A DNA stretch of 64,000 bases, taken from the NCBI RefSeq assembly GCF_000010665.1, contig NC_012796.1:2695501-2759500 (forward strand), in the 5' to 3' direction. Below the pieces are notes generated by a model. It worked only from the letters and a program-made list of their open reading frames with translations. It searched no databases and was not told the origin of the DNA. This DNA comes from Solidesulfovibrio magneticus RS-1. Its GTDB lineage: Bacteria > Desulfobacterota > Desulfovibrionia > Desulfovibrionales > Desulfovibrionaceae. A program made the position numbers and the translations under genes. Each line of letters opens with the position of its first letter. Within the stretch, counting starts at the first letter, position 1. Of the stretch, positions 1 to 64,000 are shown piece by piece.

Positions 1-404
1 TTTTTGTTCGTGGTCCTTTTTATCGGACCACGACCGCCCTTTTATAGCTCCACGGTTCCGACCATTTTCAAGGGCGCATTAGGCATCCCAACAGCAACAG
101 TCAGTACGCCATGTCCTAATGGATATCCTGTGAAAATAGCCAGTTAACAGGGTGCACTTGAGAACCCGTCAGAATTGACGTTTCCGATATTCTGGCGGAC
201 TGACAGACTGATTTTCCCACAATGTCTCCAAAAACGGCCTCCCTGGACTCCTGGAACTCTGCAAAAACATACGTTTTCACAGAAGCGACTTTTACAAGCT
301 GACCTAGAGTTCATCTTCAACAGTTGAATTAAAAAACTCTTACAAAACCATAGAGGATTTTTACAAGGAGACACACGCATTGGCAAAGTTTTCCAGACGA
401 TCTG
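1..404. other. Left-edge region without a supported gene
   Basis: No convincing coding region is visible. Positions 9-32 hold a perfect 8-bp inverted repeat (CGTGGTCC / GGACCACG around an 8-nt T-rich loop), which could be the terminator of a gene lying left of the window. An AAGGAG at 365-370 looks like a ribosome binding site. It lies about 35 nt from the ATG at 405 and is better spaced for a TTG at 380, which opens a different frame that stops soon. The following gene may therefore have lost its original start by a small frameshift. Confidence 0.4.
9..32. terminator. Inverted repeat at the window edge
   Basis: Eight-base-pair perfect arms CGTGGTCC and GGACCACG enclose TTTTTATC. The structure fits the stem of an intrinsic terminator for a gene outside the window. 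No T-run follows directly on the plus strand. Confidence 0.35.
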
Positions 405-740
405 ATGACCATCATGGGACAGACCATATCCACCAACGAAAAGGGTCTCGTGAGCCTGACCGATCTGTGGAAAGCGGGTGGAGGCGAAGACCGTAACCGC
501 CCGAAAGAGTGGTTATCGTTCAAGGGCAATCAGGAGTTTATTCAGGAGCTTGCAAAAGGGGGGAATCCCACCCTTTTCGTTCAGGTGAAACCCGGACGCA
601 ATGGCGGAACTTTCGCTCACTGGCAGATCGCTCTTGCCTACGCGAAGTACCTGTCCCCGAAGCTCCACATGGCCGTCAACGACATTTACATGCGTTACAA
701 GATGGCCGACCCGAAGCTGGCCGTGGAAGTGGCAGGGTGA
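405..740 (+). CDS. KilA-N domain protein (phage-type), short form
   Basis: This 111-residue protein is almost entirely a KilA-N domain, a DNA-binding module common in phage antirepressors and plasmid proteins. The recognisable parts are an N-terminal TISTNEKGLVSLTDLWKAGG strand-helix stretch and the later signature GGTFAHWQIALAYAKYLSP (about residues 67-85). Family members usually carry a second C-terminal domain, which is missing here, so the gene may be truncated. The ATG at 405 lacks a well-spaced ribosome binding site, which also suggests decay. It lies just left of a tRNA 3'-end-like sequence, so it probably belongs to the end of an integrated element that extends beyond the window. The domain call is firm; function of the short form is unknown. 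Confidence 0.75.
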   Translation: MTIMGQTISTNEKGLVSLTDLWKAGGGEDRNRPKEWLSFKGNQEFIQELAKGGNPTLFVQVKPGRNGGTFAHWQIALAYAKYLSPKLHMAVNDIYMRYKMADPKLAVEVAG

Positions 741-857
741 CCTGGGGCTTGTCAGTGGTTCAGGCCGGTGGTACACACATCATCGTAAACAGAGGCACTT
801 TGGCTGCTCCTTGGAAATAAAAGCGAACGATTTCATGCTTTTGAATGTTCGCCCGGC

Positions 858-878
858 CGATTCCCTCCCTCGCTACCA
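858..878 (+). other. tRNA 3'-end-like sequence, probable attachment site
   Basis: The bases CGATTCCCTCCCTCGCTACC plus a final A read as the 3' side of a tRNA: T-loop end, T-stem strand, a seven-base acceptor strand, discriminator A and CCA. The matching 5' T-stem strand and acceptor strand are absent upstream, so this is not a complete tRNA. A terminator follows 9 nt later, as after a real tRNA gene. The simplest reading is the distal attachment site of an element inserted in a tRNA gene whose intact copy lies to the left of the window. The tRNA identity cannot be set from this fragment. Confidence 0.5.
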
Positions 879-887
879 ATAGTTGAT

Positions 888-921
888 AGGCCCCAGGCGA
901 AAGTCCGGGGCCTTATTTTTT
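888..921 (+). terminator. Rho-independent terminator after tRNA-like fragment
   Basis: Arms AGGCCCC (888-894) and GGGGCCT (907-913) are followed by TATTTTTT. It is a classic intrinsic terminator on the plus strand, placed where the terminator of a tRNA gene would be. Confidence 0.85.
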
Positions 922-1028
922 GCGATATTCCCGCCCCTTGGCCTGCTCCCGGAGCCGGCAAGACACAAAGCCGTTGCGCAAAATCACCGCACCGGAGTAT
1001 TGCTGGAGAAACTCCCAGGAGGGACTCC

Positions 1029-1448
1029 ATGAAACGCGTTACGCCACTTGCCGCCGGCCTGCTCTTTTGCCTGCTGGCCCTGGCGACCGTCTGTCAGGCC
1101 GGCGCTTCCGATCCGCTGTTCATTAACCTGACCAGCGACGACGGCCACCGTTCGCTCATGGCCATCAGCTTTGGCCAAAACCAGTTGCAGCGGGGCCACC
1201 CCCTGACCGTCTATCTCAATGACAAAGCGGTGCGTATCGCCAGCAAGAAGCACGGCGAGGCTTTTGCCGAGCAGCAGGCGCTGCTCCAGCAGATCGTGGC
1301 CAAGGGCGGCACGGTGCTGGTTTGCCCCATGTGCAGCCAGAAATACGGCGTAGCGGAGAGCGACTTCCTTGACGGCGTAAAACTCACCAACCCGGACACG
1401 ACCGGCGCGGCGCTGTTTACGGACAATACCCGGACGCTCTCCTGGTAA
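1029..1448 (+). CDS. Exported DsrE/DsrF-like family protein
   Basis: This 139-residue protein has a signal peptide (basic MKR, hydrophobic residues 6-20, Ala-rich cleavage region near 22-24), so it should be periplasmic. The mature part resembles the DsrE/DsrF-like fold of small sulfur-handling proteins. It has an N-terminal strand (LFINLTS), a central helix segment, and a Cys-containing VLVCPMCSQKYG loop (about residues 99-110) that recurs in exported members. AGGAGG lies 6 nt before the ATG. It stands alone after the terminator at 888-921. The sulfur role is inferred from the family; which Cys reacts is not known from sequence alone. Confidence 0.7.
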   Translation: MKRVTPLAAGLLFCLLALATVCQAGASDPLFINLTSDDGHRSLMAISFGQNQLQRGHPLTVYLNDKAVRIASKKHGEAFAEQQALLQQIVAKGGTVLVCPMCSQKYGVAESDFLDGVKLTNPDTTGAALFTDNTRTLSW

Positions 1449-1596
1449 CTCGCGGCGGGCGCAGAGACGCTTTTCAGCCGGGCTCCATTCCCCGGCCGCT
1501 CCTGTCGCCCGCCCCAATGAGAACGCCAAGATTTTCGGACATCTATTATTATAAATTCACGATTCTCAACAGCCCCACACGACGAGAACCGAAGGG

Positions 1597-2250
1597 TCAG
1601 CCGCCAACCGGCAGGCGTTCGCCAAGTCCGCCGCTCAGCCCTGAACCTTCATTGATGCCGGCGCTCCCCGTGGTACCAGCCGCAGCGCCTTTCTGTTCTT
1701 CTTTCATCAATTGGGCGTTGAGCGTTACCAACGTCGCTGTGAGTTGGTTTATTTCAGACGTGATGATTTTTACTTCAGGATCTTGCGAGCCTTCGGAAGC
1801 CTCGGCCTGGGCGGCATCTCTTTCATCAGTGTTTGCCTCCGATTCAGGTGCGACCGCCTTCTCTTCGCCATCACTTGAGTTCTTTTTCTTTGCCGTCGCA
1901 GCAGCCAAGCGCGAATTTGCTTTGTCGAGCTGTTCTTTCACTTTTTGTATCTGTTTCAATAACATCTCGCGGGTACTCGTCGTTTCTTCCTCTTTTGTTT
2001 CTTCTTCTGTTCCCTGCGCCTGGCTTGAAACGGCGCTGCCAGATGTCGTTTCGGCAGATTGCTGCTGCTTTTGACGAGCTGCTTCGGAAATTTCAACCGT
2101 GTCGGTGTTTCTTGACGTTTCGCTGTCCGTTTGCCCCACCGTGGCGACAGCGCTCTGGGAAACCGTTGTCTGCGATAACTTCCTGGAATCTTGATAGGCT
2201 TTTATCGAATCGCTCGTCATTGCCCCTGTTCCATTAAGAAGAATGTCCAT
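1597..2250 (-). CDS. Hypothetical Ser/Glu-rich coiled-coil protein
   Basis: The product is a 217-residue hydrophilic protein of low complexity, rich in Ser, Thr, Glu, Gln and Ala. A probable coiled coil spans roughly residues 95-120 (REMLLKQIQKVKEQLDKANS) and a second helical stretch spans about 160-185. Near residue 51 is TVEISEAARQ, a motif of the kind seen in flagellar and hook-associated proteins, but the rest matches no family I know. GGAGGA lies 5 nt before the ATG. Base composition is lower in GC than the neighbours. It appears to be a single gene transcribed away from 2368-2655. No function is assigned. Confidence 0.65.
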   Translation of the reverse strand: MDILLNGTGAMTSDSIKAYQDSRKLSQTTVSQSAVATVGQTDSETSRNTDTVEISEAARQKQQQSAETTSGSAVSSQAQGTEEETKEEETTSTREMLLKQIQKVKEQLDKANSRLAAATAKKKNSSDGEEKAVAPESEANTDERDAAQAEASEGSQDPEVKIITSEINQLTATLVTLNAQLMKEEQKGAAAGTTGSAGINEGSGLSGGLGERLPVGG

Positions 2251-2367
2251 GTCTCCTCCGGTAGGAAAACGGTCGGCAGCATGGTTACAGGCTCACTCGC
2301 TCTTTTCTATCGGCAAGAAATAGGATTTCTTAAGTTCATAACGAATACGCTTTGACAGCGTGCAATG

Positions 2368-2655
2368 TTAGACTAGTAACCCCTCCAGGCCCGGGGCGAC
2401 CTTACCGGGCAGGAATTCGATGACCTCGTAGCTGGCTGCGCCGGCCTTGGCAAAGGGATCTCCGGCCAGGATCGCCTCCAAGGCTTCCCGGCTGGCCGCC
2501 CGGGCCAGGATAACCCCGCCCGTGCGCGGCAGTTGACGGCCTGAGGCCAAAAACACGCCCCGGGCATAGTTTTCATCCAGATAGAGCCTGTGGGCATCGA
2601 GCAGCCCGTCAATAACCTCAAGGGGCTGGCAATAGCGCAGCAGTACGACGAACAT
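2368..2655 (-). CDS. YciI-like (YCII-related) protein
   Basis: This 95-residue protein has the dimeric alpha-beta barrel pattern of the YCII family: the opening MFVVLLRYCQPLEVIDGLLDA, then HRLYLDENYARGVFLASGRQ and a GGVILARA strand, ending with YEVIEFLPGKV. The start was placed at MFVVLL because AAAGGAGG lies 5 nt before it. An in-frame start nine codons further upstream has no such site. Family members are small cytosolic proteins, some with dehydrochlorinase-like activity, most uncharacterised. It is divergent from the cyclic-nucleotide-domain gene at 2752, so the two may share a promoter region. Confidence 0.8.
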   Translation of the reverse strand: MFVVLLRYCQPLEVIDGLLDAHRLYLDENYARGVFLASGRQLPRTGGVILARAASREALEAILAGDPFAKAGAASYEVIEFLPGKVAPGLEGLLV

Positions 2656-2751
2656 GGCGGCCTCCTTTTCCTTTGGGGACAAATCCTATAAGAAATTCGA
2701 GGCCTGTCCGGCAAGGGAGACAGACCAGCCAAGCCCCAAGGAGGCTCCGCC

Positions 2752-3219
2752 ATGGAAGACAGCGATATCGACGACATCGCCGCCCTGCTCGACGGACTTA
2801 AACTCGGCGCTGCCCTGGGCTGGGAAGAAGTGCGCCGGATCGCCGGCTACATGCAGGTCAAGAGCTTCCCGGCCGGCACGACGATCATTCAGGAAGGCCG
2901 CAAGGCCACTTCTCTGGCGTTCATTGAGAAAGGCGTGGTCACCATCCAAAAGGAAGAGGCCGGGGGCTGCGAACGCCACATCATTGACCTGACCCGCGAC
3001 GCCGTCATCGGCGAAATCGCCTTTTTCGACAGCGAACCCCGCTCGGCCACGGTGGTGGCCAAGACCGACGTGCGCCTGCTCATCCTCACCCGGGAGCGTT
3101 TTGACGAACTGGCCGCAATCGAACCACAGCTGGCCATCAAGACGCTTTTTTACATTGGCCGGGTGTTGAGCCGCCGGCTGCGCCAGGTAACGGGCCGCTT
3201 CGTGGGCCTGCTGGCCTAA
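2752..3219 (+). CDS. Cyclic nucleotide-binding domain protein without DNA-binding domain
   Basis: At 155 residues this is a lone cNMP-binding (Crp effector-type) beta-roll. Visible features are FPAGTTIIQEGRKATSLAFIEKG (strands 1-4), a phosphate-binding-cassette-like VIGEIAFFDSEPRSATVVAKTD, and a C-terminal helix. No helix-turn-helix follows, so it is not a classical Crp/FNR regulator. It may sense a nucleotide and act through a partner. AAGGAGG lies 7 nt before the ATG. A strong terminator follows at 3253-3295, so the gene is probably monocistronic. Ligand and partner are unknown. Confidence 0.82.
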   Translation: MEDSDIDDIAALLDGLKLGAALGWEEVRRIAGYMQVKSFPAGTTIIQEGRKATSLAFIEKGVVTIQKEEAGGCERHIIDLTRDAVIGEIAFFDSEPRSATVVAKTDVRLLILTRERFDELAAIEPQLAIKTLFYIGRVLSRRLRQVTGRFVGLLA

Positions 3220-3252
3220 GACCGAATCGCTCACGGCCAAGGCCGACAAGAG

Positions 3253-3295
3253 CGCAAAAGGCGTCTGCCCCGACCGGAAGCAGACGCCTTTTGCG
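3253..3295. terminator. Bidirectional terminator between convergent genes
   Basis: A perfect 16-bp inverted repeat (CGCAAAAGGCGTCTGC at 3253-3268 with GCAGACGCCTTTTGCG at 3280-3295) lies between the stops of the cNMP gene and the chemotaxis receptor. The A/T runs inside the arms let it work in both directions. Confidence 0.85.
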
Positions 3296-3320
3296 TTCAG
3301 AGATGGCGGAGGACAGCTGC

Positions 3321-5348
3321 CTAGGCTGGCAGCGCGGCCTGGCCGGTCTCGAGGCCCGAAATGACGGTCTCCAGCTCCCGGGCCTGGCCGGCCAGAGCGG
3401 TGACAGCCCGGGCCGAGGCGGCCATGGCGTCGGATGTGCCGTGGGAGATACGGCTGATTTCCTCGGCGGTCTGGCGCATCTGCTCGGTGGTGGCCGACTG
3501 CTCTTCGGCGGCGGCTGCCATGGAGCGGATCTGGTCCGAGGTGCGCGAGACGATGCCGACGATCTCTTCCAGCATGACACCGGAGGCATGGGCCTTGTCC
3601 GTGCCGGCGGCGATGGCCCTGGTGGTCTCGTCGGTCTTGGCGCTGTTGCGGCGCACGCTTTGCTGCATGGTGGTAATAAAGCCGGCCACATCCTTGGTGG
3701 CGGTCATGGTTTTTTCGGCCAGCTTGCGGACCTCATCGGCCACCACGGCAAAGCCGCGGCCGGCGTCACCGGCCCGGGCCGCTTCGATGGCGGCATTGAG
3801 CGCCAGCAAGTTTGTCTGGTCGGCGATGTCGGCAATGACGCCCATGATTTTGCCAATGCCTTCGGCCTGGTCGCCAAGGTCATTCATGTCGCGGCGCAGT
3901 TCCTCGGCCAACTGGTTGACGTTGCCGATAACCGTGGCCACGTCGGAAACCATGCCGGCACCGGCGGTGGCCTTTTTCCGGGCGTCGTCGGCCAGGGCGG
4001 CGGCAGCGGCGGCGTTGCGGGCAACTTCAAGGACGGCGGTGTTCATGGCGTCCATGGCCAGGGCGGTTTCGCCGATGCGCTCCTTCTGCTCCACAGCCCC
4101 ATGCTCCACCATGTCAACTTGATGGGCCAGGGCCTCGGTTTCCCCGGCCAGGGCGTCGGCGATGGCCTTGGCTTCCCGGGCCGTGGCCAGCATCCGGTCG
4201 CTCTGCTCCCGCATGAGGGCCTCGCTGCGGCGCAGATCAGTATAATCGGAATAAACGCAAAGTGACCCCATCATCTTGCCGTTGATGGCGTTATACAGCG
4301 GCGTGGCGTCGATGAGCACATTGCGGACATTGCCCTGGCGCGAAACCAGATCGACCTCCTTGCGGATGCCGCGCTTCTCGGCCATGCACAGGCCGAGTAC
4401 GGTCTTGCGACCGGGATCGCCGTAAAAAAAGCCGGCCACGTTCTGGCCGTAATAATCTTCGGGACGGCCGGAGTGCTCGATAAGGCGCATGAGATCGTCG
4501 TTGGTCAGCCGCAGGTTCTCGGCCTCGTCCACCACCACGAATGGGGTGGCCATGCCGGCCACGATGCCTTGATAGTAGCCCAGGGAGTTCTCCAAATGGT
4601 GGACCATCTCGCGCAGCGACTGGCCGATAGCTTCAAACTCTTTGGGCAGCCCCGTACGCAAACTGGAGCCGAAATGGCCCTGGGCGATGGCCCCGGCATA
4701 GTCGACGAGGGCTTTTGCGCCGCTGGTCACGCCTCGGATAAGCCCGGTGATGAGGAGTAAAAGCAGGACCACCGAAAGCACGGCCATGCCGAGGAACATA
4801 CGAAAGACCGTGGCCTCGCCTTCCTGAATGGCGTCGAGGTTGGCTTTGTTGGCCTCTCGCTGGATGGCGACGGCGTCCAGGATGATTTTTTTCAGCGCCC
4901 GCCACTGCGGCGTCTCCTCGGTATTGAGCAGTTGCACGGCCTTGGCCGGGTCGGTGGGGGCTATGTCCATGAGGCGTTTTTTCAGTTCATGGCTGGTCTC
5001 CCAACGGGGGCCGATCTGACGCAAGTCCTCGGCAATGCGGCCGGTGGCCAGGGCCGTCGCCGAAGCAAGCGCCTCGCGAAACTGCTTGTCGGCATTGGCG
5101 TAGTTGTCCCGGGCCGTTTTGTCGCTGGGATTGAGCAACACGTTTCTCGTGGCCTGCTCGGTCTGCAGCCCCTGAGCGTAAACGTCCTGAAGATGGTATA
5201 AAAGCGGTCCATCGACGGTGCTGACGTTTTTGAGGTAGCCAAGCATCCTGTCTTGCTGCATATACAGCAGCATAAGGGTCAAACTTGCCCCGATGACGCT
5301 GGCCACGCCAAGAGTCAACAGCAAGGATTTTAGGCTCAAGCGACTCAT
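3321..5348 (-). CDS. Methyl-accepting chemotaxis protein with PAS domain
   Basis: The 675-residue receptor has a first membrane helix at about 8-30, a helical periplasmic sensing region at 31-182 and a second membrane helix at about 183-205. A HAMP-like linker, a PAS domain (about 265-380) and a C-terminal signalling coiled coil follow. The signalling tip reads [18 protein letters not shown], the conserved CheA/CheW contact hairpin. The start was set at [10 protein letters not shown] because GGGAGGA lies 6 nt upstream; an 82-codon upstream extension in the same frame looks non-coding. It is followed by a shared terminator and preceded by a long AT-rich gap. The ligand is unknown; the PAS domain suggests redox or small-molecule input. 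Confidence 0.93.
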
Positions 5349-6336
5349 AATATCCTCCCGGGAGTCAGGCGATAACAGACGGCGCACACGGCTATGCGCA
5401 CCCTGGGAGCGCCAGCCACTGCGACGAAAAGGTTTCATCAGTGTACCGCTGCCTATAACCTGACGACACCCCTTTTGCAACAAAACGATGTCGGGAAATT
5501 TCTCACAATATCCACAAAACTTCTCAAATCTAACACTTTGCGATTGTGAATTTGCGAACAAATAGCAACAGCAACTCTCTACTCGTCTCCACATTCACAA
5601 CAAAACGATTCACAGAGAGCACCAACCACCATCAGTTTAAAGTCATAATGACACAGCATAGCACGAGGTAGAATCCGACAGATTATCAACATTACCTAAC
5701 CAAGCCAAAGTCAATAATTAAACTTTATTATTTAAAAAAACCACAAAGCACTATACATATTCAACTCGCCAACCACCATCAATATTTTAATACTTTTGTT
5801 AAATTCATTCGCCTTGGTTGTGACTCCAGATCACAACATTATATCTTCAAAAAACTAAAAAATTTTACCCGTAACATAGCTTTCGCAACAAACGCAATTC
5901 ATAAATTTTCCGTCAATCTGATGTCTTAATTCCACTTACACCTGGTAAAAATTGGTTTTCACCGTGGATTTATAGTCTCTATCGCCAACGACAAGATTGG
6001 CTCAGCGACAAAACACCTTCGATTTTCCTTTTTCAACCGCGAATTCTCGGAGAGACCAATCGTCAGGACGGCCTCGGAACAAGAGACAAGAGTTCGACGA
6101 CCCAAAACCGGCAAATCTCGCCGATGGCAGTACGCCAGCGACGTGCACAATGACCCTAGGGCCCGACACCAAAAAGCCAGGATGTTTCAGACGTATTGCG
6201 GGTCTCAGGTGAACCGACCAACAGCCAAGCCCGCAGCATTTCGGAAATCAGACCGACGAACCCACGAAAAGGGCGGTCGCTCGGTCGGCAGGCGGCGCCA
6301 CGCAACTGTCACGGCCTTGAACTGGCTTAAAAAAAA
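5349..6336. other. Long AT-rich intergenic region
   Basis: Nearly 1 kb upstream of the chemotaxis receptor carries no convincing gene. Positions 5560-5960 are markedly richer in A and T than the rest of the window and hold only short open frames. The receptor promoter should lie here on the minus strand. From about 6000 the GC content rises again with no supported coding sequence. Confidence 0.6.
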
Positions 6337-6368
6337 GCTTTTCCCGGGCGGCCGGCCGGGATAAAAGC
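6329..6368 (-). terminator. Orphan intrinsic terminator on the minus strand
   Basis: Read on the minus strand, a GCTTTTATCCCGG...CCGGGAAAAGC hairpin (6337-6368) is followed by eight T (6329-6336). No minus-strand gene lies between it and ssrA to the right, so it either ends an unrecognised short transcript or acts on antisense transcription. Confidence 0.55.
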
Positions 6369-6462
6369 AGGTCAAGGGGTTCTGGCCAGCCTGGACGCCT
6401 TGCCACCATGCCGCACATCAGTCGCCGGGGCTTGCCTGCGGCGGACTTAAGGAGATTTGCCC

Positions 6463-6708
6463 ATGCGCCGTACACTCCCCCTGCTGCTTATTGCCCTGGC
6501 CCTGGCCGCCGGTTGCACCCGCCCGCCGTATGCCAAGCCGGGAGCCGAGCTGACCGCCGTGGAAGACGATTATACCGACTGCTACAGCAAGGCTTCGCTG
6601 GACGTGAACACGCCGCCGTTCCCGGACCGGCCGCTGACGGTGGTGGACCAAGACGCCGACGCCTGCATGAAGGAACGCGGCTACGTTTCCAAGATACGGC
6701 TCAACTAA
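6463..6708 (+). CDS. Small putative lipoprotein
   Basis: This 81-residue protein has a lipoprotein signal: MRRTLPLLLIALALAAGC, with lipobox LAAGC and lipidated Cys at residue 18. The mature 63 residues contain two more Cys (DCYSK and DACMKERGY), which could form a disulfide in the periplasm. The start was placed at the ATG at 6463, 8 nt after AAGGAG. A TTG two codons upstream is possible but poorly spaced. The gene lies directly before ssrA. No family is recognised, and the role is unknown. Confidence 0.75.
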   Translation: MRRTLPLLLIALALAAGCTRPPYAKPGAELTAVEDDYTDCYSKASLDVNTPPFPDRPLTVVDQDADACMKERGYVSKIRLN

Positions 6709-6862
6709 CATGGCATTCCCGGTGACAGGCCGCGCCCGGAGTCTCGGCGCGCTGTCCGGCTCGGGTTTTGTCGAATTCATCCAGAAGCTGTTCGCGGCTC
6801 GGGGAAGCGAGACTTCTCCCCCCTTGCGCTTTGGGGAAAATGCGTTATCTTGAAGTTTCGAC

Positions 6863-7221
6863 GGGGGCGCCCTGGTTTCGACGGGGATAGTGAAGCCCTG
6901 GTTGCAGGTCGAGGTGCCGCGAGGCCTCGTAAAACACGCGGCAACTGGTTAACTGCCAACGATTACGACTACGCTCTGGCTGCTTAATGACAGCCAGCGT
7001 TCCATCAGCCGACGCCTGATACGCTGAACCGGGACGCCAAACCCCATCTGGCTGGCGCAAACCTTCGTCCGTTGAGGTGAGCGCGAGAACCAAAGACGGA
7101 CTGGCCAGAGGCGGCCCGGCCGGAAGGCCTGCCCGAGGCGAGATTGTTTTCCGGTCTAAGCCTGTAGACGCCTGGAGTGGAGCATTCTCGGACGGGGGTT
7201 CGATTCCCCCCGCCTCCACCA
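6863..7221 (+). ncRNA. ssrA: tmRNA (transfer-messenger RNA)
   Basis: One-piece tmRNA of 359 nt. The 5' end GGGGGCG pairs with CGCCTCC before the 3' ACCA (7218-7221). The tRNA-like part has the usual 5' GGTTTCGACGGGG element and a 3' T-arm GGGGGTTCGATTCCCCC. The tag reading frame at 6955-6987 encodes ANDYDYALAA followed by TAA, the form seen in Desulfovibrio relatives. With SmpB the RNA rescues stalled ribosomes and marks the peptides for proteolysis. A hairpin at 7277-7300 probably terminates it. Confidence 0.97.
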
Positions 7222-7276
7222 TCCACCCCCTCGACACCGTCCGTTACGGTTCAAAAAGTCAGAAATTTCAGCCAAG

Positions 7277-7310
7277 AAGCCGGTCCGCAAGGGCCGGCTT
7301 CCTGCGTTTT
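7277..7310 (+). terminator. Probable ssrA terminator
   Basis: Arms AAGCCGG and CCGGCTT with a GCAA-containing loop region lie at 7277-7300, followed by a short T-rich tail ending TTTT at 7310. It sits 56 nt after the tmRNA 3' end. Confidence 0.6.
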
Positions 7311-7521
7311 GGTCAATGCCCCAACCGCCATGGCCTCAGCGGCCGAGCGCTTGCGCAAAATACGGAGAGCTTCGTTGTGCGTTGTTCAACGAAAGCGCGC
7401 AGCAAGTTTTGGCAGTTCCCGAGGCGTGTGCGTTGACACCCCCCGCAGGCTTGGATAGCCCTCCCGAAACCCCGCGATTCCATGCTGGGCACAACACCAC
7501 CGCAACAAGCCAACAACACCC

Positions 7522-8358
7522 ATGATCGTCACCCGCTTCGCGCCAAGCCCCACTGGGCTGCTCCACCTGGGCCACGCTTATTCGGCCCTGGCCGCCCATG
7601 AAGCGGCCCGGAAGGCCGGAGGGCGGTTCTTGCTGCGCATCGAGGACATCGATCCCGGCCGCTGCAAGCCGGAATTCTCCTTGGCCCTGATGGAAGACCT
7701 CCGCTGGCTGGGGCTAACCTGGGAGGAACCGGTGCGCTTCCAGTCCCAACACATGGAGGACTACACGGCGGCCCTGGGCCGGTTACAGGCCATGGGCCTC
7801 GTCTATCCCTGCTTTTGCACCCGCAGCGAAATCCAGGCCCTGGCCGCGCCCCAGGAAAACGACGTGGAAGGGCCGGTCTATCCTGGCACATGCCGCGATC
7901 TCGCCGCGACCGCGCGCGCGGCCCTGGCGGCAGACCGTCCCTGCGTCTGGCGGCTCGACATGGCCCGAGCCTGTGTCCTGGCCGGCGACCTCGTCTGGCA
8001 CGACGACGGACGGGGTGAAGTCCGGGCCGATCCGGCCCGCTTTGGCGACGTAGTCCTGGCCCGCAAGGACGTGCTCACGAGCTACCACTTGAGCGTCGTC
8101 GTGGACGACGCTCTGCAAGGCGTCAGTCTGGTCACGCGCGGCGAGGATCTGTTCGCGGCTACCGACGTCCACCGTCTGCTCCAGGCACTGCTCGGCCTAC
8201 CCACCCCCCGCTATCGCCACCACACGCTTATGCGCGACGCCTCCGGTCGGCGTTACGCCAAGCGCGACAAGGCCCTCACCCTGCGCGCCCTGCGCCAATC
8301 CGGCAAAACGCCCCAGGACGTGCGGGACATTGTCGGCTTCGGCCAGCTCCCTGGTTGA
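7522..8358 (+). CDS. gluQ: Glutamyl-Q tRNA(Asp) synthetase
   Basis: This 278-residue protein is the GluQ/YadB paralogue of glutamyl-tRNA synthetase. It contains only the catalytic half, without the anticodon-binding domain. It activates glutamate and attaches it to the queuosine base of tRNA-Asp. The class I signature is FAPSPTGLLHLGHAYSALAA (residues 6-25), the LLRIEDIDPGR segment follows, and YAKRDKALTL stands in for KMSKS. Zinc ligands are likely CFC (about 97-99) with the later YPGTC. The length fits the family (about 300). It stands alone after ssrA; there is no clear ribosome binding site in the AC-rich leader. Confidence 0.93.
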   Translation: MIVTRFAPSPTGLLHLGHAYSALAAHEAARKAGGRFLLRIEDIDPGRCKPEFSLALMEDLRWLGLTWEEPVRFQSQHMEDYTAALGRLQAMGLVYPCFCTRSEIQALAAPQENDVEGPVYPGTCRDLAATARAALAADRPCVWRLDMARACVLAGDLVWHDDGRGEVRADPARFGDVVLARKDVLTSYHLSVVVDDALQGVSLVTRGEDLFAATDVHRLLQALLGLPTPRYRHHTLMRDASGRRYAKRDKALTLRALRQSGKTPQDVRDIVGFGQLPG

Positions 8359-8712
8359 TCCGGCAACCCGCCAACACGCCGGCCTCAGCTCTCCCTTGCA
8401 TTGTTCTTGCCGGGCACGCCCGGGGGCAACTGTTTATCCGGCCTCGCCCTTACTGCTGACGATGCCAAAGATGCAGCGCGGTCCGGCAACAAAGCCCTCT
8501 CATCCAAGAGCGTCCTGCCCAGGCGGTTTCGCGACAAGCTCAGCAATGCGAAATAACTTCGCCAAGCCGTTGAAGACGTTGCCACATATTGACAACATTG
8601 TGCACGGCAAGCATACCCTTAGGGCTACGCGAAACATAGGCACTCATCTTCCATGCCGCTCGGACCGACGCCATCCTGGCTGGTGGTCTCGGCCTGCCCT
8701 GCGAGAATTTGC
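8359..8712. other. Intergenic region upstream of the barrel gene
   Basis: About 350 nt without a supported gene. Apart from a possible promoter at 8589-8617, nothing stands out. Confidence 0.5.
8589..8617 (+). promoter_or_regulatory. Candidate sigma70-type promoter
   Basis: A consensus TTGACA (8589-8594) is separated by 17 nt from CATACC (8612-8617), a weak -10 match. It lies about 95 nt before the proposed start of the outer-membrane barrel gene at 8713. Confidence 0.35.
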
Positions 8713-9861
8713 ATGCGACACCTTGCCCTTGTCCTGGTCCTCGTCTTGATGCCACTACCCGGTCTGGCCCTGGCGGCCAATGAACTTGGCTATGCCGTGC
8801 GCACCGGCGACTACAGGGCCGAAACCAACAGCCTAAACGGCTGGACCTACACCACGACCTTCGGCACGGCCTATACCCGCGTCAGCGACCCCACGTTCCA
8901 GGCCTTGTCCTATGATTCCAGCGGACGGGTGGCCTCCTATGTCATTGCCGGGGAAACCCGCTACGTCTATTACGGCGACGACACCGCGAGCCAGATCCGG
9001 GACAAGGCCGCTTCCGTGGCGTTGCAGCAAGCCGGCAACGGCTTCAATCTGCTGGCCAGCCAGCGAGCCATCGACCGCACTATCTTCGACCGGCTTTTCG
9101 CCACGCTCATCGCCACCCGCCTGGGAGCCAAAGGACTTGCCGCCGGCGACGACACGCCCGCTTCCATGGCGGTCTGGGCCGACGGCTCCTACACCATGCA
9201 GGGCAGCAGCCAGACCGGTTCCCAACATGCCTCCAACCAGTACATCGCCCTGGCCGGCCTGGACTACACCGTGTCCGACCGACTGACCCTGGGCTTTGGC
9301 GCGGGATTTAACCAGAACTTTACCGACTACCACGCCGGTAAAGCCTCCAGCCAGCGCGACGACTATTTCATCTTCAATCCCTATGCCGGGTTCACCCTCT
9401 GGGACAGGCTGTGTCTGGGTTTGCAGGCCGGTCTCAAGTACGGCCGCACCACGCTTTCGGGCAGCCAGTCCGGCGACTACCAGTCCCTGACCACCTCGGC
9501 CGGCGGCTTTCTGACCTATGCCTTCATCCGCGACCGGCTGATGTTCACCCCGGTGGTCGGCTACAGCTATTCGTATCGCAATCCTTACGCCGACGGCGTG
9601 GAGGCCACGGCCGTGGGCATGGCCAAGGCCGGCGGCCGGCTCACCTACCAGTTCGAGAAGGTGCTTCCCTACATTGATCTGGCCTACAACTACGACACCG
9701 TGGGCCAGATCGGCGGCCAACGCAGCGACATGCTGGCCACCGTCGGTCTGGATTTCATGCCGACCAACACCTTCAGCATCGGTCTGTTCGCCTCCAACAC
9801 CTTTTTCCGGGGCAAGGAATACTGCACCACCTTCGACCTGAACCTGCGGTATACGTTCTGA
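8713..9861 (+). CDS. Autotransporter-type outer membrane beta-barrel protein
   Basis: The 382-residue product starts with a signal peptide (MRHLALVLVLVLMPLPGLALA, cut after LALA). From about residue 150 to the end it is an autotransporter-like barrel: alternating amphipathic strands rich in Tyr, Gly and aromatic pairs, ending in NLRYTF with the C-terminal Phe needed for Bam recognition. The region between signal and barrel is only about 130 residues, too short for a typical passenger, so it may be a stand-alone barrel or anchor. The ATG at 8713 was chosen because the 20-codon extension upstream would bury the signal peptide. A FecR-domain gene follows 41 nt later, likely in the same transcript. 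Confidence 0.85.
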   Translation: MRHLALVLVLVLMPLPGLALAANELGYAVRTGDYRAETNSLNGWTYTTTFGTAYTRVSDPTFQALSYDSSGRVASYVIAGETRYVYYGDDTASQIRDKAASVALQQAGNGFNLLASQRAIDRTIFDRLFATLIATRLGAKGLAAGDDTPASMAVWADGSYTMQGSSQTGSQHASNQYIALAGLDYTVSDRLTLGFGAGFNQNFTDYHAGKASSQRDDYFIFNPYAGFTLWDRLCLGLQAGLKYGRTTLSGSQSGDYQSLTTSAGGFLTYAFIRDRLMFTPVVGYSYSYRNPYADGVEATAVGMAKAGGRLTYQFEKVLPYIDLAYNYDTVGQIGGQRSDMLATVGLDFMPTNTFSIGLFASNTFFRGKEYCTTFDLNLRYTF

Positions 9862-9902
9862 CGGCGCGACGGCCGCGACAACACGCCGGCCAAGGAGATT
9901 CC

Positions 9903-10640
9903 ATGTCCCGGTTTGCTTGCCATGGCATCGATTTGCTTGCCACGATCTGTCTTACCCTGCTCCTGGCCTTATGTCTGGCCGACACGGCCCAGGCGGCCAA
10001 GGAGGCCGAGCCGGCCGGCGTCGTCTCGGCCATTGAGGATGCGGTCCAGGCCATCGCCGCCGACGGCACGAGCCGCGAGCTGGCCCTGGAATCCCCGGTC
10101 TTTGTCGGCGACGCCATCGTCACCAGCCCTACCGGCGCGGCCCGCATCAGCCTGCAAGATGGCACGATCCTGACCTTGCAGGCGGAGTCCCGTCTGGAAA
10201 TCAAGGATTTCGCCTACAAAGGCCAGTCCAATGACGCCATGCGCCTGGCTGTCTCCTTCGTATCCGGCATATGCCGGCTCCTCAGCGGCCAGATCGTCAA
10301 GAAAAACCCTGATCGGTACGTGGTTGATTCCCCCTACGCCACCATCGGCATACGCGGCACCGAGATCGGCACGCGCATCCGGGGCAATGCCCAGCTCGTG
10401 GCCCTGCTCTCCGGCACGCCCATTAGCGTCACGGCCACGGACGGCCAGTCCCAGACCATCCCCCAGCCGGACTACGGCGTGGACCTGGGCCCCGGGAAGG
10501 CGCCTTCGGCTCCGCGCCCGCTGACCGAAGAGGAAAAAATGCTCTTCACCCGCCTCGTTTTCCGCCGCCAGATGGACAGCATGCGGCTGCAAATGCTGTT
10601 GCAATCCAGCCGGCCGGTCATGCGGCCGGGGCGGTTCTAA
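9903..10640 (+). CDS. Exported FecR-domain protein
   Basis: This 245-residue protein has a signal peptide (hydrophobic residues 10-24, cut near TAQAA). A FecR domain spans about 40-175: ESPVFVGDAIVTSPTGAARISLQDGTILTLQAES..., then the diagnostic YVVDSPYATIGIRGTEIGTRI. In the periplasm this fold is linked to sensing or to surface protein secretion, not only to iron signalling. No membrane anchor or sigma-factor gene is present, so classical Fec signalling is unlikely. AAGGAG lies 5 nt before the ATG, and the gene follows the barrel gene closely. This pairing suggests a joint cell-surface role. A long hairpin follows at 10685-10729. Confidence 0.85.
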   Translation: MSRFACHGIDLLATICLTLLLALCLADTAQAAKEAEPAGVVSAIEDAVQAIAADGTSRELALESPVFVGDAIVTSPTGAARISLQDGTILTLQAESRLEIKDFAYKGQSNDAMRLAVSFVSGICRLLSGQIVKKNPDRYVVDSPYATIGIRGTEIGTRIRGNAQLVALLSGTPISVTATDGQSQTIPQPDYGVDLGPGKAPSAPRPLTEEEKMLFTRLVFRRQMDSMRLQMLLQSSRPVMRPGRF

Positions 10641-10684
10641 TTCTAGCGGCAAGGCCGCTGTCGTTCCTGTCCTGCTCCAAGACG

Positions 10685-10729
10685 CACGAGCAAGGGGCCG
10701 GCCTCAAGGAGGTCGGCCCCTTGCTCGTG
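10685..10729 (+). terminator. Long hairpin after the FecR gene
   Basis: A perfect 16-bp inverted repeat (CACGAGCAAGGGGCCG with its complement at 10714-10729) lies 44 nt after the stop. It has no T-run, so it may end transcription weakly or protect the mRNA 3' end. Confidence 0.6.
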
Positions 10730-10881
10730 AAGACGATTGGACAGGCGCAACCTTCTGGCTGTCGCCAACCAGCGTCTCTTGCGGAATCCCCGTCTCTCTC
10801 GGCAATCACGGTGACGACCGGTCGCGACGACTGCTCGCCGAAGCGACGTTTCGACGCCTGACGGCCAAGCCGGAAGATCGT

Positions 10882-11781
10882 TCAGGGAAAAGGTTGCCCG
10901 AACCGGTCCGCCGCAACGCTGGGCCAGGCCTCGACCAGTCCGTGATGATGGTCCGCGCCGTCCAGCACCAGACAACGCGCCTGGGAGGCGTCGCCCAGCC
11001 TGGCAAGAAACCGCCGGCACAGCCAGGGCGGCGTGTTGGCGTCGCCCGAACCGGCGATGTGCGTTTGCGGGATGTGGGCCACGACCGGGGCGACGTCGGC
11101 CGGATTAGGCCAGTCCGGCGGCAGGGTCAGGCCATGCAGCTCGGCCCAGGCCGCGAAATCAAGATTGGCGGCCACGGTGAACAGGGCGACCACGTCCGTG
11201 CGCCCGGCGGCCAGCAGCACGGCCAGGGCGCCGCCGCCGGAATAGCCGACCAGCCCCAGGCGGTCGGCTCCGTAAACGGCCTTGGCGGCGTCCAGGGCGG
11301 CGCTGAGGCAGGCCACGGTTCGGGGCGCGTAGCGCTGCGTGGTCCACAGCGTCGGATCGAGGTCGGCCAGGACTTCCAGGGAAAGGTATTGCCCTGGCCG
11401 GGCCAGATAGAGCGCCTTGCCGCCGGGAACCCGGGCCGCCAGACGCAGGCCCACCGGATCGGTCGGGGTCGGATCGTCCGAGGGCCTTCGCCGGTCGCGG
11501 TAGGCCTGGCCGTCGCCCTCGATATACACGGTAAGCGTCCTGCCCGGTCCGTTTCGGCCATAGGCGACAAGGGGCACGGGACAGGCCGGGCCGGTCTCCA
11601 AGGCGATCGGCGTCAATCCGCCCGAGGCGGCAATGGCGGTCGCCTGATCGCGGCGCGCGGCGCTGCCCGGCGTGCCTGCGCAGCCGCTGGACAGCCCAGC
11701 CAACAGCAGACACACGGCGACCAGAAGGACCGACCCTGAGCGGCCCGGACGCGCTATGGCGGAGACATTGACGGCGGTCAT
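10882..11781 (-). CDS. Alpha/beta hydrolase-fold lipoprotein
   Basis: The 299-residue protein begins with a signal ending in LLLAGLSSGC, a probable lipobox with Cys near residue 33, so it is likely membrane-anchored. The hydrolase fold shows an early LTVYIEGDGQAY strand, the nucleophile elbow GLVGYSGGGALAVLLAAG, an acid loop IAGSGDANTPP and a C-terminal LDGADHHHGL supplying the catalytic His. The start was set at MTAVNV because GGGAG precedes it; the same frame stays open upstream but overlaps the neighbouring gene. Substrate unknown; esterase or peptidase-like activity is plausible. It lies about 90 nt downstream of the radical SAM gene, possibly co-transcribed with it. Confidence 0.8.
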   Translation of the reverse strand: MTAVNVSAIARPGRSGSVLLVAVCLLLAGLSSGCAGTPGSAARRDQATAIAASGGLTPIALETGPACPVPLVAYGRNGPGRTLTVYIEGDGQAYRDRRRPSDDPTPTDPVGLRLAARVPGGKALYLARPGQYLSLEVLADLDPTLWTTQRYAPRTVACLSAALDAAKAVYGADRLGLVGYSGGGALAVLLAAGRTDVVALFTVAANLDFAAWAELHGLTLPPDWPNPADVAPVVAHIPQTHIAGSGDANTPPWLCRRFLARLGDASQARCLVLDGADHHHGLVEAWPSVAADRFGQPFP

Positions 11782-11872
11782 GAGGCTTCTCCCGGGAGGT
11801 GGCGCGAACCTGCGCCAGCCTCCGGGCATGATGGCCCGAAACGCTCCTTGGGGCAATACGACCGGCCGACCG

Positions 11873-13102
11873 TCAGGTGGCGCGATAGGCGGCCAGGCGA
11901 GCGGCGTCCGGCGGTTTTCGGCCGTCGAAGTGCCGGCAAGCCGCGAAGTAGCGCAGATCGGCGGCCCAGACTCCCAGGTCGCGCAGGCCAAGCCCCAGCA
12001 GATTGCGCCAGCCAGGCAGGCCGGCGGCCAGATCCCCAAGCGGCCCCAGCAGTTCGGTGGGGTCGCGAAAGCACTCCCAGTCGCAGGCCCGGCAAAAGGC
12101 TTGCCCGTCCAACCGCTCCCGGCCAAGCTTCCAGAACGGTCCCAGGTTCTCGCGTCCCCGGTAGCCGCAGGGGAAGCAGTCGCCCTGGCGGTCCACGTAA
12201 AAAAAGCTCACTCCGCCAAGGCAGGGCCGGTCAGCCCTGGCCGCGCCCGCGTAGCGCCGGACCAGGGCGGCCACGGCCGAACGGGGGGTGAAAATACGCA
12301 AATCTCCACGATGACGCACCACGGCGGCGTCGAGAGCGGCAAAAAGCGCCCGCTTTTCCCATTCGGCAAAGCTGACCCGCCTGTCTGCCGCCGTAGCCGC
12401 ATAGGCAGCCGAAGCCCCCTTGGCCGCATCGTCGTCGCTCATGGGGTAGCAACAATTGGCCATGGTAAATCCCAAGCCGGCGGCGGTGGTGAAAAAGCGC
12501 GACAGACCCTGGCCGGCCAGCTTTTGAAAGCTGACCGCGTCGTCCGCCTCAAGGGGCGTTTCGCCGGTCATGAGGCGGGTCAGGGCCAGATTGGCCGTGG
12601 GATACAGGCCATGGGCGTGAAAAACGGGCAAAGCCCGGGCAATCCCCTCCATCAGCCCGGGAAAGCCCCGATTGGCTTCGTGGACGCCGGCATGGGCGGA
12701 ATCCAGGCTGATCCAGAAATTGCGTACCGGCGTGGCGGCAAGCATCGCGGCCAACCGGGTCACGCGGTCCATGAAATCCGGGGCGTCGGGCCGGGCGAAC
12801 CGGTAGCCATTGGTGCCGGTGCGCAGATACTCGATACCGGCCCGGCCGGCGTAATCAAGCAGTTCGCAGAGCAGGTCGCCGGCCAGGAGCGGTTCGCCGC
12901 CGGTAAAGGACAGGGCTGAAACACCTAGGACGGCGCAGTGGTCGATGATGCGCTTGGCGGTCTCGCGGTCCAGGTCGCCGCGCGGGCCGCCGTTGCCGAC
13001 GTTCATGCCGCACTGGAAGCACCGGGCGTTGCACCGGTCGGTGAGCTGTACCACCACCTGGCGCGGACGGCCCCGACGGCGCAGTATTTTGAGAATCGGC
13101 AT
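11873..13102 (-). CDS. Radical SAM protein with C-terminal Cys cluster
   Basis: This 409-residue protein binds the radical-generating 4Fe-4S cluster through CNARCFQC (Cys24, Cys28, Cys31), followed by the glycine-rich SFTGGEPLLAG SAM loop. The C-terminal third has further cysteines in a SPASM-like arrangement (CLGG, CFPCGYRG, CRACDWEC). These suggest one or two auxiliary clusters, as in peptide- or sugar-modifying enzymes. No precursor peptide gene was seen next to it. The hydrolase gene follows on the same strand. It is divergent from the ParA gene at 13223. Substrate unknown. Confidence 0.88.
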   Translation of the reverse strand: MPILKILRRRGRPRQVVVQLTDRCNARCFQCGMNVGNGGPRGDLDRETAKRIIDHCAVLGVSALSFTGGEPLLAGDLLCELLDYAGRAGIEYLRTGTNGYRFARPDAPDFMDRVTRLAAMLAATPVRNFWISLDSAHAGVHEANRGFPGLMEGIARALPVFHAHGLYPTANLALTRLMTGETPLEADDAVSFQKLAGQGLSRFFTTAAGLGFTMANCCYPMSDDDAAKGASAAYAATAADRRVSFAEWEKRALFAALDAAVVRHRGDLRIFTPRSAVAALVRRYAGAARADRPCLGGVSFFYVDRQGDCFPCGYRGRENLGPFWKLGRERLDGQAFCRACDWECFRDPTELLGPLGDLAAGLPGWRNLLGLGLRDLGVWAADLRYFAACRHFDGRKPPDAARLAAYRAT

Positions 13103-13222
13103 GGTGACGGGCTACTCCCGGCCGGGCGCGGAGCCATGACCAGCAAGTGACAATAGCGCGTCGGACCAAGCCCGGCCGGCCCCTGACGCCAAATCGTAAC
13201 GGCCCTGGGGCATGAAGCGGCC

Positions 13223-14026
13223 ATGGACGTTTCCGCCGCGCCAGGGCCGCGCATCATCGCCTGCTGCAACCACAAGGGCGGCGTGGGCAAAACCACCTGC
13301 ACGGTCAATCTGGCCGCCGGACTGTCCCGGTCCGGCTGGCGTGTTCTGGCCGTGGACGCCGATCCCCAGGCCCATCTGACTGCCTCCCTGGGGCTGGCCG
13401 CCGGCCCGGACGGCGGGTTGGCCGGTCTGCTGGACGGCCGGCTTGGACTGGACGCCGCCCTGATCCGCGACGGCGACCTGGACGTGCTGCCCGCCTCGGC
13501 CGCCCTGGCCGGGACGGAAACGCGGCTGGCCGCGTCCGCCGCGCCGACCGATCTTCTGGCCAGCTACTTGGCTGCGGCGACCGACCACGACGTGGTCCTC
13601 ATCGACTGCCCGCCCCATCTCGGCCAGTTGGCCAAGCAAGCGCTTTATGCCGCAACCGACATCCTCATTCCCATGACGCCGGATTTCCTGGCCATGCAAA
13701 GCTTGGCCTGGCTCATGGACACCTTGGCCGAGTTGGCCACGTCGGGCGACACCCCGGCTGTGGCCGGGGTCGTGCTCAATCGTTTTGCCGCCCAGAAACG
13801 CCTGCATCGGGAAGTAAAAACCCTGGTGGAAGGCCATTTCCCCGGCATGGCCCTGACTACCGTCATCCGTGAAAACGTCGCCCTGGCCGAGGCGCCGAGC
13901 TTTGGCCAGGACATCTTCCGCTACGCCCCCCGCAGCGCCGGCGCGGCCGATTTCGCCGCTCTGGCCGTCGAGACGGCCGTCCGGCTGCGCCTGCCGCCCC
14001 CGGCCTCTGCCGGCGGCAACCCATAA
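13223..14026 (+). CDS. ParA/Soj-family ATPase
   Basis: A 267-residue deviant-Walker P-loop ATPase. The signature KGGVGKTT lies at about residues 18-25, the AVDADPQAHLTASLGL switch region follows, and Walker B is VVLIDCPPHLG. It has no N-terminal helix-turn-helix, so it resembles the small Soj/MinD-like positioning ATPases. No ParB gene or obvious parS lies nearby, which argues against a chromosome segregation pair and for positioning of some protein cargo. The next gene begins 10 nt after the stop and is probably its partner. No strong ribosome binding site precedes the ATG. Confidence 0.9.
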   Translation: MDVSAAPGPRIIACCNHKGGVGKTTCTVNLAAGLSRSGWRVLAVDADPQAHLTASLGLAAGPDGGLAGLLDGRLGLDAALIRDGDLDVLPASAALAGTETRLAASAAPTDLLASYLAAATDHDVVLIDCPPHLGQLAKQALYAATDILIPMTPDFLAMQSLAWLMDTLAELATSGDTPAVAGVVLNRFAAQKRLHREVKTLVEGHFPGMALTTVIRENVALAEAPSFGQDIFRYAPRSAGAADFAALAVETAVRLRLPPPASAGGNP

Positions 14027-14036
14027 GGAACCGACC

Positions 14037-15116
14037 ATGGCCAACCGCTCCCGCCTGGGGCGCGATCCCTTGCAGGCCGCGCCCAAACCTCCCGCCTCCA
14101 AGCCTGCCACCCCCCGCCGTAAACCGGCTGCCGCCAAGGGCAAGGTTTCGGCCAATACGGCCACGAAAGAGCCGGCAGCCGCCCCGAACGACGGCAGCCC
14201 ATTGCCGGTTGCTGTAACCGCGGCCAGCCCCGAAGGTACTCCGGCCTTCGACGCCCCCAAGATGGCCCAGCCGTTGGCGGACGCCGACAGCCAAACCCCG
14301 TCCTCGGCCCAGGTTGCGCAAGACGCCGCCCTGGCCGAGGCCGCCATCCCCGCCCAGCCTGACGCTGTCGCCACGGACAGCTCGCCCGAGTCCGCTCCTG
14401 GCGTGGCGGCTGGCCCTGCTCCTGAAGCAGACCAGCCCTCCGTGCCGTCCAGCGCGCAAGGCCCGGACCAGCCGCCAGCGGTGGCCAACAGGCCAACGGC
14501 TGCGCCGGCCCAGGCTCAAGAAGCCGCCGCCGGAGCCCAGGCCGAGGCCGTGCCTGCGGCAAGCGCGGCCGCCCCTGGCAATAAGTGCCCGGCCGCCGGC
14601 CCGGCCCTCTGTCCGGGCACGGCAAGTCCGCCCCCTTGTCCGAGCATAGCCAGTCCGGCCGCTTGCTCGGACTCGGCCAGCCCGGCCCTGTCCACCGACG
14701 CCCATCCCGTGGCCGTGTTTCTGCGCGGCGTGCTCGAAGGCTTGCTCCCCGAAGGCGAAGCCGCCCTGTGTGTGGACGTCGACGAGTCGACAAGCACCCT
14801 GCCGGTGGAAAAACTCTTTTTTTTCAGCCACGCCCTGCAACGCATCGCCATGCCCCTGGAAAACGCCGCCTCGGCCGGCTGGCGGCCGGGCACGGCCACC
14901 GGACCGCTGCCGGTGCTCACCGCGCGCTTACAGCCCATTGGCCGGGGCCGCCACAGCCTGACGCTGTTCGATAACGGTTGTTTTTTCAAAAACCGCCTGC
15001 CAGGCCTGAGCCTGGGCATGGAAGCCCTGACGCCCCTGACCGCCTTTGTCGCCAAACGCCAGGGTTCGGTCATCCTGGCCCAGGGACGCGTGACCGCTTT
15101 TGAAATCATCGGCTGA
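14037..15116 (+). CDS. Ala/Pro-rich protein with conserved C-terminal domain, ParA partner candidate
   Basis: The 359-residue product has a short basic N-terminus (NRSRLGRDPLQAAPK), then about 200 residues of low-complexity Ala/Pro/Glu linker. A compact C-terminal domain of about 130 residues follows (from HPVAVFLRGVLEGLLPEGEA to the end). Basic tips of this kind commonly stimulate ParA-type ATPases, and the gene starts 10 nt after a ParA gene, so it may link the ATPase to a cargo. The folded domain is not one I recognise. TAAGGA lies 8 nt before the ATG. Several CPS/CPG repeats around residues 180-225 are notable. Function is inference only. Confidence 0.7.
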   Translation: MANRSRLGRDPLQAAPKPPASKPATPRRKPAAAKGKVSANTATKEPAAAPNDGSPLPVAVTAASPEGTPAFDAPKMAQPLADADSQTPSSAQVAQDAALAEAAIPAQPDAVATDSSPESAPGVAAGPAPEADQPSVPSSAQGPDQPPAVANRPTAAPAQAQEAAAGAQAEAVPAASAAAPGNKCPAAGPALCPGTASPPPCPSIASPAACSDSASPALSTDAHPVAVFLRGVLEGLLPEGEAALCVDVDESTSTLPVEKLFFFSHALQRIAMPLENAASAGWRPGTATGPLPVLTARLQPIGRGRHSLTLFDNGCFFKNRLPGLSLGMEALTPLTAFVAKRQGSVILAQGRVTAFEIIG

Positions 15117-15138
15117 CGCCGCCAACAAGGAGTCTCAC

Positions 15139-15396
15139 ATGGAAAAGGACAAGAGCCGGATCAAGGTGGAAGGGGTGATGCAGATCACCGAAGTCATCGC
15201 CAACCTGGAAAAACTCGCAGCCGACATGAAAGCCGGCCTGGTCACCCTGGCCGCCGGCGATGAGTCGCTGACGCTGCGGCCTTCGGTACTGGTCAACGTG
15301 GACATGAAGGCGTCGCAAAAAAAAGACAAGGAAAAATTCGCCCTAGAGATTTCCTGGAAAAAGCACAAGGAAATGGACGGATTCGCGGGAGAATAA
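15139..15396 (+). CDS. amphi-Trp domain-containing protein
   Basis: This 85-residue protein matches the small amphi-Trp family: VMQITEVIANLEKLAADMKAGLVTLAAGDESLTLRPS followed by a charged strand ending FALEISWKKHKE with the conserved Trp. Members are short and usually uncharacterised. The start was set at MEKDKSR because AAGGAG lies 6 nt upstream. The start is 22 nt after the stop of the Ala/Pro-rich gene, so ParA, partner and this protein probably form one operon. Function unknown; association with ParA is context only. Confidence 0.85.
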   Translation: MEKDKSRIKVEGVMQITEVIANLEKLAADMKAGLVTLAAGDESLTLRPSVLVNVDMKASQKKDKEKFALEISWKKHKEMDGFAGE

Positions 15397-15398
15397 AC

Positions 15399-15467
15399 GG
15401 CATAGGCCTCCGGCTATCGGGAGAAGGGCACCACGGCCACCCTCCCGTTTAGCCGGAGACCTATGCC
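15399..15467 (+). terminator. Long inverted repeat after the ParA operon
   Basis: Arms of 18 nt (15399-15416 and 15450-15467, one mismatch) start 3 nt after the amphi-Trp stop, with a second smaller stem CGGGAG/CTCCCG inside the loop. No T-run follows, so it is a structured 3' end rather than a standard terminator. Confidence 0.55.
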
Positions 15468-15638
15468 CGTCCAATACCCCCCGTACAGCCAGAGCAGTTA
15501 TGGGCTCTTATCATTACGGAGGCTCCACAGCCCAAACAACTCGTATAGCCTCCCTTAATAGAAACGGTTTTTTCAGAAAAACTCATGATATTAGTATATT
15601 GCCTACGAAATACCTATGCGCTCTTCGTGGGCACGACA

Positions 15639-16556
15639 CTAAGAGATGATAGCGTGTGGATTGATGCCGAATTCGCTCTGCAGCTTTTGCTTTGCCCGTT
15701 CTTCGTTCTTGTAATACACATCTTGATCAAGCATAGACTGATGGCCACAACCGTGGTCTATATAATCCGAAATATCGCAGTGACATGCCGCATACCCGAA
15801 CCGATGCACATCATGAAACCATAAAGCACCGGTATCTACACCATACCCTCCGCAAGAAGCAATGCAGCCGAAAGGAGGGACAGAACCAAGCGGACTTGTA
15901 ACCGATCGAACCAACCGCATATTAATCAGACACGACCATTCGTTTATGCGACATGGAGGAAGCGGCCAAGGATTTGATCTGTATGCTTCGCAGAAATTCG
16001 CTAAATGAAAGGGCGTGCAATTCTTAAACTTTTCAAAATCATGCTTTTCATACAAATCGAATAACTCCTGATAAGTCGGCCTATAGGAAAGATATTTTTC
16101 GCCTGAGCACTTCTTCGCATGATACGCAGGACACCCCGCACACGCGCCAACATTTCCTGCACCAATATGCTCTTTGCACTTGTCCAAATAAAGCCCGACT
16201 ATATCTTGCTTATGATACGTATCATTATGACATATATAAAGATAATCCTTATCAGTCCTCTCCCAGGCATATTGATATCGCACAGACAGCCTGGCGTCTT
16301 CTTCAATTATCGAATCAACATCCATCAAACGAATCCAGTAAAAATTTTTCGGAACATAAAATATCAATCTTGATTTCAGCTTGTTCTTAATAAATTCAAA
16401 TCCGTTCAACTGCCTTGGCGTATTTGCATTTTCCGCTATGAGGTATATTTTATCTATATACTTATGACTGTGCTTGAGCAGCGACAAAATAGACAATGTC
16501 GTCTGGAAAGGCTTGCCTAAAGCATTCACTGCCACGTCAACAACTTTCAAAGACAT
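15639..16556 (-). CDS. Low-GC hypothetical protein, possible glycosyltransferase
   Basis: The 305-residue protein starts MSLKVVDVAVNALGKPFQTTLSILSLLKHS and continues with KIYLIAENANTP, a beta-alpha-beta opening resembling glycosyltransferase-type proteins. No DxD motif is certain; MDVD near residue 80 is a candidate. Ten or more cysteines, including GACAGCPAYHAKKC and CIASCGGYG, are unusual for a glycosyltransferase and could bind metal. The gene is clearly richer in A and T than its neighbours, which suggests transfer. GGAG lies 5 nt before the chosen ATG. It lies downstream of the HAD and kinase-fold genes and may share their transcript. The function is tentative. Confidence 0.6.
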   Translation of the reverse strand: MSLKVVDVAVNALGKPFQTTLSILSLLKHSHKYIDKIYLIAENANTPRQLNGFEFIKNKLKSRLIFYVPKNFYWIRLMDVDSIIEEDARLSVRYQYAWERTDKDYLYICHNDTYHKQDIVGLYLDKCKEHIGAGNVGACAGCPAYHAKKCSGEKYLSYRPTYQELFDLYEKHDFEKFKNCTPFHLANFCEAYRSNPWPLPPCRINEWSCLINMRLVRSVTSPLGSVPPFGCIASCGGYGVDTGALWFHDVHRFGYAACHCDISDYIDHGCGHQSMLDQDVYYKNEERAKQKLQSEFGINPHAIIS

Positions 16557-16639
16557 ATCGACTCCACAACAATAAACAAAGAACCCAGTATAAAACATCA
16601 AAAACTGCTTGTCATAACCAAGGCCTTGTTCCGCTGCCC

Positions 16640-17386
16640 TCAGCCCTGCTCCTCGAAAAACCGGATGGCGTTTCGCAGTTCTCCGAAACGGTAGATGTTG
16701 TAGTGGGCCTCCACCCCGTCCATAGTCTGCTGGCCCTGGCCTGTAGCGAAAAAGACTGTACGAAGGCCGGCCTGGCGCGCGCCGTAAATATCGCGGTACA
16801 TGTCGTTGCCGACAAAGACCACGTCTTCCGGCGGCAGGTGCAGACGCCGCAGCGCCAGGGCGAAGATGCGCGGGTCAGGCTTGCGATAGCCGAGATCGCC
16901 CGAGACAACGATGGGATAGAAATATTGCTCGATGCCGACCATGCGCATTTCGGGCACGGCCCAGACCGACTGGGCATCGGACAAGACAGCTAGCCGGTAG
17001 CACGGCCGCAGTTCGTCGAGCACCTCGCGCACGTCAGGATAAAGCTCCAGGCGATTGAGCGAAATGCCCCGGTACAGCTCAGCCAGAAAATGCGGCAACT
17101 GGGCCAGCTTGGCCTTGGGCAGGCTCACGCCCGAGCGCTCCAGCCGCGTTTGCAGAAATTCCCGCCACACCGCCACGGCGTCGAATTCCGGAAACGCTTC
17201 CCCGCCGGCCCGACGCTGGGCCTTTAAAATCTGGTAGTAGCCGTCGCGCACGTCGCCCCGGCTGGTGCGGATGCCGTAATACTTGAGCAGGTGGCTGATG
17301 GAGCGGTAGATCTGCTCGTTGCCCTCATCGGTGTTGATGTCGATGAGCGTGCCGTTGATGTCGAAGATGATGGCCTTGACGATCAT
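16640..17386 (-). CDS. HAD-superfamily hydrolase
   Basis: This 248-residue HAD protein has motif I AIIFDINGTLID, motif II LAVLSDAQS, motif III in GYRKPDPRIF and motif IV VVFVGNDMYRDIYGA, with a helical cap of about 80 residues. Motif I reads D-I-N rather than D-x-D: the general acid/base Asp is replaced by Asn (residue 10). That change is expected to reduce normal phosphatase activity and points to another reaction or a regulatory role. The ATG overlaps the stop of the upstream kinase-fold gene (ATGA), so the two are translationally coupled. Substrate unknown. Confidence 0.85.
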   Translation of the reverse strand: MIVKAIIFDINGTLIDINTDEGNEQIYRSISHLLKYYGIRTSRGDVRDGYYQILKAQRRAGGEAFPEFDAVAVWREFLQTRLERSGVSLPKAKLAQLPHFLAELYRGISLNRLELYPDVREVLDELRPCYRLAVLSDAQSVWAVPEMRMVGIEQYFYPIVVSGDLGYRKPDPRIFALALRRLHLPPEDVVFVGNDMYRDIYGARQAGLRTVFFATGQGQQTMDGVEAHYNIYRFGELRNAIRFFEEQG

Positions 17387-18396
17387 GCCAGTCCTCCGCT
17401 CAGGATCACCCGCGCCTCATGGACGAGGCGCTTGCGGTAGTTCGCGTCCAGCCAGCCGTTGCGGGCGATGCGCAACAGCGTCAGCCCCAGATGAAACGGC
17501 AGCCGGCCGGACAGGGAGGCAAAGGTGCGCTCCCGATCCGGAAAATGGCCGGCGTATTCCCAGAGGAAATGGCCGATGAAAGGCTCGGCCCGGTCGATAT
17601 CGCCGGTCATTTGCAGGAAACAGTGCTTGAGTTCACCGCACAGCCGCCCCACGTCATAGACCCGGTCGTCGCGGTGCATGCGCTCCAGATCGATGGCGTA
17701 GACCGCCTGGCCCCGGCCGAACAGGAAATTGGACGGCGTGGCGTCGCCGTGCACCGCCACCTGGACGTCCTGCCAGTGTTGGGGCCGGACGGCGTAGGCA
17801 TGGCCGAGTTCGTAGAGCCGCGCGGCCCGGCGCTCGGAAAGGCCGCCATGGGCGGCGAGATAGCCCACCACCCGGTCAAAGTAGCCCTGGGTGCGGTTAA
17901 AATCCACCCGTTCGGGACCGGCGGCGGCGTTATGCAGCCGGGCGAAAAAGCGGGCCAGACCGGAAAGCTTGCGAAAAAGCCGGTCACCCCTCCCGGCCGT
18001 GGCGGCGGCGGCGACAATGGCGTCGAGCTGTTCGCCGGCCAGGTGTTCGACCACCAGCAGGTCGCCCAGGTCCTCACGCACGCCCAGGGGCCGGGCGACG
18101 TAGTCCGGCGGCGCATCCAGGCCCAGATTGCGGGCGTATTCCAGGCTGCGACGTTCGTTTTCGGCGGATTGGGGCGCGTTGCTGCCGTTCAGGCCCCGGG
18201 CGCGGCCGTAAAACTTGCCCACGACCCGGACTTCGGTCCATTTGTCCTCATAGAGGTAGACGGCGCTTTCGGCCGAGACGCGGTAGACCCGGAAACGGGG
18301 TTCCTGCCCGGCCTGGACAAGTTGCGGCAAAATGGCGTCGCGCAAGTAGCCATGAAGCGGATCGGTGGTGGCGAGGTGTCCGAGATACTCACGCAT
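17383..18396 (-). CDS. Aminoglycoside phosphotransferase-family (kinase-fold) protein
   Basis: The 337-residue protein has the APH/choline-kinase fold. The catalytic loop is VAVHGDATPSNFLFGRG (Asp base and Asn) and the metal-binding segment is YAIDLERMHRDDRVYDVGRLCGEL. The N-lobe shows VVGKFYGRARG with a plausible ATP-site Lys. It probably phosphorylates a small sugar or amino-alcohol rather than an antibiotic. It is coupled by a 4-nt overlap to the HAD gene, so a kinase/phosphatase pair acting on the same metabolite is plausible. The start was set at the ATG at 18396; a TTG three codons upstream is an alternative and neither has a good ribosome binding site. Confidence 0.82.
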   Translation of the reverse strand: MREYLGHLATTDPLHGYLRDAILPQLVQAGQEPRFRVYRVSAESAVYLYEDKWTEVRVVGKFYGRARGLNGSNAPQSAENERRSLEYARNLGLDAPPDYVARPLGVREDLGDLLVVEHLAGEQLDAIVAAAATAGRGDRLFRKLSGLARFFARLHNAAAGPERVDFNRTQGYFDRVVGYLAAHGGLSERRAARLYELGHAYAVRPQHWQDVQVAVHGDATPSNFLFGRGQAVYAIDLERMHRDDRVYDVGRLCGELKHCFLQMTGDIDRAEPFIGHFLWEYAGHFPDRERTFASLSGRLPFHLGLTLLRIARNGWLDANYRKRLVHEARVILSGGLA

Positions 18397-18484
18397 GGGC
18401 GACAACTTTGCAGGCTTATGCTACATTTTTGTGGTTCTGTATCATATTGACGCAGGCACCAGCGTGTATAACCATGGTTAACCT

Positions 18485-18958
18485 ATGCCAACACTTGCCG
18501 CTTGCAAATACCCCGCCGCGTTATTTCCTCGCGCTCCGGCGAATCCGGCCTACTTTCGTGAATTGCCAAACAATCCCGGACCTCAACAGACACCTGGGGA
18601 AGACAGGCGGTCGGAACCGACAACGGGGGACCACGGTTCGCGCCTGGTCTGCGCCGCCTGCCGGCTCATGATTACGGCCCCTTCCTGGCGCGTAGCCGTG
18701 GCCGGCTCCCACCGCCATGTTTTTGCCAATCCCCTGGGTCATGTCTTTGAGATCGGTTGTTTTGCCGCTGCCCCAGGTTGCGCCGCCGTGGGATCACCGA
18801 CGTCCGACTTCTCCTGGTTTCCCGGGACGCTCTGGCAAGTCGCCGTCTGCGTCGCCTGCGGCCTGCATCTGGGCTGGCGCTATGTCCAAACCGACGGAGG
18901 CACGTTTTTCGGGCTGATTCTCGACCGCCTGCACCAGACGCCGGAAAACTTGGCCTGA
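18485..18958 (+). CDS. CULT-domain (cereblon-like) protein 1
   Basis: The C-terminal 105 residues of this 157-residue protein match the CULT domain, the cereblon fold that binds thalidomide-type and cyclic imide ligands. Zinc is held by CAAC (Cys56/Cys59) and CVAC (Cys122/Cys125). The aromatic cage is complete: Trp111 in SWFPG, Trp117 and Trp131 in HLGWRY. Other family marks are SHRHVFANPLGHVFEIGCF and FFGLILDRL. The first 50 residues are Pro-rich and may not all be translated, since no ribosome binding site supports the ATG at 18485. A second CULT gene follows 146 nt later. The natural ligand is unknown. Confidence 0.8.
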   Translation: MPTLAACKYPAALFPRAPANPAYFRELPNNPGPQQTPGEDRRSEPTTGDHGSRLVCAACRLMITAPSWRVAVAGSHRHVFANPLGHVFEIGCFAAAPGCAAVGSPTSDFSWFPGTLWQVAVCVACGLHLGWRYVQTDGGTFFGLILDRLHQTPENLA

Positions 18959-19104
18959 ATCCTGCATAATAAATTCCAACGGAGCACGGCTTGCCAGGCA
19001 GGCAGGACACCCTATTTAAACTTGACTTTTTCGGTAGGAAAATGTTGTCTCCCAACCCTGCAACGCGGACGGATGTCAAGTTCCCGCCGCCCGGAGGGAT
19101 CGAT

Positions 19105-19554
19105 ATGAACCACCTGACCCTTATCCCCACAACCCCGCCCATCAGCCTCACCTGGGCTGATGACGCGGACGACAAGGACACCGTCGTGAAATCCGTTTTC
19201 GACAACCCGATTTTGGCCGGCGCCGACCGCATGGTCTGCGCCCACTGCGGCGAGGATGTCACCCGAGGCAGCCTGCGCATCGCCGTCAATGGTTCCCATC
19301 GCCATCTCATGCCCACAGCCCACGGCATCGATCAGGAGATGGGCTGTTTTTCCCTGGCTCCTGGCTGCATGACCGCCGGTCATTTCGCCATGGATTTCGG
19401 CCTGGGTGAGGACGGCTTCTGGCAGATGGCCCTTTGCGCCTCGTGCGGCAACCATCTGGGCTGGCATCATGAAAAGGCCGACGGCATGGGCTTCTACGGC
19501 CTGATCCTCGACCATCTGGCCCCGGCCGCCGATGTCGACAAGGACGCCGCCTAA
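19105..19554 (+). CDS. CULT-domain (cereblon-like) protein 2, altered cage
   Basis: This 149-residue paralogue of the preceding gene keeps the zinc cysteines (CAHC at 45-48, CASC at 111-114), the GSHRHLMPTAHGIDQEMGCF block and the last two cage tryptophans (Trp106, Trp120). The first cage Trp is missing: the SWFPG loop is replaced by DFGLGEDG, with Leu or Gly at the equivalent position. It should therefore bind a different ligand or bind weakly. GGAGGG lies 6 nt before the ATG, which sets the start. The acidic N-terminus (residues 17-30) has no counterpart in copy 1. The tandem pair probably arose by duplication. Confidence 0.8.
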   Translation: MNHLTLIPTTPPISLTWADDADDKDTVVKSVFDNPILAGADRMVCAHCGEDVTRGSLRIAVNGSHRHLMPTAHGIDQEMGCFSLAPGCMTAGHFAMDFGLGEDGFWQMALCASCGNHLGWHHEKADGMGFYGLILDHLAPAADVDKDAA

Positions 19555-19891
19555 CGGGAGGTCCTTGCCGGCAAGAACAACCGCATCGCGTTATCCCGGA
19601 GTACCCCGCTCGGCTCCCTTGAGGCGGTTACCCCAGAACGTCTCGCCCCCGCAGCTCCTTCGCTCCAGACGCCGCTGCATCACAAGGCTCGTTATGCCCT
19701 TCGCCGCGAAAGCCTCCCAGCCGGAGGCTTTCCGCCCCGGAGGTCATGCTCCTCAATCCACGATTGTGCGACTGCCAGACAACGTCATGCCTCCGCCGCA
19801 TTCCAGTCGGACCGCAGACGCGAAGCCGCGACACACGCCTTGCGACCGCAAACCCCAAACCGTCGGTGGCTTTCGGCCAAACCCAGGGCAC
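19555..19891. other. Intergenic region after the CULT genes
   Basis: About 340 nt without a supported gene. A perfect 10-bp inverted repeat at 19708-19732 (GAAAGCCTCC / GGAGGCTTTC) could end the CULT transcript. Nothing else stands out. Confidence 0.5.
19708..19732. terminator. Hairpin downstream of CULT gene 2
   Basis: A 10-bp perfect inverted repeat with a CAGCC loop. It has no T-run on the plus strand, so termination is possible but unproven. Confidence 0.4.
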
Positions 19892-19922
19892 AAAAAAAGC
19901 CGGGAGCTCGAAAGCCCCCGGC
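19892..19922 (-). terminator. Terminator of the 80-residue gene
   Basis: On the minus strand a GCCGGGGG...CTCCCGGC hairpin is followed by seven T (19892-19898). It lies 30 nt after the stop of the small gene at 19952. Confidence 0.85.
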
Positions 19923-19951
19923 CGGAATGGTCTTCTTCGTCGTCGCCTGCC

Positions 19952-20194
19952 TTAGGCGACGCTCACCGTGATCACGTCCTCGAACTCGGCCGTCACCTTG
20001 AAGCTCTTGCCGCCGGCTTCGACGAAATAGTCGTTGCCCGGAAAGAGTTGGACATTGGCGCAAAAAGCGTCGCCCACATAGATGTCCTTGGCTTCACCGT
20101 TGGTCTCGAAGCGGATGGTGGTGCCGTCGCTTAAGGTCACCATCTCTTCATGATTGATGCTCTTGGGAAGGTCGGCTTCGGTGTAGTTGCTCAT
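19952..20194 (-). CDS. Hypothetical 80-residue protein
   Basis: A small acidic protein, mostly predicted beta strands: MVTLSDGTTIRFETNGEAKDIYVGDAFCANVQLFPGNDYFVEAGG and a closing FKVTAEFEDVITVSVA. No family is recognised. GGAGAG lies 5 nt before the ATG, codon use matches the host, and a clean terminator follows, so the gene is very probably real. It lies 114 nt downstream of the deoxyhypusine-synthase-like gene on the same strand and may be its own unit. No function is proposed. Confidence 0.7.
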   Translation of the reverse strand: MSNYTEADLPKSINHEEMVTLSDGTTIRFETNGEAKDIYVGDAFCANVQLFPGNDYFVEAGGKSFKVTAEFEDVITVSVA

Positions 20195-20308
20195 AACGCT
20201 CTCCAGGTTTGGCGATTATAAGGCCTGCCCGCTCGCGACGGGCCGATAACCGGGATATTTGTTTTGAACCTACGCCCGTTTGCGCCGAAAGCAAAGTCGT
20301 TTCGACAT

Positions 20309-21280
20309 TTACCAGCCTAAAACATACGCAAAAATGAGCGGCGCGACGATGGAGGCGTCGGAGTTGATCATGAACCGGGGGGTGTCGATGTCGAGCTTGC
20401 CCCAGGTGATCTTCTCGTTGGGCACAGCACCCGAGTAGGAGCCGTAGGAGGTGGTGGAGTCGCCGATCTGGGCGAAGTAGGCCCAGAAAGGCGTGTCTTC
20501 CAGCTCCAGGTCCTGGATCAGCATGGGCACGACGCAAATGGGGAAGTCGGCCGCGATGCCGCCGCCGATCTGGAAAAAGCCGATGGGCGTGCCGGCCTTG
20601 CCCTGCTCGGTGTACCACTTGGCCAGCACTTCCATCTGTTCGGTGCCGGTGCGGATGGCGTTGTGGCTTTTCACGTGGCCCTGCATGACCTCGGCGCAAA
20701 AGATGTTGCCCAGGGTGCTGTCTTCAAAGCCCGGGGAGTAGATGGTCAGGCCCTTTTCCTTGGCAGCCAACACCCAGGAATGTTCCTCGGGGATCTGGAA
20801 GAACTGGGCGATGTCGGGCTGATCCAGCAGCGCGTACATGTATTCGTAGGGGAACTTGGGTTCGCCGGCTTCGGCCGCGGCAGCCCACAGCTTGGAGATG
20901 CGGCGCTGGACCTGGCGCAGGACGCCTTCCGGAATGCAGGTATCGGTGACGCGGTTGAACCCCTGGTCGTACAGCGCCTTTTCCGCCTCGGGCGACAGGT
21001 CGCGGTACTCGGGCACCATCTTGTATTCGTTGTGGTTGAAGAGGTTGAACAGGTCCTCTTCAAGGTTGGCGGCGGTGCAGCTGATGGCGTGGACCTTGTC
21101 CTGGCGGATCATCTCGGCCAGGGAAATGCCCAGTTCGCAGGTGCTCATGGCGCCGGCCATGGTGAGAAACATCTTGCCGCCGCGCCCCAGCAGATCGTTC
21201 CAGGCCTTGGCGGCGTCCAGGGTCTCGCGGGCGTTGAAGTGGCGGAAATTGGTTTCCATGAAACGGGATATGGAAGACAT
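20309..21280 (-). CDS. Deoxyhypusine synthase-like protein
   Basis: This 323-residue protein belongs to the deoxyhypusine synthase family of NAD-dependent spermidine-cleaving enzymes. The NAD-site segment GRGGKMFLTMAGAMSTCELG lies at residues 32-51. The C-terminal catalytic region ITWGKLDIDTPRF keeps the Lys (residue 295) that forms the enzyme-butylamine intermediate in eukaryotic DHS, followed by SDASIVAPLIFAYVL. Bacteria lack eIF5A, so the acceptor is more likely putrescine (homospermidine formation) or another amine. AAGGAG lies 5 nt before the ATG. The start is 14 nt from the stop of the phosphodiesterase gene, so it is probably the last gene of the dxs unit. Confidence 0.85.
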   Translation of the reverse strand: MSSISRFMETNFRHFNARETLDAAKAWNDLLGRGGKMFLTMAGAMSTCELGISLAEMIRQDKVHAISCTAANLEEDLFNLFNHNEYKMVPEYRDLSPEAEKALYDQGFNRVTDTCIPEGVLRQVQRRISKLWAAAAEAGEPKFPYEYMYALLDQPDIAQFFQIPEEHSWVLAAKEKGLTIYSPGFEDSTLGNIFCAEVMQGHVKSHNAIRTGTEQMEVLAKWYTEQGKAGTPIGFFQIGGGIAADFPICVVPMLIQDLELEDTPFWAYFAQIGDSTTSYGSYSGAVPNEKITWGKLDIDTPRFMINSDASIVAPLIFAYVLGW

Positions 21281-21294
21281 TGCGGCTCCTTGGG

Positions 21295-22098
21295 TTATTC
21301 CTGGGCGGAAGCGACGCTCCCGCGTCCTTCCTGCTCCGTTGCGGCGTCCGGGGAAGGGGGCAAAAAGCCCTCGAAAACAATGTTGTCCCCATGGCGCAAG
21401 GCTTCGACCATATCCTCTCTCGCGCGCACCGTCCAGAGCAGAACCGGCAGCCCGAGCCGCCGAAAAAGGGCCGGCATCAAACGCGGCAGCCCCCACCAGC
21501 CGTAAGCCAGACAGTGCGGCAGGGCCACGGCGGCATGAAGCAGGTTGGCATAGACAAAACGCTTGACGCGTCCCATGTCCGTGGCCTTGTCGAAATCGCA
21601 AGAGATCAGGCAACGCGGGAGATCAGGACGCAGGGCGGCCATGCGGGCCAGGGAAAAGGGATCGAACGAAGCGGCCAGGACATGGCCGGCGTAACCGTCC
21701 AGCATACCGGCCACGGCCGGTTCCAGCCGCCCCGGTCGGCTGTCGCCTTTAAGCTCCACATAAAGCGGCACGCGGCCGGCGCAACGGGTGAGCAGTTCGC
21801 GCAACAGTGGCGGACGCTCGTCCGTGCCCGCAAGGCGCAGCTCCCGGAGGTCGGGGGTCCGCAAATCCTCGATCCGGCCAGCGCGGCCGGTCAGCCGCGT
21901 CAGGTCTGCGTCGTGAAAGACCACCACCTCGCCGTCGGCCAGCAGGCGCACGTCGCACTCGATGCCGTAACCGGCGGTTATGGCGGCGTCAAAGGCGGCC
22001 AGGGAGTTCTCCGGCCCGGTGTCCGGTCCGTGGAGTCCCCGATGGGCAAAGGGAACGGCCTTGACCCAATCGATGCAGAGGCGCGAAAGAATCGGCAA
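21295..22098 (-). CDS. Glycerophosphodiester phosphodiesterase family protein
   Basis: The 267-residue TIM-barrel enzyme hydrolyses glycerophosphodiesters to glycerol-3-phosphate and an alcohol. Key residues are in FAHRGLHGPDTGPENSLAAF (first catalytic His and metal Glu), IECDVRLLADGEVVVFHDADL (second His) and LYVELKGD. There is no signal peptide, so it should be cytosolic. The start is uncertain: no ATG lies between the dxs stop and the HRG motif, and the best choice is the TTG at 22098, 22 nt after dxs. It is probably in one transcript with dxs. Family members vary in substrate. Confidence 0.85.
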   Translation of the reverse strand: MPILSRLCIDWVKAVPFAHRGLHGPDTGPENSLAAFDAAITAGYGIECDVRLLADGEVVVFHDADLTRLTGRAGRIEDLRTPDLRELRLAGTDERPPLLRELLTRCAGRVPLYVELKGDSRPGRLEPAVAGMLDGYAGHVLAASFDPFSLARMAALRPDLPRCLISCDFDKATDMGRVKRFVYANLLHAAVALPHCLAYGWWGLPRLMPALFRRLGLPVLLWTVRAREDMVEALRHGDNIVFEGFLPPSPDAATEQEGRGSVASAQE

Positions 22099-22120
22099 TT
22101 CGCCGTCCCGGCCGACCCGG

Positions 22121-24022
22121 CTACAACTGGAGCAGCCCAGCAAGGGCGGCCTCGATGCCCGGCTGGTCGATGCCGCAAAGGGCGCGCAGGGCCTTTTGGG
22201 AGCCATGCTCCACAAAGCCGTCGGGCAGGCCCAGGCGCTTGATCGTGAGGTCGGCCAGCGCCCCGGCGTCGGACATGGCCTCGACCACGGCCGAGCCAAA
22301 GCCCCCTTCCAGCACGTTTTCCTCCACCGTCAGCCAGCGTTTGTGGGTCTTGGCCAGCTCCAGCAGTTGGGCCAGGGGCAGGGGCTTGATGAAGCGGGCG
22401 TTAAAAACCGCAACCTGCCTGCCTGTGCGGGCGGCCAAAGCGTCGGCGGCGGCCACGGCCGGCATGACCCGGCTGCCGATGGCGACGACAAGGCCGTCGC
22501 AGCCCTCGCGCACAAGTTTCCCCTGGCCGATGGGCAGGGGCTCGGCCTTGTCCGGCACGGGCAGGCCCACGCCGGCCCCGCGCGGATAGCGGATGGCGGT
22601 CGCGCCGGGATGAGCCAGGGCCGTGGCCAGCATGGCCGGCAGTTCGGCCTCGTTGCCCGGGGCCATGCAGACGAGATTTGGTATGTGGCGCAGATAGGAA
22701 ATGTCGAAAGCCCCGTGGTGGGTGGCCCCGTCCTCGCCGACGAGACCCGCCCGGTCGAGGCAGAAGACCACGGGGAGGTCCTGGAGGCAGACGTCATGGA
22801 CAATCTGGTCGTAGGAACGCTGCAGGAAGGTGGAATAGATGGCGACCACCGGCCGAAATCCGGCCATGGCCAGGCCAGCGGCGAAGGTGACGGCGTGTTG
22901 TTCGCAGATGCCGACGTCGACGAACTGGTCGGGCAGCTCGGTGGCGAACTGCGACACCCCCGTGCCTTCGGGCATGGCGGCGGTGATGGCCATGACGCGC
23001 TTGTCGGCCTTGGCGGCGGCAAGTAGCGCTTCGCCAAAGACCTGGGTGTAGCTCGGCGGGCAGACCCCGGCCTTTTCCACCAGCCCGGTCTCGGGCTCGA
23101 AGCAGCCCACGCCGTGAAAATAGGTGGGATTGGACTCAGCCGGCTCGTAGCCCCGCCCTTTCTTGGTCAGCACGTGGACCAGCACCGGGCCTTCGATGTC
23201 CTTGACTTCCTTGAAGACCTCGATGAGCCGCTCGGTGTTGTGCCCGTCGATGGGGCCAAGGTAGTTGAAGCGGAAGGCTTCAAACAACATGCCGGGCGTG
23301 AAAAAGCTTTTAAACGACTCCTCGCCGCGCCGGACATAGCCCATGAGGTCGCCGCCGTAAGGCAGCGAACCGATCCAACTTTCCATGTCCTTTTTGAGGC
23401 GTTTGACCCAGCGCTGGTTGAGCTTGCGGCTCAGAAACAGCGAAAGCGCGCCGACGTTTTTGGAGATGGACATCTCGTTGTCGTTAAGTACGACAATGAG
23501 CCGCCCGCCCCAGCCGCCGGCCTGGTTGAGGCCTTCGTAGGCCAGCCCGGCGGTCATGGAGCCGTCGCCGATAATGGCGATGACGTCGTGGTCCTCGCCC
23601 TTGCGGTCCCGGGCCATGGCCAGGCCCAGGGCCGCGGAAATGGACGTACTCGAGTGGCCGACGCCGAAATGGTCAAAGGGGCTTTCGGCCGGACGCGGAA
23701 AGCCGCTGACGCCGCCCATGGTGCGCAGGGTATGGAACTCTTCCTGGCGGCCGGTGAGGATCTTGTAGGCATAGGCCTGATGCCCCACGTCCCAGACGAG
23801 CTTGTCGTGCCCGGGATCGAAGGCGGCAAGGAGCGCCAGCGTCAACTCCACGACGCCCAGCGACGGGGCCAGATGACCGCCGTTCATGGACACCGTGCCG
23901 ATGATGACCTGCCGGATTTCCTCGGCCAGCACGGTGCGTTCCTCGGCGGAAAGCCCCGCCACGTCGTGGGGATGCTTGATGCGGGTCAGGATGCGCAGGG
24001 CCGCGTCGCTCATTGCCGTCAT
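22121..24022 (-). CDS. dxs: 1-deoxy-D-xylulose-5-phosphate synthase
   Basis: This 633-residue thiamine diphosphate enzyme joins pyruvate and glyceraldehyde-3-phosphate, the first step of the MEP isoprenoid pathway. The N-terminal domain shows HLAPSLGVVELTLAL, GHQAYAYKILTGR, the TPP motif IIGDGSMTAGLAYEGLN and LNDNEMSISKNVGALS. The middle domain has GLVGEDGATHHGAFD, and a C-terminal transketolase domain closes the protein. Length fits the family (about 620-640). AAGGA lies 9 nt before the ATG; a second Met at residue 4 is possible. It lies in a minus-strand run with ispA upstream, the usual arrangement. Confidence 0.97.
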   Translation of the reverse strand: MTAMSDAALRILTRIKHPHDVAGLSAEERTVLAEEIRQVIIGTVSMNGGHLAPSLGVVELTLALLAAFDPGHDKLVWDVGHQAYAYKILTGRQEEFHTLRTMGGVSGFPRPAESPFDHFGVGHSSTSISAALGLAMARDRKGEDHDVIAIIGDGSMTAGLAYEGLNQAGGWGGRLIVVLNDNEMSISKNVGALSLFLSRKLNQRWVKRLKKDMESWIGSLPYGGDLMGYVRRGEESFKSFFTPGMLFEAFRFNYLGPIDGHNTERLIEVFKEVKDIEGPVLVHVLTKKGRGYEPAESNPTYFHGVGCFEPETGLVEKAGVCPPSYTQVFGEALLAAAKADKRVMAITAAMPEGTGVSQFATELPDQFVDVGICEQHAVTFAAGLAMAGFRPVVAIYSTFLQRSYDQIVHDVCLQDLPVVFCLDRAGLVGEDGATHHGAFDISYLRHIPNLVCMAPGNEAELPAMLATALAHPGATAIRYPRGAGVGLPVPDKAEPLPIGQGKLVREGCDGLVVAIGSRVMPAVAAADALAARTGRQVAVFNARFIKPLPLAQLLELAKTHKRWLTVEENVLEGGFGSAVVEAMSDAGALADLTIKRLGLPDGFVEHGSQKALRALCGIDQPGIEAALAGLLQL

Positions 24023-24106
24023 GTGGTCGTATCCTTGTGGTTCGCGCCGGAAAGCCGATCGGCGCGCCCTGGGGTCTCGTTATCAAGGCGCGGGCAGGCG
24101 CCCGGG

Positions 24107-24736
24107 CTACCATTTGTCGCGATGCACGCGGTCGGCCCGATAACGATCCACCGGGGCCGGGGTCTCGGCCGGATGGCCGATGACAAGCAGGGCCATGGCC
24201 GTCACTGTATCGGGCAGGGACAACAGCTTGCCAAAGGCCTCTACCCGCTCGGGCAGCGGATAAATGCCGGTCCAGACCGCGCCCAGGCCCAGGGCGTGGG
24301 AGGCCAGCAGCATGTTCTCGGCACAGGCCGAACAGTCCTGCACCCAATAGCCGCCGCACTTGTCCAGGGAAATGTCGCCAGCAACCAAGATGGAGACCGG
24401 AGCGTTCTTGGCATAGGCGGCGTAGGGGTTGATGCCGCCGATTTTTTCCAACACGGCCTTGTCGCGGATGACCACGAACTGCCAGGGCTGCTCGTTACAG
24501 GCCGAAGGGGCCTGCATGCCGCAGCGAAGAATGGTCTCCACTGCCGCGTCGTCCACCGGGTCAGGTTTGAAGGCCCGGACACTGCGCCGGGTCTTGATGG
24601 CAGCCAGGCAATCCATGCCGCCCCCTCCCGGCCCGCCCTGGGCCATGGCCCGGCCAGGCAAAAACACCGTCGGAATCAGGCCGGCCAGAAGGCCAAGTAC
24701 CGTCCGCCTCGCCACCCCTATCTTGTCGCGCGACAT
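24107..24736 (-). CDS. Exported nitroreductase family protein
   Basis: This 209-residue flavoprotein has the nitroreductase fold: AIKTRRSVRAFKPDPV at the FMN site, MQAPSACNEQPWQFVVI, and GLGAVWTGIYPLPERV near the C-terminus. An N-terminal extension ARRTVLGLLAGLIPTVFLPGRAMA looks like a twin-arginine signal, so the enzyme would be exported folded with FMN. Export is uncommon in this family. GGGGAAC precedes the chosen ATG. It lies between ispA and dxs but has no known link to isoprenoids. Substrate unknown. Confidence 0.85.
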   Translation of the reverse strand: MSRDKIGVARRTVLGLLAGLIPTVFLPGRAMAQGGPGGGGMDCLAAIKTRRSVRAFKPDPVDDAAVETILRCGMQAPSACNEQPWQFVVIRDKAVLEKIGGINPYAAYAKNAPVSILVAGDISLDKCGGYWVQDCSACAENMLLASHALGLGAVWTGIYPLPERVEAFGKLLSLPDTVTAMALLVIGHPAETPAPVDRYRADRVHRDKW

Positions 24737-24772
24737 GTGGTGTTCCCCTTCCCCGATCTGCAAAACCGGGAG

Positions 24773-25672
24773 CTATTGCACCCGGACCACGATATAGCGG
24801 GCCAGGTCCCGTAAAAACTCAGCCGCTTCACCGGCATAGGGCTCAATGGCGGCAATGGCGGCGGCCACGCGTTCCTCGGCCAGCCGCCGGCTTTCGTCAA
24901 GGCCGATCATGGAAGGATAGGTGTTTTTGCCCTGCTCCCGGTCGCTACCCACGGGTTTGCCCAGGGTCGCGGCGTCGCCGATCTCATCAAGGATGTCGTC
25001 AACGATCTGGAAGGCCGCGCCCACGGCCTCGCCGTATTCCCGGGCCCGGGCCACGCCCTCCTCGCCCGCGCCGGCCAATATCGCGCCGCACACGCAGGAA
25101 GCGGTCAAAAGCGCGCCGGTTTTCAGGGCCTGCATCCGGGCCAGCTCGGCCAGGGTCACGCCTTCCCGGGCGGTGTAGTCCATATCGAGGACCTGGCCGC
25201 CCACCATGCCGGCCGCCCCAGCCGCCTTGGCCGCCTCGGCCAGGGCCGGCAACACCAGCTCGGCCGCTACTCCCGGCCAGACCCGGCCCATGCAGCCGAA
25301 GGCTTCGGTCAAAAGCGCGTCCCCGGCCAGGATGGCCCCGGCCTCGCCAAAAACTTTGTGGTTGGACGGCCGACCCCGGCGCAGGTCGTCGTCGTCCATG
25401 GCCGGCAGGTCGTCATGGATGAGCGAATAGGTGTGGATGATCTCGAAGCCGGCGGCAAAGGGCATGACCCTGGCCCGATCGGCGTCAAAAAGCTCGGCGA
25501 AAACGAGACACAGGACCGGGCGCAGCCGCTTGCCGCCGGCCAACAACGAATATTCCATGGCGGCCAGCAGATTCTCCGGCACGCCGCGCTCGCGCATCCG
25601 CGCGCCGAAGCGCTCGCGGAGATACACTTCCACCTCGCCGGCCATCACGGCCAACCGTTCCTTCACCGTCAC
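24773..25672 (-). CDS. ispA: Polyprenyl (farnesyl-type) diphosphate synthase
   Basis: The 299-residue enzyme elongates allylic diphosphates with isopentenyl diphosphate. The first aspartate-rich motif is DDLPAMDDDDLRRG (about residues 84-97), the second is DDILDEIGD, and GGKRLRPVL forms the diphosphate site. Length and motif spacing fit bacterial farnesyl diphosphate synthases of the IspA type, although the product length cannot be fixed from sequence alone. Its ATG overlaps the xseB stop by 4 nt, the conserved xseB-ispA arrangement. It supplies precursors downstream of the MEP genes dxs and ispG in this window. Confidence 0.94.
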   Translation of the reverse strand: MTVKERLAVMAGEVEVYLRERFGARMRERGVPENLLAAMEYSLLAGGKRLRPVLCLVFAELFDADRARVMPFAAGFEIIHTYSLIHDDLPAMDDDDLRRGRPSNHKVFGEAGAILAGDALLTEAFGCMGRVWPGVAAELVLPALAEAAKAAGAAGMVGGQVLDMDYTAREGVTLAELARMQALKTGALLTASCVCGAILAGAGEEGVARAREYGEAVGAAFQIVDDILDEIGDAATLGKPVGSDREQGKNTYPSMIGLDESRRLAEERVAAAIAAIEPYAGEAAEFLRDLARYIVVRVQ

Positions 25673-25932
25673 GACTCCTCCCCGGCCGGCCCGCCGTCGC
25701 GAGCGGCCTCGTCATCGGCAACGTCAAACGGGACCACAGCGCCGTCCTCGCCGGCCAGACTGATTTCCAGCCGGGCCGCCTCCAGGCGCTTGCGGCACGA
25801 GGCCACAAGTCCCATGCCCTCTTTATACAGCGCCACGCCCTTTTCCAGGGGCACGTCCCCGGCTTCCAGGGCGACGGCTATGCGCTCCAGGCGCGCCAGC
25901 GCCTTTTCAAAGCTTTCTTCCTTCACGCTCAC
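25669..25932 (-). CDS. xseB: Exodeoxyribonuclease VII small subunit
   Basis: This 87-residue subunit pairs with XseA to form exonuclease VII, which degrades single-stranded DNA. The family core SFEKALARLERIAVALEAGDVPLEKGVALYKEGMGL is a two-helix hairpin at residues 7-43. A C-terminal acidic tail of about 25 residues is longer than usual. The gene overlaps xseA by 4 nt at its start and ispA by 4 nt at its end, so the three are translationally coupled. Confidence 0.95.
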   Translation of the reverse strand: MSVKEESFEKALARLERIAVALEAGDVPLEKGVALYKEGMGLVASCRKRLEAARLEISLAGEDGAVVPFDVADDEAARDGGPAGEES

Positions 25933-27350
25933 GGCTGTTCTCCGTCGTCGGGTCCGTCCTGGGACACCACGGCCCGGACGCGGCCTTCATACACCATGAC
26001 GTCGAGCTTGTCGCCGGGCCGCACGTCGCCCTCCCGGCGCAGGAACTTGCCGGTGCGAAGGACAGTGGTCAAGCTGTAGCCCCGGGCCAGGGGCGCGGCC
26101 GGGTCCAGGCCGGCCAGCCGCATGGCGGCCACGTCGAGCCGGCCTTGACGGTCGGCGAGATAAAGCCGCATGCCAGCCGTGATCCGCTCCTTGCGTCGGG
26201 TCAAGGCGTCGTCTCGGGCGTCCAGGCTTTGACGGTCAAAGCGCCGGGCCAGACGCGCTTCCAGGTTGTCGAGCCGCCGCGACAGGCCGTCCAGCCGGGC
26301 GGCGGCCGCCCGGAGCAGACGCTTTTCGCCGACGACAAAAGCATCTTCCAGGCGCGCAAGCCGCCGGGCCGGGGAGAGCCAGGAAAGTCCCCGGGCCAGG
26401 GCAGCAAGCTCACGTTCCCGCAAGGAAACAAGGCTCCCGATCTGGCGGCGAAGCGACATCTCGGCGTCGTCCAGGCGCTGGGCCAGCATCCCGCGCTCGG
26501 GCCACAACAGCTGGGCGGCATGGGAGGGCGTGGCCGCGCGCACGTCGGCCACCATGTCGGCGATGGTCACGTCCACCTCATGGCCGACGCCGACGAGCAC
26601 CGGCAATGGCGCAGCATAAATCGCCTTGGCCACCTCTTCGGTATTAAAGGCCCACAAATCCTCCAGCGATCCGCCGCCGCGAATGAGCACCAACACCTCG
26701 GCCCAGTCGTCGGCCACGGCTCGCAGCATGGCCCGCACGATGCCGGCCGGGGCGGCCTCGCCCTGGACCAGGGTCGGATAGACACGCACTTGCGCGCCGT
26801 GCCCGCGCTCCCGGCCAATGCGGATGAAATCGCGCACGGCCGCGCCTGTCGGGGCGGTCACCACCGCCACTCGCGTCGGATGGGGCGGCAAGGGCCGCTT
26901 TCTGGCCGCGTCGAAATAGCCCTTGGCGGCCAGACGTTTCTTGAGCTCCTCGAACTCCAGCCACAGCCGGCCGGCCCCGACTTCCTGCACCACCTCGGCC
27001 ACGAGTTGGTAGGTTCCGCGCGGCGGATAGACCGTCAAACGCCCTGCGACCATGACCTCCATGCCGTCGGCCAAAAGCCCGGCCAAAGGTCTTTCCAGCA
27101 CCTCGCCGGTCAGCGGATCGTAACGCTCGCCGCCAGGCGTCACGCGCCCGGCCTGCGCCCCCTTGAACCAGACCACGCCAAGAGACGCCTCGGCGTCGCG
27201 CAAGGAAAAATAGACATGCCCCGAGCCAGGACGCGACAGGTTGACCACCTGGCCGCGCACCCAGACGAAAGGAAATTCGGATTCGACCACGGACTTCAGC
27301 GCCCGGGTCAGCTCCGCCACTTCAAACACATGGGGCATGGTTGTCGTCAC
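25929..27350 (-). CDS. xseA: Exodeoxyribonuclease VII large subunit
   Basis: The 473-residue catalytic subunit has an N-terminal OB fold (FPFVWVRGQVVNLSRPGSGHVYFSLRDAEA) and the catalytic core (RVAVVTAPTGAAVRDFIRIG, VLIRGGGSLEDLWAFNTEEVAKAI, GVGHEVDVTIADMVADVRAATPSHAAQL). A long coiled-coil region (about 290-410) binds XseB. The C-terminal LARGYSLTTVL motif is also present. Length is normal. It is the first gene of the xseA-xseB-ispA unit; a strong hairpin lies just upstream at 27361-27407. Confidence 0.96.
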   Translation of the reverse strand: MTTTMPHVFEVAELTRALKSVVESEFPFVWVRGQVVNLSRPGSGHVYFSLRDAEASLGVVWFKGAQAGRVTPGGERYDPLTGEVLERPLAGLLADGMEVMVAGRLTVYPPRGTYQLVAEVVQEVGAGRLWLEFEELKKRLAAKGYFDAARKRPLPPHPTRVAVVTAPTGAAVRDFIRIGRERGHGAQVRVYPTLVQGEAAPAGIVRAMLRAVADDWAEVLVLIRGGGSLEDLWAFNTEEVAKAIYAAPLPVLVGVGHEVDVTIADMVADVRAATPSHAAQLLWPERGMLAQRLDDAEMSLRRQIGSLVSLRERELAALARGLSWLSPARRLARLEDAFVVGEKRLLRAAAARLDGLSRRLDNLEARLARRFDRQSLDARDDALTRRKERITAGMRLYLADRQGRLDVAAMRLAGLDPAAPLARGYSLTTVLRTGKFLRREGDVRPGDKLDVMVYEGRVRAVVSQDGPDDGEQP

Positions 27351-27360
27351 TTCGTGAAGA

Positions 27361-27407
27361 CTGGGGGAGGGAACCCCTTTTTGGAAAAAAGGGGTTCCCT
27401 CCCCCAG
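27361..27407. repeat. Near-perfect long hairpin upstream of xseA
   Basis: Arms of 22 nt (starting CTGGGGGAGGGAACCCCTTT and its complement) fold around a three-base loop. The internal A/T run gives it terminator character on either strand. The sequence pattern recurs in Desulfovibrio intergenic regions, which is known background rather than something shown here. Confidence 0.7.
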
Positions 27408-27576
27408 ACCCCCACCCTCCCCAAAAACTTTTAATGGGTAAATAGGCCGTGCATCGACAGCGTTGTCTCAATCCGCTTGCTCGGCAGATATCCGTAATAG
27501 CCGGTCAAGCTGCGATAAAGCTGTCTTGTCGCTCAGGCTCCAAGCATTCGGCCCCGCTTAGGGGCCGAGGGCCGGT

Positions 27577-27646
27577 TGGGGTCGGGATTTTGGCCGGGAA
27601 TAACGGCGTTCCCGCGCCGAGATTCCCGGCCAAAATCCCGACCCCA
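27577..27646. repeat. 25-bp perfect inverted repeat
   Basis: The arm at 27577-27601 (TGGGGTCGGGATTTTGGCCG and five more bases) is exactly complementary to 27622-27646, around a 20-nt GC-rich loop. It could be a small non-autonomous repeat or a strong terminator. Confidence 0.75.
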
Positions 27647-27727
27647 TCTTCGCGCGGCAGCGCCACCCGCGCAACCCAGCCGCCGCCGTCCGCCTGCCCA
27701 TGCGCCTGACAACCCTATCGCAGGGGT

Positions 27728-27771
27728 CCGGGGGGATCATCCCCCCGGCGGGGTCTGGGGCAACGCCCCAG
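27728..27771 (-). terminator. Double GC hairpin after proS
   Basis: Adjacent stems CCGGGGGGATCATCCCCCCGG and CTGGGGCAACGCCCCAG lie 50-90 nt downstream of the proS stop. They probably terminate or stabilise the ispG-proS transcript, although no clear T-run follows. Confidence 0.5.
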
Positions 27772-27821
27772 TCTTCGCCTTCGCGTCCCTCTTCCCCCTT
27801 CTCTCTACTCTCTCGACGCCC

Positions 27822-29549
27822 CTACTCCAGCCCCCAGCCTTCACGCACGCCGGCGCGCCAGGCAGCAAACGCTTCGAAAAAGCCTTCCAGGGGCAGTTCG
27901 CCCTTCTCGCCGGTGCGGCGGTCCTTGGTCTCGACGATGCCCCGGGCCAGTCCCTTGCCGCCGAGCGTCAGCTGGATGGGGTGTCCCATGAGGTCGGCAT
28001 CCTTGAACTTGACGCCCGGGCGTTCGTCGCGGTCGTCGAGGAGCGTCTCGATGCCGGCGGCGGTCAGGGCGGCGTAGATTTCGTCGGCCTTGGCGCAGGC
28101 GGTTTCGTCCTTGGGGCTCAAATTGATGAGCGCGGCTTCGAAGGGGGCGATGGTAGGCGGGAAGACGATGCCGCCGTCGTCGTGGTTCTGTTCGATGGCC
28201 GAGGCCACGATGCGCGACACGCCGATGCCGTAGCAACCCATGATCATGAACTGTTCCTTGCCGGCTTCGTCCAGGAAGGTGGCGTTCAGGGCCTTGGAGT
28301 ATTTCAGGCCCAGCTTGAAGACGTGGCCGACCTCAATGCCCTTGGTGAAATCGAGCAGCGCGCCGCACTTGGGGCAGGGATCGCCCGGGGCGACCTCGCG
28401 CAGGTCGGTGTAGGAAACGACGTTGGCGTCGCGGCCGAGATCCACGTGGAGCAGGTGGGCGTCGGCGGCGTTGGCTCCGACCACCCAGTCGTTTGCCAGG
28501 GCCAACTCCCGGTCGGCGTAGACGGGCAGGGACAGGCCGACGGGGCCGGCAAAGCCCACGGGCGCGCCGGTGGCGGCCGTGACTTCCTCGGGGGTGGCCA
28601 GGCGGAGGTCTTCCTTGGCGTCCAGGAGGTTTTTGAATTTCACTTCGTTGAGTTCGCGGTCGCCGCGCACCAGCGCGGCCACGGTCTTGCCGTCGGCCAC
28701 GTAGAGCAGCGTCTTGATGACGGAAGCGACCGGGACCTTCAGGAAGGCGGCCAATTCCTCGACCGTGTGCTGGCCCGGAGTGGCGATCTTCTCGGCGGCG
28801 GGGCAAGGGGCGAGGTCGCCGGCCGGCGGACAAATGGCTTCGGCCTTTTCGACGTTGGCCCCGTAGTCGCAGGCCGGGCAGGCCACGATGGTGTCCTCGC
28901 CGGTGTCGGCCAGGACCATGAATTCATGGGAGAACGAGCCGCCAATAGCCCCGGAGTCGGCGGCCACGGCCCGGAACTTGAGGCCCAGACGCTTGAAGAT
29001 GCGGGCGTAGGCTTCGTACATGCCCCAGTAGCTGGCGTCGGCCCCGGAGTCGTCCTTGTCGAAGGAGTAGGCGTCCTTCATGACGAACTCACGGCCGCGC
29101 ATGAGGCCGAAGCGGGGGCGGATCTCGTCGCGGAACTTGGTCTGTATCTGGTAAAGATTGACCGGCAGCTGGCGGTAGGAGCGGATCTCATGGCGCACGA
29201 GGTCGGTGACGACTTCCTCGTGGGTGGGTCCCAGGCACGATTCCCGGTCGTGGCGGTCAACGAAGCGCAGCAGTTCCCGGCCGTAGAAGTCCCAGCGGCC
29301 GGACTCCTTCCAGAGATCGGCCGGCTGCACGGCGGGCATGAGGATTTCCAGCGCCCCGGCCCGGTCCATTTCCTCGCGCACGATCTTGGCGACGTTGTTG
29401 AGCGCCTTAAGCCCCAGGGGAAGATAGGTGTAGATGCCGGCCGTGAGTTTGCGGATCATGCCGGCGCGCAGCAGCAGCTTGTGGCTGATGACCTCGGCCT
29501 CGGCCGGGGTTTCTTTCAACGTGGGGGCGTAGTAGCGGCTCAGTCGCAT
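27822..29549 (-). CDS. proS: Proline--tRNA ligase
   Basis: The 575-residue class II synthetase has the bacterial ProS architecture. Motif 2 is in [21 protein letters not shown], and motif 3 is [20 protein letters not shown]. An inserted editing domain (about residues 230-390) hydrolyses mischarged Ala-tRNA(Pro), and the C-terminal anticodon-binding domain ends with [24 protein letters not shown] lies 6 nt before the ATG, inside the end of ispG, with which it overlaps by 10 nt. Length is typical (about 570). Confidence 0.97.
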
Positions 29550-30643
29550 GGGGATTCCTTTTTTTCGGTAATGAAGCGTTCCAGTTCGTCCATGAAGGCG
29601 GGAATAAGCTTGTCCGCGCCGCGCACCTTGCCGAGGATCTCGCCCTTGCGGAAGATGATGCCGCAGTCGCGCCCGCCGGCGATGCCGATGTCAGCCTCGC
29701 GGGCCTCGCCCGGGCCGTTGACCACGCAGCCCATGACGGCGACGGTGAATATTTCGGGCACGCCGCGCAAGCGCTCCTCCACGGCCTCGGCCAGGCCGAC
29801 CAGGTCGATCTCGGTGCGCCCGCAAGTCGGGCAGGAGATGATTTCCGGGCCGCGCGCGCGCAGTTCCAGGGAGCGCAGGATTTCGTAGGCCACGCCGATT
29901 TCCGTCACCGGGTCGCCGGTCAGCGACACGCGCAGGGTGTCGCCGATGCCTTCGGCCAGAAGCACGCCCAGGCCCACGGCGGACTTGACCGCCCCGCGCA
30001 TGGGGGTTCCGGCCTCGGTGACGCCGATGTGCAGCGGATAATCGACCTTGGCGGCGAGCAGGCGGTAGGCGGCGATGGTGCGCAACACCGAGGAGGACTT
30101 GAGCGACACCTTGATGTCGTGAAAATCCCGGGCTTCGAGCAGGGCGATGTGCTCCAGGGCGCTTTCCACCATGGCCTGGGCGGTCGGGCCGCCGTATTTC
30201 TTGAGCAGATGCTTGGCCACGGAGCCGGAGTTGACGCCGATGCGGATGGGCGCGCCGTGGGCCTTGGCCGCGGCCACCACCGTATCCACGGCGGCCTCGG
30301 AGCCGATGTTGCCGGGATTGATGCGAAGCGCGTCCACCCCGGCTTCCAGGGCGGCCACGGCCAGGCGGTGGTCGAAATGGATGTCGGCCACAAGCGGGAC
30401 GTTGGTGGCGGCGCGGATGGCGGCAAGGGCCTGGGCGGCGGCCTCGTCGAGGACGGCCAGGCGCACGATCTCACAGCCGGCCTCGGTCAAGGCCTGGATT
30501 TGGGCCAGGGTGGCGTCCACGTCCCGGGTGTCGGTGTTGGTCATGCTCTGGACGCGCACGGGATTGTCACCGCCAACGCCGACCGCGCCGATGCGCACGG
30601 TTCGGGTCCGGCGACGCGGCGAAAGAGGCAGGGTTTCTTGCAT
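29540..30643 (-). CDS. ispG: 4-hydroxy-3-methylbut-2-enyl diphosphate synthase
   Basis: The 367-residue enzyme carries out the penultimate MEP-pathway step, reducing the cyclic diphosphate MEcPP with a 4Fe-4S cluster. The TIM-barrel half begins [20 protein letters not shown] and contains [14 protein letters not shown]. The cluster half has [13 protein letters not shown] and the third Cys in [19 protein letters not shown], where the conserved Glu also sits. It is co-transcribed with proS through a 10-nt overlap. The ribosome binding site is weak. The gene is divergent from 30726. Confidence 0.97.
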
Positions 30644-30725
30644 GGGGAGTTTGGGTTAAGAGTTGATCCGGGTTTGGCGGGACATGTCGCCCCGGCAGCC
30701 GCATGAGTCAAGGAGCTTACCAGAC

Positions 30726-31223
30726 ATGAACGCCGCAGCCGCCATCCGGCAACTGCTGGCCGACGCCTCCCTGGGCGTTTTGGCCACCGCCGGCCCCGCA
30801 GGGCCGCTGACCTCGCTTATGGCCTTTGCCGTCGAAAGCCCGTCGAGCTTGGTCATGGCCACTTTGCCCGACACACGCAAGTGGCGCAATATGCTTGCGG
30901 ACCCCAGGATTTCGCTGCTTGTCGACGACCGGGAAACGGCCCTGGACCGGGGAAGCGTACGCGCCCTGACCCTGGCCGGCCGCCACGAGCCGGGAACCGA
31001 GGCCCAGCGTCAGGCCGGGTTCGATGTCTTGGGCCGTCGCCACCCGCATCTGGCCGGCCTGTTGGCGCGACCGGAAATCGCCCTCATTAGGCTGCAGGTC
31101 ACGTCCTATCTGCTCCTGACAGGTCCGACCGATGCCGCCTATTTGACCAGCCTCGACGAGGCGTCCGCAACAGAGGCTGCGGGACAGGACAGCGGCCCTA
31201 TCCCCCCTGCCCCACGCCGGTGA
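30726..31223 (+). CDS. Pyridoxamine 5'-phosphate oxidase-like flavin-binding protein
   Basis: This 165-residue protein has the split-barrel PNPOx-like fold: AIRQLLADASLGVLATAGPAGPLTSLMAFAV, then LVMATLPDTRKWRNMLADPRISLLVDDRE and LTLAGRHEPG. Related proteins bind FMN, F420 or heme and are often general reductases. The true PNPOx active-site residues are not evident, so a vitamin B6 role should not be assumed. AAGGAG lies 10 nt before the chosen ATG. Its last 26 nt overlap the convergent gene at 31198. Confidence 0.8.
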   Translation: MNAAAAIRQLLADASLGVLATAGPAGPLTSLMAFAVESPSSLVMATLPDTRKWRNMLADPRISLLVDDRETALDRGSVRALTLAGRHEPGTEAQRQAGFDVLGRRHPHLAGLLARPEIALIRLQVTSYLLLTGPTDAAYLTSLDEASATEAAGQDSGPIPPAPRR

Positions 31224-31506
31224 TGTTGAGATAGACCTCGTCGGCTTTTTTGGCCACCGTGCCGTCGATACGGCAGTCGGCATCTTTCTTGCCCAGGTCG
31301 AAAAGCTTCTCGATGACGTCCTTGGAAGTCACGTCGTCGCAGATGAGATAGGTTTTTTTGTCCTTTGCTTCAAAGGCCAGGCAGATGGTTTCCTTTTGGG
31401 GATATTGCTTCACGCCCGTCACCCGTCCGGTCAGGGACACAGTCTCGGCGGCCAGGGCGGAAGCGGCGCAAGCCATAAGCAGAAGCAGCAGCAAAAACGC
31501 GCGCAT
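31198..31506 (-). CDS. Small exported hypothetical protein
   Basis: This 102-residue protein has a signal peptide (MRAFLLLLLLMACAASALAA) and a small all-beta mature domain, VSLTGRVTGVKQYPQKETICLAFEAKDKKTYLICDD. Its OB-like pattern resembles small periplasmic ligand-binding domains. Three cysteines remain after cleavage. AAGGAGG lies 8 nt before the ATG. Its end overlaps the convergent flavin-protein gene by 26 nt. The family is not recognised. Confidence 0.75.
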   Translation of the reverse strand: MRAFLLLLLLMACAASALAAETVSLTGRVTGVKQYPQKETICLAFEAKDKKTYLICDDVTSKDVIEKLFDLGKKDADCRIDGTVAKKADEVYLNITGVGQGG

Positions 31507-31544
31507 CAATCAAACCTCCTTGACGCGACGTCGGTAATCGGTCG

Positions 31545-31862
31545 TTACCGGGATAATTCGTCGTCATCGCCGCCGGGCGCGGACCGGCCCGGGGCGGCAA
31601 TGAGCCACAGCACGAGGCAGGCGGCCGCGACCCAGTATAGGGCGTCCTGGCGCAGGAGCCAGACCAGGGCGTCTCGCGGCCCCCCGTCCGGCAAAGTGAA
31701 TAACCGTCGCACCAGGGCGTCGGGCAGCACGTCGCCCATGGGCCAGGCCAGCCACATCCCGTCGCGCCACACGACATAGAGCCGCATGGCGAGCATGGCC
31801 CAAAGCGCCGTCAGGCTGACCAGCAGGCAGCCCCGGCCGAGTGCGTCTCCAGGGTGTCGCAC
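31545..31862 (-). CDS. Small membrane protein
   Basis: With a GTG start at 31862, supported by AAGGAGG 9 nt upstream, this is a 105-residue protein. It has two hydrophobic segments (LLVSLTALWAMLAMRLYVVW and YWVAAACLVLWLIAA) and an acidic C-terminal tail DDDEL. The loop between them carries MWLAWPMGDVLPDALVRRLF. No family is recognised. It ends 38 nt before the exported protein gene and is probably co-transcribed with it. Confidence 0.65.
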   Translation of the reverse strand: MRHPGDALGRGCLLVSLTALWAMLAMRLYVVWRDGMWLAWPMGDVLPDALVRRLFTLPDGGPRDALVWLLRQDALYWVAAACLVLWLIAAPGRSAPGGDDDELSR

Positions 31863-32182
31863 GCCGCCCTGCCTCCTTATCGGTGGCCGGCAGTATACGG
31901 GCGGCGCGCCGGCCTGTAAACGCCTGTTCGCGCCCGCCTGCCATGCCTGGATAACCGTTGTCTGGCGGCCTCGCCGCCTCACGTCAACGTCTGGACGAGG
32001 CTCCTAACATTCCCGGCCGCCTCATCGGCAAAACAATATCAGCCGGGGTTCCCCCCTCAGGCCGTTTCGGGTCAATAGCAAAGGTTTGCGTCACATCCTC
32101 GAAATGCGCCTGGGGATTCCCTGGAAACAGATAAAACGCCCTGCTTTTCCATCGGATGCTGATCAGTTGCCCTGGGGACGCG
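31863..32182. other. Intergenic region upstream of the membrane protein
   Basis: About 320 nt without a supported gene. Besides the ribosome binding site of the membrane-protein gene, nothing clear is visible. Confidence 0.5.
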
Positions 32183-32911
32183 TCACGAAGTCGTTTTGGC
32201 CAGATAGGCCAAGGCCTCGCCCCGGTCGGTAAAACGCGGGGCCTTGTCGGTGATGCCCAGGCGGTCGAGAATGCGCACGAAGTTTTCGGCCAACCCATAC
32301 ACGGCGGCAGGGCGGCCCGAGGCCCGGCAGGTCTCGGCCACGCTGGCCAGAACGTCCAGACCAGCGCCGTTGATCGAGGCGTTGGGCGTGAAGTCGAAAA
32401 GCACCCCCACGGCGTCGTCGAGTTCCCGAAAGGCCTTGGTCAGATAGGGTTCGCTTTCGCCGCAGAGACTGCCTCGGATATGGATGACGCCAACGGTCTC
32501 TTCACAGGCGGCAGCCACGTCGCCGCCACTACCGGCGGCCTCGGCCATGTCCAAGCGGCCGTTGGCCCGGCCAAGGGCGGCTTCCAGGGTCTCGCGACGG
32601 ATGGGTTTGTCGATAAAATCCGTGGCCCGAAGCCCCAGAGCGGCCAGGGCCAGGTCGGTGTCGCCGTGGCCGGTAATGACGATGACCTCGGTTTCGGGCC
32701 GCCGGGCCTTGATCGCCTCCAGCACTTGCAGGCCGTCCATGCCGGGCATCTTGATGTCGGTGAGCACGATGGGCGGGGTCTGGGCGTCAAATACGGCCAG
32801 TCCCTCCTCGCCGCTGGCGGCGGTCAGGGTTTTGTAGCCGTAGGCTCCAAGATAGAGTTCGAACATCTGCAGGGTGGGCCGTTCGTCATCGATGACCAGG
32901 ATGGTGCGCAT
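32183..32911 (-). CDS. Response regulator with C-terminal STAS-like domain
   Basis: The 242-residue protein has a receiver domain (residues 1-120: acidic pair at 8-9, phosphoacceptor Asp52 in VLTDIKMPGMDG, Thr in ITGHGD, Lys in FIDKPI). A second domain of about 100 residues resembles STAS/anti-sigma-factor antagonists (VGVIHIRGSLCGESEP, VLFDFTPNASINGAGLDVL, AAVYGLAENFVRILDRLG). There is no DNA-binding domain, so output is probably by protein-protein switching. It lies 54 nt after the sensor kinase on the same strand and should be its partner. Confidence 0.88.
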   Translation of the reverse strand: MRTILVIDDERPTLQMFELYLGAYGYKTLTAASGEEGLAVFDAQTPPIVLTDIKMPGMDGLQVLEAIKARRPETEVIVITGHGDTDLALAALGLRATDFIDKPIRRETLEAALGRANGRLDMAEAAGSGGDVAAACEETVGVIHIRGSLCGESEPYLTKAFRELDDAVGVLFDFTPNASINGAGLDVLASVAETCRASGRPAAVYGLAENFVRILDRLGITDKAPRFTDRGEALAYLAKTTS

Positions 32912-32965
32912 GGAAACTCCAAAAGACTCTCGCTAGAGGCGTTGTGCGGGCTGGCGGGCACGGCG

Positions 32966-34966
32966 TCAAGGGCCGCGCTCGCCCCTGTCGCGGGCCACGG
33001 GGAAGGTGAGCCGGAAAACGCTGCCCTTTTCCGGGGCGCTTTCCACCTCGATCTCGCCGCCGTAATCCCGGACGATGCCGTAGGTGATGGCCAGGCCCAG
33101 TCCCATGCCCTGGCCGGTCTGTTTGGTGGTGAAAAAGGGTTCAAAAATTTTGCGCCGGGCAGCCTCGGGGATGCCGCAGCCGGTGTCGGCCACGGAGACG
33201 TCGACCAGGCCGTCGCGGCTTTCCGAGACGATGGTCAGCCGACGCGGCCGTTCGGCTGGGCAGCTGATGCCGGTCATGGCGTCGCGGGCGTTGACCACGA
33301 GGTTGAAAAACACCTGCTCCAGGCGGTTGGCATGGGCCTTGATGGGCGCGACGGCGGCCAGACGCAGGACCACCTCAATGCCTTGCAGGGCCAGTTCGTG
33401 GCCGATGATGGTGAAAACGCCCTTGATGGGTTCGTTGATGTCCACATACTCGAGCTTGGGCTCGGATTTGCGCCCGAAATCGCGCAGATGGCCGATGATG
33501 GCGGCGGCCCGGTCCACCTGTTCGCTGACCTGCCCGGTGACGGCGGCCAGGGCGACGGGGGACGGCAGGCCGCCGGTCTCGGCCACCATTTTGAGATAGT
33601 CGCTGCCCATCTTGATGGCGTTTAAGGGCTGGTTGAGCTCATGGGCGATGCCGGCGGACATTTCGCCAAGGGTCTTCATTTTGCTGGCCTGAATGAGCTG
33701 GGCGTCTTTTTCCACCAGCTCGGTGATGTCGGTGGCCGAGACGATGACCGCGTCCCGGGCTCGGTAGGCGATACGGCAAGCGTGGACGTTGACGTAGAGC
33801 GGTTCGCCGTCCTTGCGCACATGGCGCAGCTTGGGAAACAGCACCCGCTCGGGCGCGTCGCGGTCGGCCAGATAGGCGGCCACCCCGCCGTCGGCGTCGG
33901 GTTCAAGTTCGGCCAATCCCCGGCCCACCAGTTCCTTGCGGCCGTAGCCGTAGACGGCCTCGGCCTGGGAGTTGGCGTCGAGGATGCGGCCGGTGGCCGC
34001 CTCGACCACGAAGACCGGGTCGGGGTTGCTGTCGAAAAGCGAACGGTATTTTTCCTCGGACTCGCGCAGCCGGCGGCGGTAGAGCCGGATGCTCCAGATC
34101 ATGTTGCTGAAGGACTCGGCGAGCTGGGCCACCTCGTCGCCGCCGCCCTCCTTGCGGTAGAACCGGCACTCCCGGCAGGTGCGCGAGGCGGCCTGGCTGG
34201 TCGGCTCGCCCTCGCCCCGGTTCTGGTCGAAGTGCCAGCAAGGCAGGTCGGTGTCGGCGTAGGCCTGGCAGTGCTTGATGGCGTCGTCGGAAAGCCCCAG
34301 CATGGCCTCGGGAGCGTCGAGGCTTCCCCGGCTAATGGCGTCGGCGGCCTGGGTCAGGCGCGACAGCGGCCGGGCCACGGCGTTGGACAGGCGCAGGACG
34401 ATGAGAAACATGACCACAGTGACGGCCGTGATGAAGCCCAGAAATGTGGTGCGCAGCTTGCCGACCAGGGAGTCAATGTGGCTCTTGGACAGGCCCACAT
34501 GGACCGCGCCCAGAGTGTAGATGCCCTCGCGCACGGGCACGGCGATGTCGATGGCCTGGGACCGGTCGAAATCGACCAGGTCGATGCTGTAATCCTTGTT
34601 TTCGGGCAGGGGATTGATGCCGCGCAGGTCGGCCGGAAAGGGACGTATGAAGGTGTTGGCCAGGATGCGGCCGTCATTGTCGCTGATAAAGATATACGAG
34701 ACGAGGACTTTGCGTTCGCCGAGCTGGGCGGCGTCAAAGACCAGACTGACGAGGTTTGGCCGGTCCTTGTCGAGGATGAATCCGCTGGCCCGTTCGGCGA
34801 TGCTCTGGCCAATGGCCACGCCGCGCTGTTCGAGTTCCCGGTTGAGGCTGGTGACCAGGATCCAACGGGCCAATATGGCGATGACGGCGCTGACCAGGAG
34901 CACCACGGCCATGGTGCCGCCGAACATCTTGAGCTTGAGGCTGACGCGCTGGGGCAAAAACGGCAT
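32966..34966 (-). CDS. Membrane sensor histidine kinase with HAMP, Cys-rich segment and PAS
   Basis: The 666-residue kinase starts at [10 protein letters not shown], 4 nt after the upstream stop. It has a membrane helix at about 12-32, a periplasmic sensing region to about 170, a second helix ([20 protein letters not shown]) and a HAMP segment. A Cys-rich stretch follows ([13 protein letters not shown] and [13 protein letters not shown]), then a PAS domain, HisKA ([17 protein letters not shown], His at the H-box) and an HATPase ending with [18 protein letters not shown]. The cysteines may bind metal or a cluster. Periplasmic input is probably delivered by the lipoprotein encoded just upstream. 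Confidence 0.93.
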
Positions 34967-34970
34967 GGGA

Positions 34971-36290
34971 TCAGCCGCCCGAAGCCGGAGACGGGGCGGC
35001 CTCGCGCCCGTCCTGCTCGTTGGGGACGACCTTGACGGCGCGCCCGGCTTCCAGGGCGTCCTTGATGCCGGCCCAGTCCGTGACCATGTGGAAACGGCCC
35101 CGGTCAAAGCGGGTGAAATAGACCCGGTCCAGGCCCTGGCGGCGATCCCTGCCGTAGCTGACGGGACTGGCGATGCCCACGGAAAAGTCCTGGATGGATT
35201 CGATGGCGTCAAGGAAGCGCTCCCGGGTGAGTTCCCGGCCGCAGCGCCGCAAGCCCTCGACCAGCACCCGGGCGTTGATGAAGCCCTCCAGGCCGACAAC
35301 ATTTGGCCGCTCGTCGGGGAAGGAGCGGGCGAGCAGGCGCGCGTAGTCCATGACGCCCGTTAAAAGCGAAGTGGCCTCGGGCAGATCCGGGGGCGGCACG
35401 ACCTGGGACATGACCAGCGGCGTGTCGTCGCCGGGACCGAGGATGCGGGCGATTTCGTCGGCCCCCACAAAGGACACGGCGTAGAAAAGCCCTTTGTAGC
35501 CCCTGGCCCGGGCCAGCTTGATGGCCTTGGCGCAGGGACCGTAGGCCCCGATCATGACGATGGCCTGGGGCTTGGCCTCCAGGATGCGGCCCACGCCCTC
35601 CTCCACGTCCATGGAGCCCCGGATGTAGGAACCGCGCGCCACCGGAGCCAACCCCCGGTCCTTGAGCGCCATCTCCGTGCCCTTGAGGCCGTCAAAGCCG
35701 TAGGCGTCGTACTGGTAGAACACACCCACCCGCTCCAGGCCCAGATCCTGGACGAGATGCTCCACGGCGGCGGCGGTTTCCTGGTAGTAGGAGGCGCGGA
35801 TGTTGACGATGTAGCGGCGGAAGGGGAAGCGCAGGAGGTCGGCGCCGGTGAAGCTGCCGACCAGGGGCACCCGGGCTTCCTCCAAAAGCGGAATGATCTT
35901 GGCGGTGGTGGGCGTGCCCACGTAGCTAAAAAGGCAAAAGACCTGGTCCTCGACTATGAGCTGCTGGGTGTTGGCCACGCAGCGCGGTGGATCGTAGCCG
36001 TCATCCAGAGTGATGAGCTTGATGGTCCGGCCGGCCACGCCGCCGCCCTCGTTGACGGCGTTTAAATAGGCCAGCGCGCCGTAGAGGGTCTGCTTGCCGA
36101 GGTAGCTGGCGTGTCCGGTGAGCGGCAGGGAACAACCCACGACCACGGTGTTGCCGGTAACGCCCGGCGATGCTGCCGACCCGGCGTCGGGCGAGGACGG
36201 CCCCGAACAACCGGCCAGGAACACGGCAGCGACAACGAGAGCCGCAATCCGCAAGCGCCTTGGCCAGACAAAAAAAAACGGGCTGCGCAT
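34971..36290 (-). CDS. ABC-type substrate-binding lipoprotein (branched-chain amino acid type)
   Basis: The 439-residue lipoprotein (lipobox VFLAGC, Cys about residue 27) has the two-lobed Leu/Ile/Val-binding fold: TVVVGCSLPLTGHASYLGKQ, then DDGYDPPRCVANTQQLI, VFCLFSYVGTPTTAKIIPLL and GVFYQYDAYGFDG. No permease or ATPase genes are near. The kinase gene starts 4 nt after its stop, so it probably presents a ligand to the kinase rather than to a transporter. The start was set at MRSPFFFVW; the frame extends 35 codons upstream without a signal. The ligand is unknown. Confidence 0.9.
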   Translation of the reverse strand: MRSPFFFVWPRRLRIAALVVAAVFLAGCSGPSSPDAGSAASPGVTGNTVVVGCSLPLTGHASYLGKQTLYGALAYLNAVNEGGGVAGRTIKLITLDDGYDPPRCVANTQQLIVEDQVFCLFSYVGTPTTAKIIPLLEEARVPLVGSFTGADLLRFPFRRYIVNIRASYYQETAAAVEHLVQDLGLERVGVFYQYDAYGFDGLKGTEMALKDRGLAPVARGSYIRGSMDVEEGVGRILEAKPQAIVMIGAYGPCAKAIKLARARGYKGLFYAVSFVGADEIARILGPGDDTPLVMSQVVPPPDLPEATSLLTGVMDYARLLARSFPDERPNVVGLEGFINARVLVEGLRRCGRELTRERFLDAIESIQDFSVGIASPVSYGRDRRQGLDRVYFTRFDRGRFHMVTDWAGIKDALEAGRAVKVVPNEQDGREAAPSPASGG

Positions 36291-36456
36291 GGTGGTTGAT
36301 AGCAGACAGGGGGCGGGGTTGGTCAACTGGGGAGGGCCTCCCCCTGGCCAGGGGCCAAGTTGATTTTCCCGAAGCGTCAGGACGGGGTCGGGCAACTGAA
36401 GGCGGTATCACCCCTTCCCTGCCCGGACAGGTCCGGCGCGGACAATCCGCCGCATC

Positions 36457-36482
36457 CGGGAGGCCGTGGCAGCGGCCTCCCG
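36457..36482 (-). terminator. Hairpin after the formate dehydrogenase iron-sulfur gene
   Basis: Nine-base arms CGGGAGGCC and GGCCTCCCG with an 8-nt loop lie 21 nt after the stop at 36503. No T-run is present, so it is a probable rather than certain terminator. Confidence 0.5.
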
Positions 36483-36502
36483 AAGCGGACGGTTGCGGGA
36501 AC

Positions 36503-37225
36503 CTAACCGAAGGCCCGAAGCGGGCGCATGACCTTGGCCAGGAAGGCCTTGCGGCTCAGGGGCCGTGGGCCGGCGTCTCCGAACTGGACGTATTTATAGT
36601 AGGCGCTGGGCGGGAACGGGGTCAGGAAGATGACCCGCACCGAATCGGCGTCCACCAGTTCGGCCTTGGGGAACTTGGGTTTGAGTTTGGCCAGACGGTC
36701 CTTGGCCAGGGCCAGCATTTCGTCGCGATCGCCGAAGTTCATGGTCCCGGTGGGACAGGTCTGCACGCACGAGGGCAGCAGGCCGGCATGAATGCGGTCG
36801 TTGCACAGGTCGCACTTGTACATGAGCTTGGTGGCCGGATCGACCCGGGGAATGTCGTAAGGACAGGCCTCACGCACGCCGCCGGCGGACAACCCCTTGC
36901 ACTTTTCCGTGAAGACCACGGCCCCGGTCTGGGGGTCCTGGACGATGGCGTCGGGCACTTCGGAGTCGCCCACCATCTTGCACGGCGCGTCCAGGCAGTG
37001 GCGGCACTGGTCCGGGAAAAACAGCCACTGGAACTTGCCGTCAATGGTTTTCTCGGAAAACCGCAGCACTTTGAGCGTCTGCCAGGACAGATCCGGCGGA
37101 TTCTGATGGGAGCCGGTGTTTTCCGTGGGTTCCACGGGTTTGTTCTTCCACTGCTTGCAGGCGATCTGGCAGCCCCGACAGCCGGTGCAGCGCGACAGGT
37201 CGACAAAGAAGCTCTTTCCAGTCAT
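36503..37225 (-). CDS. Formate dehydrogenase iron-sulfur (beta) subunit
   Basis: This 240-residue ferredoxin-like subunit carries electrons from the molybdopterin subunit. Four 4Fe-4S sites are visible: CTGCRGCQIAC (Cys13-23), CRHCLDAPC, CKGLSAGGVREAC, and CDLC with CVQTC. It has no signal peptide of its own, so it is probably carried through the Tat system with FdhA. GGGAGG lies upstream of the ATG. It starts 14 nt after fdhA. No cytochrome or membrane-anchor gene follows, so the enzyme is probably a soluble periplasmic FdhAB that passes electrons to cytochrome c3-type carriers, as known in Desulfovibrio. Confidence 0.92.
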   Translation of the reverse strand: MTGKSFFVDLSRCTGCRGCQIACKQWKNKPVEPTENTGSHQNPPDLSWQTLKVLRFSEKTIDGKFQWLFFPDQCRHCLDAPCKMVGDSEVPDAIVQDPQTGAVVFTEKCKGLSAGGVREACPYDIPRVDPATKLMYKCDLCNDRIHAGLLPSCVQTCPTGTMNFGDRDEMLALAKDRLAKLKPKFPKAELVDADSVRVIFLTPFPPSAYYKYVQFGDAGPRPLSRKAFLAKVMRPLRAFG

Positions 37226-37239
37226 GGCGTCGGTCCTCC

Positions 37240-40200
37240 CTAGGCCTTGCGCACGTTGACCATGAAGGCCTTGGTCTCGGGGATGCCCGTATTGGGGTCG
37301 CCGACCGAGGGACACAGGATGTTGGCCGAGTCGCCGCCCTGCTTGGGCCAGGTCCAGCCGTAGTGCCAGGGGATGCCCACCTGGTGGATGGTCTGGCCGA
37401 GCACGGTGAAAGGCGTGATGCGCTCAGTGACGATGGCCTTGGCCCACAGCGAACCGCGAGTGCTTTCGAGGATCACCTTCTCGCCGTTTTTGATGCCGCG
37501 CATCTTGGCCAGCTCGGGGCTCATCTCGCAGAACATCTGCGGTTCGGCTTCAAGCAGCCAGGGGGAGTTGCGGGTCATGACGCCGGTCTGCCAGTGCTCG
37601 GTGACCCGGTAGGTGGAGCACACGAACGGGAAGCGCGGGTCGCAGGAAGCGTGCACTTCGGTGGGGCCGGTGAACTTGAGCGCCGTGGGGTTGTGCAGCT
37701 GCTTGGAGAACGGGTTCTCGCCGACCGGACATTCCAGGGGCTCGTAGTGTTCGGGCAGCGGTCCGTCGTTGCGGCCCGGGCCGAAGATGAGGCCCATGCC
37801 CTCGGTGGTCATGATAAACGGCGACTTGCCGTTTTTCTGATCGGCCATGGGCGGCCAGGGACCGTCGGGCACGTCGCCCACCCACTTGCCGTCTTCCCAG
37901 GCGATGACCGCCTTTTCCGGCTGGTAGGGCTTGCCCTGGGGGTCTACCGAGGCGCGGTTGTAGAGCACCCGACGGTTGACCGGCCAGGCCCAGGTCCAGC
38001 CCGGGAACAGGCCGATCTTGGCCTGCATGGCGGTCTGCGTCTTGTCGCGGCGGGCGGCCATGTTCTTGTCGGTGTAGGAACCGCAATAGACCCAGGTGCC
38101 CGAGCAGGTGGAGCCGTCGGTCTGCAGCAGGGCAAAGGCCGGCACCGGATCGCCGGGCTTGAAGGTCTTGTCCGCGTCGCCCACCTTCAGGGTCTTTTCC
38201 TTGAGGAAGTAGCCGTTGATGCGCTTGGCGACTTTGTGCGGATCGAAGATGTGGTTGGTGGCCACGTCCCAGTTGAGGTTCTTGATGGGATCGGGATAGG
38301 CGCCGCCTTCCTTGGCGTACAGCCCGCGAATCTTCTCGAAGAGTTCGTAGATGATGTCGCCGTCAGGCTTGGAGTCGCCCAAGGGGGCCTGGGCCGGATA
38401 GCGCCACTGCATCCAGCGGCCGGAGTTGGAGATGGAGCCTTCCTTTTCAAAGGACACGGCGCAGGGCAGATAGAAGACCTCGGTCTTGACCTTCTTGGGG
38501 TCCATGCCCGGGCCCTTCCAGAAAGAGCCGGTTTCCGTCTCGAACATGTTGACCGTGACCATCCAGTCGAGCTTGGTCATGGCCTCGCGGGTCTTGTTGG
38601 CGTTGGCGGTGCTGGCGGCCGGATTCTGGCCCCAAGCGAAAAAGCCCTTGAAAGCGCCGCCGAGCATGGCGTCGAAAAGCGACAGCCATGAGTAGTCCTT
38701 GCCCGGTTCGAGCTTGGGCAGATAGGTGTAGCCGGTGTCGAGATCCTGCTCGGGGTACATGGACTTGATAAAGCTCGCCATGTATTTGGGCCGGTTGCCC
38801 CACCAGTTGGCGCTTTGCGGGTCCTTGGTCACCGGGGTGTTCTTCTCGTTGTACTCGGCCAGGGTCTGCATCGCCGCCGAGGGGGTGGGGATGTAGCCGG
38901 GCAGAATATGGAAGAGCAGGCCCTGGTCGGTGGAACCCTGGACGTTGGCTTCGCCGCGCAGGGCGTTGATGCCGCCGCCGGCCACGCCCATGTTGCCCAA
39001 CAGCAACTGGATGATGGACATGGCCCGGATGTTCTGCACGCCCACGGTATGCTGGGTCTGGCCCATGGCGTAGAGCATGGTTCCGGACTTCTCGGGCTTA
39101 CCGGTGGCGGCGTAGGTCTGATAGACCTTTTGCAGATCGGCCACCGGTGTACCGGTGATGGCCGAGACTGACTTCATGTCGTAACGGTCGTAGTGGGCTT
39201 TAAGGATCTGGAAGACGCAACGCGGGTTGTTCAGCGTCGGATCTTTCTTGATCTGGCCGGCGTCGTCACGGACAAAGCTCCAGCTCGACTTGTCGTAGGC
39301 CCGCTTTTCGGCGTCATAACCGCTAAAAAGTCCGTCCTTGAAGTCGTACTTGTCGCCCACGATAAACGACGCATTGGTGTAGTTGACGACGTAATCTTTG
39401 AAATACAGGTTATTGGCCAGGATGTACCGGATAAGACCCCCGAAAAACGGGATATCCGAACCCGAGCGCAACCGGGCGAACACGTCGGCATGCTGGGAAG
39501 TGCGGGTGTAGCGCGGGTCCACGTGGATGATGGTCGCGCCCTTGTCCTTGGCCCGCAGGGCCCACTTGAAGGAGATGGGATGGTTCTCGGCGGCGTTGCT
39601 GCCGATAATGAAAATGCAATCAGAATTGGCGATGTCGATCCAGTGATTGGTCATCGCCCCGCGTCCGAACGACTCTGCCAGAGCCGCTACAGTGGCGCTG
39701 TGTCAGATACGGGCCTGATGCTCGATGTAACTTAATCCCATGGCCCGGAGCATGGCCTGGTAGATCCAGCACTCTTCATTGTCCATGGCGGCGGAACCGA
39801 CCGAGGCGATGCCTTCGCAGCGGTTGACCACCCGGCCCTTGGCGTCCTTGGTCGTAAAGCTGCCGTCACGGGCTTCCTTGACCTTGCGGGCGATGCGGTC
39901 CAGCGCCCAATCCCAGGATTTTTCTTCCCAGTTCTCGCTGTACGGGGCGCGGTAGAGCACCTTCTGGATGCGACGGTCATTGTTGCCGAGCTGGTAGTGG
40001 GACGCGCCCTTGGGGCACAGCGCGCCTTCGTTGATCGGATGATCCGGATCACCCTCGATATTGACCACCCTGCCCTTGCCGTCCTTGTCCGTGCTGCAGA
40101 TCAGCCCGCAGCCCACCGAACAGTAGCAGCACACCGAGGTGCTCTGTTTAGTGAACTTGAGCTTGGCCGCCTGCCCCTCGGCGTAGGCCGGGCGCAGATC

Positions 40201-40278
40201 GAAGCCGAGGCCGCCAAAGGCGGTCACGGCCGTGGTCGCGCCTGCGATTTTGAGGAACTCTCGCCGGTTCCATTCCAT
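37240..40278 (-). CDS. Formate dehydrogenase catalytic subunit, selenocysteine-containing
   Basis: The 1012-residue enzyme oxidises formate (or reduces CO2) at a Mo/W-bis-pterin centre. The frame contains a TGA at 39703-39705, read as selenocysteine 192 in the context HQARI-Sec-HSATVAALAESFGRGAM, exactly where the metal ligand lies in this family. A twin-arginine signal NRREFLKIAG starts the protein. The 4Fe-4S site is CYCSVGC plus Cys88 in EGALCPKG. Both parts on either side of the TGA are full and in the same frame, so this is not a broken gene. AAGGAG lies 7 nt before the ATG. The beta subunit follows 14 nt later. The C-terminal dinucleotide-like domain is intact. Confidence 0.95.
39660..39705 (-). 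promoter_or_regulatory. Selenocysteine insertion signal region (UGA and downstream hairpin)
   Basis: The UGA codon is followed on the minus strand by a short GC-rich stem that includes GCCACTGTAGCGGC, within the distance expected for a bacterial SECIS recognised by SelB. The exact fold was not computed. Confidence 0.55.
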
Positions 40279-40354
40279 GGTCCGTCTCCTTGCCGCTAAG
40301 CGTTCTCACCAATCCCGCCGCCAGGCTTGCGGCGTCGGGCTTTGACCCGTTGCG

Positions 40355-40386
40355 TTATGCTAAAATTAGCATAAGTTAAAAATAAC
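40355..40386. promoter_or_regulatory. Two adjacent palindromes upstream of fdhA
   Basis: TTATGCTAA-AA-TTAGCATAA (40355-40374) is a perfect 9-bp inverted repeat. Directly next to it is GTTA-AAAA-TAAC (40375-40386). Both lie in the AT-rich leader of fdhA, about 80-110 nt before its ATG, and look like operators. The regulator is unknown; control by metal (molybdate/tungstate) or formate availability is plausible. Confidence 0.6.
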
Positions 40387-40414
40387 ATAGGCATAAATGC
40401 GAAGAGTCACTTTC

Positions 40415-40443
40415 TCTGTAGAAAGCGGAACAAAACGGGTCAA
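40415..40443 (-). promoter_or_regulatory. Candidate fdhA promoter
   Basis: On the minus strand TTGACC (40438-40443) is separated by 17 nt from TACAGA (40415-40420), a weak -10 match. The predicted transcription start would fall about 30 nt before the palindromes, so a bound repressor could block elongation. Confidence 0.35.
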
Positions 40444-40454
40444 AGAATAATTAA

Positions 40455-41315
40455 TTAGTTAAGGTCTGGCACCAAGGAGACGATATAATCGAGCAAAATC
40501 GGTAGGATGTCTTGATCGCGGTGGTTGTAGCGGAACTCCAGTTCCTTGAGATACAGCGGAAATTTCCCCGCCGTGACCCCATGGAACCGGATGAGGCGTT
40601 CCCGGGCGTAGGGCCAGAAGCCCGCCTGGCGGGGATCGACGGCTGGGGCGCGGCCCGCGACCTCCACCAGATGCCGGGTCAGAATATCCGAACCGCAGGC
40701 CACCAGGGCGTCGTAGCGCAAGTAGCGGTCGGAGTAGACGATGGAACCCAGGCGGGAAAGGGGCAGCGAGAAGTTGCGGTTGAAATGGAGCAAATCTTCC
40801 GGGCCGAGGTTTGGCAGGTAGTCGATAAAAACCAGGCCGCCACGCTCCAGGATGCCGAAAATGGGCACGGCGGCAAGTTGTTCGTCCGGGCCGGCCGGCC
40901 GCATGTTCCGGGCGGCCGAGCCCAGTTCCGCACCAAGGGGGCTTCGGAGGATGTCGCGGCCGTCGAGGCTGGCGGCAAGAATAGAGAGCCGGGCCACGGT
41001 GGCGGCCTTGTAGACGGTGTTGTAGGCCAGCCCCAGGGCGGCGGCCATGGCGTGGGCGGTCTCCTCGGCGGCGAAAAGGGTGAGCAAGCGCAGCCAGTGG
41101 CGCGGAGTCAGCCCAGCCAGTCCGGCGAAACGGCCGGACAGGGCATGAAACGTGTAGCGGCAACCGGCACAGCGCACCCGGCCCTCAGCCAGGGCATAGG
41201 CCTTGGTGCCGGCGCAGCGCGGACAGACGGGCTGGGCGCCGGGCCAGGCCCGGCGTTCCAGGAACTTGCGCGCCCCCTCTTCGCTACGCAGATGGCGGGT
41301 CAGGTCCAGGGCCAT
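40455..41315 (-). CDS. Transposase-derived (IS1595-like) protein, probably domesticated
   Basis: This 286-residue protein has the N-terminal zinc ribbon of IS1595-type transposases (CPRCAGTKAYALAEGRVRCAGC) and the helical region WLRLLTLFAAEETAHAMAAALGLAYNTVYKAATVAR. A degenerate DDE-like core follows: PIFGILERGGLVFIDYL, IVYSDRYLRYDALVACG, FHGVTAGKFPLYLKELEFRYNHR. The first catalytic Asp (normally VEVDE) is absent and the EGFWS motif is replaced by AGFWP. No terminal inverted repeats were seen around it. It lies within the formate dehydrogenase and cofactor genes on the same strand, so a regulatory role is more likely than transposition. Confidence 0.7.
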   Translation of the reverse strand: MALDLTRHLRSEEGARKFLERRAWPGAQPVCPRCAGTKAYALAEGRVRCAGCRYTFHALSGRFAGLAGLTPRHWLRLLTLFAAEETAHAMAAALGLAYNTVYKAATVARLSILAASLDGRDILRSPLGAELGSAARNMRPAGPDEQLAAVPIFGILERGGLVFIDYLPNLGPEDLLHFNRNFSLPLSRLGSIVYSDRYLRYDALVACGSDILTRHLVEVAGRAPAVDPRQAGFWPYARERLIRFHGVTAGKFPLYLKELEFRYNHRDQDILPILLDYIVSLVPDLN

Positions 41316-41399
41316 GACCGCGCGCCCTTAGTGCCGCATTCGCGCCGTTGATGGGTCATCATGTGGCGCTGCCTTTTCTTGGGTATCGCCCGGGGAGCG

Positions 41400-42407
41400 T
41401 CAGCCGCCGATGGCCGACATGCCGCGCGTCTTGCCGGCCGTGCCGGGATCGAGCACCTCGTAGCCCAGCGGTTTGGTGCGAAGGGCCAGGGCGATGACCC
41501 GGCGCACGGCGGCAAGGCCTAGAGCCGGATTGCGCAGCATGGCCCGCAGCCGGTATTCCTTGGTGGAAAACAGGCAGGTGCGCAGCTTGCCGTCGGCCGT
41601 GATGCGAAGCCGGTTGCAGGTGTCGCAGAAATGTTCGCTGAGAGGCGAAATGACGCCAAAGCGTCCGGCCCCGCCGGCGATGCGATACATCCGGGCAGGG
41701 CCGCCGGTGGCGCGGTCGCTGTCGTCCGGGACAAACTCGGCCGCACGTGAGGCCAGCTCCACCACATCCTGGGCCGAGATATAGTTCTCCGGCCGCCAGA
41801 GGTTGCCGTCGCCAACCGGCATGAACTCGATGAAACGCACGTCGATGGGCGATTTTTCGGCCATGGCCACAAAGGCCGGAATTTCCGCCGTGTTGATGCC
41901 ACGTAGGGCCACGGCGTTGATCTTGACCCGAATGCCGGCCTCCAGGCACTCGCCGATGCCCTGGAGCACGGCGGACAACCGGTCGTGGCCGGTGATGCGG
42001 GCGAAGGTGGCCTGATCCAGGCTGTCCAGGGAAATGTTGACGGCGCTGACCCCGAGCTTGGCCAGCATGGCCGGGCGGCCGGCCAGCAGCGTGGCGTTGG
42101 TGGTGATGCGCAGATCCATTTCCGGGTAGCGCTCCCGGATGGAGGCGACGAAACTCATGAAGTCGCGCCGGGCAAAGGGTTCGCCGCCGGTCAGGCGCAG
42201 CTTGACGATGCCCATGTCCCGGGCCAGGCCCACAAGGTCGAGCATCTCCTCGTAGCGCAGGATCTTGTCGTGGCCAATGAACGTGAAGCTTTCCTTGGGC
42301 CGGCAGTACATGCAGGCCAGGTTGCAGCGGTCGGTGACGGAAAGGCGCAGATAACTGACGGCGCGGCCGCGCCCGTCGCGAAGGGCCTTGCCCGATGTGC
42401 CGGTCAT
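41400..42407 (-). CDS. moaA: GTP 3',8-cyclase (molybdenum cofactor biosynthesis)
   Basis: The 335-residue radical SAM enzyme starts pyranopterin synthesis. The SAM cluster is CNLACMYC (about residues 29-36), the second cluster uses the C-terminal HFCDTCNRLRITADGKLRTC, and the protein ends in the conserved Gly-Gly (SAIGG) needed for catalysis. TGGAGGAGG precedes the ATG, inside the end of mobA, with which it overlaps by 4 nt. Its place beside fdh genes fits supply of the cofactor to formate dehydrogenase. Length is typical. Confidence 0.96.
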   Translation of the reverse strand: MTGTSGKALRDGRGRAVSYLRLSVTDRCNLACMYCRPKESFTFIGHDKILRYEEMLDLVGLARDMGIVKLRLTGGEPFARRDFMSFVASIRERYPEMDLRITTNATLLAGRPAMLAKLGVSAVNISLDSLDQATFARITGHDRLSAVLQGIGECLEAGIRVKINAVALRGINTAEIPAFVAMAEKSPIDVRFIEFMPVGDGNLWRPENYISAQDVVELASRAAEFVPDDSDRATGGPARMYRIAGGAGRFGVISPLSEHFCDTCNRLRITADGKLRTCLFSTKEYRLRAMLRNPALGLAAVRRVIALALRTKPLGYEVLDPGTAGKTRGMSAIGG

Positions 42408-43015
42408 GCCCCCTCCTCCATGCCGCGTGCCCGGATGAGGTCCGGCGGCGAATTGACGTTGAAAAAGGCCCGGGCCACGGCCGGATCGTCGCGGCTGTAG
42501 TCCAGATGGCGACGCAGGGGTTCGGGAAAGATGGCCGAGAGCCGGCGCTGGCCCTGCTCCAGGTTCTCCCGCAACAGCGGCAGCCCGGCCGGATCGTAGA
42601 TGGCCACCAGCGACTCCACGAAGCCGGTCTCGACGATGCGGTAGGTGGTCATAAGGGCCGTTTCCGGCCGATCGCGCCAGGCCGCAACCAGACGGACCAG
42701 GGTTTCTGGTTCCAGAAACGGCAGGTCGCAGGAAACGACCAGGCACGGTCGGGTGGCCGCGGCCAGGATGGTCATGACCCCGCCGGCCGGCCCCAGGCGC
42801 GGCGTTTCGTCGGGGAGCCAGGGGCAGGCAAAGCCGAACGGGGCGGGATCGCGCCCGGAAACCATGATCTCCCCCGTGACCGCGGCCAGCACCTCGGCCA
42901 CGCGGCGCAGCAGCGGCTGGCCAAAAAAGGTGAGCCAGGCCTTGTCCCGGCCCATGCGGCTGCTCAGGCCCCCGGCCAGCACCACGCCGAGCGGCAGTTC
43001 CCCGCCCGCCTTCAC
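42404..43015 (-). CDS. mobA: Molybdenum cofactor guanylyltransferase
   Basis: The 203-residue enzyme attaches GMP to molybdopterin, making the bis-MGD form used by formate dehydrogenase. The nucleotide-binding signature is GVVLAGGLSSRMGRDKAWLTF (about residues 10-30), and later segments are GPAGGVMTILAA and LVVSCDLPFLEPE. The start is a GTG that overlaps the fdhD stop (GTGA), and the end overlaps moaA (ATGA), so fdhD, mobA and moaA are translationally coupled. Confidence 0.93.
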   Translation of the reverse strand: MKAGGELPLGVVLAGGLSSRMGRDKAWLTFFGQPLLRRVAEVLAAVTGEIMVSGRDPAPFGFACPWLPDETPRLGPAGGVMTILAAATRPCLVVSCDLPFLEPETLVRLVAAWRDRPETALMTTYRIVETGFVESLVAIYDPAGLPLLRENLEQGQRRLSAIFPEPLRRHLDYSRDDPAVARAFFNVNSPPDLIRARGMEEGA

Positions 43016-43725
43016 GCCCCCACCCGGCCGGCGGCGTCGGTAAAGACGGTGAAACGCTCCTCCGCGTCCCGGGCAAAGCCGACCAGGGTGACGCCGGCGT
43101 CCTTGGCCGCGCCAAGGGCCGCTCCGGTCACGGCCGAGCGGCTGACCACCATGTGCAGCCCGGCCCGCAAGGCTTTCTGCATCATGCTGGCCGTCACCCG
43201 GCAGGACAGGAACAGGATCAGCTCCGGCAGGCAAAGTCCCTGGCGCAGGCCCTGCCCGGCCAACCGGTCCAGACAGTTGTGGCGGCCGATGTCCTCGGCC
43301 CGGGCGATAAAATTTCCGGCCAGGGGATCGTAGAGCGCGGCCCGGTGAAAACAGCCCGTGCCGTCCCACAGCCCCGGCTCGGCGATAAATCGCCGCACCA
43401 GGGCCAATAGTTCGGCCGCCGGGAGCTTTCCCGGCCGGGTCGGATCAGGAGCCGGCCGGCCGTCCGGGACGGCTTTCAGGGAAAAGCTCAAGCCCTGGGC
43501 GTCGGTCACCACCGGGATCTCGCCCGGCCCGAGCATGTCCAGGGCAGCATGGCCCAGAACCAGCGCCTCGGGATCAAGGGGCGCGGCGTAGAGCGTTTTT
43601 CGCCCCACGCCGTCAAGGTCCAGGGTGACCCGGATCTCGGTGGCCACGTCGTCGAGGATGTCAGTGAAAGAGCCGTCCCGGTAGCGGCGGCAGGGGACGG
43701 CGCGGGTGAGCTCCGGCAGTTCCAT
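43012..43725 (-). CDS. fdhD: Formate dehydrogenase accessory sulfurtransferase
   Basis: The 237-residue FdhD protein transfers sulfur from a cysteine desulfurase to the Mo-cofactor of formate dehydrogenase. Family segments are GTGCFHRAALYD, the conserved RAEDIGRHNCLDRLAGQGL, FLSCRVTASMMQKALRAG and VSRSAVTGAAL. The ATG overlaps the fdhE stop by one base. The ORF extends upstream without signals, so the start was fixed at MELPELTR. This supports an active selenoenzyme in the adjacent locus. Confidence 0.94.
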   Translation of the reverse strand: MELPELTRAVPCRRYRDGSFTDILDDVATEIRVTLDLDGVGRKTLYAAPLDPEALVLGHAALDMLGPGEIPVVTDAQGLSFSLKAVPDGRPAPDPTRPGKLPAAELLALVRRFIAEPGLWDGTGCFHRAALYDPLAGNFIARAEDIGRHNCLDRLAGQGLRQGLCLPELILFLSCRVTASMMQKALRAGLHMVVSRSAVTGAALGAAKDAGVTLVGFARDAEERFTVFTDAAGRVGA

Positions 43726-44609
43726 CAAAACCCCCAGGCCGACAGCACCGGCCGGTTGTAGCCCTGGCCCCGGGCGGCCATGTCCAGGGTCAGGGATTCC
43801 AGGTCGTCCAGGACCGGCACGCTTGGCCGGTCGAACTCCCGAAAATCGACGGTCTTGATGTAATTCTTGCAGCGCAGGCAGACATTGACGAGGTAGCCCG
43901 GCTCCTCGGCGGCGGTGAAGGTTTCCAACTGCTTGGTGTCTTCCTCGCCGCAGTGCGGGCACATGAGACGCTTGGCCCGGTATTCGAGCTGGCAAAACGA
44001 GCAGGTCAGATGCCTGGCCCCTTCCTTGCCGACCAGCCGGCCAATAAGCGGCGGACTGGCGCAGACCGGACAGTGACCAAAAGCCCAGGAGCGGTCCTTG
44101 GGGAAATGGGCCATGACCGCCTCGCCGACGGCGGCCAGACGCGGGGCCAGGGCGGCCTGGACCAGAAAGGCGAGCAGGCGCGGCGCGCCGGGGGTGCGCT
44201 CGCCGTAAGCGGCGAAAAAGGCGTCGTCGCCGGCCAGATGCCGGCCCACGGCCTTGGCCATGTCAAGGGTTCCGGCCGCGCGGTCGGCTTCGAGCACGGC
44301 CAGGGCCTCGGCAAGATGGCCATCGCCCTGGCGCACCAATCCGGAAATTTCGGCCAACAGCGCCTCGAACCGGTCCATGTCCACGGGGAAGGCGTCCCGG
44401 GGCAAACGCGGCGCGCCGCGCAGGTTGCGCTCCACATCGGCCAGGACAGCCGGATCCACGGTCACGTCCTCCTTGGCCCGGGCCGCGAGCTGGACCCGGG
44501 AGGTCGCCGCCACAAGGGACAGCAGGGAAGCCGGCAACACGGTCTTGCGCGACAGGGAATCCAGTTTTTTCTCAAGCACTTTTGAAGCCTTATCATAATC
44601 AAAGGGCAT
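43725..44609 (-). CDS. fdhE: Formate dehydrogenase accessory protein FdhE
   Basis: The 294-residue protein is an iron-binding chaperone for formate dehydrogenase assembly. It has four CxxC pairs in the C-terminal half (CPVC, CSFC, CPHC, CLRC), typical of FdhE rubredoxin-like metal sites. The N-terminal half is helical. AAGGAG lies 5 nt before the ATG. It is the first gene of the fdhE-fdhD-mobA-moaA unit, read away from the divergent transporter gene at 44835. Confidence 0.92.
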   Translation of the reverse strand: MPFDYDKASKVLEKKLDSLSRKTVLPASLLSLVAATSRVQLAARAKEDVTVDPAVLADVERNLRGAPRLPRDAFPVDMDRFEALLAEISGLVRQGDGHLAEALAVLEADRAAGTLDMAKAVGRHLAGDDAFFAAYGERTPGAPRLLAFLVQAALAPRLAAVGEAVMAHFPKDRSWAFGHCPVCASPPLIGRLVGKEGARHLTCSFCQLEYRAKRLMCPHCGEEDTKQLETFTAAEEPGYLVNVCLRCKNYIKTVDFREFDRPSVPVLDDLESLTLDMAARGQGYNRPVLSAWGF

Positions 44610-44834
44610 GGTGTCTCCTTGGGTGGCCCGGGGCTTTCGCCAGGGCCTTTGCGGCATTATGGTGACGCAGGCAGGACTTGGCAAGAAGCGGCGCTCCGAC
44701 AGGAGCCCCAACCGGCCTTGACGCCGGCCTGGATCGTCCGCACTGTGCCCAATGTTTTTGGTATCGGCATGGCCGATGCCCGGCGCGGCCCCGGCTGTCA
44801 AGGCCGAGGTCGCAACCCATCTCGCGGAGGAAGC

Positions 44835-46511
44835 ATGGCGCTTTGGACCCAGCTCTTTCTCGCTCCTTCGGCGCTCCAGGCCGTGGTGGTCATCGGCTTG
44901 GTCGCGGCCACCGGCTTGGCCCTGGGACGCCTGCCCGTGGCCGGGGTGCGCCTGGGCGTGGGAGGCGTGCTTTTCACGGGTCTTGCCGCCGGCCACTTTG
45001 GTCTGGCCCTTGATCGGCATGTCCTGGAATTTGTCCGCGAATTCGGCCTGATCCTTTTCGTCTACGCCATCGGCATGCAGGTCGGGCCGGGGTTTATCGA
45101 TTCCCTGCGTCGCCGGGGGCTGCGGCTCAATCTCGTGGCCGGGGGCATCGTTATCTTCGGGGCCGCTCTGGCCGCCGTCTTCCATCTGCTCGGGCTTTTC
45201 CCCCTGCCAGTGGCGGTGGGCGTCTACAGCGGAGCCGTCACCAACACGCCGTCCCTGGCCGCCGCCTCCCAGGCCTTTGCCGAGCTGGCCCCGGCCCAGG
45301 CCGAAGCCCTGGTCGGCCAGGCCGGCCTCGGCTACGCCGTGGCCTACCCCTTCGGCATCTTCGGCATCATCCTGGCCATGCTGACCGTGCGCCGCCTGTT
45401 TCGCATCGACCCGGCGGCCGAAACACGGCAGTTGGAAACGCTCTTGGCCGAAAATGCCCCGCCGCTGGCTTCCCGCACCATCGAGGCGACCCTGCCCGCC
45501 GCCTTTGGCCGCCTCCTCACCGAACTTCCGGCCATCGCCGAGGGCGGGGCGGTGGTTTCACGGGTCATGGCCGGCGGCGTGGTGCGCCCGGTCAGCGTCG
45601 ATACGGTGCTGGCCCCGGGGATGCTCGTCCACGCCGTGGGCCGGGTCGAGGCCCTGGAGGCGCTGAGCCGGGAGATCGGCCAGGACAGCGACCAGGACCT
45701 GCCCGCCCTGCCCGGGCCGGTGGAAACGCGCTCGTTTCGGGTCACCCGGGCTGCCGCCGTGGGCCGCACCGTGGAGGCTCTGGGCCTTGGCCCGGACCAC
45801 GACGTGGCCGTCACCCGCGTCACCCGAGCCGGCACGGAGTTCTCGCCCGGACCGGGCGTGGGGCTGCATTTCGGCGACACAGTGCGCTGCGTGGGCACGA
45901 CCGAGGCCCTGGCCTTTGCCGAGGCGCGCCTGGGCAACTCCGCCCGGGAGCTGGCCACACCCCATGTCCTGCCCATCTTCATCGGCATCCTGGCCGGGGC
46001 GGTCCTGGGCGGCATTGCCGTGCCGCTGCCGGGACTGCCCACCGGCGTGCGCCTGGGCGTGGCCGGCGGTCCGCTTCTGGCCTCCATCCTGCTCTCGCGC
46101 CTGCACCACTTTGGCGGGCTGGTCTGGTATCTGCCACAAAGCGCCAACCTGCTGTTGCGCGAGATCGGCATCTGCCTGTTTTTGTCCTGCGTGGGCCTGG
46201 CCGCCGGCAGCCGGTTCGTGGCCGCCGTGGGGTCCGGCCAGGGCTTGGTCTGGCTGGCGGCCGGCGCGGCCATCACGTTTGTGCCGCTTTTAGCCGCCGG
46301 CGTTTTCGGCCGGATGCTTCTCAAGTGCAACTACGCCTCGTCCTGCGGCCTCTTGGCCGGGGCCATGACCGACCCGCCGGCCCTGGCCTTCGCCTCCCAG
46401 ATGCTTGGCGGCGACGCCCCGGCCTCGGTCTACGCCACGGTCTATCCCCTGGCCATGATCCTGCGCATCGTCACCGGCCAGCTGCTCGTCCTGACCCTTT
46501 TTCCCGGCTGA
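44835..46511 (+). CDS. AspT/YidE-type membrane transporter with two TrkA-C domains
   Basis: The 558-residue protein has an N-terminal membrane domain of about five helices (FGLILFVYAIGMQVGPGFIDSLRRRG is the family signature) and two central cytoplasmic TrkA-C regulatory domains (about residues 215-370). A second membrane domain repeats the signature as ICLFLSCVGLAAGSRF. This duplicated layout is that of the aspartate:alanine exchanger family. Substrate unknown; AspT-like exchange or dicarboxylate transport are options. GGAGG lies before the ATG. The M48 gene follows after 13 nt. Confidence 0.88.
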   Translation: MALWTQLFLAPSALQAVVVIGLVAATGLALGRLPVAGVRLGVGGVLFTGLAAGHFGLALDRHVLEFVREFGLILFVYAIGMQVGPGFIDSLRRRGLRLNLVAGGIVIFGAALAAVFHLLGLFPLPVAVGVYSGAVTNTPSLAAASQAFAELAPAQAEALVGQAGLGYAVAYPFGIFGIILAMLTVRRLFRIDPAAETRQLETLLAENAPPLASRTIEATLPAAFGRLLTELPAIAEGGAVVSRVMAGGVVRPVSVDTVLAPGMLVHAVGRVEALEALSREIGQDSDQDLPALPGPVETRSFRVTRAAAVGRTVEALGLGPDHDVAVTRVTRAGTEFSPGPGVGLHFGDTVRCVGTTEALAFAEARLGNSARELATPHVLPIFIGILAGAVLGGIAVPLPGLPTGVRLGVAGGPLLASILLSRLHHFGGLVWYLPQSANLLLREIGICLFLSCVGLAAGSRFVAAVGSGQGLVWLAAGAAITFVPLLAAGVFGRMLLKCNYASSCGLLAGAMTDPPALAFASQMLGGDAPASVYATVYPLAMILRIVTGQLLVLTLFPG

Positions 46512-46524
46512 CGGAGGATACGCC

Positions 46525-47298
46525 ATGCTCCGCCTTGTGTGCGCCCTGCTCCTTTGCTCCTGCCTTGCCGCCTGCGACCGCGTGCCGGTCACCGAGCGCA
46601 AGCAGTTCGTGCTTATTTCGGAGTCCCAGGAACGGACCATGGGCTACAACGCCGCCCGGCAAATCCTGCGCACCGAGCCGCTGTTGCGTGATCCGGCCGC
46701 CCAGGAACTGGTGAAACGCGTGGGCCGGCGCATCGCCGCCGTGTCCGGCCAGCCGGACTATGACTGGGAATTCCACGTCATTGACAACGACCGGGCCATG
46801 AACGCCTTCTGCCTGCCCGGCGGCAAGATCTTCGTCTACAGCGGGCTTTTAAAGCAGGTCAAAAGCGAGGACGAGCTGGCCGTGGTCATGGCCCACGAAG
46901 TGGCCCATGCCCTGGCCCGCCACGGCGCGGAACGGGCCACCCTGGAAATGGGTGCACGCCTGGGCGGGGCGCTGCTCCAGCTCGCCCTTGGCGACGAGGA
47001 CCCGCGCATCGCCGACATCGCCGGCCGGGTCTGGGGCTACGGGGCCAACCTCGGGCTCATGCTCCCCTACAGCCGCAAGCACGAATACGAAGCCGACGCC
47101 ATCGGTCTGGCGCTCATGGCCAAGGCCGGCTACGATCCCCAGGCCGCCGTGACCTTTTGGGAAGGGATGCGCCGGGCCGGCGGGGCAAAGCCCGTGCTTG
47201 CCTTTCTCTCCACCCACCCCACGGACGAAAAGCGCGTGGCCCGCATCCGCAAGGACATCGAGGCCATGAGCCAAGGCCAAGCCCCGGGGAAGTCATGA
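46525..47298 (+). CDS. M48-family metalloprotease lipoprotein
   Basis: The 257-residue lipoprotein (lipobox LAAC, Cys17) faces the periplasm. The zinc motif HEVAHALARHGAERAT lies at residue 124, with a third ligand Glu in KHEYEADAIGLALMAKAGYDPQAA, as in BepA/LoiP-type outer-membrane quality-control proteases. No TPR domain follows. It starts 13 nt after the transporter and overlaps the next gene by 4 nt (ATGA), so the three genes form one unit. The role in envelope protein turnover is inferred from the family. Confidence 0.92.
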   Translation: MLRLVCALLLCSCLAACDRVPVTERKQFVLISESQERTMGYNAARQILRTEPLLRDPAAQELVKRVGRRIAAVSGQPDYDWEFHVIDNDRAMNAFCLPGGKIFVYSGLLKQVKSEDELAVVMAHEVAHALARHGAERATLEMGARLGGALLQLALGDEDPRIADIAGRVWGYGANLGLMLPYSRKHEYEADAIGLALMAKAGYDPQAAVTFWEGMRRAGGAKPVLAFLSTHPTDEKRVARIRKDIEAMSQGQAPGKS

Positions 47299-47921
47299 TC
47301 CCGCCCGATCTGCCCGCCCCGCCGACGGCAATTTGCGCCGCCTACCAGCGCATCGCGCCCTGGTTTATGGCCACCCGCTCGGCGACCGATCCGCCCATGG
47401 AAGCGGCCTGGCTGCGGACCATGCTCGCCATGCTCGCCCCGGGCGAAACCGTCCTCGACCTCGGCTGCGGCATGGGCGAACCCCTGGCCGGCTATTGCCT
47501 GCGCGCCGGACACACGGTGACCGGCATCGATGGCGCGCCGGCCATGATCGCCGCCTGCCGCGAGCGTTTCCCGGCCATGGACTGGATCGTTGGCGACATG
47601 CGCGGCCTGGACCTTGGCCGGAGCTTCGGCGCGGTCCTGGCCTGGGACAGTTTTTTCCATCTGTCCCACGACGACCAGCGGGCCATGTTTCCGGTCTTTA
47701 GCGCCCACCTCCGGCCGGGCGGAACGCTGCTGTTTACCAGCGGCCCCCATCATGGCGAGGCCGTAGGCGTTATGGACGGCGTCGCCTTCCGGCATTGCAG
47801 CCTGTCGCCCGACGAATACCGCCGGCTCCTGGCCGGGCACGGTTTCGCCGTCGAGGATCATGTCGTCGAAGACCCTCACTGCGGCGGCCACACCGTCTGG
47901 CTGGCTCGCAAGGAGGGCTGA
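47295..47921 (+). CDS. Class I SAM-dependent methyltransferase
   Basis: This 208-residue methyltransferase has the SAM-binding motif I VLDLGCGMGEPLAGYCLRAG, motif II in VTGIDGAPAMI, and an acidic DMRGLDLG. The AWDSFFHLSHDDQRAMF region aligns with small-molecule methyltransferases. The start overlaps the M48 stop by 4 nt. Substrate unknown. A 14-bp perfect hairpin lies downstream at 48048-48088. Confidence 0.88.
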   Translation: MIPPDLPAPPTAICAAYQRIAPWFMATRSATDPPMEAAWLRTMLAMLAPGETVLDLGCGMGEPLAGYCLRAGHTVTGIDGAPAMIAACRERFPAMDWIVGDMRGLDLGRSFGAVLAWDSFFHLSHDDQRAMFPVFSAHLRPGGTLLFTSGPHHGEAVGVMDGVAFRHCSLSPDEYRRLLAGHGFAVEDHVVEDPHCGGHTVWLARKEG

Positions 47922-48047
47922 GCGCGGTCCGAATGCCGCCCATCCTCTTGCCGGTCAGGCCCGGTCCCGTTAACACATGTCGCATGCTGCGGATTACTAC
48001 TTGCGTTTCAAAGCCAAGCGCTCCCCTAGCGGCCTGGAACCGTCGCG

Positions 48048-48088
48048 GCCCTTGGGCCATGTCCCTCGCCTGACCATGGCCCAAGGGC
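48048..48088 (+). terminator. 14-bp hairpin after the methyltransferase gene
   Basis: GCCCTTGGGCCATG (48048-48061) and its complement (48075-48088) form a perfect stem with a 13-nt loop. It lies between the methyltransferase stop and the exporter start; no T-run follows. It could be a terminator or a leader structure for the exporter gene. Confidence 0.5.
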
Positions 48089-48117
48089 ACGCCCCTGACG
48101 TATAAGGAACAACTGTC

Positions 48118-49035
48118 TTGAACATCCGTTTCCTCGGCTATCTCGCTGCCCTGTCCGCCACCGTGCTGTGGGCGGGCAATTTCGTCGTCGCCCGGGGCAT
48201 CGCCCAGGAAATCCCGCCGGTGCAGCTCAATTTCTGGCGCTGGCTTTTGGCGCTTGCCTGCATCCTGCCCTTTGCCTGGCCCAAGCTGCGGGCCGACTGG
48301 CCGGCCATGAAACGCCACTGGCGCTATCTGGCCGCCATGGGCTTGGTCGGCGTCTCGTTGCTCAACGCCTTCGTCTACAAGGCCGGGCAGACCACCGAAA
48401 GCCTCAACATGGCCTTGCTCGTGCCCACCGCCCCGGTCATGATCATCATTCTGTCACGCATCGTCTATGGCGAACCGCTGACCCCGCGCCGCCTGGGGGG
48501 CGTGGCCATCGTGCTGGTGGGGGTTTTAGAGCTGGTCTCGCGCGGCGACTGGAGCCATATCGCCTCCCTGCGCTTTCTGCCCGGCGATCTCTGGGCCTTG
48601 GCCGGAGCGGCCTGTTTCGCCCTGTATTCGCTTTTCGTACGCAAGCGTCCGGCCGGCATCTCCGTAGAAGGCTTCAACGCCGCCACCTTCGCCTGGGGAC
48701 TCGTCCTCATGCTGCCGGCCCTGGCCGTGGAGGCCGCCGCCGGACCGACCACGTCCTGGAACCTACGCGTTCTCTCCGGCGTGGCCTACGCCGGCATCGG
48801 CTGTTCCTTTGCCGCCTACACCCTGTGGACCAAGGCCATCGGCTCCATCGGACCGGTGCTGGCCGGCATCGTCTATTATTTCCTGCCGGTGGTGACGGCC
48901 GTGGAGTCGGTCTGGCTGCTTGGCGAGGCCGTAACCGCTGCCCACGTGCTGGGCGGGGCGCTCATCGTCTCGGGCATCCTGCTGGCCACCCTGGACGTGC
49001 GCTTGCTGTCCGTACGGCCCGGGAAAACCGTGTAG
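48118..49035 (+). CDS. EamA-family (DMT) membrane exporter
   Basis: The 305-residue protein has ten membrane helices in two EamA repeats: YLAALSATVLWAGNFVVARG at the start and GVAYAGIGCSFAAYTLWTKAIGSIGPVL in the second. The start is a TTG, supported by AAGGA 8 nt upstream. Such proteins export amino acids, nucleobases or sugar derivatives. It lies 51 nt before the cytidylyltransferase and could belong to the same transcript, exporting a product or precursor, but this is inference. Confidence 0.88.
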   Translation: MNIRFLGYLAALSATVLWAGNFVVARGIAQEIPPVQLNFWRWLLALACILPFAWPKLRADWPAMKRHWRYLAAMGLVGVSLLNAFVYKAGQTTESLNMALLVPTAPVMIIILSRIVYGEPLTPRRLGGVAIVLVGVLELVSRGDWSHIASLRFLPGDLWALAGAACFALYSLFVRKRPAGISVEGFNAATFAWGLVLMLPALAVEAAAGPTTSWNLRVLSGVAYAGIGCSFAAYTLWTKAIGSIGPVLAGIVYYFLPVVTAVESVWLLGEAVTAAHVLGGALIVSGILLATLDVRLLSVRPGKTV

Positions 49036-49086
49036 ACCGGGATTGCCCTTAAGAACCCTGCCGCCGAGCGAACAAGGAAACACGCC

Positions 49087-49824
49087 ATGACGGATGTCTG
49101 CAGCCAGACTCGCCGAGGCAACACTATCGCGGTCATTCCCGCCAGGGGTGGCAGCAAACGCATTCCTCGCAAAAACATCAAACCGTTTTGCGGCAAGCCC
49201 ATCCTCGCCTATTCCATCGCCACGGCCCGGGCGACCGGCCTTTTCGACCATATCGTGGTGTCCACGGACGACGAGGAAATTGCCGCAGTGGCCCGGCAGT
49301 GGGGTGGCGAAACCCCCTTTCTCCGGCCGGCCGGACTGGCCGACGATTTTGCCGGCACCAACGCCGTGGCGGCTCATGCCGCCGAGTGGTTTCTGCAGCA
49401 GGGAACAGCCGTGGCTCATGTCTGCTGCTTATATGCCACGGCCCCCCTGGCCACGCCCCTTTATATCACTAAAGGCTTTGAAATTCTTAAAGAGCGACAC
49501 TGTCCCTTTGTCTTCTCCGTCACGACGTTTCCTGCGGCGGTCCAGCGGGCCTTGCGGCTTGATGCCCAGGGCAGGGTTTCGGCATGGTATCCGGAGTTCA
49601 TGCCGACCCGGACCCAGGATCTGGAGGAAGCCTACCACGACGCAGCCCAATTCTATTGGGGCTCGCCCGAGGCGTTTGCCCGCCTGTCGCTGTTCGACTC
49701 CGGTTCTTCCGTGGTGCGATTGCCGCGCCATCTCGTTGCGGACATCGATACGCCCGAGGATTGGACGTTGGCCGAATGCCTGTACAGAACCCTTGTCGCC
49801 ATGGGAGAGATAGCGGTTTGGTAA
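49087..49824 (+). CDS. CMP-sugar (acylneuraminate/pseudaminate-type) cytidylyltransferase
   Basis: This 245-residue enzyme activates a nonulosonic acid with CTP. The N-terminal IAVIPARGGSKRIPRKNIKPF (residues 14-34) is the cytidylyltransferase signature, followed by GKPILAYSIATARATGLFDHIVVSTDDEEIA. The middle part shows VCCLYATAPLATPLYI, and VADIDTPEDWTLAECLY closes it. It is closest in pattern to pseudaminic acid cytidylyltransferase (PseF) rather than NeuA. Its role would be to activate the product of the NeuB-type synthase encoded 2 kb downstream. AAGGAAA precedes the ATG. Confidence 0.88.
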   Translation: MTDVCSQTRRGNTIAVIPARGGSKRIPRKNIKPFCGKPILAYSIATARATGLFDHIVVSTDDEEIAAVARQWGGETPFLRPAGLADDFAGTNAVAAHAAEWFLQQGTAVAHVCCLYATAPLATPLYITKGFEILKERHCPFVFSVTTFPAAVQRALRLDAQGRVSAWYPEFMPTRTQDLEEAYHDAAQFYWGSPEAFARLSLFDSGSSVVRLPRHLVADIDTPEDWTLAECLYRTLVAMGEIAVW

Positions 49825-49842
49825 CAAAGCCCGGGGGACGCC

Positions 49843-50562
49843 ATGTTCGCACATGATGCAAGGGACTCCGTTTTGGTCATCGCCGCCCATCCTGATGACG
49901 AAACGCTTGGGTGCGGGGCCACGATAGCCCGCCTGACCGCGTCGGGCCAGGATGTGCATGTGGTCTTCGCGGCCACCGGCGCCGCCGCACGGCATGATGC
50001 CGCCGAGATTGCCAGCGAAGCCGTCGCGCGCGAGGTGGCCGCGCTCAAAGCCGATGCAGGCCGTGCAGGAGCCGTGCTGGAAGTCGCCTCCCAAACTTTT
50101 TTGGATTTTCCCGACAACCGACTGGACACGGTGCCGCTTATGGACTTGGCCCAGAGCTTGAAACAACTTGTGGCCGACCTTCGGCCGGGCATCGTGTTTA
50201 CTCATCACTTCGGCGACTACAACTGGGACCACGGCCGCGTGCACGAAGCCACGCTCATGGCCTGTCGGGCCAATCCCGGGGAGTTTTATCCGCGCCACTT
50301 GTACAGCTACGAGGTGCTCTCCTCCACGGAACGGACCTTGGGTGCTCCCCACCGCCTGTTCGCCCCCAATGTGTTCGTGGACGCGACCGCCACCCTGGAC
50401 CGCAAGATCGCCGCCCTGCAATGCTATGCCTCGGAATTGGGCGTCTACCCCCACCCCCGCTCCCCCGAGGCGGTGCGCCAGTTGGCCGGCGTACGCGGCA
50501 GCTCGGTTGGCATCCATTTTGCTGAAGCATTCCAGCTGCTCAGAACCGTCCATGTCACCTAA
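49843..50562 (+). CDS. PIG-L family deacetylase
   Basis: This 239-residue zinc-dependent hydrolase removes acetyl groups from GlcNAc-like substrates. The metal motif VIAAHPDDETLGCGATIARL lies at residues 13-32, with the third ligand His in HHFGDYNWDHGRVHEATL. FAATGAAARHDA is also typical. Its place after the cytidylyltransferase suggests it deacetylates a sugar intermediate. The start is 18 nt after the preceding stop. Confidence 0.9.
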   Translation: MFAHDARDSVLVIAAHPDDETLGCGATIARLTASGQDVHVVFAATGAAARHDAAEIASEAVAREVAALKADAGRAGAVLEVASQTFLDFPDNRLDTVPLMDLAQSLKQLVADLRPGIVFTHHFGDYNWDHGRVHEATLMACRANPGEFYPRHLYSYEVLSSTERTLGAPHRLFAPNVFVDATATLDRKIAALQCYASELGVYPHPRSPEAVRQLAGVRGSSVGIHFAEAFQLLRTVHVT

Positions 50563-50622
50563 CGACGCCACGCACGACTCCCCCAGGGTGGGGGCTTCCA
50601 TCGCTTCCAGCCGGGAGAGCCC

Positions 50623-51765
50623 ATGATTGACAAGGCGAAAATCCAGGCAGCCATGCAATATTACGGGAAAGCCTACGTGGCCTTGGCGGACGTGGCCTCG
50701 GCCTGGGAACGCGGGGAAAAACCCGCAGACGCTTTTTTCACCCTGAAAAATCTGCCGGTCCGGGTGTTCGTGGAGCCGACGAACCGCTGCAACAAACGCT
50801 GCGTGTATTGCGCCAGGCCAAACATGACGCGCCAATCCGCCTCGCTGACTTTGGATGACTTCAAACGCGCCGTGGACGACATTGCCGCCGGGGCCTTTCT
50901 GCAATGCACCGGCAATGGCGAACCCCTGCTCAACCCGGACACCCCGGCCATGATCGCCCACGCCCGCCAAAAGGGGCTCCTGGTCGGCATCATCACCAAC
51001 GGCACCCGGCTGACGGCAAAACTATCCCGCGCCCTTATCGAAGCCGGGCCGCATCAAGTCCAGATTTCCTTTGACGCGGTAGACCGCGACGTTTTCAACG
51101 CCAGCTACAACTCCCCCAGGGGCGGATGCAGCTACGAGGCGACCTTGTCCAAGATTCTCCGGTTCCTGGACATGGAGCGCCGGGAATTTCGCAAAGGCAT
51201 CTTTGTCAGCATCGCTTCGGTGCTCACCGACGCCGTCCGCTCCGTGCGGGAGACATCCCGTGCGTATTGGGAAAGGCTGCCGGTGGACAATTATTTTGAA
51301 GCCCCCCTGCTGTCCCTGCAGACCGACTCCGGCACGGCCCATCTGGCCCGGACAGGGGAGGAGCCCTGGAAGCTGTGTTCAAATCCCTGGAAAGCCGTGA
51401 AGGTCAATGCCGACGGCACGGTCAACCCCTGCGTGCACGATTTTTCCAGCAAGTACGTCATTGGCGACATCAAGCAACAACCACTGCGTGAGATCGTGAA
51501 CTCCCCCGCAGCCGTTGCTTTGCGCAAGGCGCTTTATTACCAGGACATCGATTTTTTCAAAGCCATTGGGTACAACTGCCAGGACTGCAATGTCTGGAGC
51601 CAGGCGACAGGCCACGACGTGCGCGGCTATCTCGACGGCAGTTTTCCTGTCACCTACGGGCTGATCGTCAGCCAACTGGCAGGCTGTGCGTCTTATGCGC
51701 CTGAGAAAATGGAAAATCTGCGTCGAGCTGCGTCAGAGGCCTCTGGCGCGCTCTCGGGGATGTAA
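50623..51765 (+). CDS. Radical SAM protein with SPASM-type C-terminus
   Basis: The 380-residue enzyme has CNKRCVYC (Cys56, Cys60, Cys63) for the radical cluster and LQCTGNGEPLLNPD as the SAM-contacting loop. The C-terminal domain (about 240-330) has WKLCSNPWKAVKVNADGTVNPC and GYNCQDCNVW, a SPASM-like auxiliary cluster. These enzymes make unusual C-C, C-H or sulfur changes. Position between the deacetylase and the NeuB-type synthase suggests a sugar-ring or chain rearrangement. It ends 3 nt before the synthase. Confidence 0.9.
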   Translation: MIDKAKIQAAMQYYGKAYVALADVASAWERGEKPADAFFTLKNLPVRVFVEPTNRCNKRCVYCARPNMTRQSASLTLDDFKRAVDDIAAGAFLQCTGNGEPLLNPDTPAMIAHARQKGLLVGIITNGTRLTAKLSRALIEAGPHQVQISFDAVDRDVFNASYNSPRGGCSYEATLSKILRFLDMERREFRKGIFVSIASVLTDAVRSVRETSRAYWERLPVDNYFEAPLLSLQTDSGTAHLARTGEEPWKLCSNPWKAVKVNADGTVNPCVHDFSSKYVIGDIKQQPLREIVNSPAAVALRKALYYQDIDFFKAIGYNCQDCNVWSQATGHDVRGYLDGSFPVTYGLIVSQLAGCASYAPEKMENLRRAASEASGALSGM

Positions 51766-51768
51766 CCC

Positions 51769-52806
51769 ATGCCGCATTCTCGTATTCGCATAGACGCCGC
51801 CCATGAGATCGGTCCGGACCGGACCTTTGTCATCGCGGAGGTGGGGTCCAACCACGGCCGGGACCTCGGCAAGGCCTTGGAAAGCGTGGACGCCGCCGCT
51901 CGTTGCGGCGTGGATGCCGTCAAATTCCAGTCCATCGACCTGGATGCCCTGTATTACGCGCCTGATGACAACGTTCGCGCCCTGCACGCCCGCATCGATT
52001 TCGAGGAACGTTGGCACGGGGAACTCAAGGCCGCCTGCCATCGCCGCGGCGTGCTCTTCGTGTCCACGCCGACGTATTTGCGGGCCGTGGATGTTCTGGA
52101 ATCCGTAAACGTCGCCCTGTATAAACTTGCTTCGGCCCAGGTCGGCGTCTTTCCCCAGCTGGTCGCCCGGGTGGCCGCCCTGGGCAAGCCGACCCTGATG
52201 TCCGCCGGCCTGGTCACGCCCGGAGGGTTGGAGGCGTCGGTGGACGCCTTTCGCCGGGCAGGCAACGACGACTACGCCATCCTGCATTGCAACGCGATCT
52301 ACCCGACGCCGCCCAACCGGACACATTTGGCCCGGATAGAACTGTTGCGGGCCTTGTATGGATGTCCCGTGGGGTTTTCCGATCACACCCAAGGCATCGC
52401 CGTGGCCCTTGCGGCCGTGGCCCGTGGGGCGGCGATCATCGAAAAGCATTTCACCCTGAGTCGCGGCCTGGACACGCCCGATGCCTTTTTTTCTCTGGAG
52501 CCCCCGGAACTGGCCTCGCTGGTGGCCGGCATCCGGGACGTGGAAGCGGCTTGCGCGCCCTGCCGGGCGCGCCTGGCCATCGAAACCGAGGAAAGCGCCT
52601 TCAAGGAATCCATCCGCTACCGGCTGGTCCTTCGCGTGGCCAAAGCCGCCGGCCAAGCCTTTGCCCCGGGTGATTTCGACTACAAACGCCACAACGAGGG
52701 TGTGGATTGCGTCGAAGAGGGGCTGGTGCTGGCCCGGATGCAGGCCAGGGGCCCGCTCGATGCCGGAGAACTGCTGCGCTGGGAGATGGTGGAGGGGAAA
52801 GCGTGA
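51769..52806 (+). CDS. NeuB-type nonulosonate synthase (PEP-condensing)
   Basis: This 345-residue TIM-barrel enzyme condenses phosphoenolpyruvate with a sugar to make a nonulosonic acid. Family signatures are FVIAEVGSNHGRD (residues 20-32), DAVKFQSIDLDAL, VLFVSTPTYLRAVD, YKLASAQV, GFSDHTQGIAVALAAVARGA, and EKHFTLSRGLDTPDAFFSLEP. A C-terminal antifreeze-like SAF domain (about 280-340) completes the normal architecture. The stop overlaps the GTG of the ATP-grasp gene. It may make pseudaminate, legionaminate or a related acid; the sugar substrate is unknown. Confidence 0.92.
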   Translation: MPHSRIRIDAAHEIGPDRTFVIAEVGSNHGRDLGKALESVDAAARCGVDAVKFQSIDLDALYYAPDDNVRALHARIDFEERWHGELKAACHRRGVLFVSTPTYLRAVDVLESVNVALYKLASAQVGVFPQLVARVAALGKPTLMSAGLVTPGGLEASVDAFRRAGNDDYAILHCNAIYPTPPNRTHLARIELLRALYGCPVGFSDHTQGIAVALAAVARGAAIIEKHFTLSRGLDTPDAFFSLEPPELASLVAGIRDVEAACAPCRARLAIETEESAFKESIRYRLVLRVAKAAGQAFAPGDFDYKRHNEGVDCVEEGLVLARMQARGPLDAGELLRWEMVEGKA

Positions 52807-54032
52807 AACGTGTTTTGGCGATCAACCTCGGCTGGGAGCAGGAACCGCTCCTTGATCTGCTCGGTTCCCTTAATCTGGAAATTTACGGCGTCCATGCCAA
52901 CGACGGCTACTACAAAGGCATCCGCTATCACGACCTGCTCATCGCCGCCCCCCGGGATTTGCCCAGGCTGCTGCTTTTTGCTCAAAAGGTCCGGCCTGAC
53001 GCCGTCATTTCCGACCAATGCGACTATTCCCAGTTCGCCCAGGCCGTCATCGCCTCGCGTCTGGGCCTGCCCGGCCCCAGCCTGCGCGACGCCCAGATCG
53101 GCAACAGCAAACTCTTGCAACGCACCCTCGGCTGGCAGGCCGGTCTGACCTGTCCCCGCTTCACGCTTTGCCTCGACGCCCAGGACGTGCTGCGTTTCGG
53201 GCGCGAACACGGCTATCCGTTGATCATCAAGCCCGTGGACAATCGCGGCAGCTTCGGCGTCAATCGGGTAGATCGGGAAAGCGACGTCCTGCCCGCATTT
53301 TACGACGCGCTGATCCACAGCCATTCGCGCGGCGTATTGGCGGAGACCTTTATCCAGGGCCGGCATTTGACCGTGGACGGCTACGTCTTTCAAGGACTTG
53401 GTCCCCGCACGCTGGCCGTGGCCACAAAAACCAAACTACCGCAGAAACAGTCCATCATTGACGGCGAAATCACCTATCCTGGAGAATTGCCGCCCGCCTT
53501 GTACGACAAGGCGAGCGCCGCCCTGGAACGGACCGCAGCAGCTCTGGGCTTCGGCTTCGGTTTTTTGCACGGCGAATTTATCCTCACCGACGCAGGCGAG
53601 GTGTACCTGACGGAAATAGCCAATCGCGGCGGCGGGGTGTTCACCTCGGAAATCATTGTGCCCAATGTTTCCGGCATCGACATCCTGTCTGTCTACGTCA
53701 ATGATTGCCTGGGCACGCCCTTGCTCCCCATAAGCGGCGATCCGAACCACCCCGGCCGGACCCCCACGGTGATGCAGTTGTTCGCCTTTTCCGATCTCCA
53801 GGAAGGCATCGTCAAAAAAATCAGCGGCATTGACCTGCTGGAAGCCCGAGAAGACGTCTTGCGGCTCAAGATGCTTATCCGACGCGGCGACGTCGTGCGC
53901 GGCATTGCTTCGGGCGCCGACCGGCATGGCGTGATCATCATGACCGCACCGGAGCCGCGGGAGTTGAAAAGACGGTTAAGCGAAGCCCTGGCCATGCTGC
54001 AGGTGACCATTGAAAAACGTGACGCTTCTTGA
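52803..54032 (+). CDS. ATP-grasp ligase
   Basis: The 409-residue protein has the ATP-grasp fold of carboxylate-amine ligases. The ATP-binding lobe shows GYPLIIKPVDNRGSFGVNRV (about 140-160), the metal-binding segment HGEFILTDAGEVYLTEIANRGGG, and a DYSQFAQAVIASRLGLPG pre-lobe. The start is the GTG at 52803, overlapping the synthase stop by 4 nt. It probably forms an amide or ester bond between a carboxylate and an amine. Placed between the synthase and the aldolase, it could attach an amino acid to the sugar acid. Substrate unknown. Confidence 0.9.
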   Translation: MKRVLAINLGWEQEPLLDLLGSLNLEIYGVHANDGYYKGIRYHDLLIAAPRDLPRLLLFAQKVRPDAVISDQCDYSQFAQAVIASRLGLPGPSLRDAQIGNSKLLQRTLGWQAGLTCPRFTLCLDAQDVLRFGREHGYPLIIKPVDNRGSFGVNRVDRESDVLPAFYDALIHSHSRGVLAETFIQGRHLTVDGYVFQGLGPRTLAVATKTKLPQKQSIIDGEITYPGELPPALYDKASAALERTAAALGFGFGFLHGEFILTDAGEVYLTEIANRGGGVFTSEIIVPNVSGIDILSVYVNDCLGTPLLPISGDPNHPGRTPTVMQLFAFSDLQEGIVKKISGIDLLEAREDVLRLKMLIRRGDVVRGIASGADRHGVIIMTAPEPRELKRRLSEALAMLQVTIEKRDAS

Positions 54033-55047
54033 GTGCACCTTGCGTGACGGCGCCTACAAAGTCGATTTCATGATCGACCAGGAGACCTGTTGTGCTTTCG
54101 CCGAGAAGCTCGTCCGCATCGGCTTCCAGGATATCGAAGTCGGACACGGGCTGGGCCTTGGCGCATACCGGCAGTATTCAGCCGGTTTTACCGATGAGGC
54201 GCTCTATAAGCGCCTTGCGCCTCTGGCCGCGCGCAGCCGCCTCTACAGCTTCTTCATCCCCTCTGTAGGCAAGCCCGACGATTTTCGCATGGCCCGTGAC
54301 TACGGGCTTTACGGCCTGCGCGTTGGCGCCGAACCGGTTTACGTCCTGGACAGCATTCCAACCCTGGAAGCAGCCAAGTCCCTGGGCTATTTCGTGGCCC
54401 TCAACGTGATGAAAAGCTACACCGTCACGCCCGACGGCTTTGCCAAGCTTGTGGAGACCGTCAAGGATTTCGTGGATGTGATTTACCTGGTCGATTCCGC
54501 CGGCCACATGTTGCCCGAGGAGCTGCGGGCCTATGTACGGGCCATCCAGGACCGCGTCGGCATGATCGCCTTGGGCTACCACGGCCACAACAACCTGGGA
54601 CTGGCCGTGGCCAGCGCCCTGGAACTGCTCGATGAGGGCGTGCAATACATCGACACGACCCTGACCGGCATCGGCCGCAGCGGCGGCAACATCCCCACGG
54701 AAACCATGCTGGCCGTCCTGGCCAAGAAATACGGCGTCCAATACTGCTCGGACGATTTTCTGCTGCAAACGCTAGGCGTTGCCCGCCAGTTTCGAGAATA
54801 TGTGCTGTCCAAGGGCAAGTCGCTGGATTTTCGCAGCGAGGACATCCTGTTCGGCTACGCCGGTTTCCACTCGTCCTACGAGGATCTGTTGCGCCGCGAA
54901 GCCGAACGGCAAGGCCAGGATTTCCACCAGGCCATCCTGGATGTCTCGCGACGCGAACAGGTCTGTCTGACCGAAGCGATCCTGACCGATATTTTTCGAG
55001 AAATAAGCGCGTCGCAGGCAAACGCAGCCTGCAAGCCGCGCTCGTAA
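54010..55047 (+). CDS. DRE-TIM metallolyase (HMGL-like aldolase)
   Basis: The 345-residue protein belongs to the HMG-CoA lyase-like aldolase family: LLECTLRDGAYKVDF (metal site Asp and Arg), YLVDSAGHMLPEELRAY and GYHGHNNLGLAVASALELLDEG with the metal-binding His-x-His. A C-terminal 60 residues resemble the aldolase extension seen in 4-hydroxy-2-oxovalerate aldolases. The start is a TTG at 54010, overlapping the ATP-grasp gene by 23 nt, preceded by AGGTGA. It may cleave or form a carbon-carbon bond on a 2-oxo acid. Its presence beside a NeuB-type synthase is unusual. Confidence 0.88.
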   Translation: MKNVTLLECTLRDGAYKVDFMIDQETCCAFAEKLVRIGFQDIEVGHGLGLGAYRQYSAGFTDEALYKRLAPLAARSRLYSFFIPSVGKPDDFRMARDYGLYGLRVGAEPVYVLDSIPTLEAAKSLGYFVALNVMKSYTVTPDGFAKLVETVKDFVDVIYLVDSAGHMLPEELRAYVRAIQDRVGMIALGYHGHNNLGLAVASALELLDEGVQYIDTTLTGIGRSGGNIPTETMLAVLAKKYGVQYCSDDFLLQTLGVARQFREYVLSKGKSLDFRSEDILFGYAGFHSSYEDLLRREAERQGQDFHQAILDVSRREQVCLTEAILTDIFREISASQANAACKPRS

Positions 55048-55059
55048 AAAGGACGCCTG

Positions 55060-55719
55060 ATGCGGGAGATTCCCCAAAGCATCGCGGCCAACATGGTGCA
55101 ACGTTATACCAAGCGGTATCGCGATCTCGGCTATCATGTCCGCACGCTTGGCTGGGGCAACGTCGAACAGCAACGACGCCGTTTTGCCATGACCCTGACC
55201 CTGGGCCTCGACTTGACCGGAACACGAGTGGTGGATTTCGGCTGCGGCTTCGGCGATTATTACGATTTCCTCAAGGATGTCGGGGTGTCTTGTGACAACT
55301 ACCTGGGGCTGGACATCAACCCCGATTTGCTCCAAGAGGCCCGGGCGCGCCATGGAGACGATCCGCGAACCGCCTTTGCCCAGGTGGATCTCGCCCGGAA
55401 GCAGTCCGGCGAACCTCTTGGCGATGTCGGCGTCATGCTCGGCGTGCTCAACCTCAATTTGCACGACGCCTTCGACAATGAAACGTACTCCCGGCAGTTG
55501 ATCACCCGGGCCTTCGGCCTCGTGCGCCAGGCCCTGATCGTGGATTTTTTAAGTGCCCGCCTGGATCCCGGCTATCCCCGGGAGGATTTTGTCTACTATC
55601 ACGACCCAGGCAGGATTCTGGATTTCGCCCTGTCGCTGACCCCGGACGTGGTGCTCAAACATGACTACCTACCTTTGCCGCAAAAGGAATTCCTGCTGCT
55701 GTTGCGTAAAACCACATGA
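55060..55719 (+). CDS. Class I SAM-dependent methyltransferase (sugar cluster)
   Basis: The 219-residue methyltransferase has SAM motif I VVDFGCGFGDYYDFLKDVG (about residues 57-75), YLGLDINPDLLQEARARHG as motif II and VGVMLGVLNLNLHDAF as motif III/IV. It starts 12 nt after the aldolase stop and overlaps the amidohydrolase by 4 nt, so it is part of the operon. The acceptor is unknown and could be an O- or N-position on the sugar product. Confidence 0.87.
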   Translation: MREIPQSIAANMVQRYTKRYRDLGYHVRTLGWGNVEQQRRRFAMTLTLGLDLTGTRVVDFGCGFGDYYDFLKDVGVSCDNYLGLDINPDLLQEARARHGDDPRTAFAQVDLARKQSGEPLGDVGVMLGVLNLNLHDAFDNETYSRQLITRAFGLVRQALIVDFLSARLDPGYPREDFVYYHDPGRILDFALSLTPDVVLKHDYLPLPQKEFLLLLRKTT

Positions 55720-56528
55720 ATATTTTCGATTGCAACATCCATTTCTCCCTCTTGGGGGCTGTGGACCGGCCGCATCTGACCAGTGACGAGACACGCATGG
55801 GACCGGCCGATCTGGAGGCCTGCTTCGACGTGCAGGGCGCTGCCATCCAAGCGGCGGTGCGCGCCGCCAACTTCATGCTGTTCAATCAAGAGCTGTTTTT
55901 CGGTGACGGATTGGACGGATTCATGGGAAGGGTTCGACGCGCCCTGCCCGGCTCCACCTTCACCGCCTTGATCGATTTTCGCCGACAAGACGCCCCGAAC
56001 GCCGTGGCCTTGGCCGCCGCCCAGGGCGTACGCGGGCTCAAGTTCCATTCGTACTTCCAGCGTATCGCCGAGGAGGATTTTCCGGCGGCCCTGGCCGTGG
56101 CGCGTCGCGCTCAGGACCTGGGTTTATTTGTTTGCGTGGACACTAGTTACGGCACGTCAGGCATGTACCGTTACGACAACCTGCGGCTGGCCTGTCTTTT
56201 GGCCGAAATGTTGACCGTCCCCATCATCTTGCTGCACAGCGGGGGCCTTCGCGTGTTCGAAGCCATGCTCCTTGCCGAGGATCATGACCACGTGTATTTG
56301 GAAACATCCTTTTCCCCGCATTATTACCAGGGTTCCACCGTGGAGGACAATTTCCGCTGGGCCTATCGCAAACTCGGCGCGCACAAGTTGTTGTACGGTT
56401 CGGACCATCCCTATCTCGGCCTGGAGCAAAGCCAGCGCCATATGCGACTTTTTCTGGAACATTGCCGATTTTCCCCAACAGACATCGCCGCCGTCTTCCA
56501 TGACAACGCCCACATCTTGTTCGCCTGA
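55716..56528 (+). CDS. Amidohydrolase-family (TIM-barrel) protein
   Basis: This 270-residue protein matches the amidohydrolase_2 fold. It shows an opening MNIFDCNIHFSLLG where the usual DxHxH is weakened, then GVRGLKFHSYFQRIAEEDF, VPIILLHSGGLRVFEAMLLA, VYLETSFSPHYYQG and LYGSDHPYLGLEQSQ. Metal ligands His and Asp are partly present, so catalysis may be a decarboxylation or lactone/amide hydrolysis rather than a classic amidohydrolase reaction. It overlaps the methyltransferase by 4 nt. The substrate is unknown. Confidence 0.8.
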   Translation: MNIFDCNIHFSLLGAVDRPHLTSDETRMGPADLEACFDVQGAAIQAAVRAANFMLFNQELFFGDGLDGFMGRVRRALPGSTFTALIDFRRQDAPNAVALAAAQGVRGLKFHSYFQRIAEEDFPAALAVARRAQDLGLFVCVDTSYGTSGMYRYDNLRLACLLAEMLTVPIILLHSGGLRVFEAMLLAEDHDHVYLETSFSPHYYQGSTVEDNFRWAYRKLGAHKLLYGSDHPYLGLEQSQRHMRLFLEHCRFSPTDIAAVFHDNAHILFA

Positions 56529-56536
56529 GGCCACCC

Positions 56537-57079
56537 ATGGATATTGTCTTTCGACCTGCCGCCCCAACGCCGCAAGATGCCGCCCGCGTCCTCGCCTGGC
56601 GAAACGATCCCGTGACCTTGGCCATGTTCTACCATCAGGAGCCCAAGGTCTTTGCCGCGTTCTGGCCGGAATACCTTGGCGAGTATTTCAAGCATGGCGA
56701 TCTGCCCCCGCTGTTTGCCATGGTCGATGGACACGAGGCGGCATTTTTGCGCAGCAATCCCTATCCTGACGGACCGGTCCCAGGGCGGTGCCTGGATATC
56801 GATATCAACGTCGTTCCCAATCGGCGCGGACAGGGAATCGGTACGGCCGTCATCCGGGCCATGGCCTGCCGCCTTCTGGAGGCGTGCCAATGCGTGGTGG
56901 CCGAGGTCAAATGCTGCAACACCCCTTCCCTCAAAGCGTTTCAACGCGCCGGTTTTCGCGTCCATGACCACGCAACGCATCTGGTCGCCGAGACGGGAGA
57001 AATCGTCCCTATCGTGCGCCTGACGGCCATGCGGGCTCAGTTGTCAAGCCTGCGCCAAGAAGATCATGCTGTACTTTGA
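56537..57079 (+). CDS. GNAT-family N-acetyltransferase
   Basis: The 180-residue acetyltransferase shows the acetyl-CoA loop NVVPNRRGQGIGTAVIRAMACRLLEACQCVVAEV with the RRGQGIG phosphate-binding turn (about 91-97), and CNTPSLKAFQRAGFRV. It resembles the PseH/related sugar N-acetyltransferases in role, though not close enough to name. In this cluster it could acetylate an amino group freed by the PIG-L enzyme. The HAD gene begins within its last 14 nt. Confidence 0.88.
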   Translation: MDIVFRPAAPTPQDAARVLAWRNDPVTLAMFYHQEPKVFAAFWPEYLGEYFKHGDLPPLFAMVDGHEAAFLRSNPYPDGPVPGRCLDIDINVVPNRRGQGIGTAVIRAMACRLLEACQCVVAEVKCCNTPSLKAFQRAGFRVHDHATHLVAETGEIVPIVRLTAMRAQLSSLRQEDHAVL

Positions 57080-57707
57080 TTTTGACGGCGTGGTGGCGGA
57101 CAGCGTGCCGGCCCTGCACTCCATCTACTCAGATTTCTTAATATTTTACGATATTACGCCACAACCGGGCGAATTCGAGCGTCTCAACGGCCCCTCCCTG
57201 CAGGAAATCGTGGCCTGTCTCAAGCATGTCCATGGATTGCCTGGCGACGTCGAGGACCTACTGGCCCGATACGAGGCTTTGCGGCGTGACGCCTACGCTA
57301 AGCGGATCAAACCCTTTGCGGATGTTGCACGGGTATTGGACAGCTTGGCCGGGGCCGGCCAGACGCTCCATCTGGTCACCGCTTCGGAACCGGGACCGGT
57401 GCGAGACTTCTTGGCGACGTGGCGGCTGACCGAATATTTCCGGGAAGTGGTTTGCGGCAATGCCGTGGCGCGAGCCAAGCCGGCTCCGGACCTCTACCTG
57501 CTGGCCATGGAGCGCAGCGAAGATGTGTTTGCGGCCGGCTTGGCCATAGAGGATTCGGTCAATGGCGTCCGATCAGCCGTGTCGGCCGGATTGCGAGTGT
57601 TTGGCGTTCATGCGCAAGCCACGGTTCGGGCGGCGTTGACCGAGGCCGGGGCTTGGCGAACCGCAGCTTGCCTGGGCGATGCGCTGCCGACACTGGGGGC
57701 ATGGTGA
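57066..57707 (+). CDS. HAD-superfamily phosphatase (sugar cluster)
   Basis: This 213-residue HAD protein keeps a normal motif I YFDFDGVVADS, a motif II LHLVTASEPG, a Lys in RAKPAPDLYLLAMER and motif IV GLAIEDSVNGVRSA. It should dephosphorylate a small phosphate ester, for example the 9-phosphate left after a synthase acting on a 6-phosphosugar. Start overlaps the acetyltransferase by 14 nt and its end overlaps the next gene by 7 nt. In contrast to the HAD at 16640, both catalytic Asp residues are present. Confidence 0.88.
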   Translation: MLYFDFDGVVADSVPALHSIYSDFLIFYDITPQPGEFERLNGPSLQEIVACLKHVHGLPGDVEDLLARYEALRRDAYAKRIKPFADVARVLDSLAGAGQTLHLVTASEPGPVRDFLATWRLTEYFREVVCGNAVARAKPAPDLYLLAMERSEDVFAAGLAIEDSVNGVRSAVSAGLRVFGVHAQATVRAALTEAGAWRTAACLGDALPTLGAW

Positions 57708-58429
57708 GAGCCGACGCGACAGTGCTCGCCCGGGGGGAGGTCACGGTACGGCTGGCGACAGCTCCGGACCTGACTGCACGAATGGCCGATCTGGAACCGA
57801 AAATAGCTGCAGCCTGGGCAAAGGCACGACAGGAGCAACCATGTTTGTACGACGCCCCCGTGCCGCATTTTCTGGAGCTTAAGGAAGAAGGAACGGGGAT
57901 CGTACTGCGGGCGGCCGTCATAGGCTTTCGGCAGTTGCACGCAGCGCGGTGCCATCCGGAATGGGGGCTTGGCCTGACCCCCATTGGCATTAACGGCACG
58001 ACGTTGACCAAGGACGGGCGCTTGGTTTTTGCCCGCCGGGCGGCCTTTGTCTCACAATATCCCGGTCTGTGGGAGCTAGCCCCATCAGGGCATTTGAGCC
58101 CCCCCTTCGGGTTCTTGGGGCAATGGAGGCACGAGCCTGACTTGCTGGCGGAATTCGAAGAAGAACTGGGCTTGAAGCGCTCACGGGTGACGGCAGTGCT
58201 CACCCTGGGGGTGCTGCGGGACAATCGATCACCCATGCTGGACATCTGTTGTTTGCTGCGCGTCAACGCTCTGGCCGACGAAATCCAGTCTGCCATGGTC
58301 GCCCTGGCCCCGCGGCAGGAATACGCCGAGGCGGCATTTGTTCCGCTGGACCAAGCGCAAGCTTTTGCCGCCGCCAGGGAACTGACGCCCTCGACCCGCT
58401 CCCTGCTGACATTGCTGCCCAAAGCTTGA
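57701..58429 (+). CDS. Nudix-like protein
   Basis: The 242-residue product has an apparent Nudix box at FLGQWRHEPDLLAEFEEELGL, with EEELG matching REUxEExGU except that Arg is Ala. The preceding GLWELAPSGHLSPPFG and a following VTAVLTLGVLRDNRSPMLDICC support a Nudix fold. The missing Arg may reduce hydrolase activity. It is the last gene of the cluster, starting within the HAD stop. A role in nucleotide sugar turnover is possible but unproven. The hybrid kinase converges from the other side with a 9-nt gap. Confidence 0.65.
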   Translation: MVRADATVLARGEVTVRLATAPDLTARMADLEPKIAAAWAKARQEQPCLYDAPVPHFLELKEEGTGIVLRAAVIGFRQLHAARCHPEWGLGLTPIGINGTTLTKDGRLVFARRAAFVSQYPGLWELAPSGHLSPPFGFLGQWRHEPDLLAEFEEELGLKRSRVTAVLTLGVLRDNRSPMLDICCLLRVNALADEIQSAMVALAPRQEYAEAAFVPLDQAQAFAAARELTPSTRSLLTLLPKA

Positions 58430-58437
58430 GCAGCCAA

Positions 58438-61317
58438 TCAGAGGGTCTTATCTATTGCCCTCTCAACAACGACTTTAAGTTCATCTCTCTCCACCGGCTT
58501 CGAGATATAGCCATCCATTCCCGCCGCCAGAAACAGCTCCTTGTCGCCGGTCATGGCGTAAGCGGTCATGGCGATGATGGGTATATGGGACTTCTCCCCA
58601 AGGTCCGATGACCCTCTGATGGCCTTTGTCGCTTCGACGCCATCCATCACAGGCATCTGGATGTCCATGAGAACCAGGTCAAAGTCCTGTTCGTGCAGGA
58701 TGGCCAGGGCCTCCCTGCCATCCGGGGCGGTCGTCACCGAACAGCCCATTTTGTGCAGCATCCGCTTTCCGGCGAACAAGCTGAATTCGTCATCCTCTAC
58801 CAACAGGATGCGCAACGGGGTTTCAGCCGGCCCGTCGGCCTGACGCGGCTGCTGGGCTGCTGGTTCCTGATGCGGGACAGGAAGTTTGAACGGCAGGGAA
58901 ACGTAAACCGTGGTGCCGTTTCCCGCCGTGTTGTCAATCACCATCTCGCCGCCGAGGATTCTGACCAGCTTGCGGACAATGGCCAGCCCCAGCCCTGCCC
59001 CCTGGTAGCAGCGGGTATAGCTCCGCTCGCCCTGGACGAATGGTTCGAAAATGTCTTTGAGCTGCTCATCGGAAATACCGATGCCGGTATCGCTCACGGC
59101 AAACAACACCCGGACAGCCCCGCTATTCTTGGCCGGAAGAACCATGGCGTCGACTTGGACAGAACCGCTTTCCGTGAATTTGAGGGCGTTCCCGACAAGA
59201 TTGAACAGGATTTGCCGGACACGCGTTTCATCGCCGATGAGCATGGGCGGCATTTGAGCATCGACATGAAAATCAAAAGCCAGGCTCTTTTCCCGTGCCG
59301 TGGGGCGGAAGATTTCCATGATGGATTCCTGGAGGCAGGCCGTGAAAAACTCCGCTTCGATGATCTGCAGCTTACCGGCCTCGATCTTTGAAATATCCAG
59401 AATATCGGCAAGCAGACGGGTCAGCCGCTTCGTCGACTTGATCGCCCCCAGAATGTATTCTTTCTGCTCGTCCGTCTGCTCGGTTGTTTGCAGCAACTGG
59501 AGCATGCCCAGGACGCCATTCAGCGGCGTCCGGACTTCATGGCTCATATTGGCCAGGAACTCGGACTTTGCCCGCGTGGCACTCTCAGCGGCCTCCTTGG
59601 CGTCCAAAAGCGCCTGGGCGGCTTTTACCGAGTCCGTGATGTCGCGGAACTCCACGGCGCGGACCATTTTCCCCTTGTACGGGAGATTGCGCGCCTCCAG
59701 CCGCATGGGAAACTCTTCCCCGTTTTTTCGGCGGCCATATTCCTCATAGGGTTTTTCATACCCCGCCCGAATATGGGCCATGACGACATCGCGCGACCGT
59801 TCCGCCACAAGGAACAGGCCATCCATGCCGATCAGCTCATCACGGGCATAGCCGAACATTTCGCTCAGCCCCAGGTTGCACTCCAGGATGACCCCCTTGT
59901 CATGAATGGCAATGCCGCCAAAGGAAGCATTATGTAACGCCTTGAAGCGCTCCTCGCTCTCCCGCAGCGCCTCTTCAGCCATTTTGCGGGCGGTGATTTC
60001 ACGGGCAATGCCCAAAACGCCGATCAACCGGCCGTGGGCATCGTACATCGGGGATTTGATGGTCTCAAACAGGCCGCTGTAATCGTCTTCGACAAAGGTC
60101 AGCCACTCTTCGTTAATCCTGGGGCCGCCCGCCTCAATGGCCTTGCGGTCATTGTCTCTAAAAAAATCGGCCAGTTCCTTGTTAAAGAAGGCGTAATCAT
60201 CCTTTCCGATTATGGCCGACTCATCAGCTCCGAAGAAACGCTCAAACTTTTTATTGCATTGCAAATACCGCCCATCAATATCCTTGAGCCAAACAAGGTC
60301 CGGAATGGTATTTATGATAGTCCGCAGCAATAGTTCCGATTGCGCCAAGGCATTTTGAGCTTCCTTTCGCAAGGTAATATCAGTGAACATGGCAAAAGAG
60401 CCATTAAATTCATTGCGATCTCCTTTTAAGGCTTTGGCGGAAACCATCGTCCACAGTTCTTTTCCATCTCTTCGGCGAAAACGACGTTCATAAACATCAT
60501 CTTCACCACCATGTCTTCGGGCCATGCGTTGGCTGTGAAGTTCCATATCCTCAGGAAAAAAGTAATCCTCGACTTTTTGGCCTATCATTTCATCTGGACT
60601 ATAACCAATCATGTCCGCCATCGCCGCGTTGACATAGGTCGTCACATGCTCTCGGTCCATGGCCCAGATTCCCTCGTTGGCCGTATCAACCAACAGCCGG
60701 TATCGCTCCATGCTCTCGATCAATTGCCGGCCTGTGCGTTCGCGCTGGAGATAATTGACCAACAACGAGCCTAATAACGCGGTCCCGACAGGATAGATGG
60801 CAATGACCGGCAACGCGATATTGTCCAACACCTTCAAGGCGATATCCCAGGGAAGGGTCAGCATCAGCGCCAGCATGACAATATTAACGACCAGACCGAA
60901 CAGATACAGCTCGCGCCAGGTCATCTGATGCAGTTGGCGTCCCCTGTAACATCGCCAAACCGAACCGATAAGGCCTGAAGCCGCTATGACGCCAACGCCC
61001 GTCCATGCCCCCAGTCCGCCCTGGACCAACCGCAAGGCGGAAGTCATGATCACAGCGATCGCCGTGGACAACGGGCCGAAGAACAGGCCTGAGATCCCCA
61101 CCAGGACAGAACGCGTGTCAAAAACCACCCCAGGCATCAGCTTCCACGGCGTCAGCATGACGACCACGCCAATGCCCCCGAGCGCAATGCCCGTGACCAC
61201 CTGGGTCAGGAACGTATTGCTTTTTTTGAAGCGGACGACAGCCACTTCAAAGAGCAGCGCGACCGCCAACAAGAGAGAAACATTCTGAAACAGGCCTATG
61301 AATGAACTGTGTTCCAT
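58438..61317 (-). CDS. Hybrid histidine kinase with 5TM-LYT sensor and three PAS domains
   Basis: The 959-residue protein begins with six or more membrane segments. It contains the 5TMR-LYT signature GVVFDTRSVLVGISGLFFGPLSTAIAVIM (about residues 63-91) and ALRLVQGGLGAWTGVGVI. Three PAS domains with PAC segments lie at about 205-560. HisKA follows (FLANMSHEVRTPLNGVLGMLQLL), then HATPase (RQILFNLVGNALKFTESGSV and GAGLGLAIVRKLVRILGG) and a C-terminal receiver (LVLMDIQMPVMDGVEATKAI, Asp phosphoacceptor). No separate response regulator is adjacent. The sensed signal may be a membrane-associated or peptidoglycan-derived compound, as for 5TM-LYT proteins. Confidence 0.93.
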   Translation of the reverse strand: MEHSSFIGLFQNVSLLLAVALLFEVAVVRFKKSNTFLTQVVTGIALGGIGVVVMLTPWKLMPGVVFDTRSVLVGISGLFFGPLSTAIAVIMTSALRLVQGGLGAWTGVGVIAASGLIGSVWRCYRGRQLHQMTWRELYLFGLVVNIVMLALMLTLPWDIALKVLDNIALPVIAIYPVGTALLGSLLVNYLQRERTGRQLIESMERYRLLVDTANEGIWAMDREHVTTYVNAAMADMIGYSPDEMIGQKVEDYFFPEDMELHSQRMARRHGGEDDVYERRFRRRDGKELWTMVSAKALKGDRNEFNGSFAMFTDITLRKEAQNALAQSELLLRTIINTIPDLVWLKDIDGRYLQCNKKFERFFGADESAIIGKDDYAFFNKELADFFRDNDRKAIEAGGPRINEEWLTFVEDDYSGLFETIKSPMYDAHGRLIGVLGIAREITARKMAEEALRESEERFKALHNASFGGIAIHDKGVILECNLGLSEMFGYARDELIGMDGLFLVAERSRDVVMAHIRAGYEKPYEEYGRRKNGEEFPMRLEARNLPYKGKMVRAVEFRDITDSVKAAQALLDAKEAAESATRAKSEFLANMSHEVRTPLNGVLGMLQLLQTTEQTDEQKEYILGAIKSTKRLTRLLADILDISKIEAGKLQIIEAEFFTACLQESIMEIFRPTAREKSLAFDFHVDAQMPPMLIGDETRVRQILFNLVGNALKFTESGSVQVDAMVLPAKNSGAVRVLFAVSDTGIGISDEQLKDIFEPFVQGERSYTRCYQGAGLGLAIVRKLVRILGGEMVIDNTAGNGTTVYVSLPFKLPVPHQEPAAQQPRQADGPAETPLRILLVEDDEFSLFAGKRMLHKMGCSVTTAPDGREALAILHEQDFDLVLMDIQMPVMDGVEATKAIRGSSDLGEKSHIPIIAMTAYAMTGDKELFLAAGMDGYISKPVERDELKVVVERAIDKTL

Positions 61318-62013
61318 GCGAAGCCCATTTTTAGTAACATGCTAACGAAGAAGCGCAGCACACAACACAGAAAAACCAGAATGAGCCTCATCACCACGAC
61401 GCACCGAAGTATTCAGCAATTGATACAATATACCATATTTTCAATAAGTTTACAGCTATCGTTCAGAAAAGCGCCCTGAGTGTAATGGCGTTTTCACGAC
61501 CTTCCTACCTTCTTCGTTTTTTTTCAGCAATCACTCAACAGCTCTCGTCAAGCAAGGCTTTGATTTGCCTTTCAATTTCAAACAATAGAGAGTATACTCG
61601 ATTTTTTTCAACCTTACTCTCTTTCACTACGCTGAGGCAGGTCCAATCTGAGAACTCTATTATTACTCCACACCCCGCCGCAGGATTTTTGCATGCTTCA
61701 GGATCGCAGCCAGGGACTTCGGGACCAGATAGGGCGTTGCGCGCTCTGGCAAAAGACCGGGTTTCAGGTACCCCGAAAACAGCCGCATAAATTCGGGACG
61801 GGCAACACGACATCACACGGCTGGCTCGACACACTGACACGCTCGGCGCGCAGATACAGGGACATCTGGCGGGCAGGCTCGCAACCTTGGGGGGCGCGGG
61901 GGGCAGAACAGAGGGGGCAGCAAAAACAGATGGCGGGACAGCAGCGGGACAAAATGAAGACTTGAAACAATCTGCGGGGAGAGGGACGAGAAGAATAGCT
62001 TTATAAAACAGGA
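61318..62013. other. Intergenic region between the kinase and the integrated element
   Basis: About 700 nt without a supported gene. Positions 61320-61640 are AT-rich and should carry the kinase promoter on the minus strand. The rest is GC-rich with no recognised feature; it is the chromosomal side of the right-hand attachment site. Confidence 0.55.
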
Positions 62014-62073
62014 TGGTGCGAGAGAGGGGGTTCGAACCCCTATGCCTTGCGGCGCCAGATCCTAAGTCCGGAA
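62014..62073 (-). tRNA. 3' fragment of tRNA-Leu (UAG), probable attachment site
   Basis: On the minus strand the sequence runs from the anticodon arm CCGGACTTAGGATCTGG (loop CTTAGGA, anticodon TAG) through a variable arm and the T-arm GGGGTTCGAACCCC to the acceptor strand CTCTCGC and ACCA. A complete tRNA would need GCGAGAG at its 5' end, but that position reads TTCACAG and the D-arm is degenerate, so the 5' half is missing. It is the remnant of a tRNA-Leu gene used as an integration site. The integrase lies immediately on the 5' side of the fragment. Confidence 0.75.
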
Positions 62074-62216
62074 AAATGCATTTCCAGTTGAACCACTGTG
62101 AACTGCAAACTGCCGTTTTCAATGGAGAATAACCCTGCTCTCGCGTCAGCTCTGGCAAGTGGACTTCGGCCAAAACTTGGGGCAGTTTTGGGGCAGAAAA
62201 ACCATGCCGCAACAAG

Positions 62217-63446
62217 ATGGCCAAAAAACTGTCGAGCAACTATCCCGGCGTCCGATTCCGGGAACATGAGACCCGGAAGGACAACCGCCGGCCTGACCGC
62301 TACTTTTCCATCCGCTACCGCTGCCGCGGCAAAAACATGGAGGAAGGCATCGGCTGGGCCTCCGAAGGCTGGACCGCCGAAGACGCCAGCCGCATCCTTG
62401 GCGAGATCCGCCAGAACATCAGGCGCGGCACCGGCCCGCAATCCCTCCGGGACATGGCCCGGGCCGCCCGGGGCGAGGCCGACGCCGCCGAAGCCGCACC
62501 CCTCACCTTCGGGGAGCTGGCCCGACGCTACCTCGACTGGGCCAAGCGTAACAAATCCTCGTGGAAAGAGGATGAATATCTTCTGGCCAAACGCGTCCTG
62601 CCCCTTTTCGCCCACCGCCCCGCCACATCGCTGACCCGTACCGACACCGAACAATTCCGAGACGCCCTGCTGGACGCCGGCGGGCTTTCGCCCATGACCA
62701 TCAAACACCATCTTGTCGTCATCCGCCGCGTCTACAACTGGGCAGCGTCCACGCCCGTTGCCGACGATCCGGGACACATGCTTTTCGAAGGCCGAAACCC
62801 CGTGTCCGGCATCCGCATGCCCCTCGTCGACAACGAGCGCATCCGCTTCCTGACCCGCGAAGAGGCTGACCGACTCCTGGAGGCCGCCGGGGAGCGCCTG
62901 CCCGAGATGCACGACATCATCCTCCTGGCCCTGCTCACCGGCATGCGCCGGCAGGAGATCCTTGGGCTGATGTGGCAGGACGTCGACCTCGTCAACCGCA
63001 TCATCTCCATTCCGGCCCGCCTGACCCGGGCCAAACGAAGCCGCAAGGCCTTCCTGGACGAGGAAACGGCCGCCATGCTGCAAGCGCGCCGCGAACATGC
63101 GCAATCCCCTTTTGTTTTTCCAGGCGCCGTCGACGGCCGCCGGGACCCTGACCACGTCACCCGGCAGTTCGACGCCCTGGTCAACGGCATCGGCCTCAAC
63201 AACGGCGTCACAGACCCGAAGCATAAGGTCGTGTTCCATACCCTGCGCCACACCTTCGCCAGCTGGCTGGCCCAGGCCGGGGCGGACATCCATCACCTGA
63301 TGGAGCTGACCGGCCACAAGTCGATTTCCACGATGCAGCGCTACGCCCACCTTATGCCCGGGAAAACCCGCGCGATCGCTTCCCTGGTTTCGCGTCGCGC
63401 TTCGCCAGCTCCAAAAGGCGTTCCTCCCGGGTCTTCCGAATCGTGA
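62217..63446 (+). CDS. Tyrosine recombinase (phage/island integrase)
   Basis: The 409-residue integrase has an N-terminal SAM-like domain (LTFGELARRYLDWAKRN onward) and a catalytic domain. Its active residues are Arg244 (LTGMRRQEILGL), His341 and Arg344 (HTLRHTFASWL), His367 (LTGHKSISTMQRYAHL) and Tyr376. All catalytic residues are present, so it should be active. It lies 143 nt from the tRNA-Leu fragment and points away from it, the usual position of an integrase in an island that uses a tRNA gene. Its end overlaps the convergent small gene by 95 nt. Confidence 0.95.
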   Translation: MAKKLSSNYPGVRFREHETRKDNRRPDRYFSIRYRCRGKNMEEGIGWASEGWTAEDASRILGEIRQNIRRGTGPQSLRDMARAARGEADAAEAAPLTFGELARRYLDWAKRNKSSWKEDEYLLAKRVLPLFAHRPATSLTRTDTEQFRDALLDAGGLSPMTIKHHLVVIRRVYNWAASTPVADDPGHMLFEGRNPVSGIRMPLVDNERIRFLTREEADRLLEAAGERLPEMHDIILLALLTGMRRQEILGLMWQDVDLVNRIISIPARLTRAKRSRKAFLDEETAAMLQARREHAQSPFVFPGAVDGRRDPDHVTRQFDALVNGIGLNNGVTDPKHKVVFHTLRHTFASWLAQAGADIHHLMELTGHKSISTMQRYAHLMPGKTRAIASLVSRRASPAPKGVPPGSSES

Positions 63447-63678
63447 CCGTCCACCGGGTCAGCAGCCACTCCACCAGATCCTCCCGGTAATAGGCCACGC
63501 TGTCGCCGACGCTCATGGCGTTTTTCGGCCCCTCGCGGCGGGTGTCATAGTTGGCCATGGATTCGGCCGAGACGAGTCCGCCAAGGAAGGTGCCCACATG
63601 CTTGCGGGCAATGACGGGCGGCAGTTCGGCCAGCAGGCGCTTGCGCATTTCAACGGCTTCGGGCGTCAACTCAGCCAT
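63352..63678 (-). CDS. Small phage-type protein, possible excisionase or helix-turn-helix adaptor
   Basis: The 108-residue product has a wH-like pattern: PPVIARKHVGTFLGGLVSAESMANYDTRREGPKNAMSVGDSVAYYREDLVEWLLTRW, resembling AlpA/excisionase-type proteins in which a helix-turn-helix reads DNA and a Tyr-Arg-Glu-Asp strand follows. The C-terminus is basic (KRDAKPGKRSRG). It overlaps the convergent integrase by 95 nt and lies 8 nt into the end of the repressor gene. Function is inferred from the location and pattern. Confidence 0.65.
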   Translation of the reverse strand: MAELTPEAVEMRKRLLAELPPVIARKHVGTFLGGLVSAESMANYDTRREGPKNAMSVGDSVAYYREDLVEWLLTRWTVTIRKTREERLLELAKRDAKPGKRSRGFSRA

Positions 63679-64000
63679 GGGAAACCTCCTCGCGGTTTTC
63701 TTCTTCGGGTATTTGTTCGCTTCTGGCCGGATTGGCCGGGGCGGCCGGGGTGGTCGACACCCGGTCTTCCGCGCCGACGATGACCACCCGCAGCCCCGTG
63801 CCCAGGCGGGCTTCCAGGGCTTGCTTCAGTTCCGTCACGGTCGGTTCCGGCGGCGGCGGCGCAAAGGCCGGCTCCTGCACCGGCCCCTTCCGGTCCGGAT
63901 CGCCCGTCAGATAGACAGGCCCGGCCCCGGTCCGAATCCAGGTCGGATTGAGGCCGAATTTCTCGTAGAGCACCACCAGCCAGGCATCGGGAATCGCTCC
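63671..64000 (-). CDS. Phage CI-type repressor, 3' part (truncated by window edge)
   Basis: The visible 109 residues begin inside a helix-turn-helix: GAIPDAWLVVLYEKFGLNPTWIRTGAGPVYLTGD, the pattern of bacteriophage CI-type repressors. A Pro-rich linker follows and a short C-terminal stretch VTELKQALEARLGTGLRVVIVG. The start lies right of the window. The family places the gene in phage lysogeny control, so the right-hand element is probably prophage-like. The peptidase domain of long CI repressors is not seen in this short tail. Confidence 0.75.
   Translation of the reverse strand, partial: GAIPDAWLVVLYEKFGLNPTWIRTGAGPVYLTGDPDRKGPVQEPAFAPPPPEPTVTELKQALEARLGTGLRVVIVGAEDRVSTTPAAPANPARSEQIPEEENREEVSHG

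Follow-up and report, generated by a model that had tools for sequence, protein, structure and literature searches.

A conserved gene cluster of Solidesulfovibrio magneticus RS-1 that appears to make an activated pseudaminic acid with one exchanged acyl group

By analogy, the nearest experimental precedent for the gene cluster described here is the sfmABCDE operon of Shewanella oneidensis. According to the available part of PMC3765264, each of the sfmABCDE deletions shifts the mass of the flagellin, whose glycan is a nonulosonate of the mono-N-acetyl kind (probably pseudaminate) that bears a methylated moiety of C9H16O7 to C11H20O7. This extra moiety contains no nitrogen, and it may be not an acyl group but a sugar; deletion of the ATP-grasp gene had the mildest effect, the cells still swimming (same part of PMC3765264). 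Three further systems are described in the accessible parts of other reports: the Cj1295-dependent di-O-methylglyceroyl pseudaminate of Campylobacter jejuni (PMC3068675), the type B flagellar glycan of C. difficile, in which the ATP-grasp gene CDR20291_0245 is needed for the terminal peptidylamido-sugar (PMC5207246), and the Vibrio anguillarum V-123 O-antigen, which carries a 2,4-dihydroxy-3,3,4-trimethylpyroglutamoyl group on a 4-amino sugar (PMC10609480).

The cluster (Table 1) shares with sfmABCDE a NeuB-like protein, a methyltransferase, an ATP-grasp protein and an enzyme of carbon-carbon type (a TPP enzyme in sfm), a likeness of gene content; unlike the cluster, the sfm operon, as far as it is set out in that part of its report, is without aldolase, PIG-L, amidohydrolase, radical SAM, Nudix and PseF genes. 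The Cj1295 system exchanges a pseudaminate acyl group for a methylated acid, as proposed here, through a different gene. The C. difficile locus has an ATP-grasp protein in common with the cluster, but involves other sugars, and no nonulosonate synthase is among the genes described in the accessible text. In comparison with the PseBCHGIF pathway of the Campylobacter and Helicobacter type, the cluster has PIG-L, ATP-grasp, aldolase, methyltransferase, LigI-like and radical SAM genes in addition, its synthase falls in a separate clade, and PseG and PseH are apparently replaced by a Nudix protein with a HAD phosphatase and by another GNAT.

Table 1. Genes of the cluster, with positions in the window (the whole stretch of 64,000 nucleotides that was analysed). 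The start codons of genes 5 (GTG 52803), 6 (TTG 54010) and 11 (ATG 57701) are uncertain.
Gene	Family and proposed role	Position	Strand	Match
1	PseF-type CMP-nonulosonate cytidylyltransferase	49087..49824	+	TIGR03584 297 bits, cut-off 205.7
2	PIG-L family, proposed de-N-acetylase freeing one sugar amine	49843..50562	+	PF02585 99.5 bits
3	Radical SAM/SPASM enzyme	50623..51765	+	PF04055 and PF13186
4	NeuB-family nonulosonate synthase, separate clade	51769..52806	+	PF03102 217.5 bits
5	ATP-grasp ligase (LAL_C2), proposed N-acyl/amide ligase	52803..54032	+	closest solved structure L-amino acid ligase BL00235, 3vot, E 1.3e-19
6	DRE-TIM enzyme like 4-hydroxy-2-oxovalerate aldolase (HMGL-like)	54010..55047	+	NF006049 194 bits, cut-off 229
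7	SAM methyltransferase (class I)	55060..55719	+	PF08242
8	Amidohydro_2, fold relatives among 2-pyrone-4,6-dicarboxylate hydrolases (LigI type)	55716..56528	+	PF04909
9	GNAT acetyltransferase	56537..57079	+	PF00583
10	HAD phosphatase, proposed sugar-1-phosphate phosphatase	57066..57707	+	PF13419
11	Nudix-type, NUDT22-like, proposed UDP-sugar to UMP and sugar-1-phosphate	57701..58429	+	profile vs PDB: NUDT22 5lf9 E 2.3e-4

The original prediction described eleven closely packed genes on one strand, and the reading frames (all open), their spacing, family profile matches and synteny agree with it. The junctions range from a 23-nt overlap of genes 5 and 6 (if gene 6 starts at the TTG) to a 60-nt gap between genes 2 and 3. 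The grouping is unlikely to be due to chance, since all 11 genes are syntenic, at 86-99% identity, in the congeneric locus L034. In L035, from another genus, genes 2-11 are collinear (28-67% identity), and a cytidylyltransferase gene with a PseF score of only 30 bits lies beyond gene 11 on the opposite strand. Six core genes (NeuB, ATP-grasp, aldolase, methyltransferase, amidohydrolase and PIG-L) recur in L059, from another family, and five core genes with an RraA-like aldolase are found in the Campylobacterota loci L064 and L063/L082. The co-occurrence of synthase, ATP-grasp and aldolase genes, which had been proposed as a check, is thus conserved in a congener, another genus, another family and the Campylobacterota. 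L059 itself sits in a polysaccharide locus with genes that look by eye like hisF and hisH.

The predicted CMP-nonulosonate pathway is supported by gene 1, which exceeds the PseF cut-off and is the sole PseF-grade gene of the host genome (the next match has 60.2 bits), and by the NeuB family assignment of gene 4. Dehydratase and aminotransferase genes are indeed missing inside the cluster. The original prediction took the missing PseB and PseC genes as a sign of distance from pseudaminate, and this part did not hold: both are encoded on the same contig, 1.8 Mb from the cluster (C2:4551830-4554008), with 479.2 and 439.3 bits, over the curated cut-offs, and pseB and pseC lie upstream of the cluster in the three Campylobacterota loci with contigs reaching that far (L064, L065 and L066). 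We prefer to see the cluster as the later half of a pseudaminate-type pathway, in a version with a different acyl group.

The class of the synthase was analyzed by profiles, a tree and active-site residues. Gene 4 remains under the curated cut-offs for NeuB_NnaB (228 of 399.65) and PseI (TIGR03586; 209 of 340.25), and none of the three NeuBs of the host genome exceeds the PseI or the NnaB cut-off. The eight cluster NeuBs form one clade (support 100/100) on the PseI side (n=13) of a 95/94 split, opposite NnaB (n=14). They keep the alignment positions E, K, K, H, H, D and R, which we take to be catalytic, and all eight have the motif KRxxxG(I/V)(D/N)C in common. The His that follows the active-site Asp is missing in all of them, as in 13/13 PseI sequences, and is present in 14/14 NnaB and in 8 ungrouped rows.

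These data bear on two other explanations. The sugar might be of the legionaminate or neuraminate type, or serve an envelope polysaccharide instead of flagellin: NeuB_NnaB outscores PseI for gene 4 as well as for the NeuB of L064 (269.6 vs 219.9 bits), the best PDB match of gene 4 in the profile search is sialic acid synthetase, with pseudaminate synthase 8h2c second, and L059 has its polysaccharide setting. We consider this unlikely in view of PseF over its cut-off, the PseI-like residue pattern and tree position, and pseB in the relatives. Even less probable is an ordinary Pse5Ac7Ac route, in which genes 1 and 4 perform the standard steps and the other genes serve something else; PseB, PseC and PseF, all over their equivalog cut-offs in the genome, speak for such a route, but the synthase stays under the PseI cut-off and has a clade of its own, the same extra genes accompany it across two phyla, and the set of ATP-grasp, aldolase, amidohydrolase and methyltransferase genes is also found together without a synthase.

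The sole PseG match in the host genome (C2:4578981) has 97.5 bits, under the cut-off of 153.55; this weak relative could serve as PseG. Among the window genes searched, gene 9 gave no match to the PseH profile TIGR03585, and this GNAT may take the place of PseH. Gene 10 and gene 11 occur together in three loci in which no PseG-like gene was found (the window, L034 and L035), while the other three loci read through (L059, L064 and L082) have a PseG-like gene and lack both; gene 10 relatives were absent from these three by tblastn. The absence of PseG from L034 and L035 is soft, because the divergent query passed over genes of L065 and L066 that look PseG-like by eye.

Gene 11 had no Pfam or NCBIfam match, and its Nudix box is conserved only in part (ExEEELG; alignment A5). 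NUDT22 is its best PDB match both by profile and by fold (Foldseek E 5.6e-8, on a poor model with a mean pLDDT of 51). NUDT22 is a UDP-glucose hydrolase (available part of PMC10101856), whereas the substrate of gene 11, which resembles it weakly and has a low-confidence model, would be a UDP-trideoxy sugar. On the strength of the modelled fold and the anticorrelation with PseG-like genes, gene 11 and the HAD phosphatase may replace PseG.

The remaining genes seem to form an acyl module. The match of gene 5 to 3vot (73.5 bits) covers part of the profile. L-amino acid ligases, its closest solved relatives, form dipeptides, whereas sugar amides are proposed for gene 5. Both 4-hydroxy-2-oxovalerate aldolase (DmpG/BphI) and HMG/CHA aldolase (LigK) take pyruvate; gene 6 and the RraA-like protein that holds its slot in L064 and L082 belong to these respective families, both under the NCBIfam cut-offs (gene 6 has 165.4 of 286 with TIGR03217; the RraA-like proteins are far under that of LigK). 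In the Campylobacterota an RraA-like aldolase occupies the slot that the DRE-TIM aldolase has here. Gene 6 keeps the HGHNN motif, but has RDGAY...FHSS against RDG(S/M)H...Y(S/G)S in the canonical paralogues L052 and L053, so that the His of RDGxH and the Tyr of YSS, presumably functional positions in 4-hydroxy-2-oxovalerate aldolases, are exchanged in comparison with DmpG/BphI. Because these canonical residues are missing, we can only infer pyruvate aldol chemistry for gene 6. DRE-TIM paralogues are also found close to ordinary NeuBs in loci that lack an ATP-grasp relative (L037, L039, L042, L048 and L049). Of the extra carbon and amide chemistry that had been predicted from the radical SAM, ATP-grasp and aldolase genes, the amide part is supported and the carbon part is probable. 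The gene 7 family is conserved (alignment A4).

The ATP-grasp/RraA module was found in six loci without an adjacent NeuB, all of which hold a DegT-type aminotransferase (WecE in two). Both WecE-bearing loci also contain genes that look by eye like rmlA and rmlB. These loci are relevant to the idea that the aldolase, radical SAM and ATP-grasp enzymes act on the sugar carbon chain, giving a higher-carbon or branched nonulosonate. Such enzyme families can form C-C bonds, and the radical SAM gene is conserved in the four NeuB loci of DRE-TIM type (the window, L034, L035 and L059), none being detected by tblastn in L064 or L082, which suggests from sequence that it accompanies clusters of the DRE-TIM type. 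Nevertheless, the 4-amino-4,6-dideoxyhexose made in the two WecE-bearing loci needs no extra carbons, and the solved structures nearest to the ATP-grasp protein are those of L-amino acid ligases, which makes action on the carbon chain improbable.

The NeuB-less loci also bear on the role of gene 2. PIG-L is present in 6/6 NeuB-bearing cluster loci with sequence reaching far enough and in 0/6 NeuB-less ones, which keep the RraA-like aldolase. Its absence from the latter speaks against PIG-L as a GalB-like hydratase that would constitute, with LigI-like gene 8 and the aldolase, a reversed tricarboxylate module of the protocatechuate/gallate type. For such a module one may cite 4-oxalomesaconate hydratase 5cgz, second among the PDB relatives of gene 2 (E 4e-8), the LigK/GalC-type relatives of the RraA-like replacement, and the fold of gene 8, whose model (pLDDT 91.9) gave 4i6k as best Foldseek match and also 4di9, 4d8l and 2ffi (TM about 0.6, 13-18% identity), while the uncharacterised 3cjp ranks second in the fold search and heads the profile search. 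However, a different protein heads the PDB matches of gene 2 (1uan, E 5.5e-11) and its best NCBIfam matches are the BshB1/BshB2 deacetylases (both under cut-off), and we regard the hydratase role as quite unlikely.

It is similarly doubtful that the aldolase, methyltransferase, LigI-like and ATP-grasp genes are a general cassette for pyroglutamate-type glycan N-acyl groups, above all that of V-123, used here on pseudaminate with a PIG-L-freed amine and with the NUDT22-like Nudix protein and HAD replacing PseG. In such a cassette, two pyruvates would give 4-hydroxy-4-methyl-2-oxoglutarate by the RraA-like or DRE-TIM aldolase, SAM would methylate C3 beside the ketone, the ATP-grasp enzyme would form the amide, and the LigI-like enzyme would close or open the ring.

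A connection with flagellin is suggested by the Campylobacterota. In L064 (Sulfuricurvum), the one such locus read whole, the same core is surrounded by genes of the PseBCHGIF set, namely pseB, pseC, pseF and pseH (all over cut-off) together with one that is PseG-like, and the operon adjoins a FliD-like gene (under the NCBIfam cut-off). In L066 (Sulfurimonas), fliD and fliS lie beside pseB, a PseC gene over cut-off and a gene 1 relative. A fliD neighbourhood was seen in only two of the four Campylobacterota loci; the upstream genes of L065 are non-flagellar by eye, and L063 ends at gene 1. In the window no flagellar genes are linked to the cluster. The cluster contains no glycosyltransferase gene; the MptE/Maf-like gene is far away, and inspection by eye of the surrounding 20 kb revealed no flagellin gene.

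Taken together, the product of the conserved cluster appears to be an activated nine-carbon sugar of the flagellin type, a pseudaminic acid, with a purpose-built acyl group where one acetyl group would normally be; the pathway has the look of a new offshoot of one already known. In our favoured reading, which we hold with moderate confidence, the cluster is a branch of CMP-pseudaminate biosynthesis, and its pseudaminate-type sugar, most likely destined for flagellin, carries a dedicated acyl group in place of one N-acetyl. The precursor, of the UDP-4-amino-4,6-dideoxy-L-altrosamine type, would come from PseB and PseC, whose genes lie elsewhere in the genome, and would be acetylated by the GNAT; the NUDT22-like Nudix protein and then the HAD phosphatase would convert the UDP-sugar to the sugar-1-phosphate and the sugar, instead of PseG. 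PIG-L would remove one N-acetyl. The DRE-TIM aldolase and the radical SAM enzyme may turn pyruvate into a hydroxy or oxo acid, which the methyltransferase and the LigI-like enzyme may modify or cyclise and the ATP-grasp ligase may couple to the free amine, not necessarily in this order. The divergent NeuB, with its conserved residues, would then add PEP, the PseF-family enzyme would activate the product with CTP, and the genome's single MptE/Maf-like glycosyltransferase, assigned by its domain, is a candidate for the transfer.

If true, this would define genetically a scattered nonulosonate branch with its own synthase clade, marked by KRxxxG(I/V)(D/N)C, and with two step swaps, namely a DRE-TIM for an RraA-like aldolase and Nudix and HAD proteins for PseG. 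A partial literature survey contained no such gene assignment. The cluster supplies candidate genes for special glycan N-acyl groups, and its parallel with the flagellin glycan of Shewanella is open to test; the larger moiety of that glycan is left unsolved in the available part of PMC3765264.

The cluster consists of 11 open genes filling one stretch of the plus strand, with junctions ranging from a 23-nt overlap (genes 5 and 6) to a 60-nt gap (genes 2 and 3). Matches to Pfam and NCBIfam profiles bore out the gene families that the original prediction had named for these genes. The product of gene 1 lies above the PseF equivalog cut-off, gene 5 encodes an ATP-grasp protein with an L-amino-acid-ligase C-terminal domain, and the closest family of the gene 6 product (DRE-TIM) is 4-hydroxy-2-oxovalerate aldolase, at a score under the cut-off. 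The family search gave no match for gene 11. An EamA-type (DMT) transporter gene is located 51 nt upstream (a relative also adjoins the cluster in the congener, locus L034), and a large sensor kinase gene and an integrase-like gene, which may mark a mobile element, lie downstream.

Coordinates of the features described in the text
Feature	Sequence	Position	Orientation	Assignment
EamA-type (DMT) transporter	window	48118-49035	+	by eye
11-gene cluster	window	49087-58429	+	profile matches (genes 1-10)
Sensor kinase	window	58438-61317	convergent with cluster	by eye
Integrase-like gene	window	62217-63446		by eye
B12-binding radical SAM protein and extra methyltransferase	L059	4351-5745		
PseB and PseC (neighbours)	host genome, C2	4551830-4554008		above cut-off
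MptE/Maf-like glycosyltransferase	host genome, C2	3475704		
Second nonulosonate-type locus (L051)	host genome, C2	4568500-4587500		

All 11 genes and both neighbours are syntenic in L034 (86-99% identity, tblastn), and genes 2-11 are collinear in L035, from another genus of the family (28-67% identity, tblastn), where the opposite strand past gene 11 encodes a class III aminotransferase and a cytidylyltransferase whose PseF score is 30 bits. L059, from another family of the phylum, carries relatives of genes 2-8 in a rearranged order; its neighbours include pseB and pseH (above cut-off), one gene resembling PseG and a pair of cytidylyltransferase-like genes, which are under the PseF cut-off or named by eye. 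The B12-binding radical SAM protein and extra methyltransferase encoded inside this version could be C-methylating enzymes. Among the Campylobacterota, relatives of genes 1, 2, 4, 5, 7 and 8 were found in L064 (Sulfuricurvum) and L063/L082, and of genes 1, 4 and 5 in L065 and L066 (Sulfurimonas); the contigs of the last two end inside gene 5, and they were left out of the counts for PIG-L, aldolase, methyltransferase and amidohydrolase.

The loci were drawn with the DRE-TIM gene among 199 genomes of the class, or with the ATP-grasp gene among 395 genomes of the phylum and 397 of the Campylobacterota draw, so the gene used for selection (6 or 5) is present by construction; absence counts refer to tblastn with a small set of queries against stretches 13-20 kb long. 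Two loci were left out of the counts: L062, which has relatives of the ATP-grasp gene and, weakly, of the methyltransferase gene but no RraA match, and L081, which has no gene 5 match. Gene 5 is rare: it was found at E 1e-30 or better in 5 of the 395 genomes of the phylum, and among the four that are not the host, a NeuB relative was present in the fetched stretch of G293 alone, the source of L059. In the Campylobacterota draw it occurs in 6/397 genomes, with the NeuB version at the module only in G577, the centre of the draw; L080, in which a NeuB gene begins where the retrieved sequence stops, approx. 9 kb from the module on the other strand, was counted as NeuB-less at the module. One scan of viral contigs with gene 5 found no relative. 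Gene 6 matched 388 plasmid records, all at <60% identity, the 20 listed being dmpG-type aldolases. A genome-contig scan with two narrowly defined peptide patterns, both derived from alignment A1, returned four loci, a result that applies to those patterns.

The gene 4 product belongs to the NeuB family, yet its scores fall far short of the cut-offs for PseI and NeuB_NnaB. A maximum-likelihood tree was built from 43 rows, four of the cluster rows having an atypical residue composition; its midpoint root serves for drawing only. The eight cluster NeuBs formed one clade (support 100/100, stem 1.42 changes per column), separate from 13 PseI and 14 NnaB rows. A 95/94 split places this clade, and also the long-branched L051 protein, with the PseI rows. 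The alignment positions that we take to be catalytic are kept. The histidine after the aspartate is missing in all eight cluster NeuBs and in 13/13 PseI rows, and present in 14/14 NnaB and eight ungrouped rows. Around the arginine of the C-terminal domain, the cluster NeuBs have KRxxxG(I/V)(D/N)C (8/8), the PseI rows mostly (I/V)RPxxG(L/M)H and the NnaB rows mostly KRPGxGxSP. When scored over the whole profile, the NeuBs of the window and L064 are closer to NnaB than to PseI, which counts against a pseudaminate assignment; the sugar may alternatively be of the neuraminate or legionaminate type, a reading weakened by the residue pattern and the position in the tree. On balance, the sugar is probably of the L-altro type and carries an altered N-acyl group.

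A link to pseudaminate is seen in L064, where the order is fliD-like, pseB, pseC, pseF, NeuB, ATP-grasp, RraA-like, methyltransferase, amidohydrolase, PseG-like, PIG-L and pseH (PseB, PseC, PseF and PseH above cut-offs; PseG-like, NeuB and FliD under theirs). In L066, fliD and fliS adjoin pseB, and PseC is above cut-off (pseB and gene 1 relatives by tblastn); L065 has pseB and PseC-like relatives (tblastn) with upstream genes non-flagellar by eye, and the L063 stretch ends at gene 1. The absence of dehydratase and aminotransferase genes noted in the original prediction holds for the cluster but not for the genome, which encodes PseB and PseC elsewhere. The best PseF match after gene 1 reaches 60.2 bits, and none of the three NeuBs of the genome is above the PseI or NnaB cut-off. 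The genome therefore has PseB and PseC genes, and the PseF and NeuB genes of the cluster have no standard PseF or PseI counterpart in it. The genome also has a sole PseG match, under cut-off, and one MptE/Maf-like glycosyltransferase. Its second nonulosonate-type locus, L051, encodes a PseC-like aminotransferase, a PIG-L relative, two radical SAM relatives, a NeuB and a weak PseG-like protein.

Genes 10 and 11 may stand in for PseG. Both are present in the three loci without a PseG-like match (window, L034, L035) and absent from L059, L064 and L082, which were read through and have PseG-like genes (weak in L082, 22% identity). The gene 11 product matches NUDT22 by profile (E 2.3e-4) and by fold, the latter on a low-confidence model. 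The absence of PseG is soft, since the divergent query missed genes in L065 and L066 that look PseG-like by eye.

The conserved co-occurrence of synthase, ATP-grasp and aldolase, proposed earlier as a check, was found in two forms. The interval between the ATP-grasp and methyltransferase genes holds the DRE-TIM gene in the window, L034, L035 and L059 (there with a further methyltransferase gene), and instead a gene for an RraA-like protein (PF03737) in L064 and L082, whose NCBIfam matches, including LigK, are far under cut-off and whose PDB relatives include 3noj. The DRE-TIM protein of gene 6 retains the HGHNN motif and has RDGAY and FHSS, versus RDG(S/M)H and Y(S/G)S in the canonical paralogues (L052, L053); we read this as a probable exchange of the His/Tyr pair, positions presumed to be catalytic. 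Among 16 other loci recovered through weaker DRE-TIM similarity, the four with an ATP-grasp relative all have radical SAM relatives, and the remaining 12 have neither (NeuB relative in five, NeuB fragment in one). Radical SAM thus tends to accompany the version with DRE-TIM and ATP-grasp, and DRE-TIM paralogues occur in other contexts too. Four loci from other genomes of the family (L036, L040, L043, L044) encode a longer DRE-TIM protein (approx. 690-700 aa) adjoining ATP-grasp and radical SAM genes; in L036 and L040 its C-terminal part had no Pfam match past the aldolase part.

Six NeuB-less loci (L060, L061, L077-L080) were fetched by gene 5 similarity and hence all contain ATP-grasp. By tblastn, each has an RraA-like protein and a DegT-type aminotransferase, five an amidohydrolase (absent in L079) and four a methyltransferase (absent in L077 and L078), with PIG-L and radical SAM in 0/6; in L061 the module genes are scattered across approx. 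9 kb. PIG-L is present in all six NeuB-bearing loci read far enough (window, L034, L035, L059, L064, L082). This distribution fits an acyl-building module to which a deacetylase is added as needed: the module would make an acyl group and attach it to a sugar amine, and PIG-L would join where both amines would otherwise be acetylated. The aminotransferases of L077 and L078 are WecE (above cut-off), whose product carries a free 4-amine, so a deacetylase should be unneeded. PIG-L might alternatively be a GalB-like enzyme, a reading weakened by its absence from the NeuB-less loci. The closest solved structures to gene 5 are L-amino acid ligases; for gene 8 (model pLDDT 91.9), LigI-type 2-pyrone-4,6-dicarboxylate hydrolases are among the best fold matches (TM approx. 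0.6), beside an uncharacterised amidohydrolase.

Excerpts of PMC3765264 describe sfmABCDE of Shewanella oneidensis (NeuB-like, TPP enzyme, reductase, methyltransferase, ATP-grasp), deletion of each of which shifts the flagellin mass. Of the five, loss of the ATP-grasp gene has the mildest effect, and the cells still swim. The glycan comprises a 274-Da mono-N-acetyl nonulosonate, probably pseudaminate, and an O-methylated second moiety (236/250/264 Da, C9H16O7 to C11H20O7), which is nitrogen-free and therefore not pyroglutamate. In C. difficile, a peptidylamido-sugar on flagellin requires an ATP-grasp gene (excerpt of PMC5207246). Two papers on nonulosonates and flagellin islands (PMC7371886, PMC5109656) make no mention of ATP-grasp, PIG-L or radical SAM, nor, in one, of an aldolase. 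PMC10609480 lists N-acyls of the hydroxy-methyl-pyroglutamate type for O-antigens of Plesiomonas and Vibrio, V. anguillarum V-123 among them; of the three, one sits on a 4-amino sugar. Our own suggestion is that this module may make such groups.

The soft absence of PseG and the nitrogen-free Shewanella moiety slightly reduce our confidence: a CMP-pseudaminate-type branch with one N-acetyl replaced by a dedicated acyl remains moderately probable, and a cassette for pyroglutamate-type N-acyl groups appears improbable. The reactions, their order, the acyl structure and the flagellar target are all what we infer; the gene families, synteny, NeuB clade and co-occurrence patterns are directly supported. 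We conclude that the cluster is real and conserved, and that it is best seen as a new variation on the pseudaminate pathway, not as a pathway of its own.
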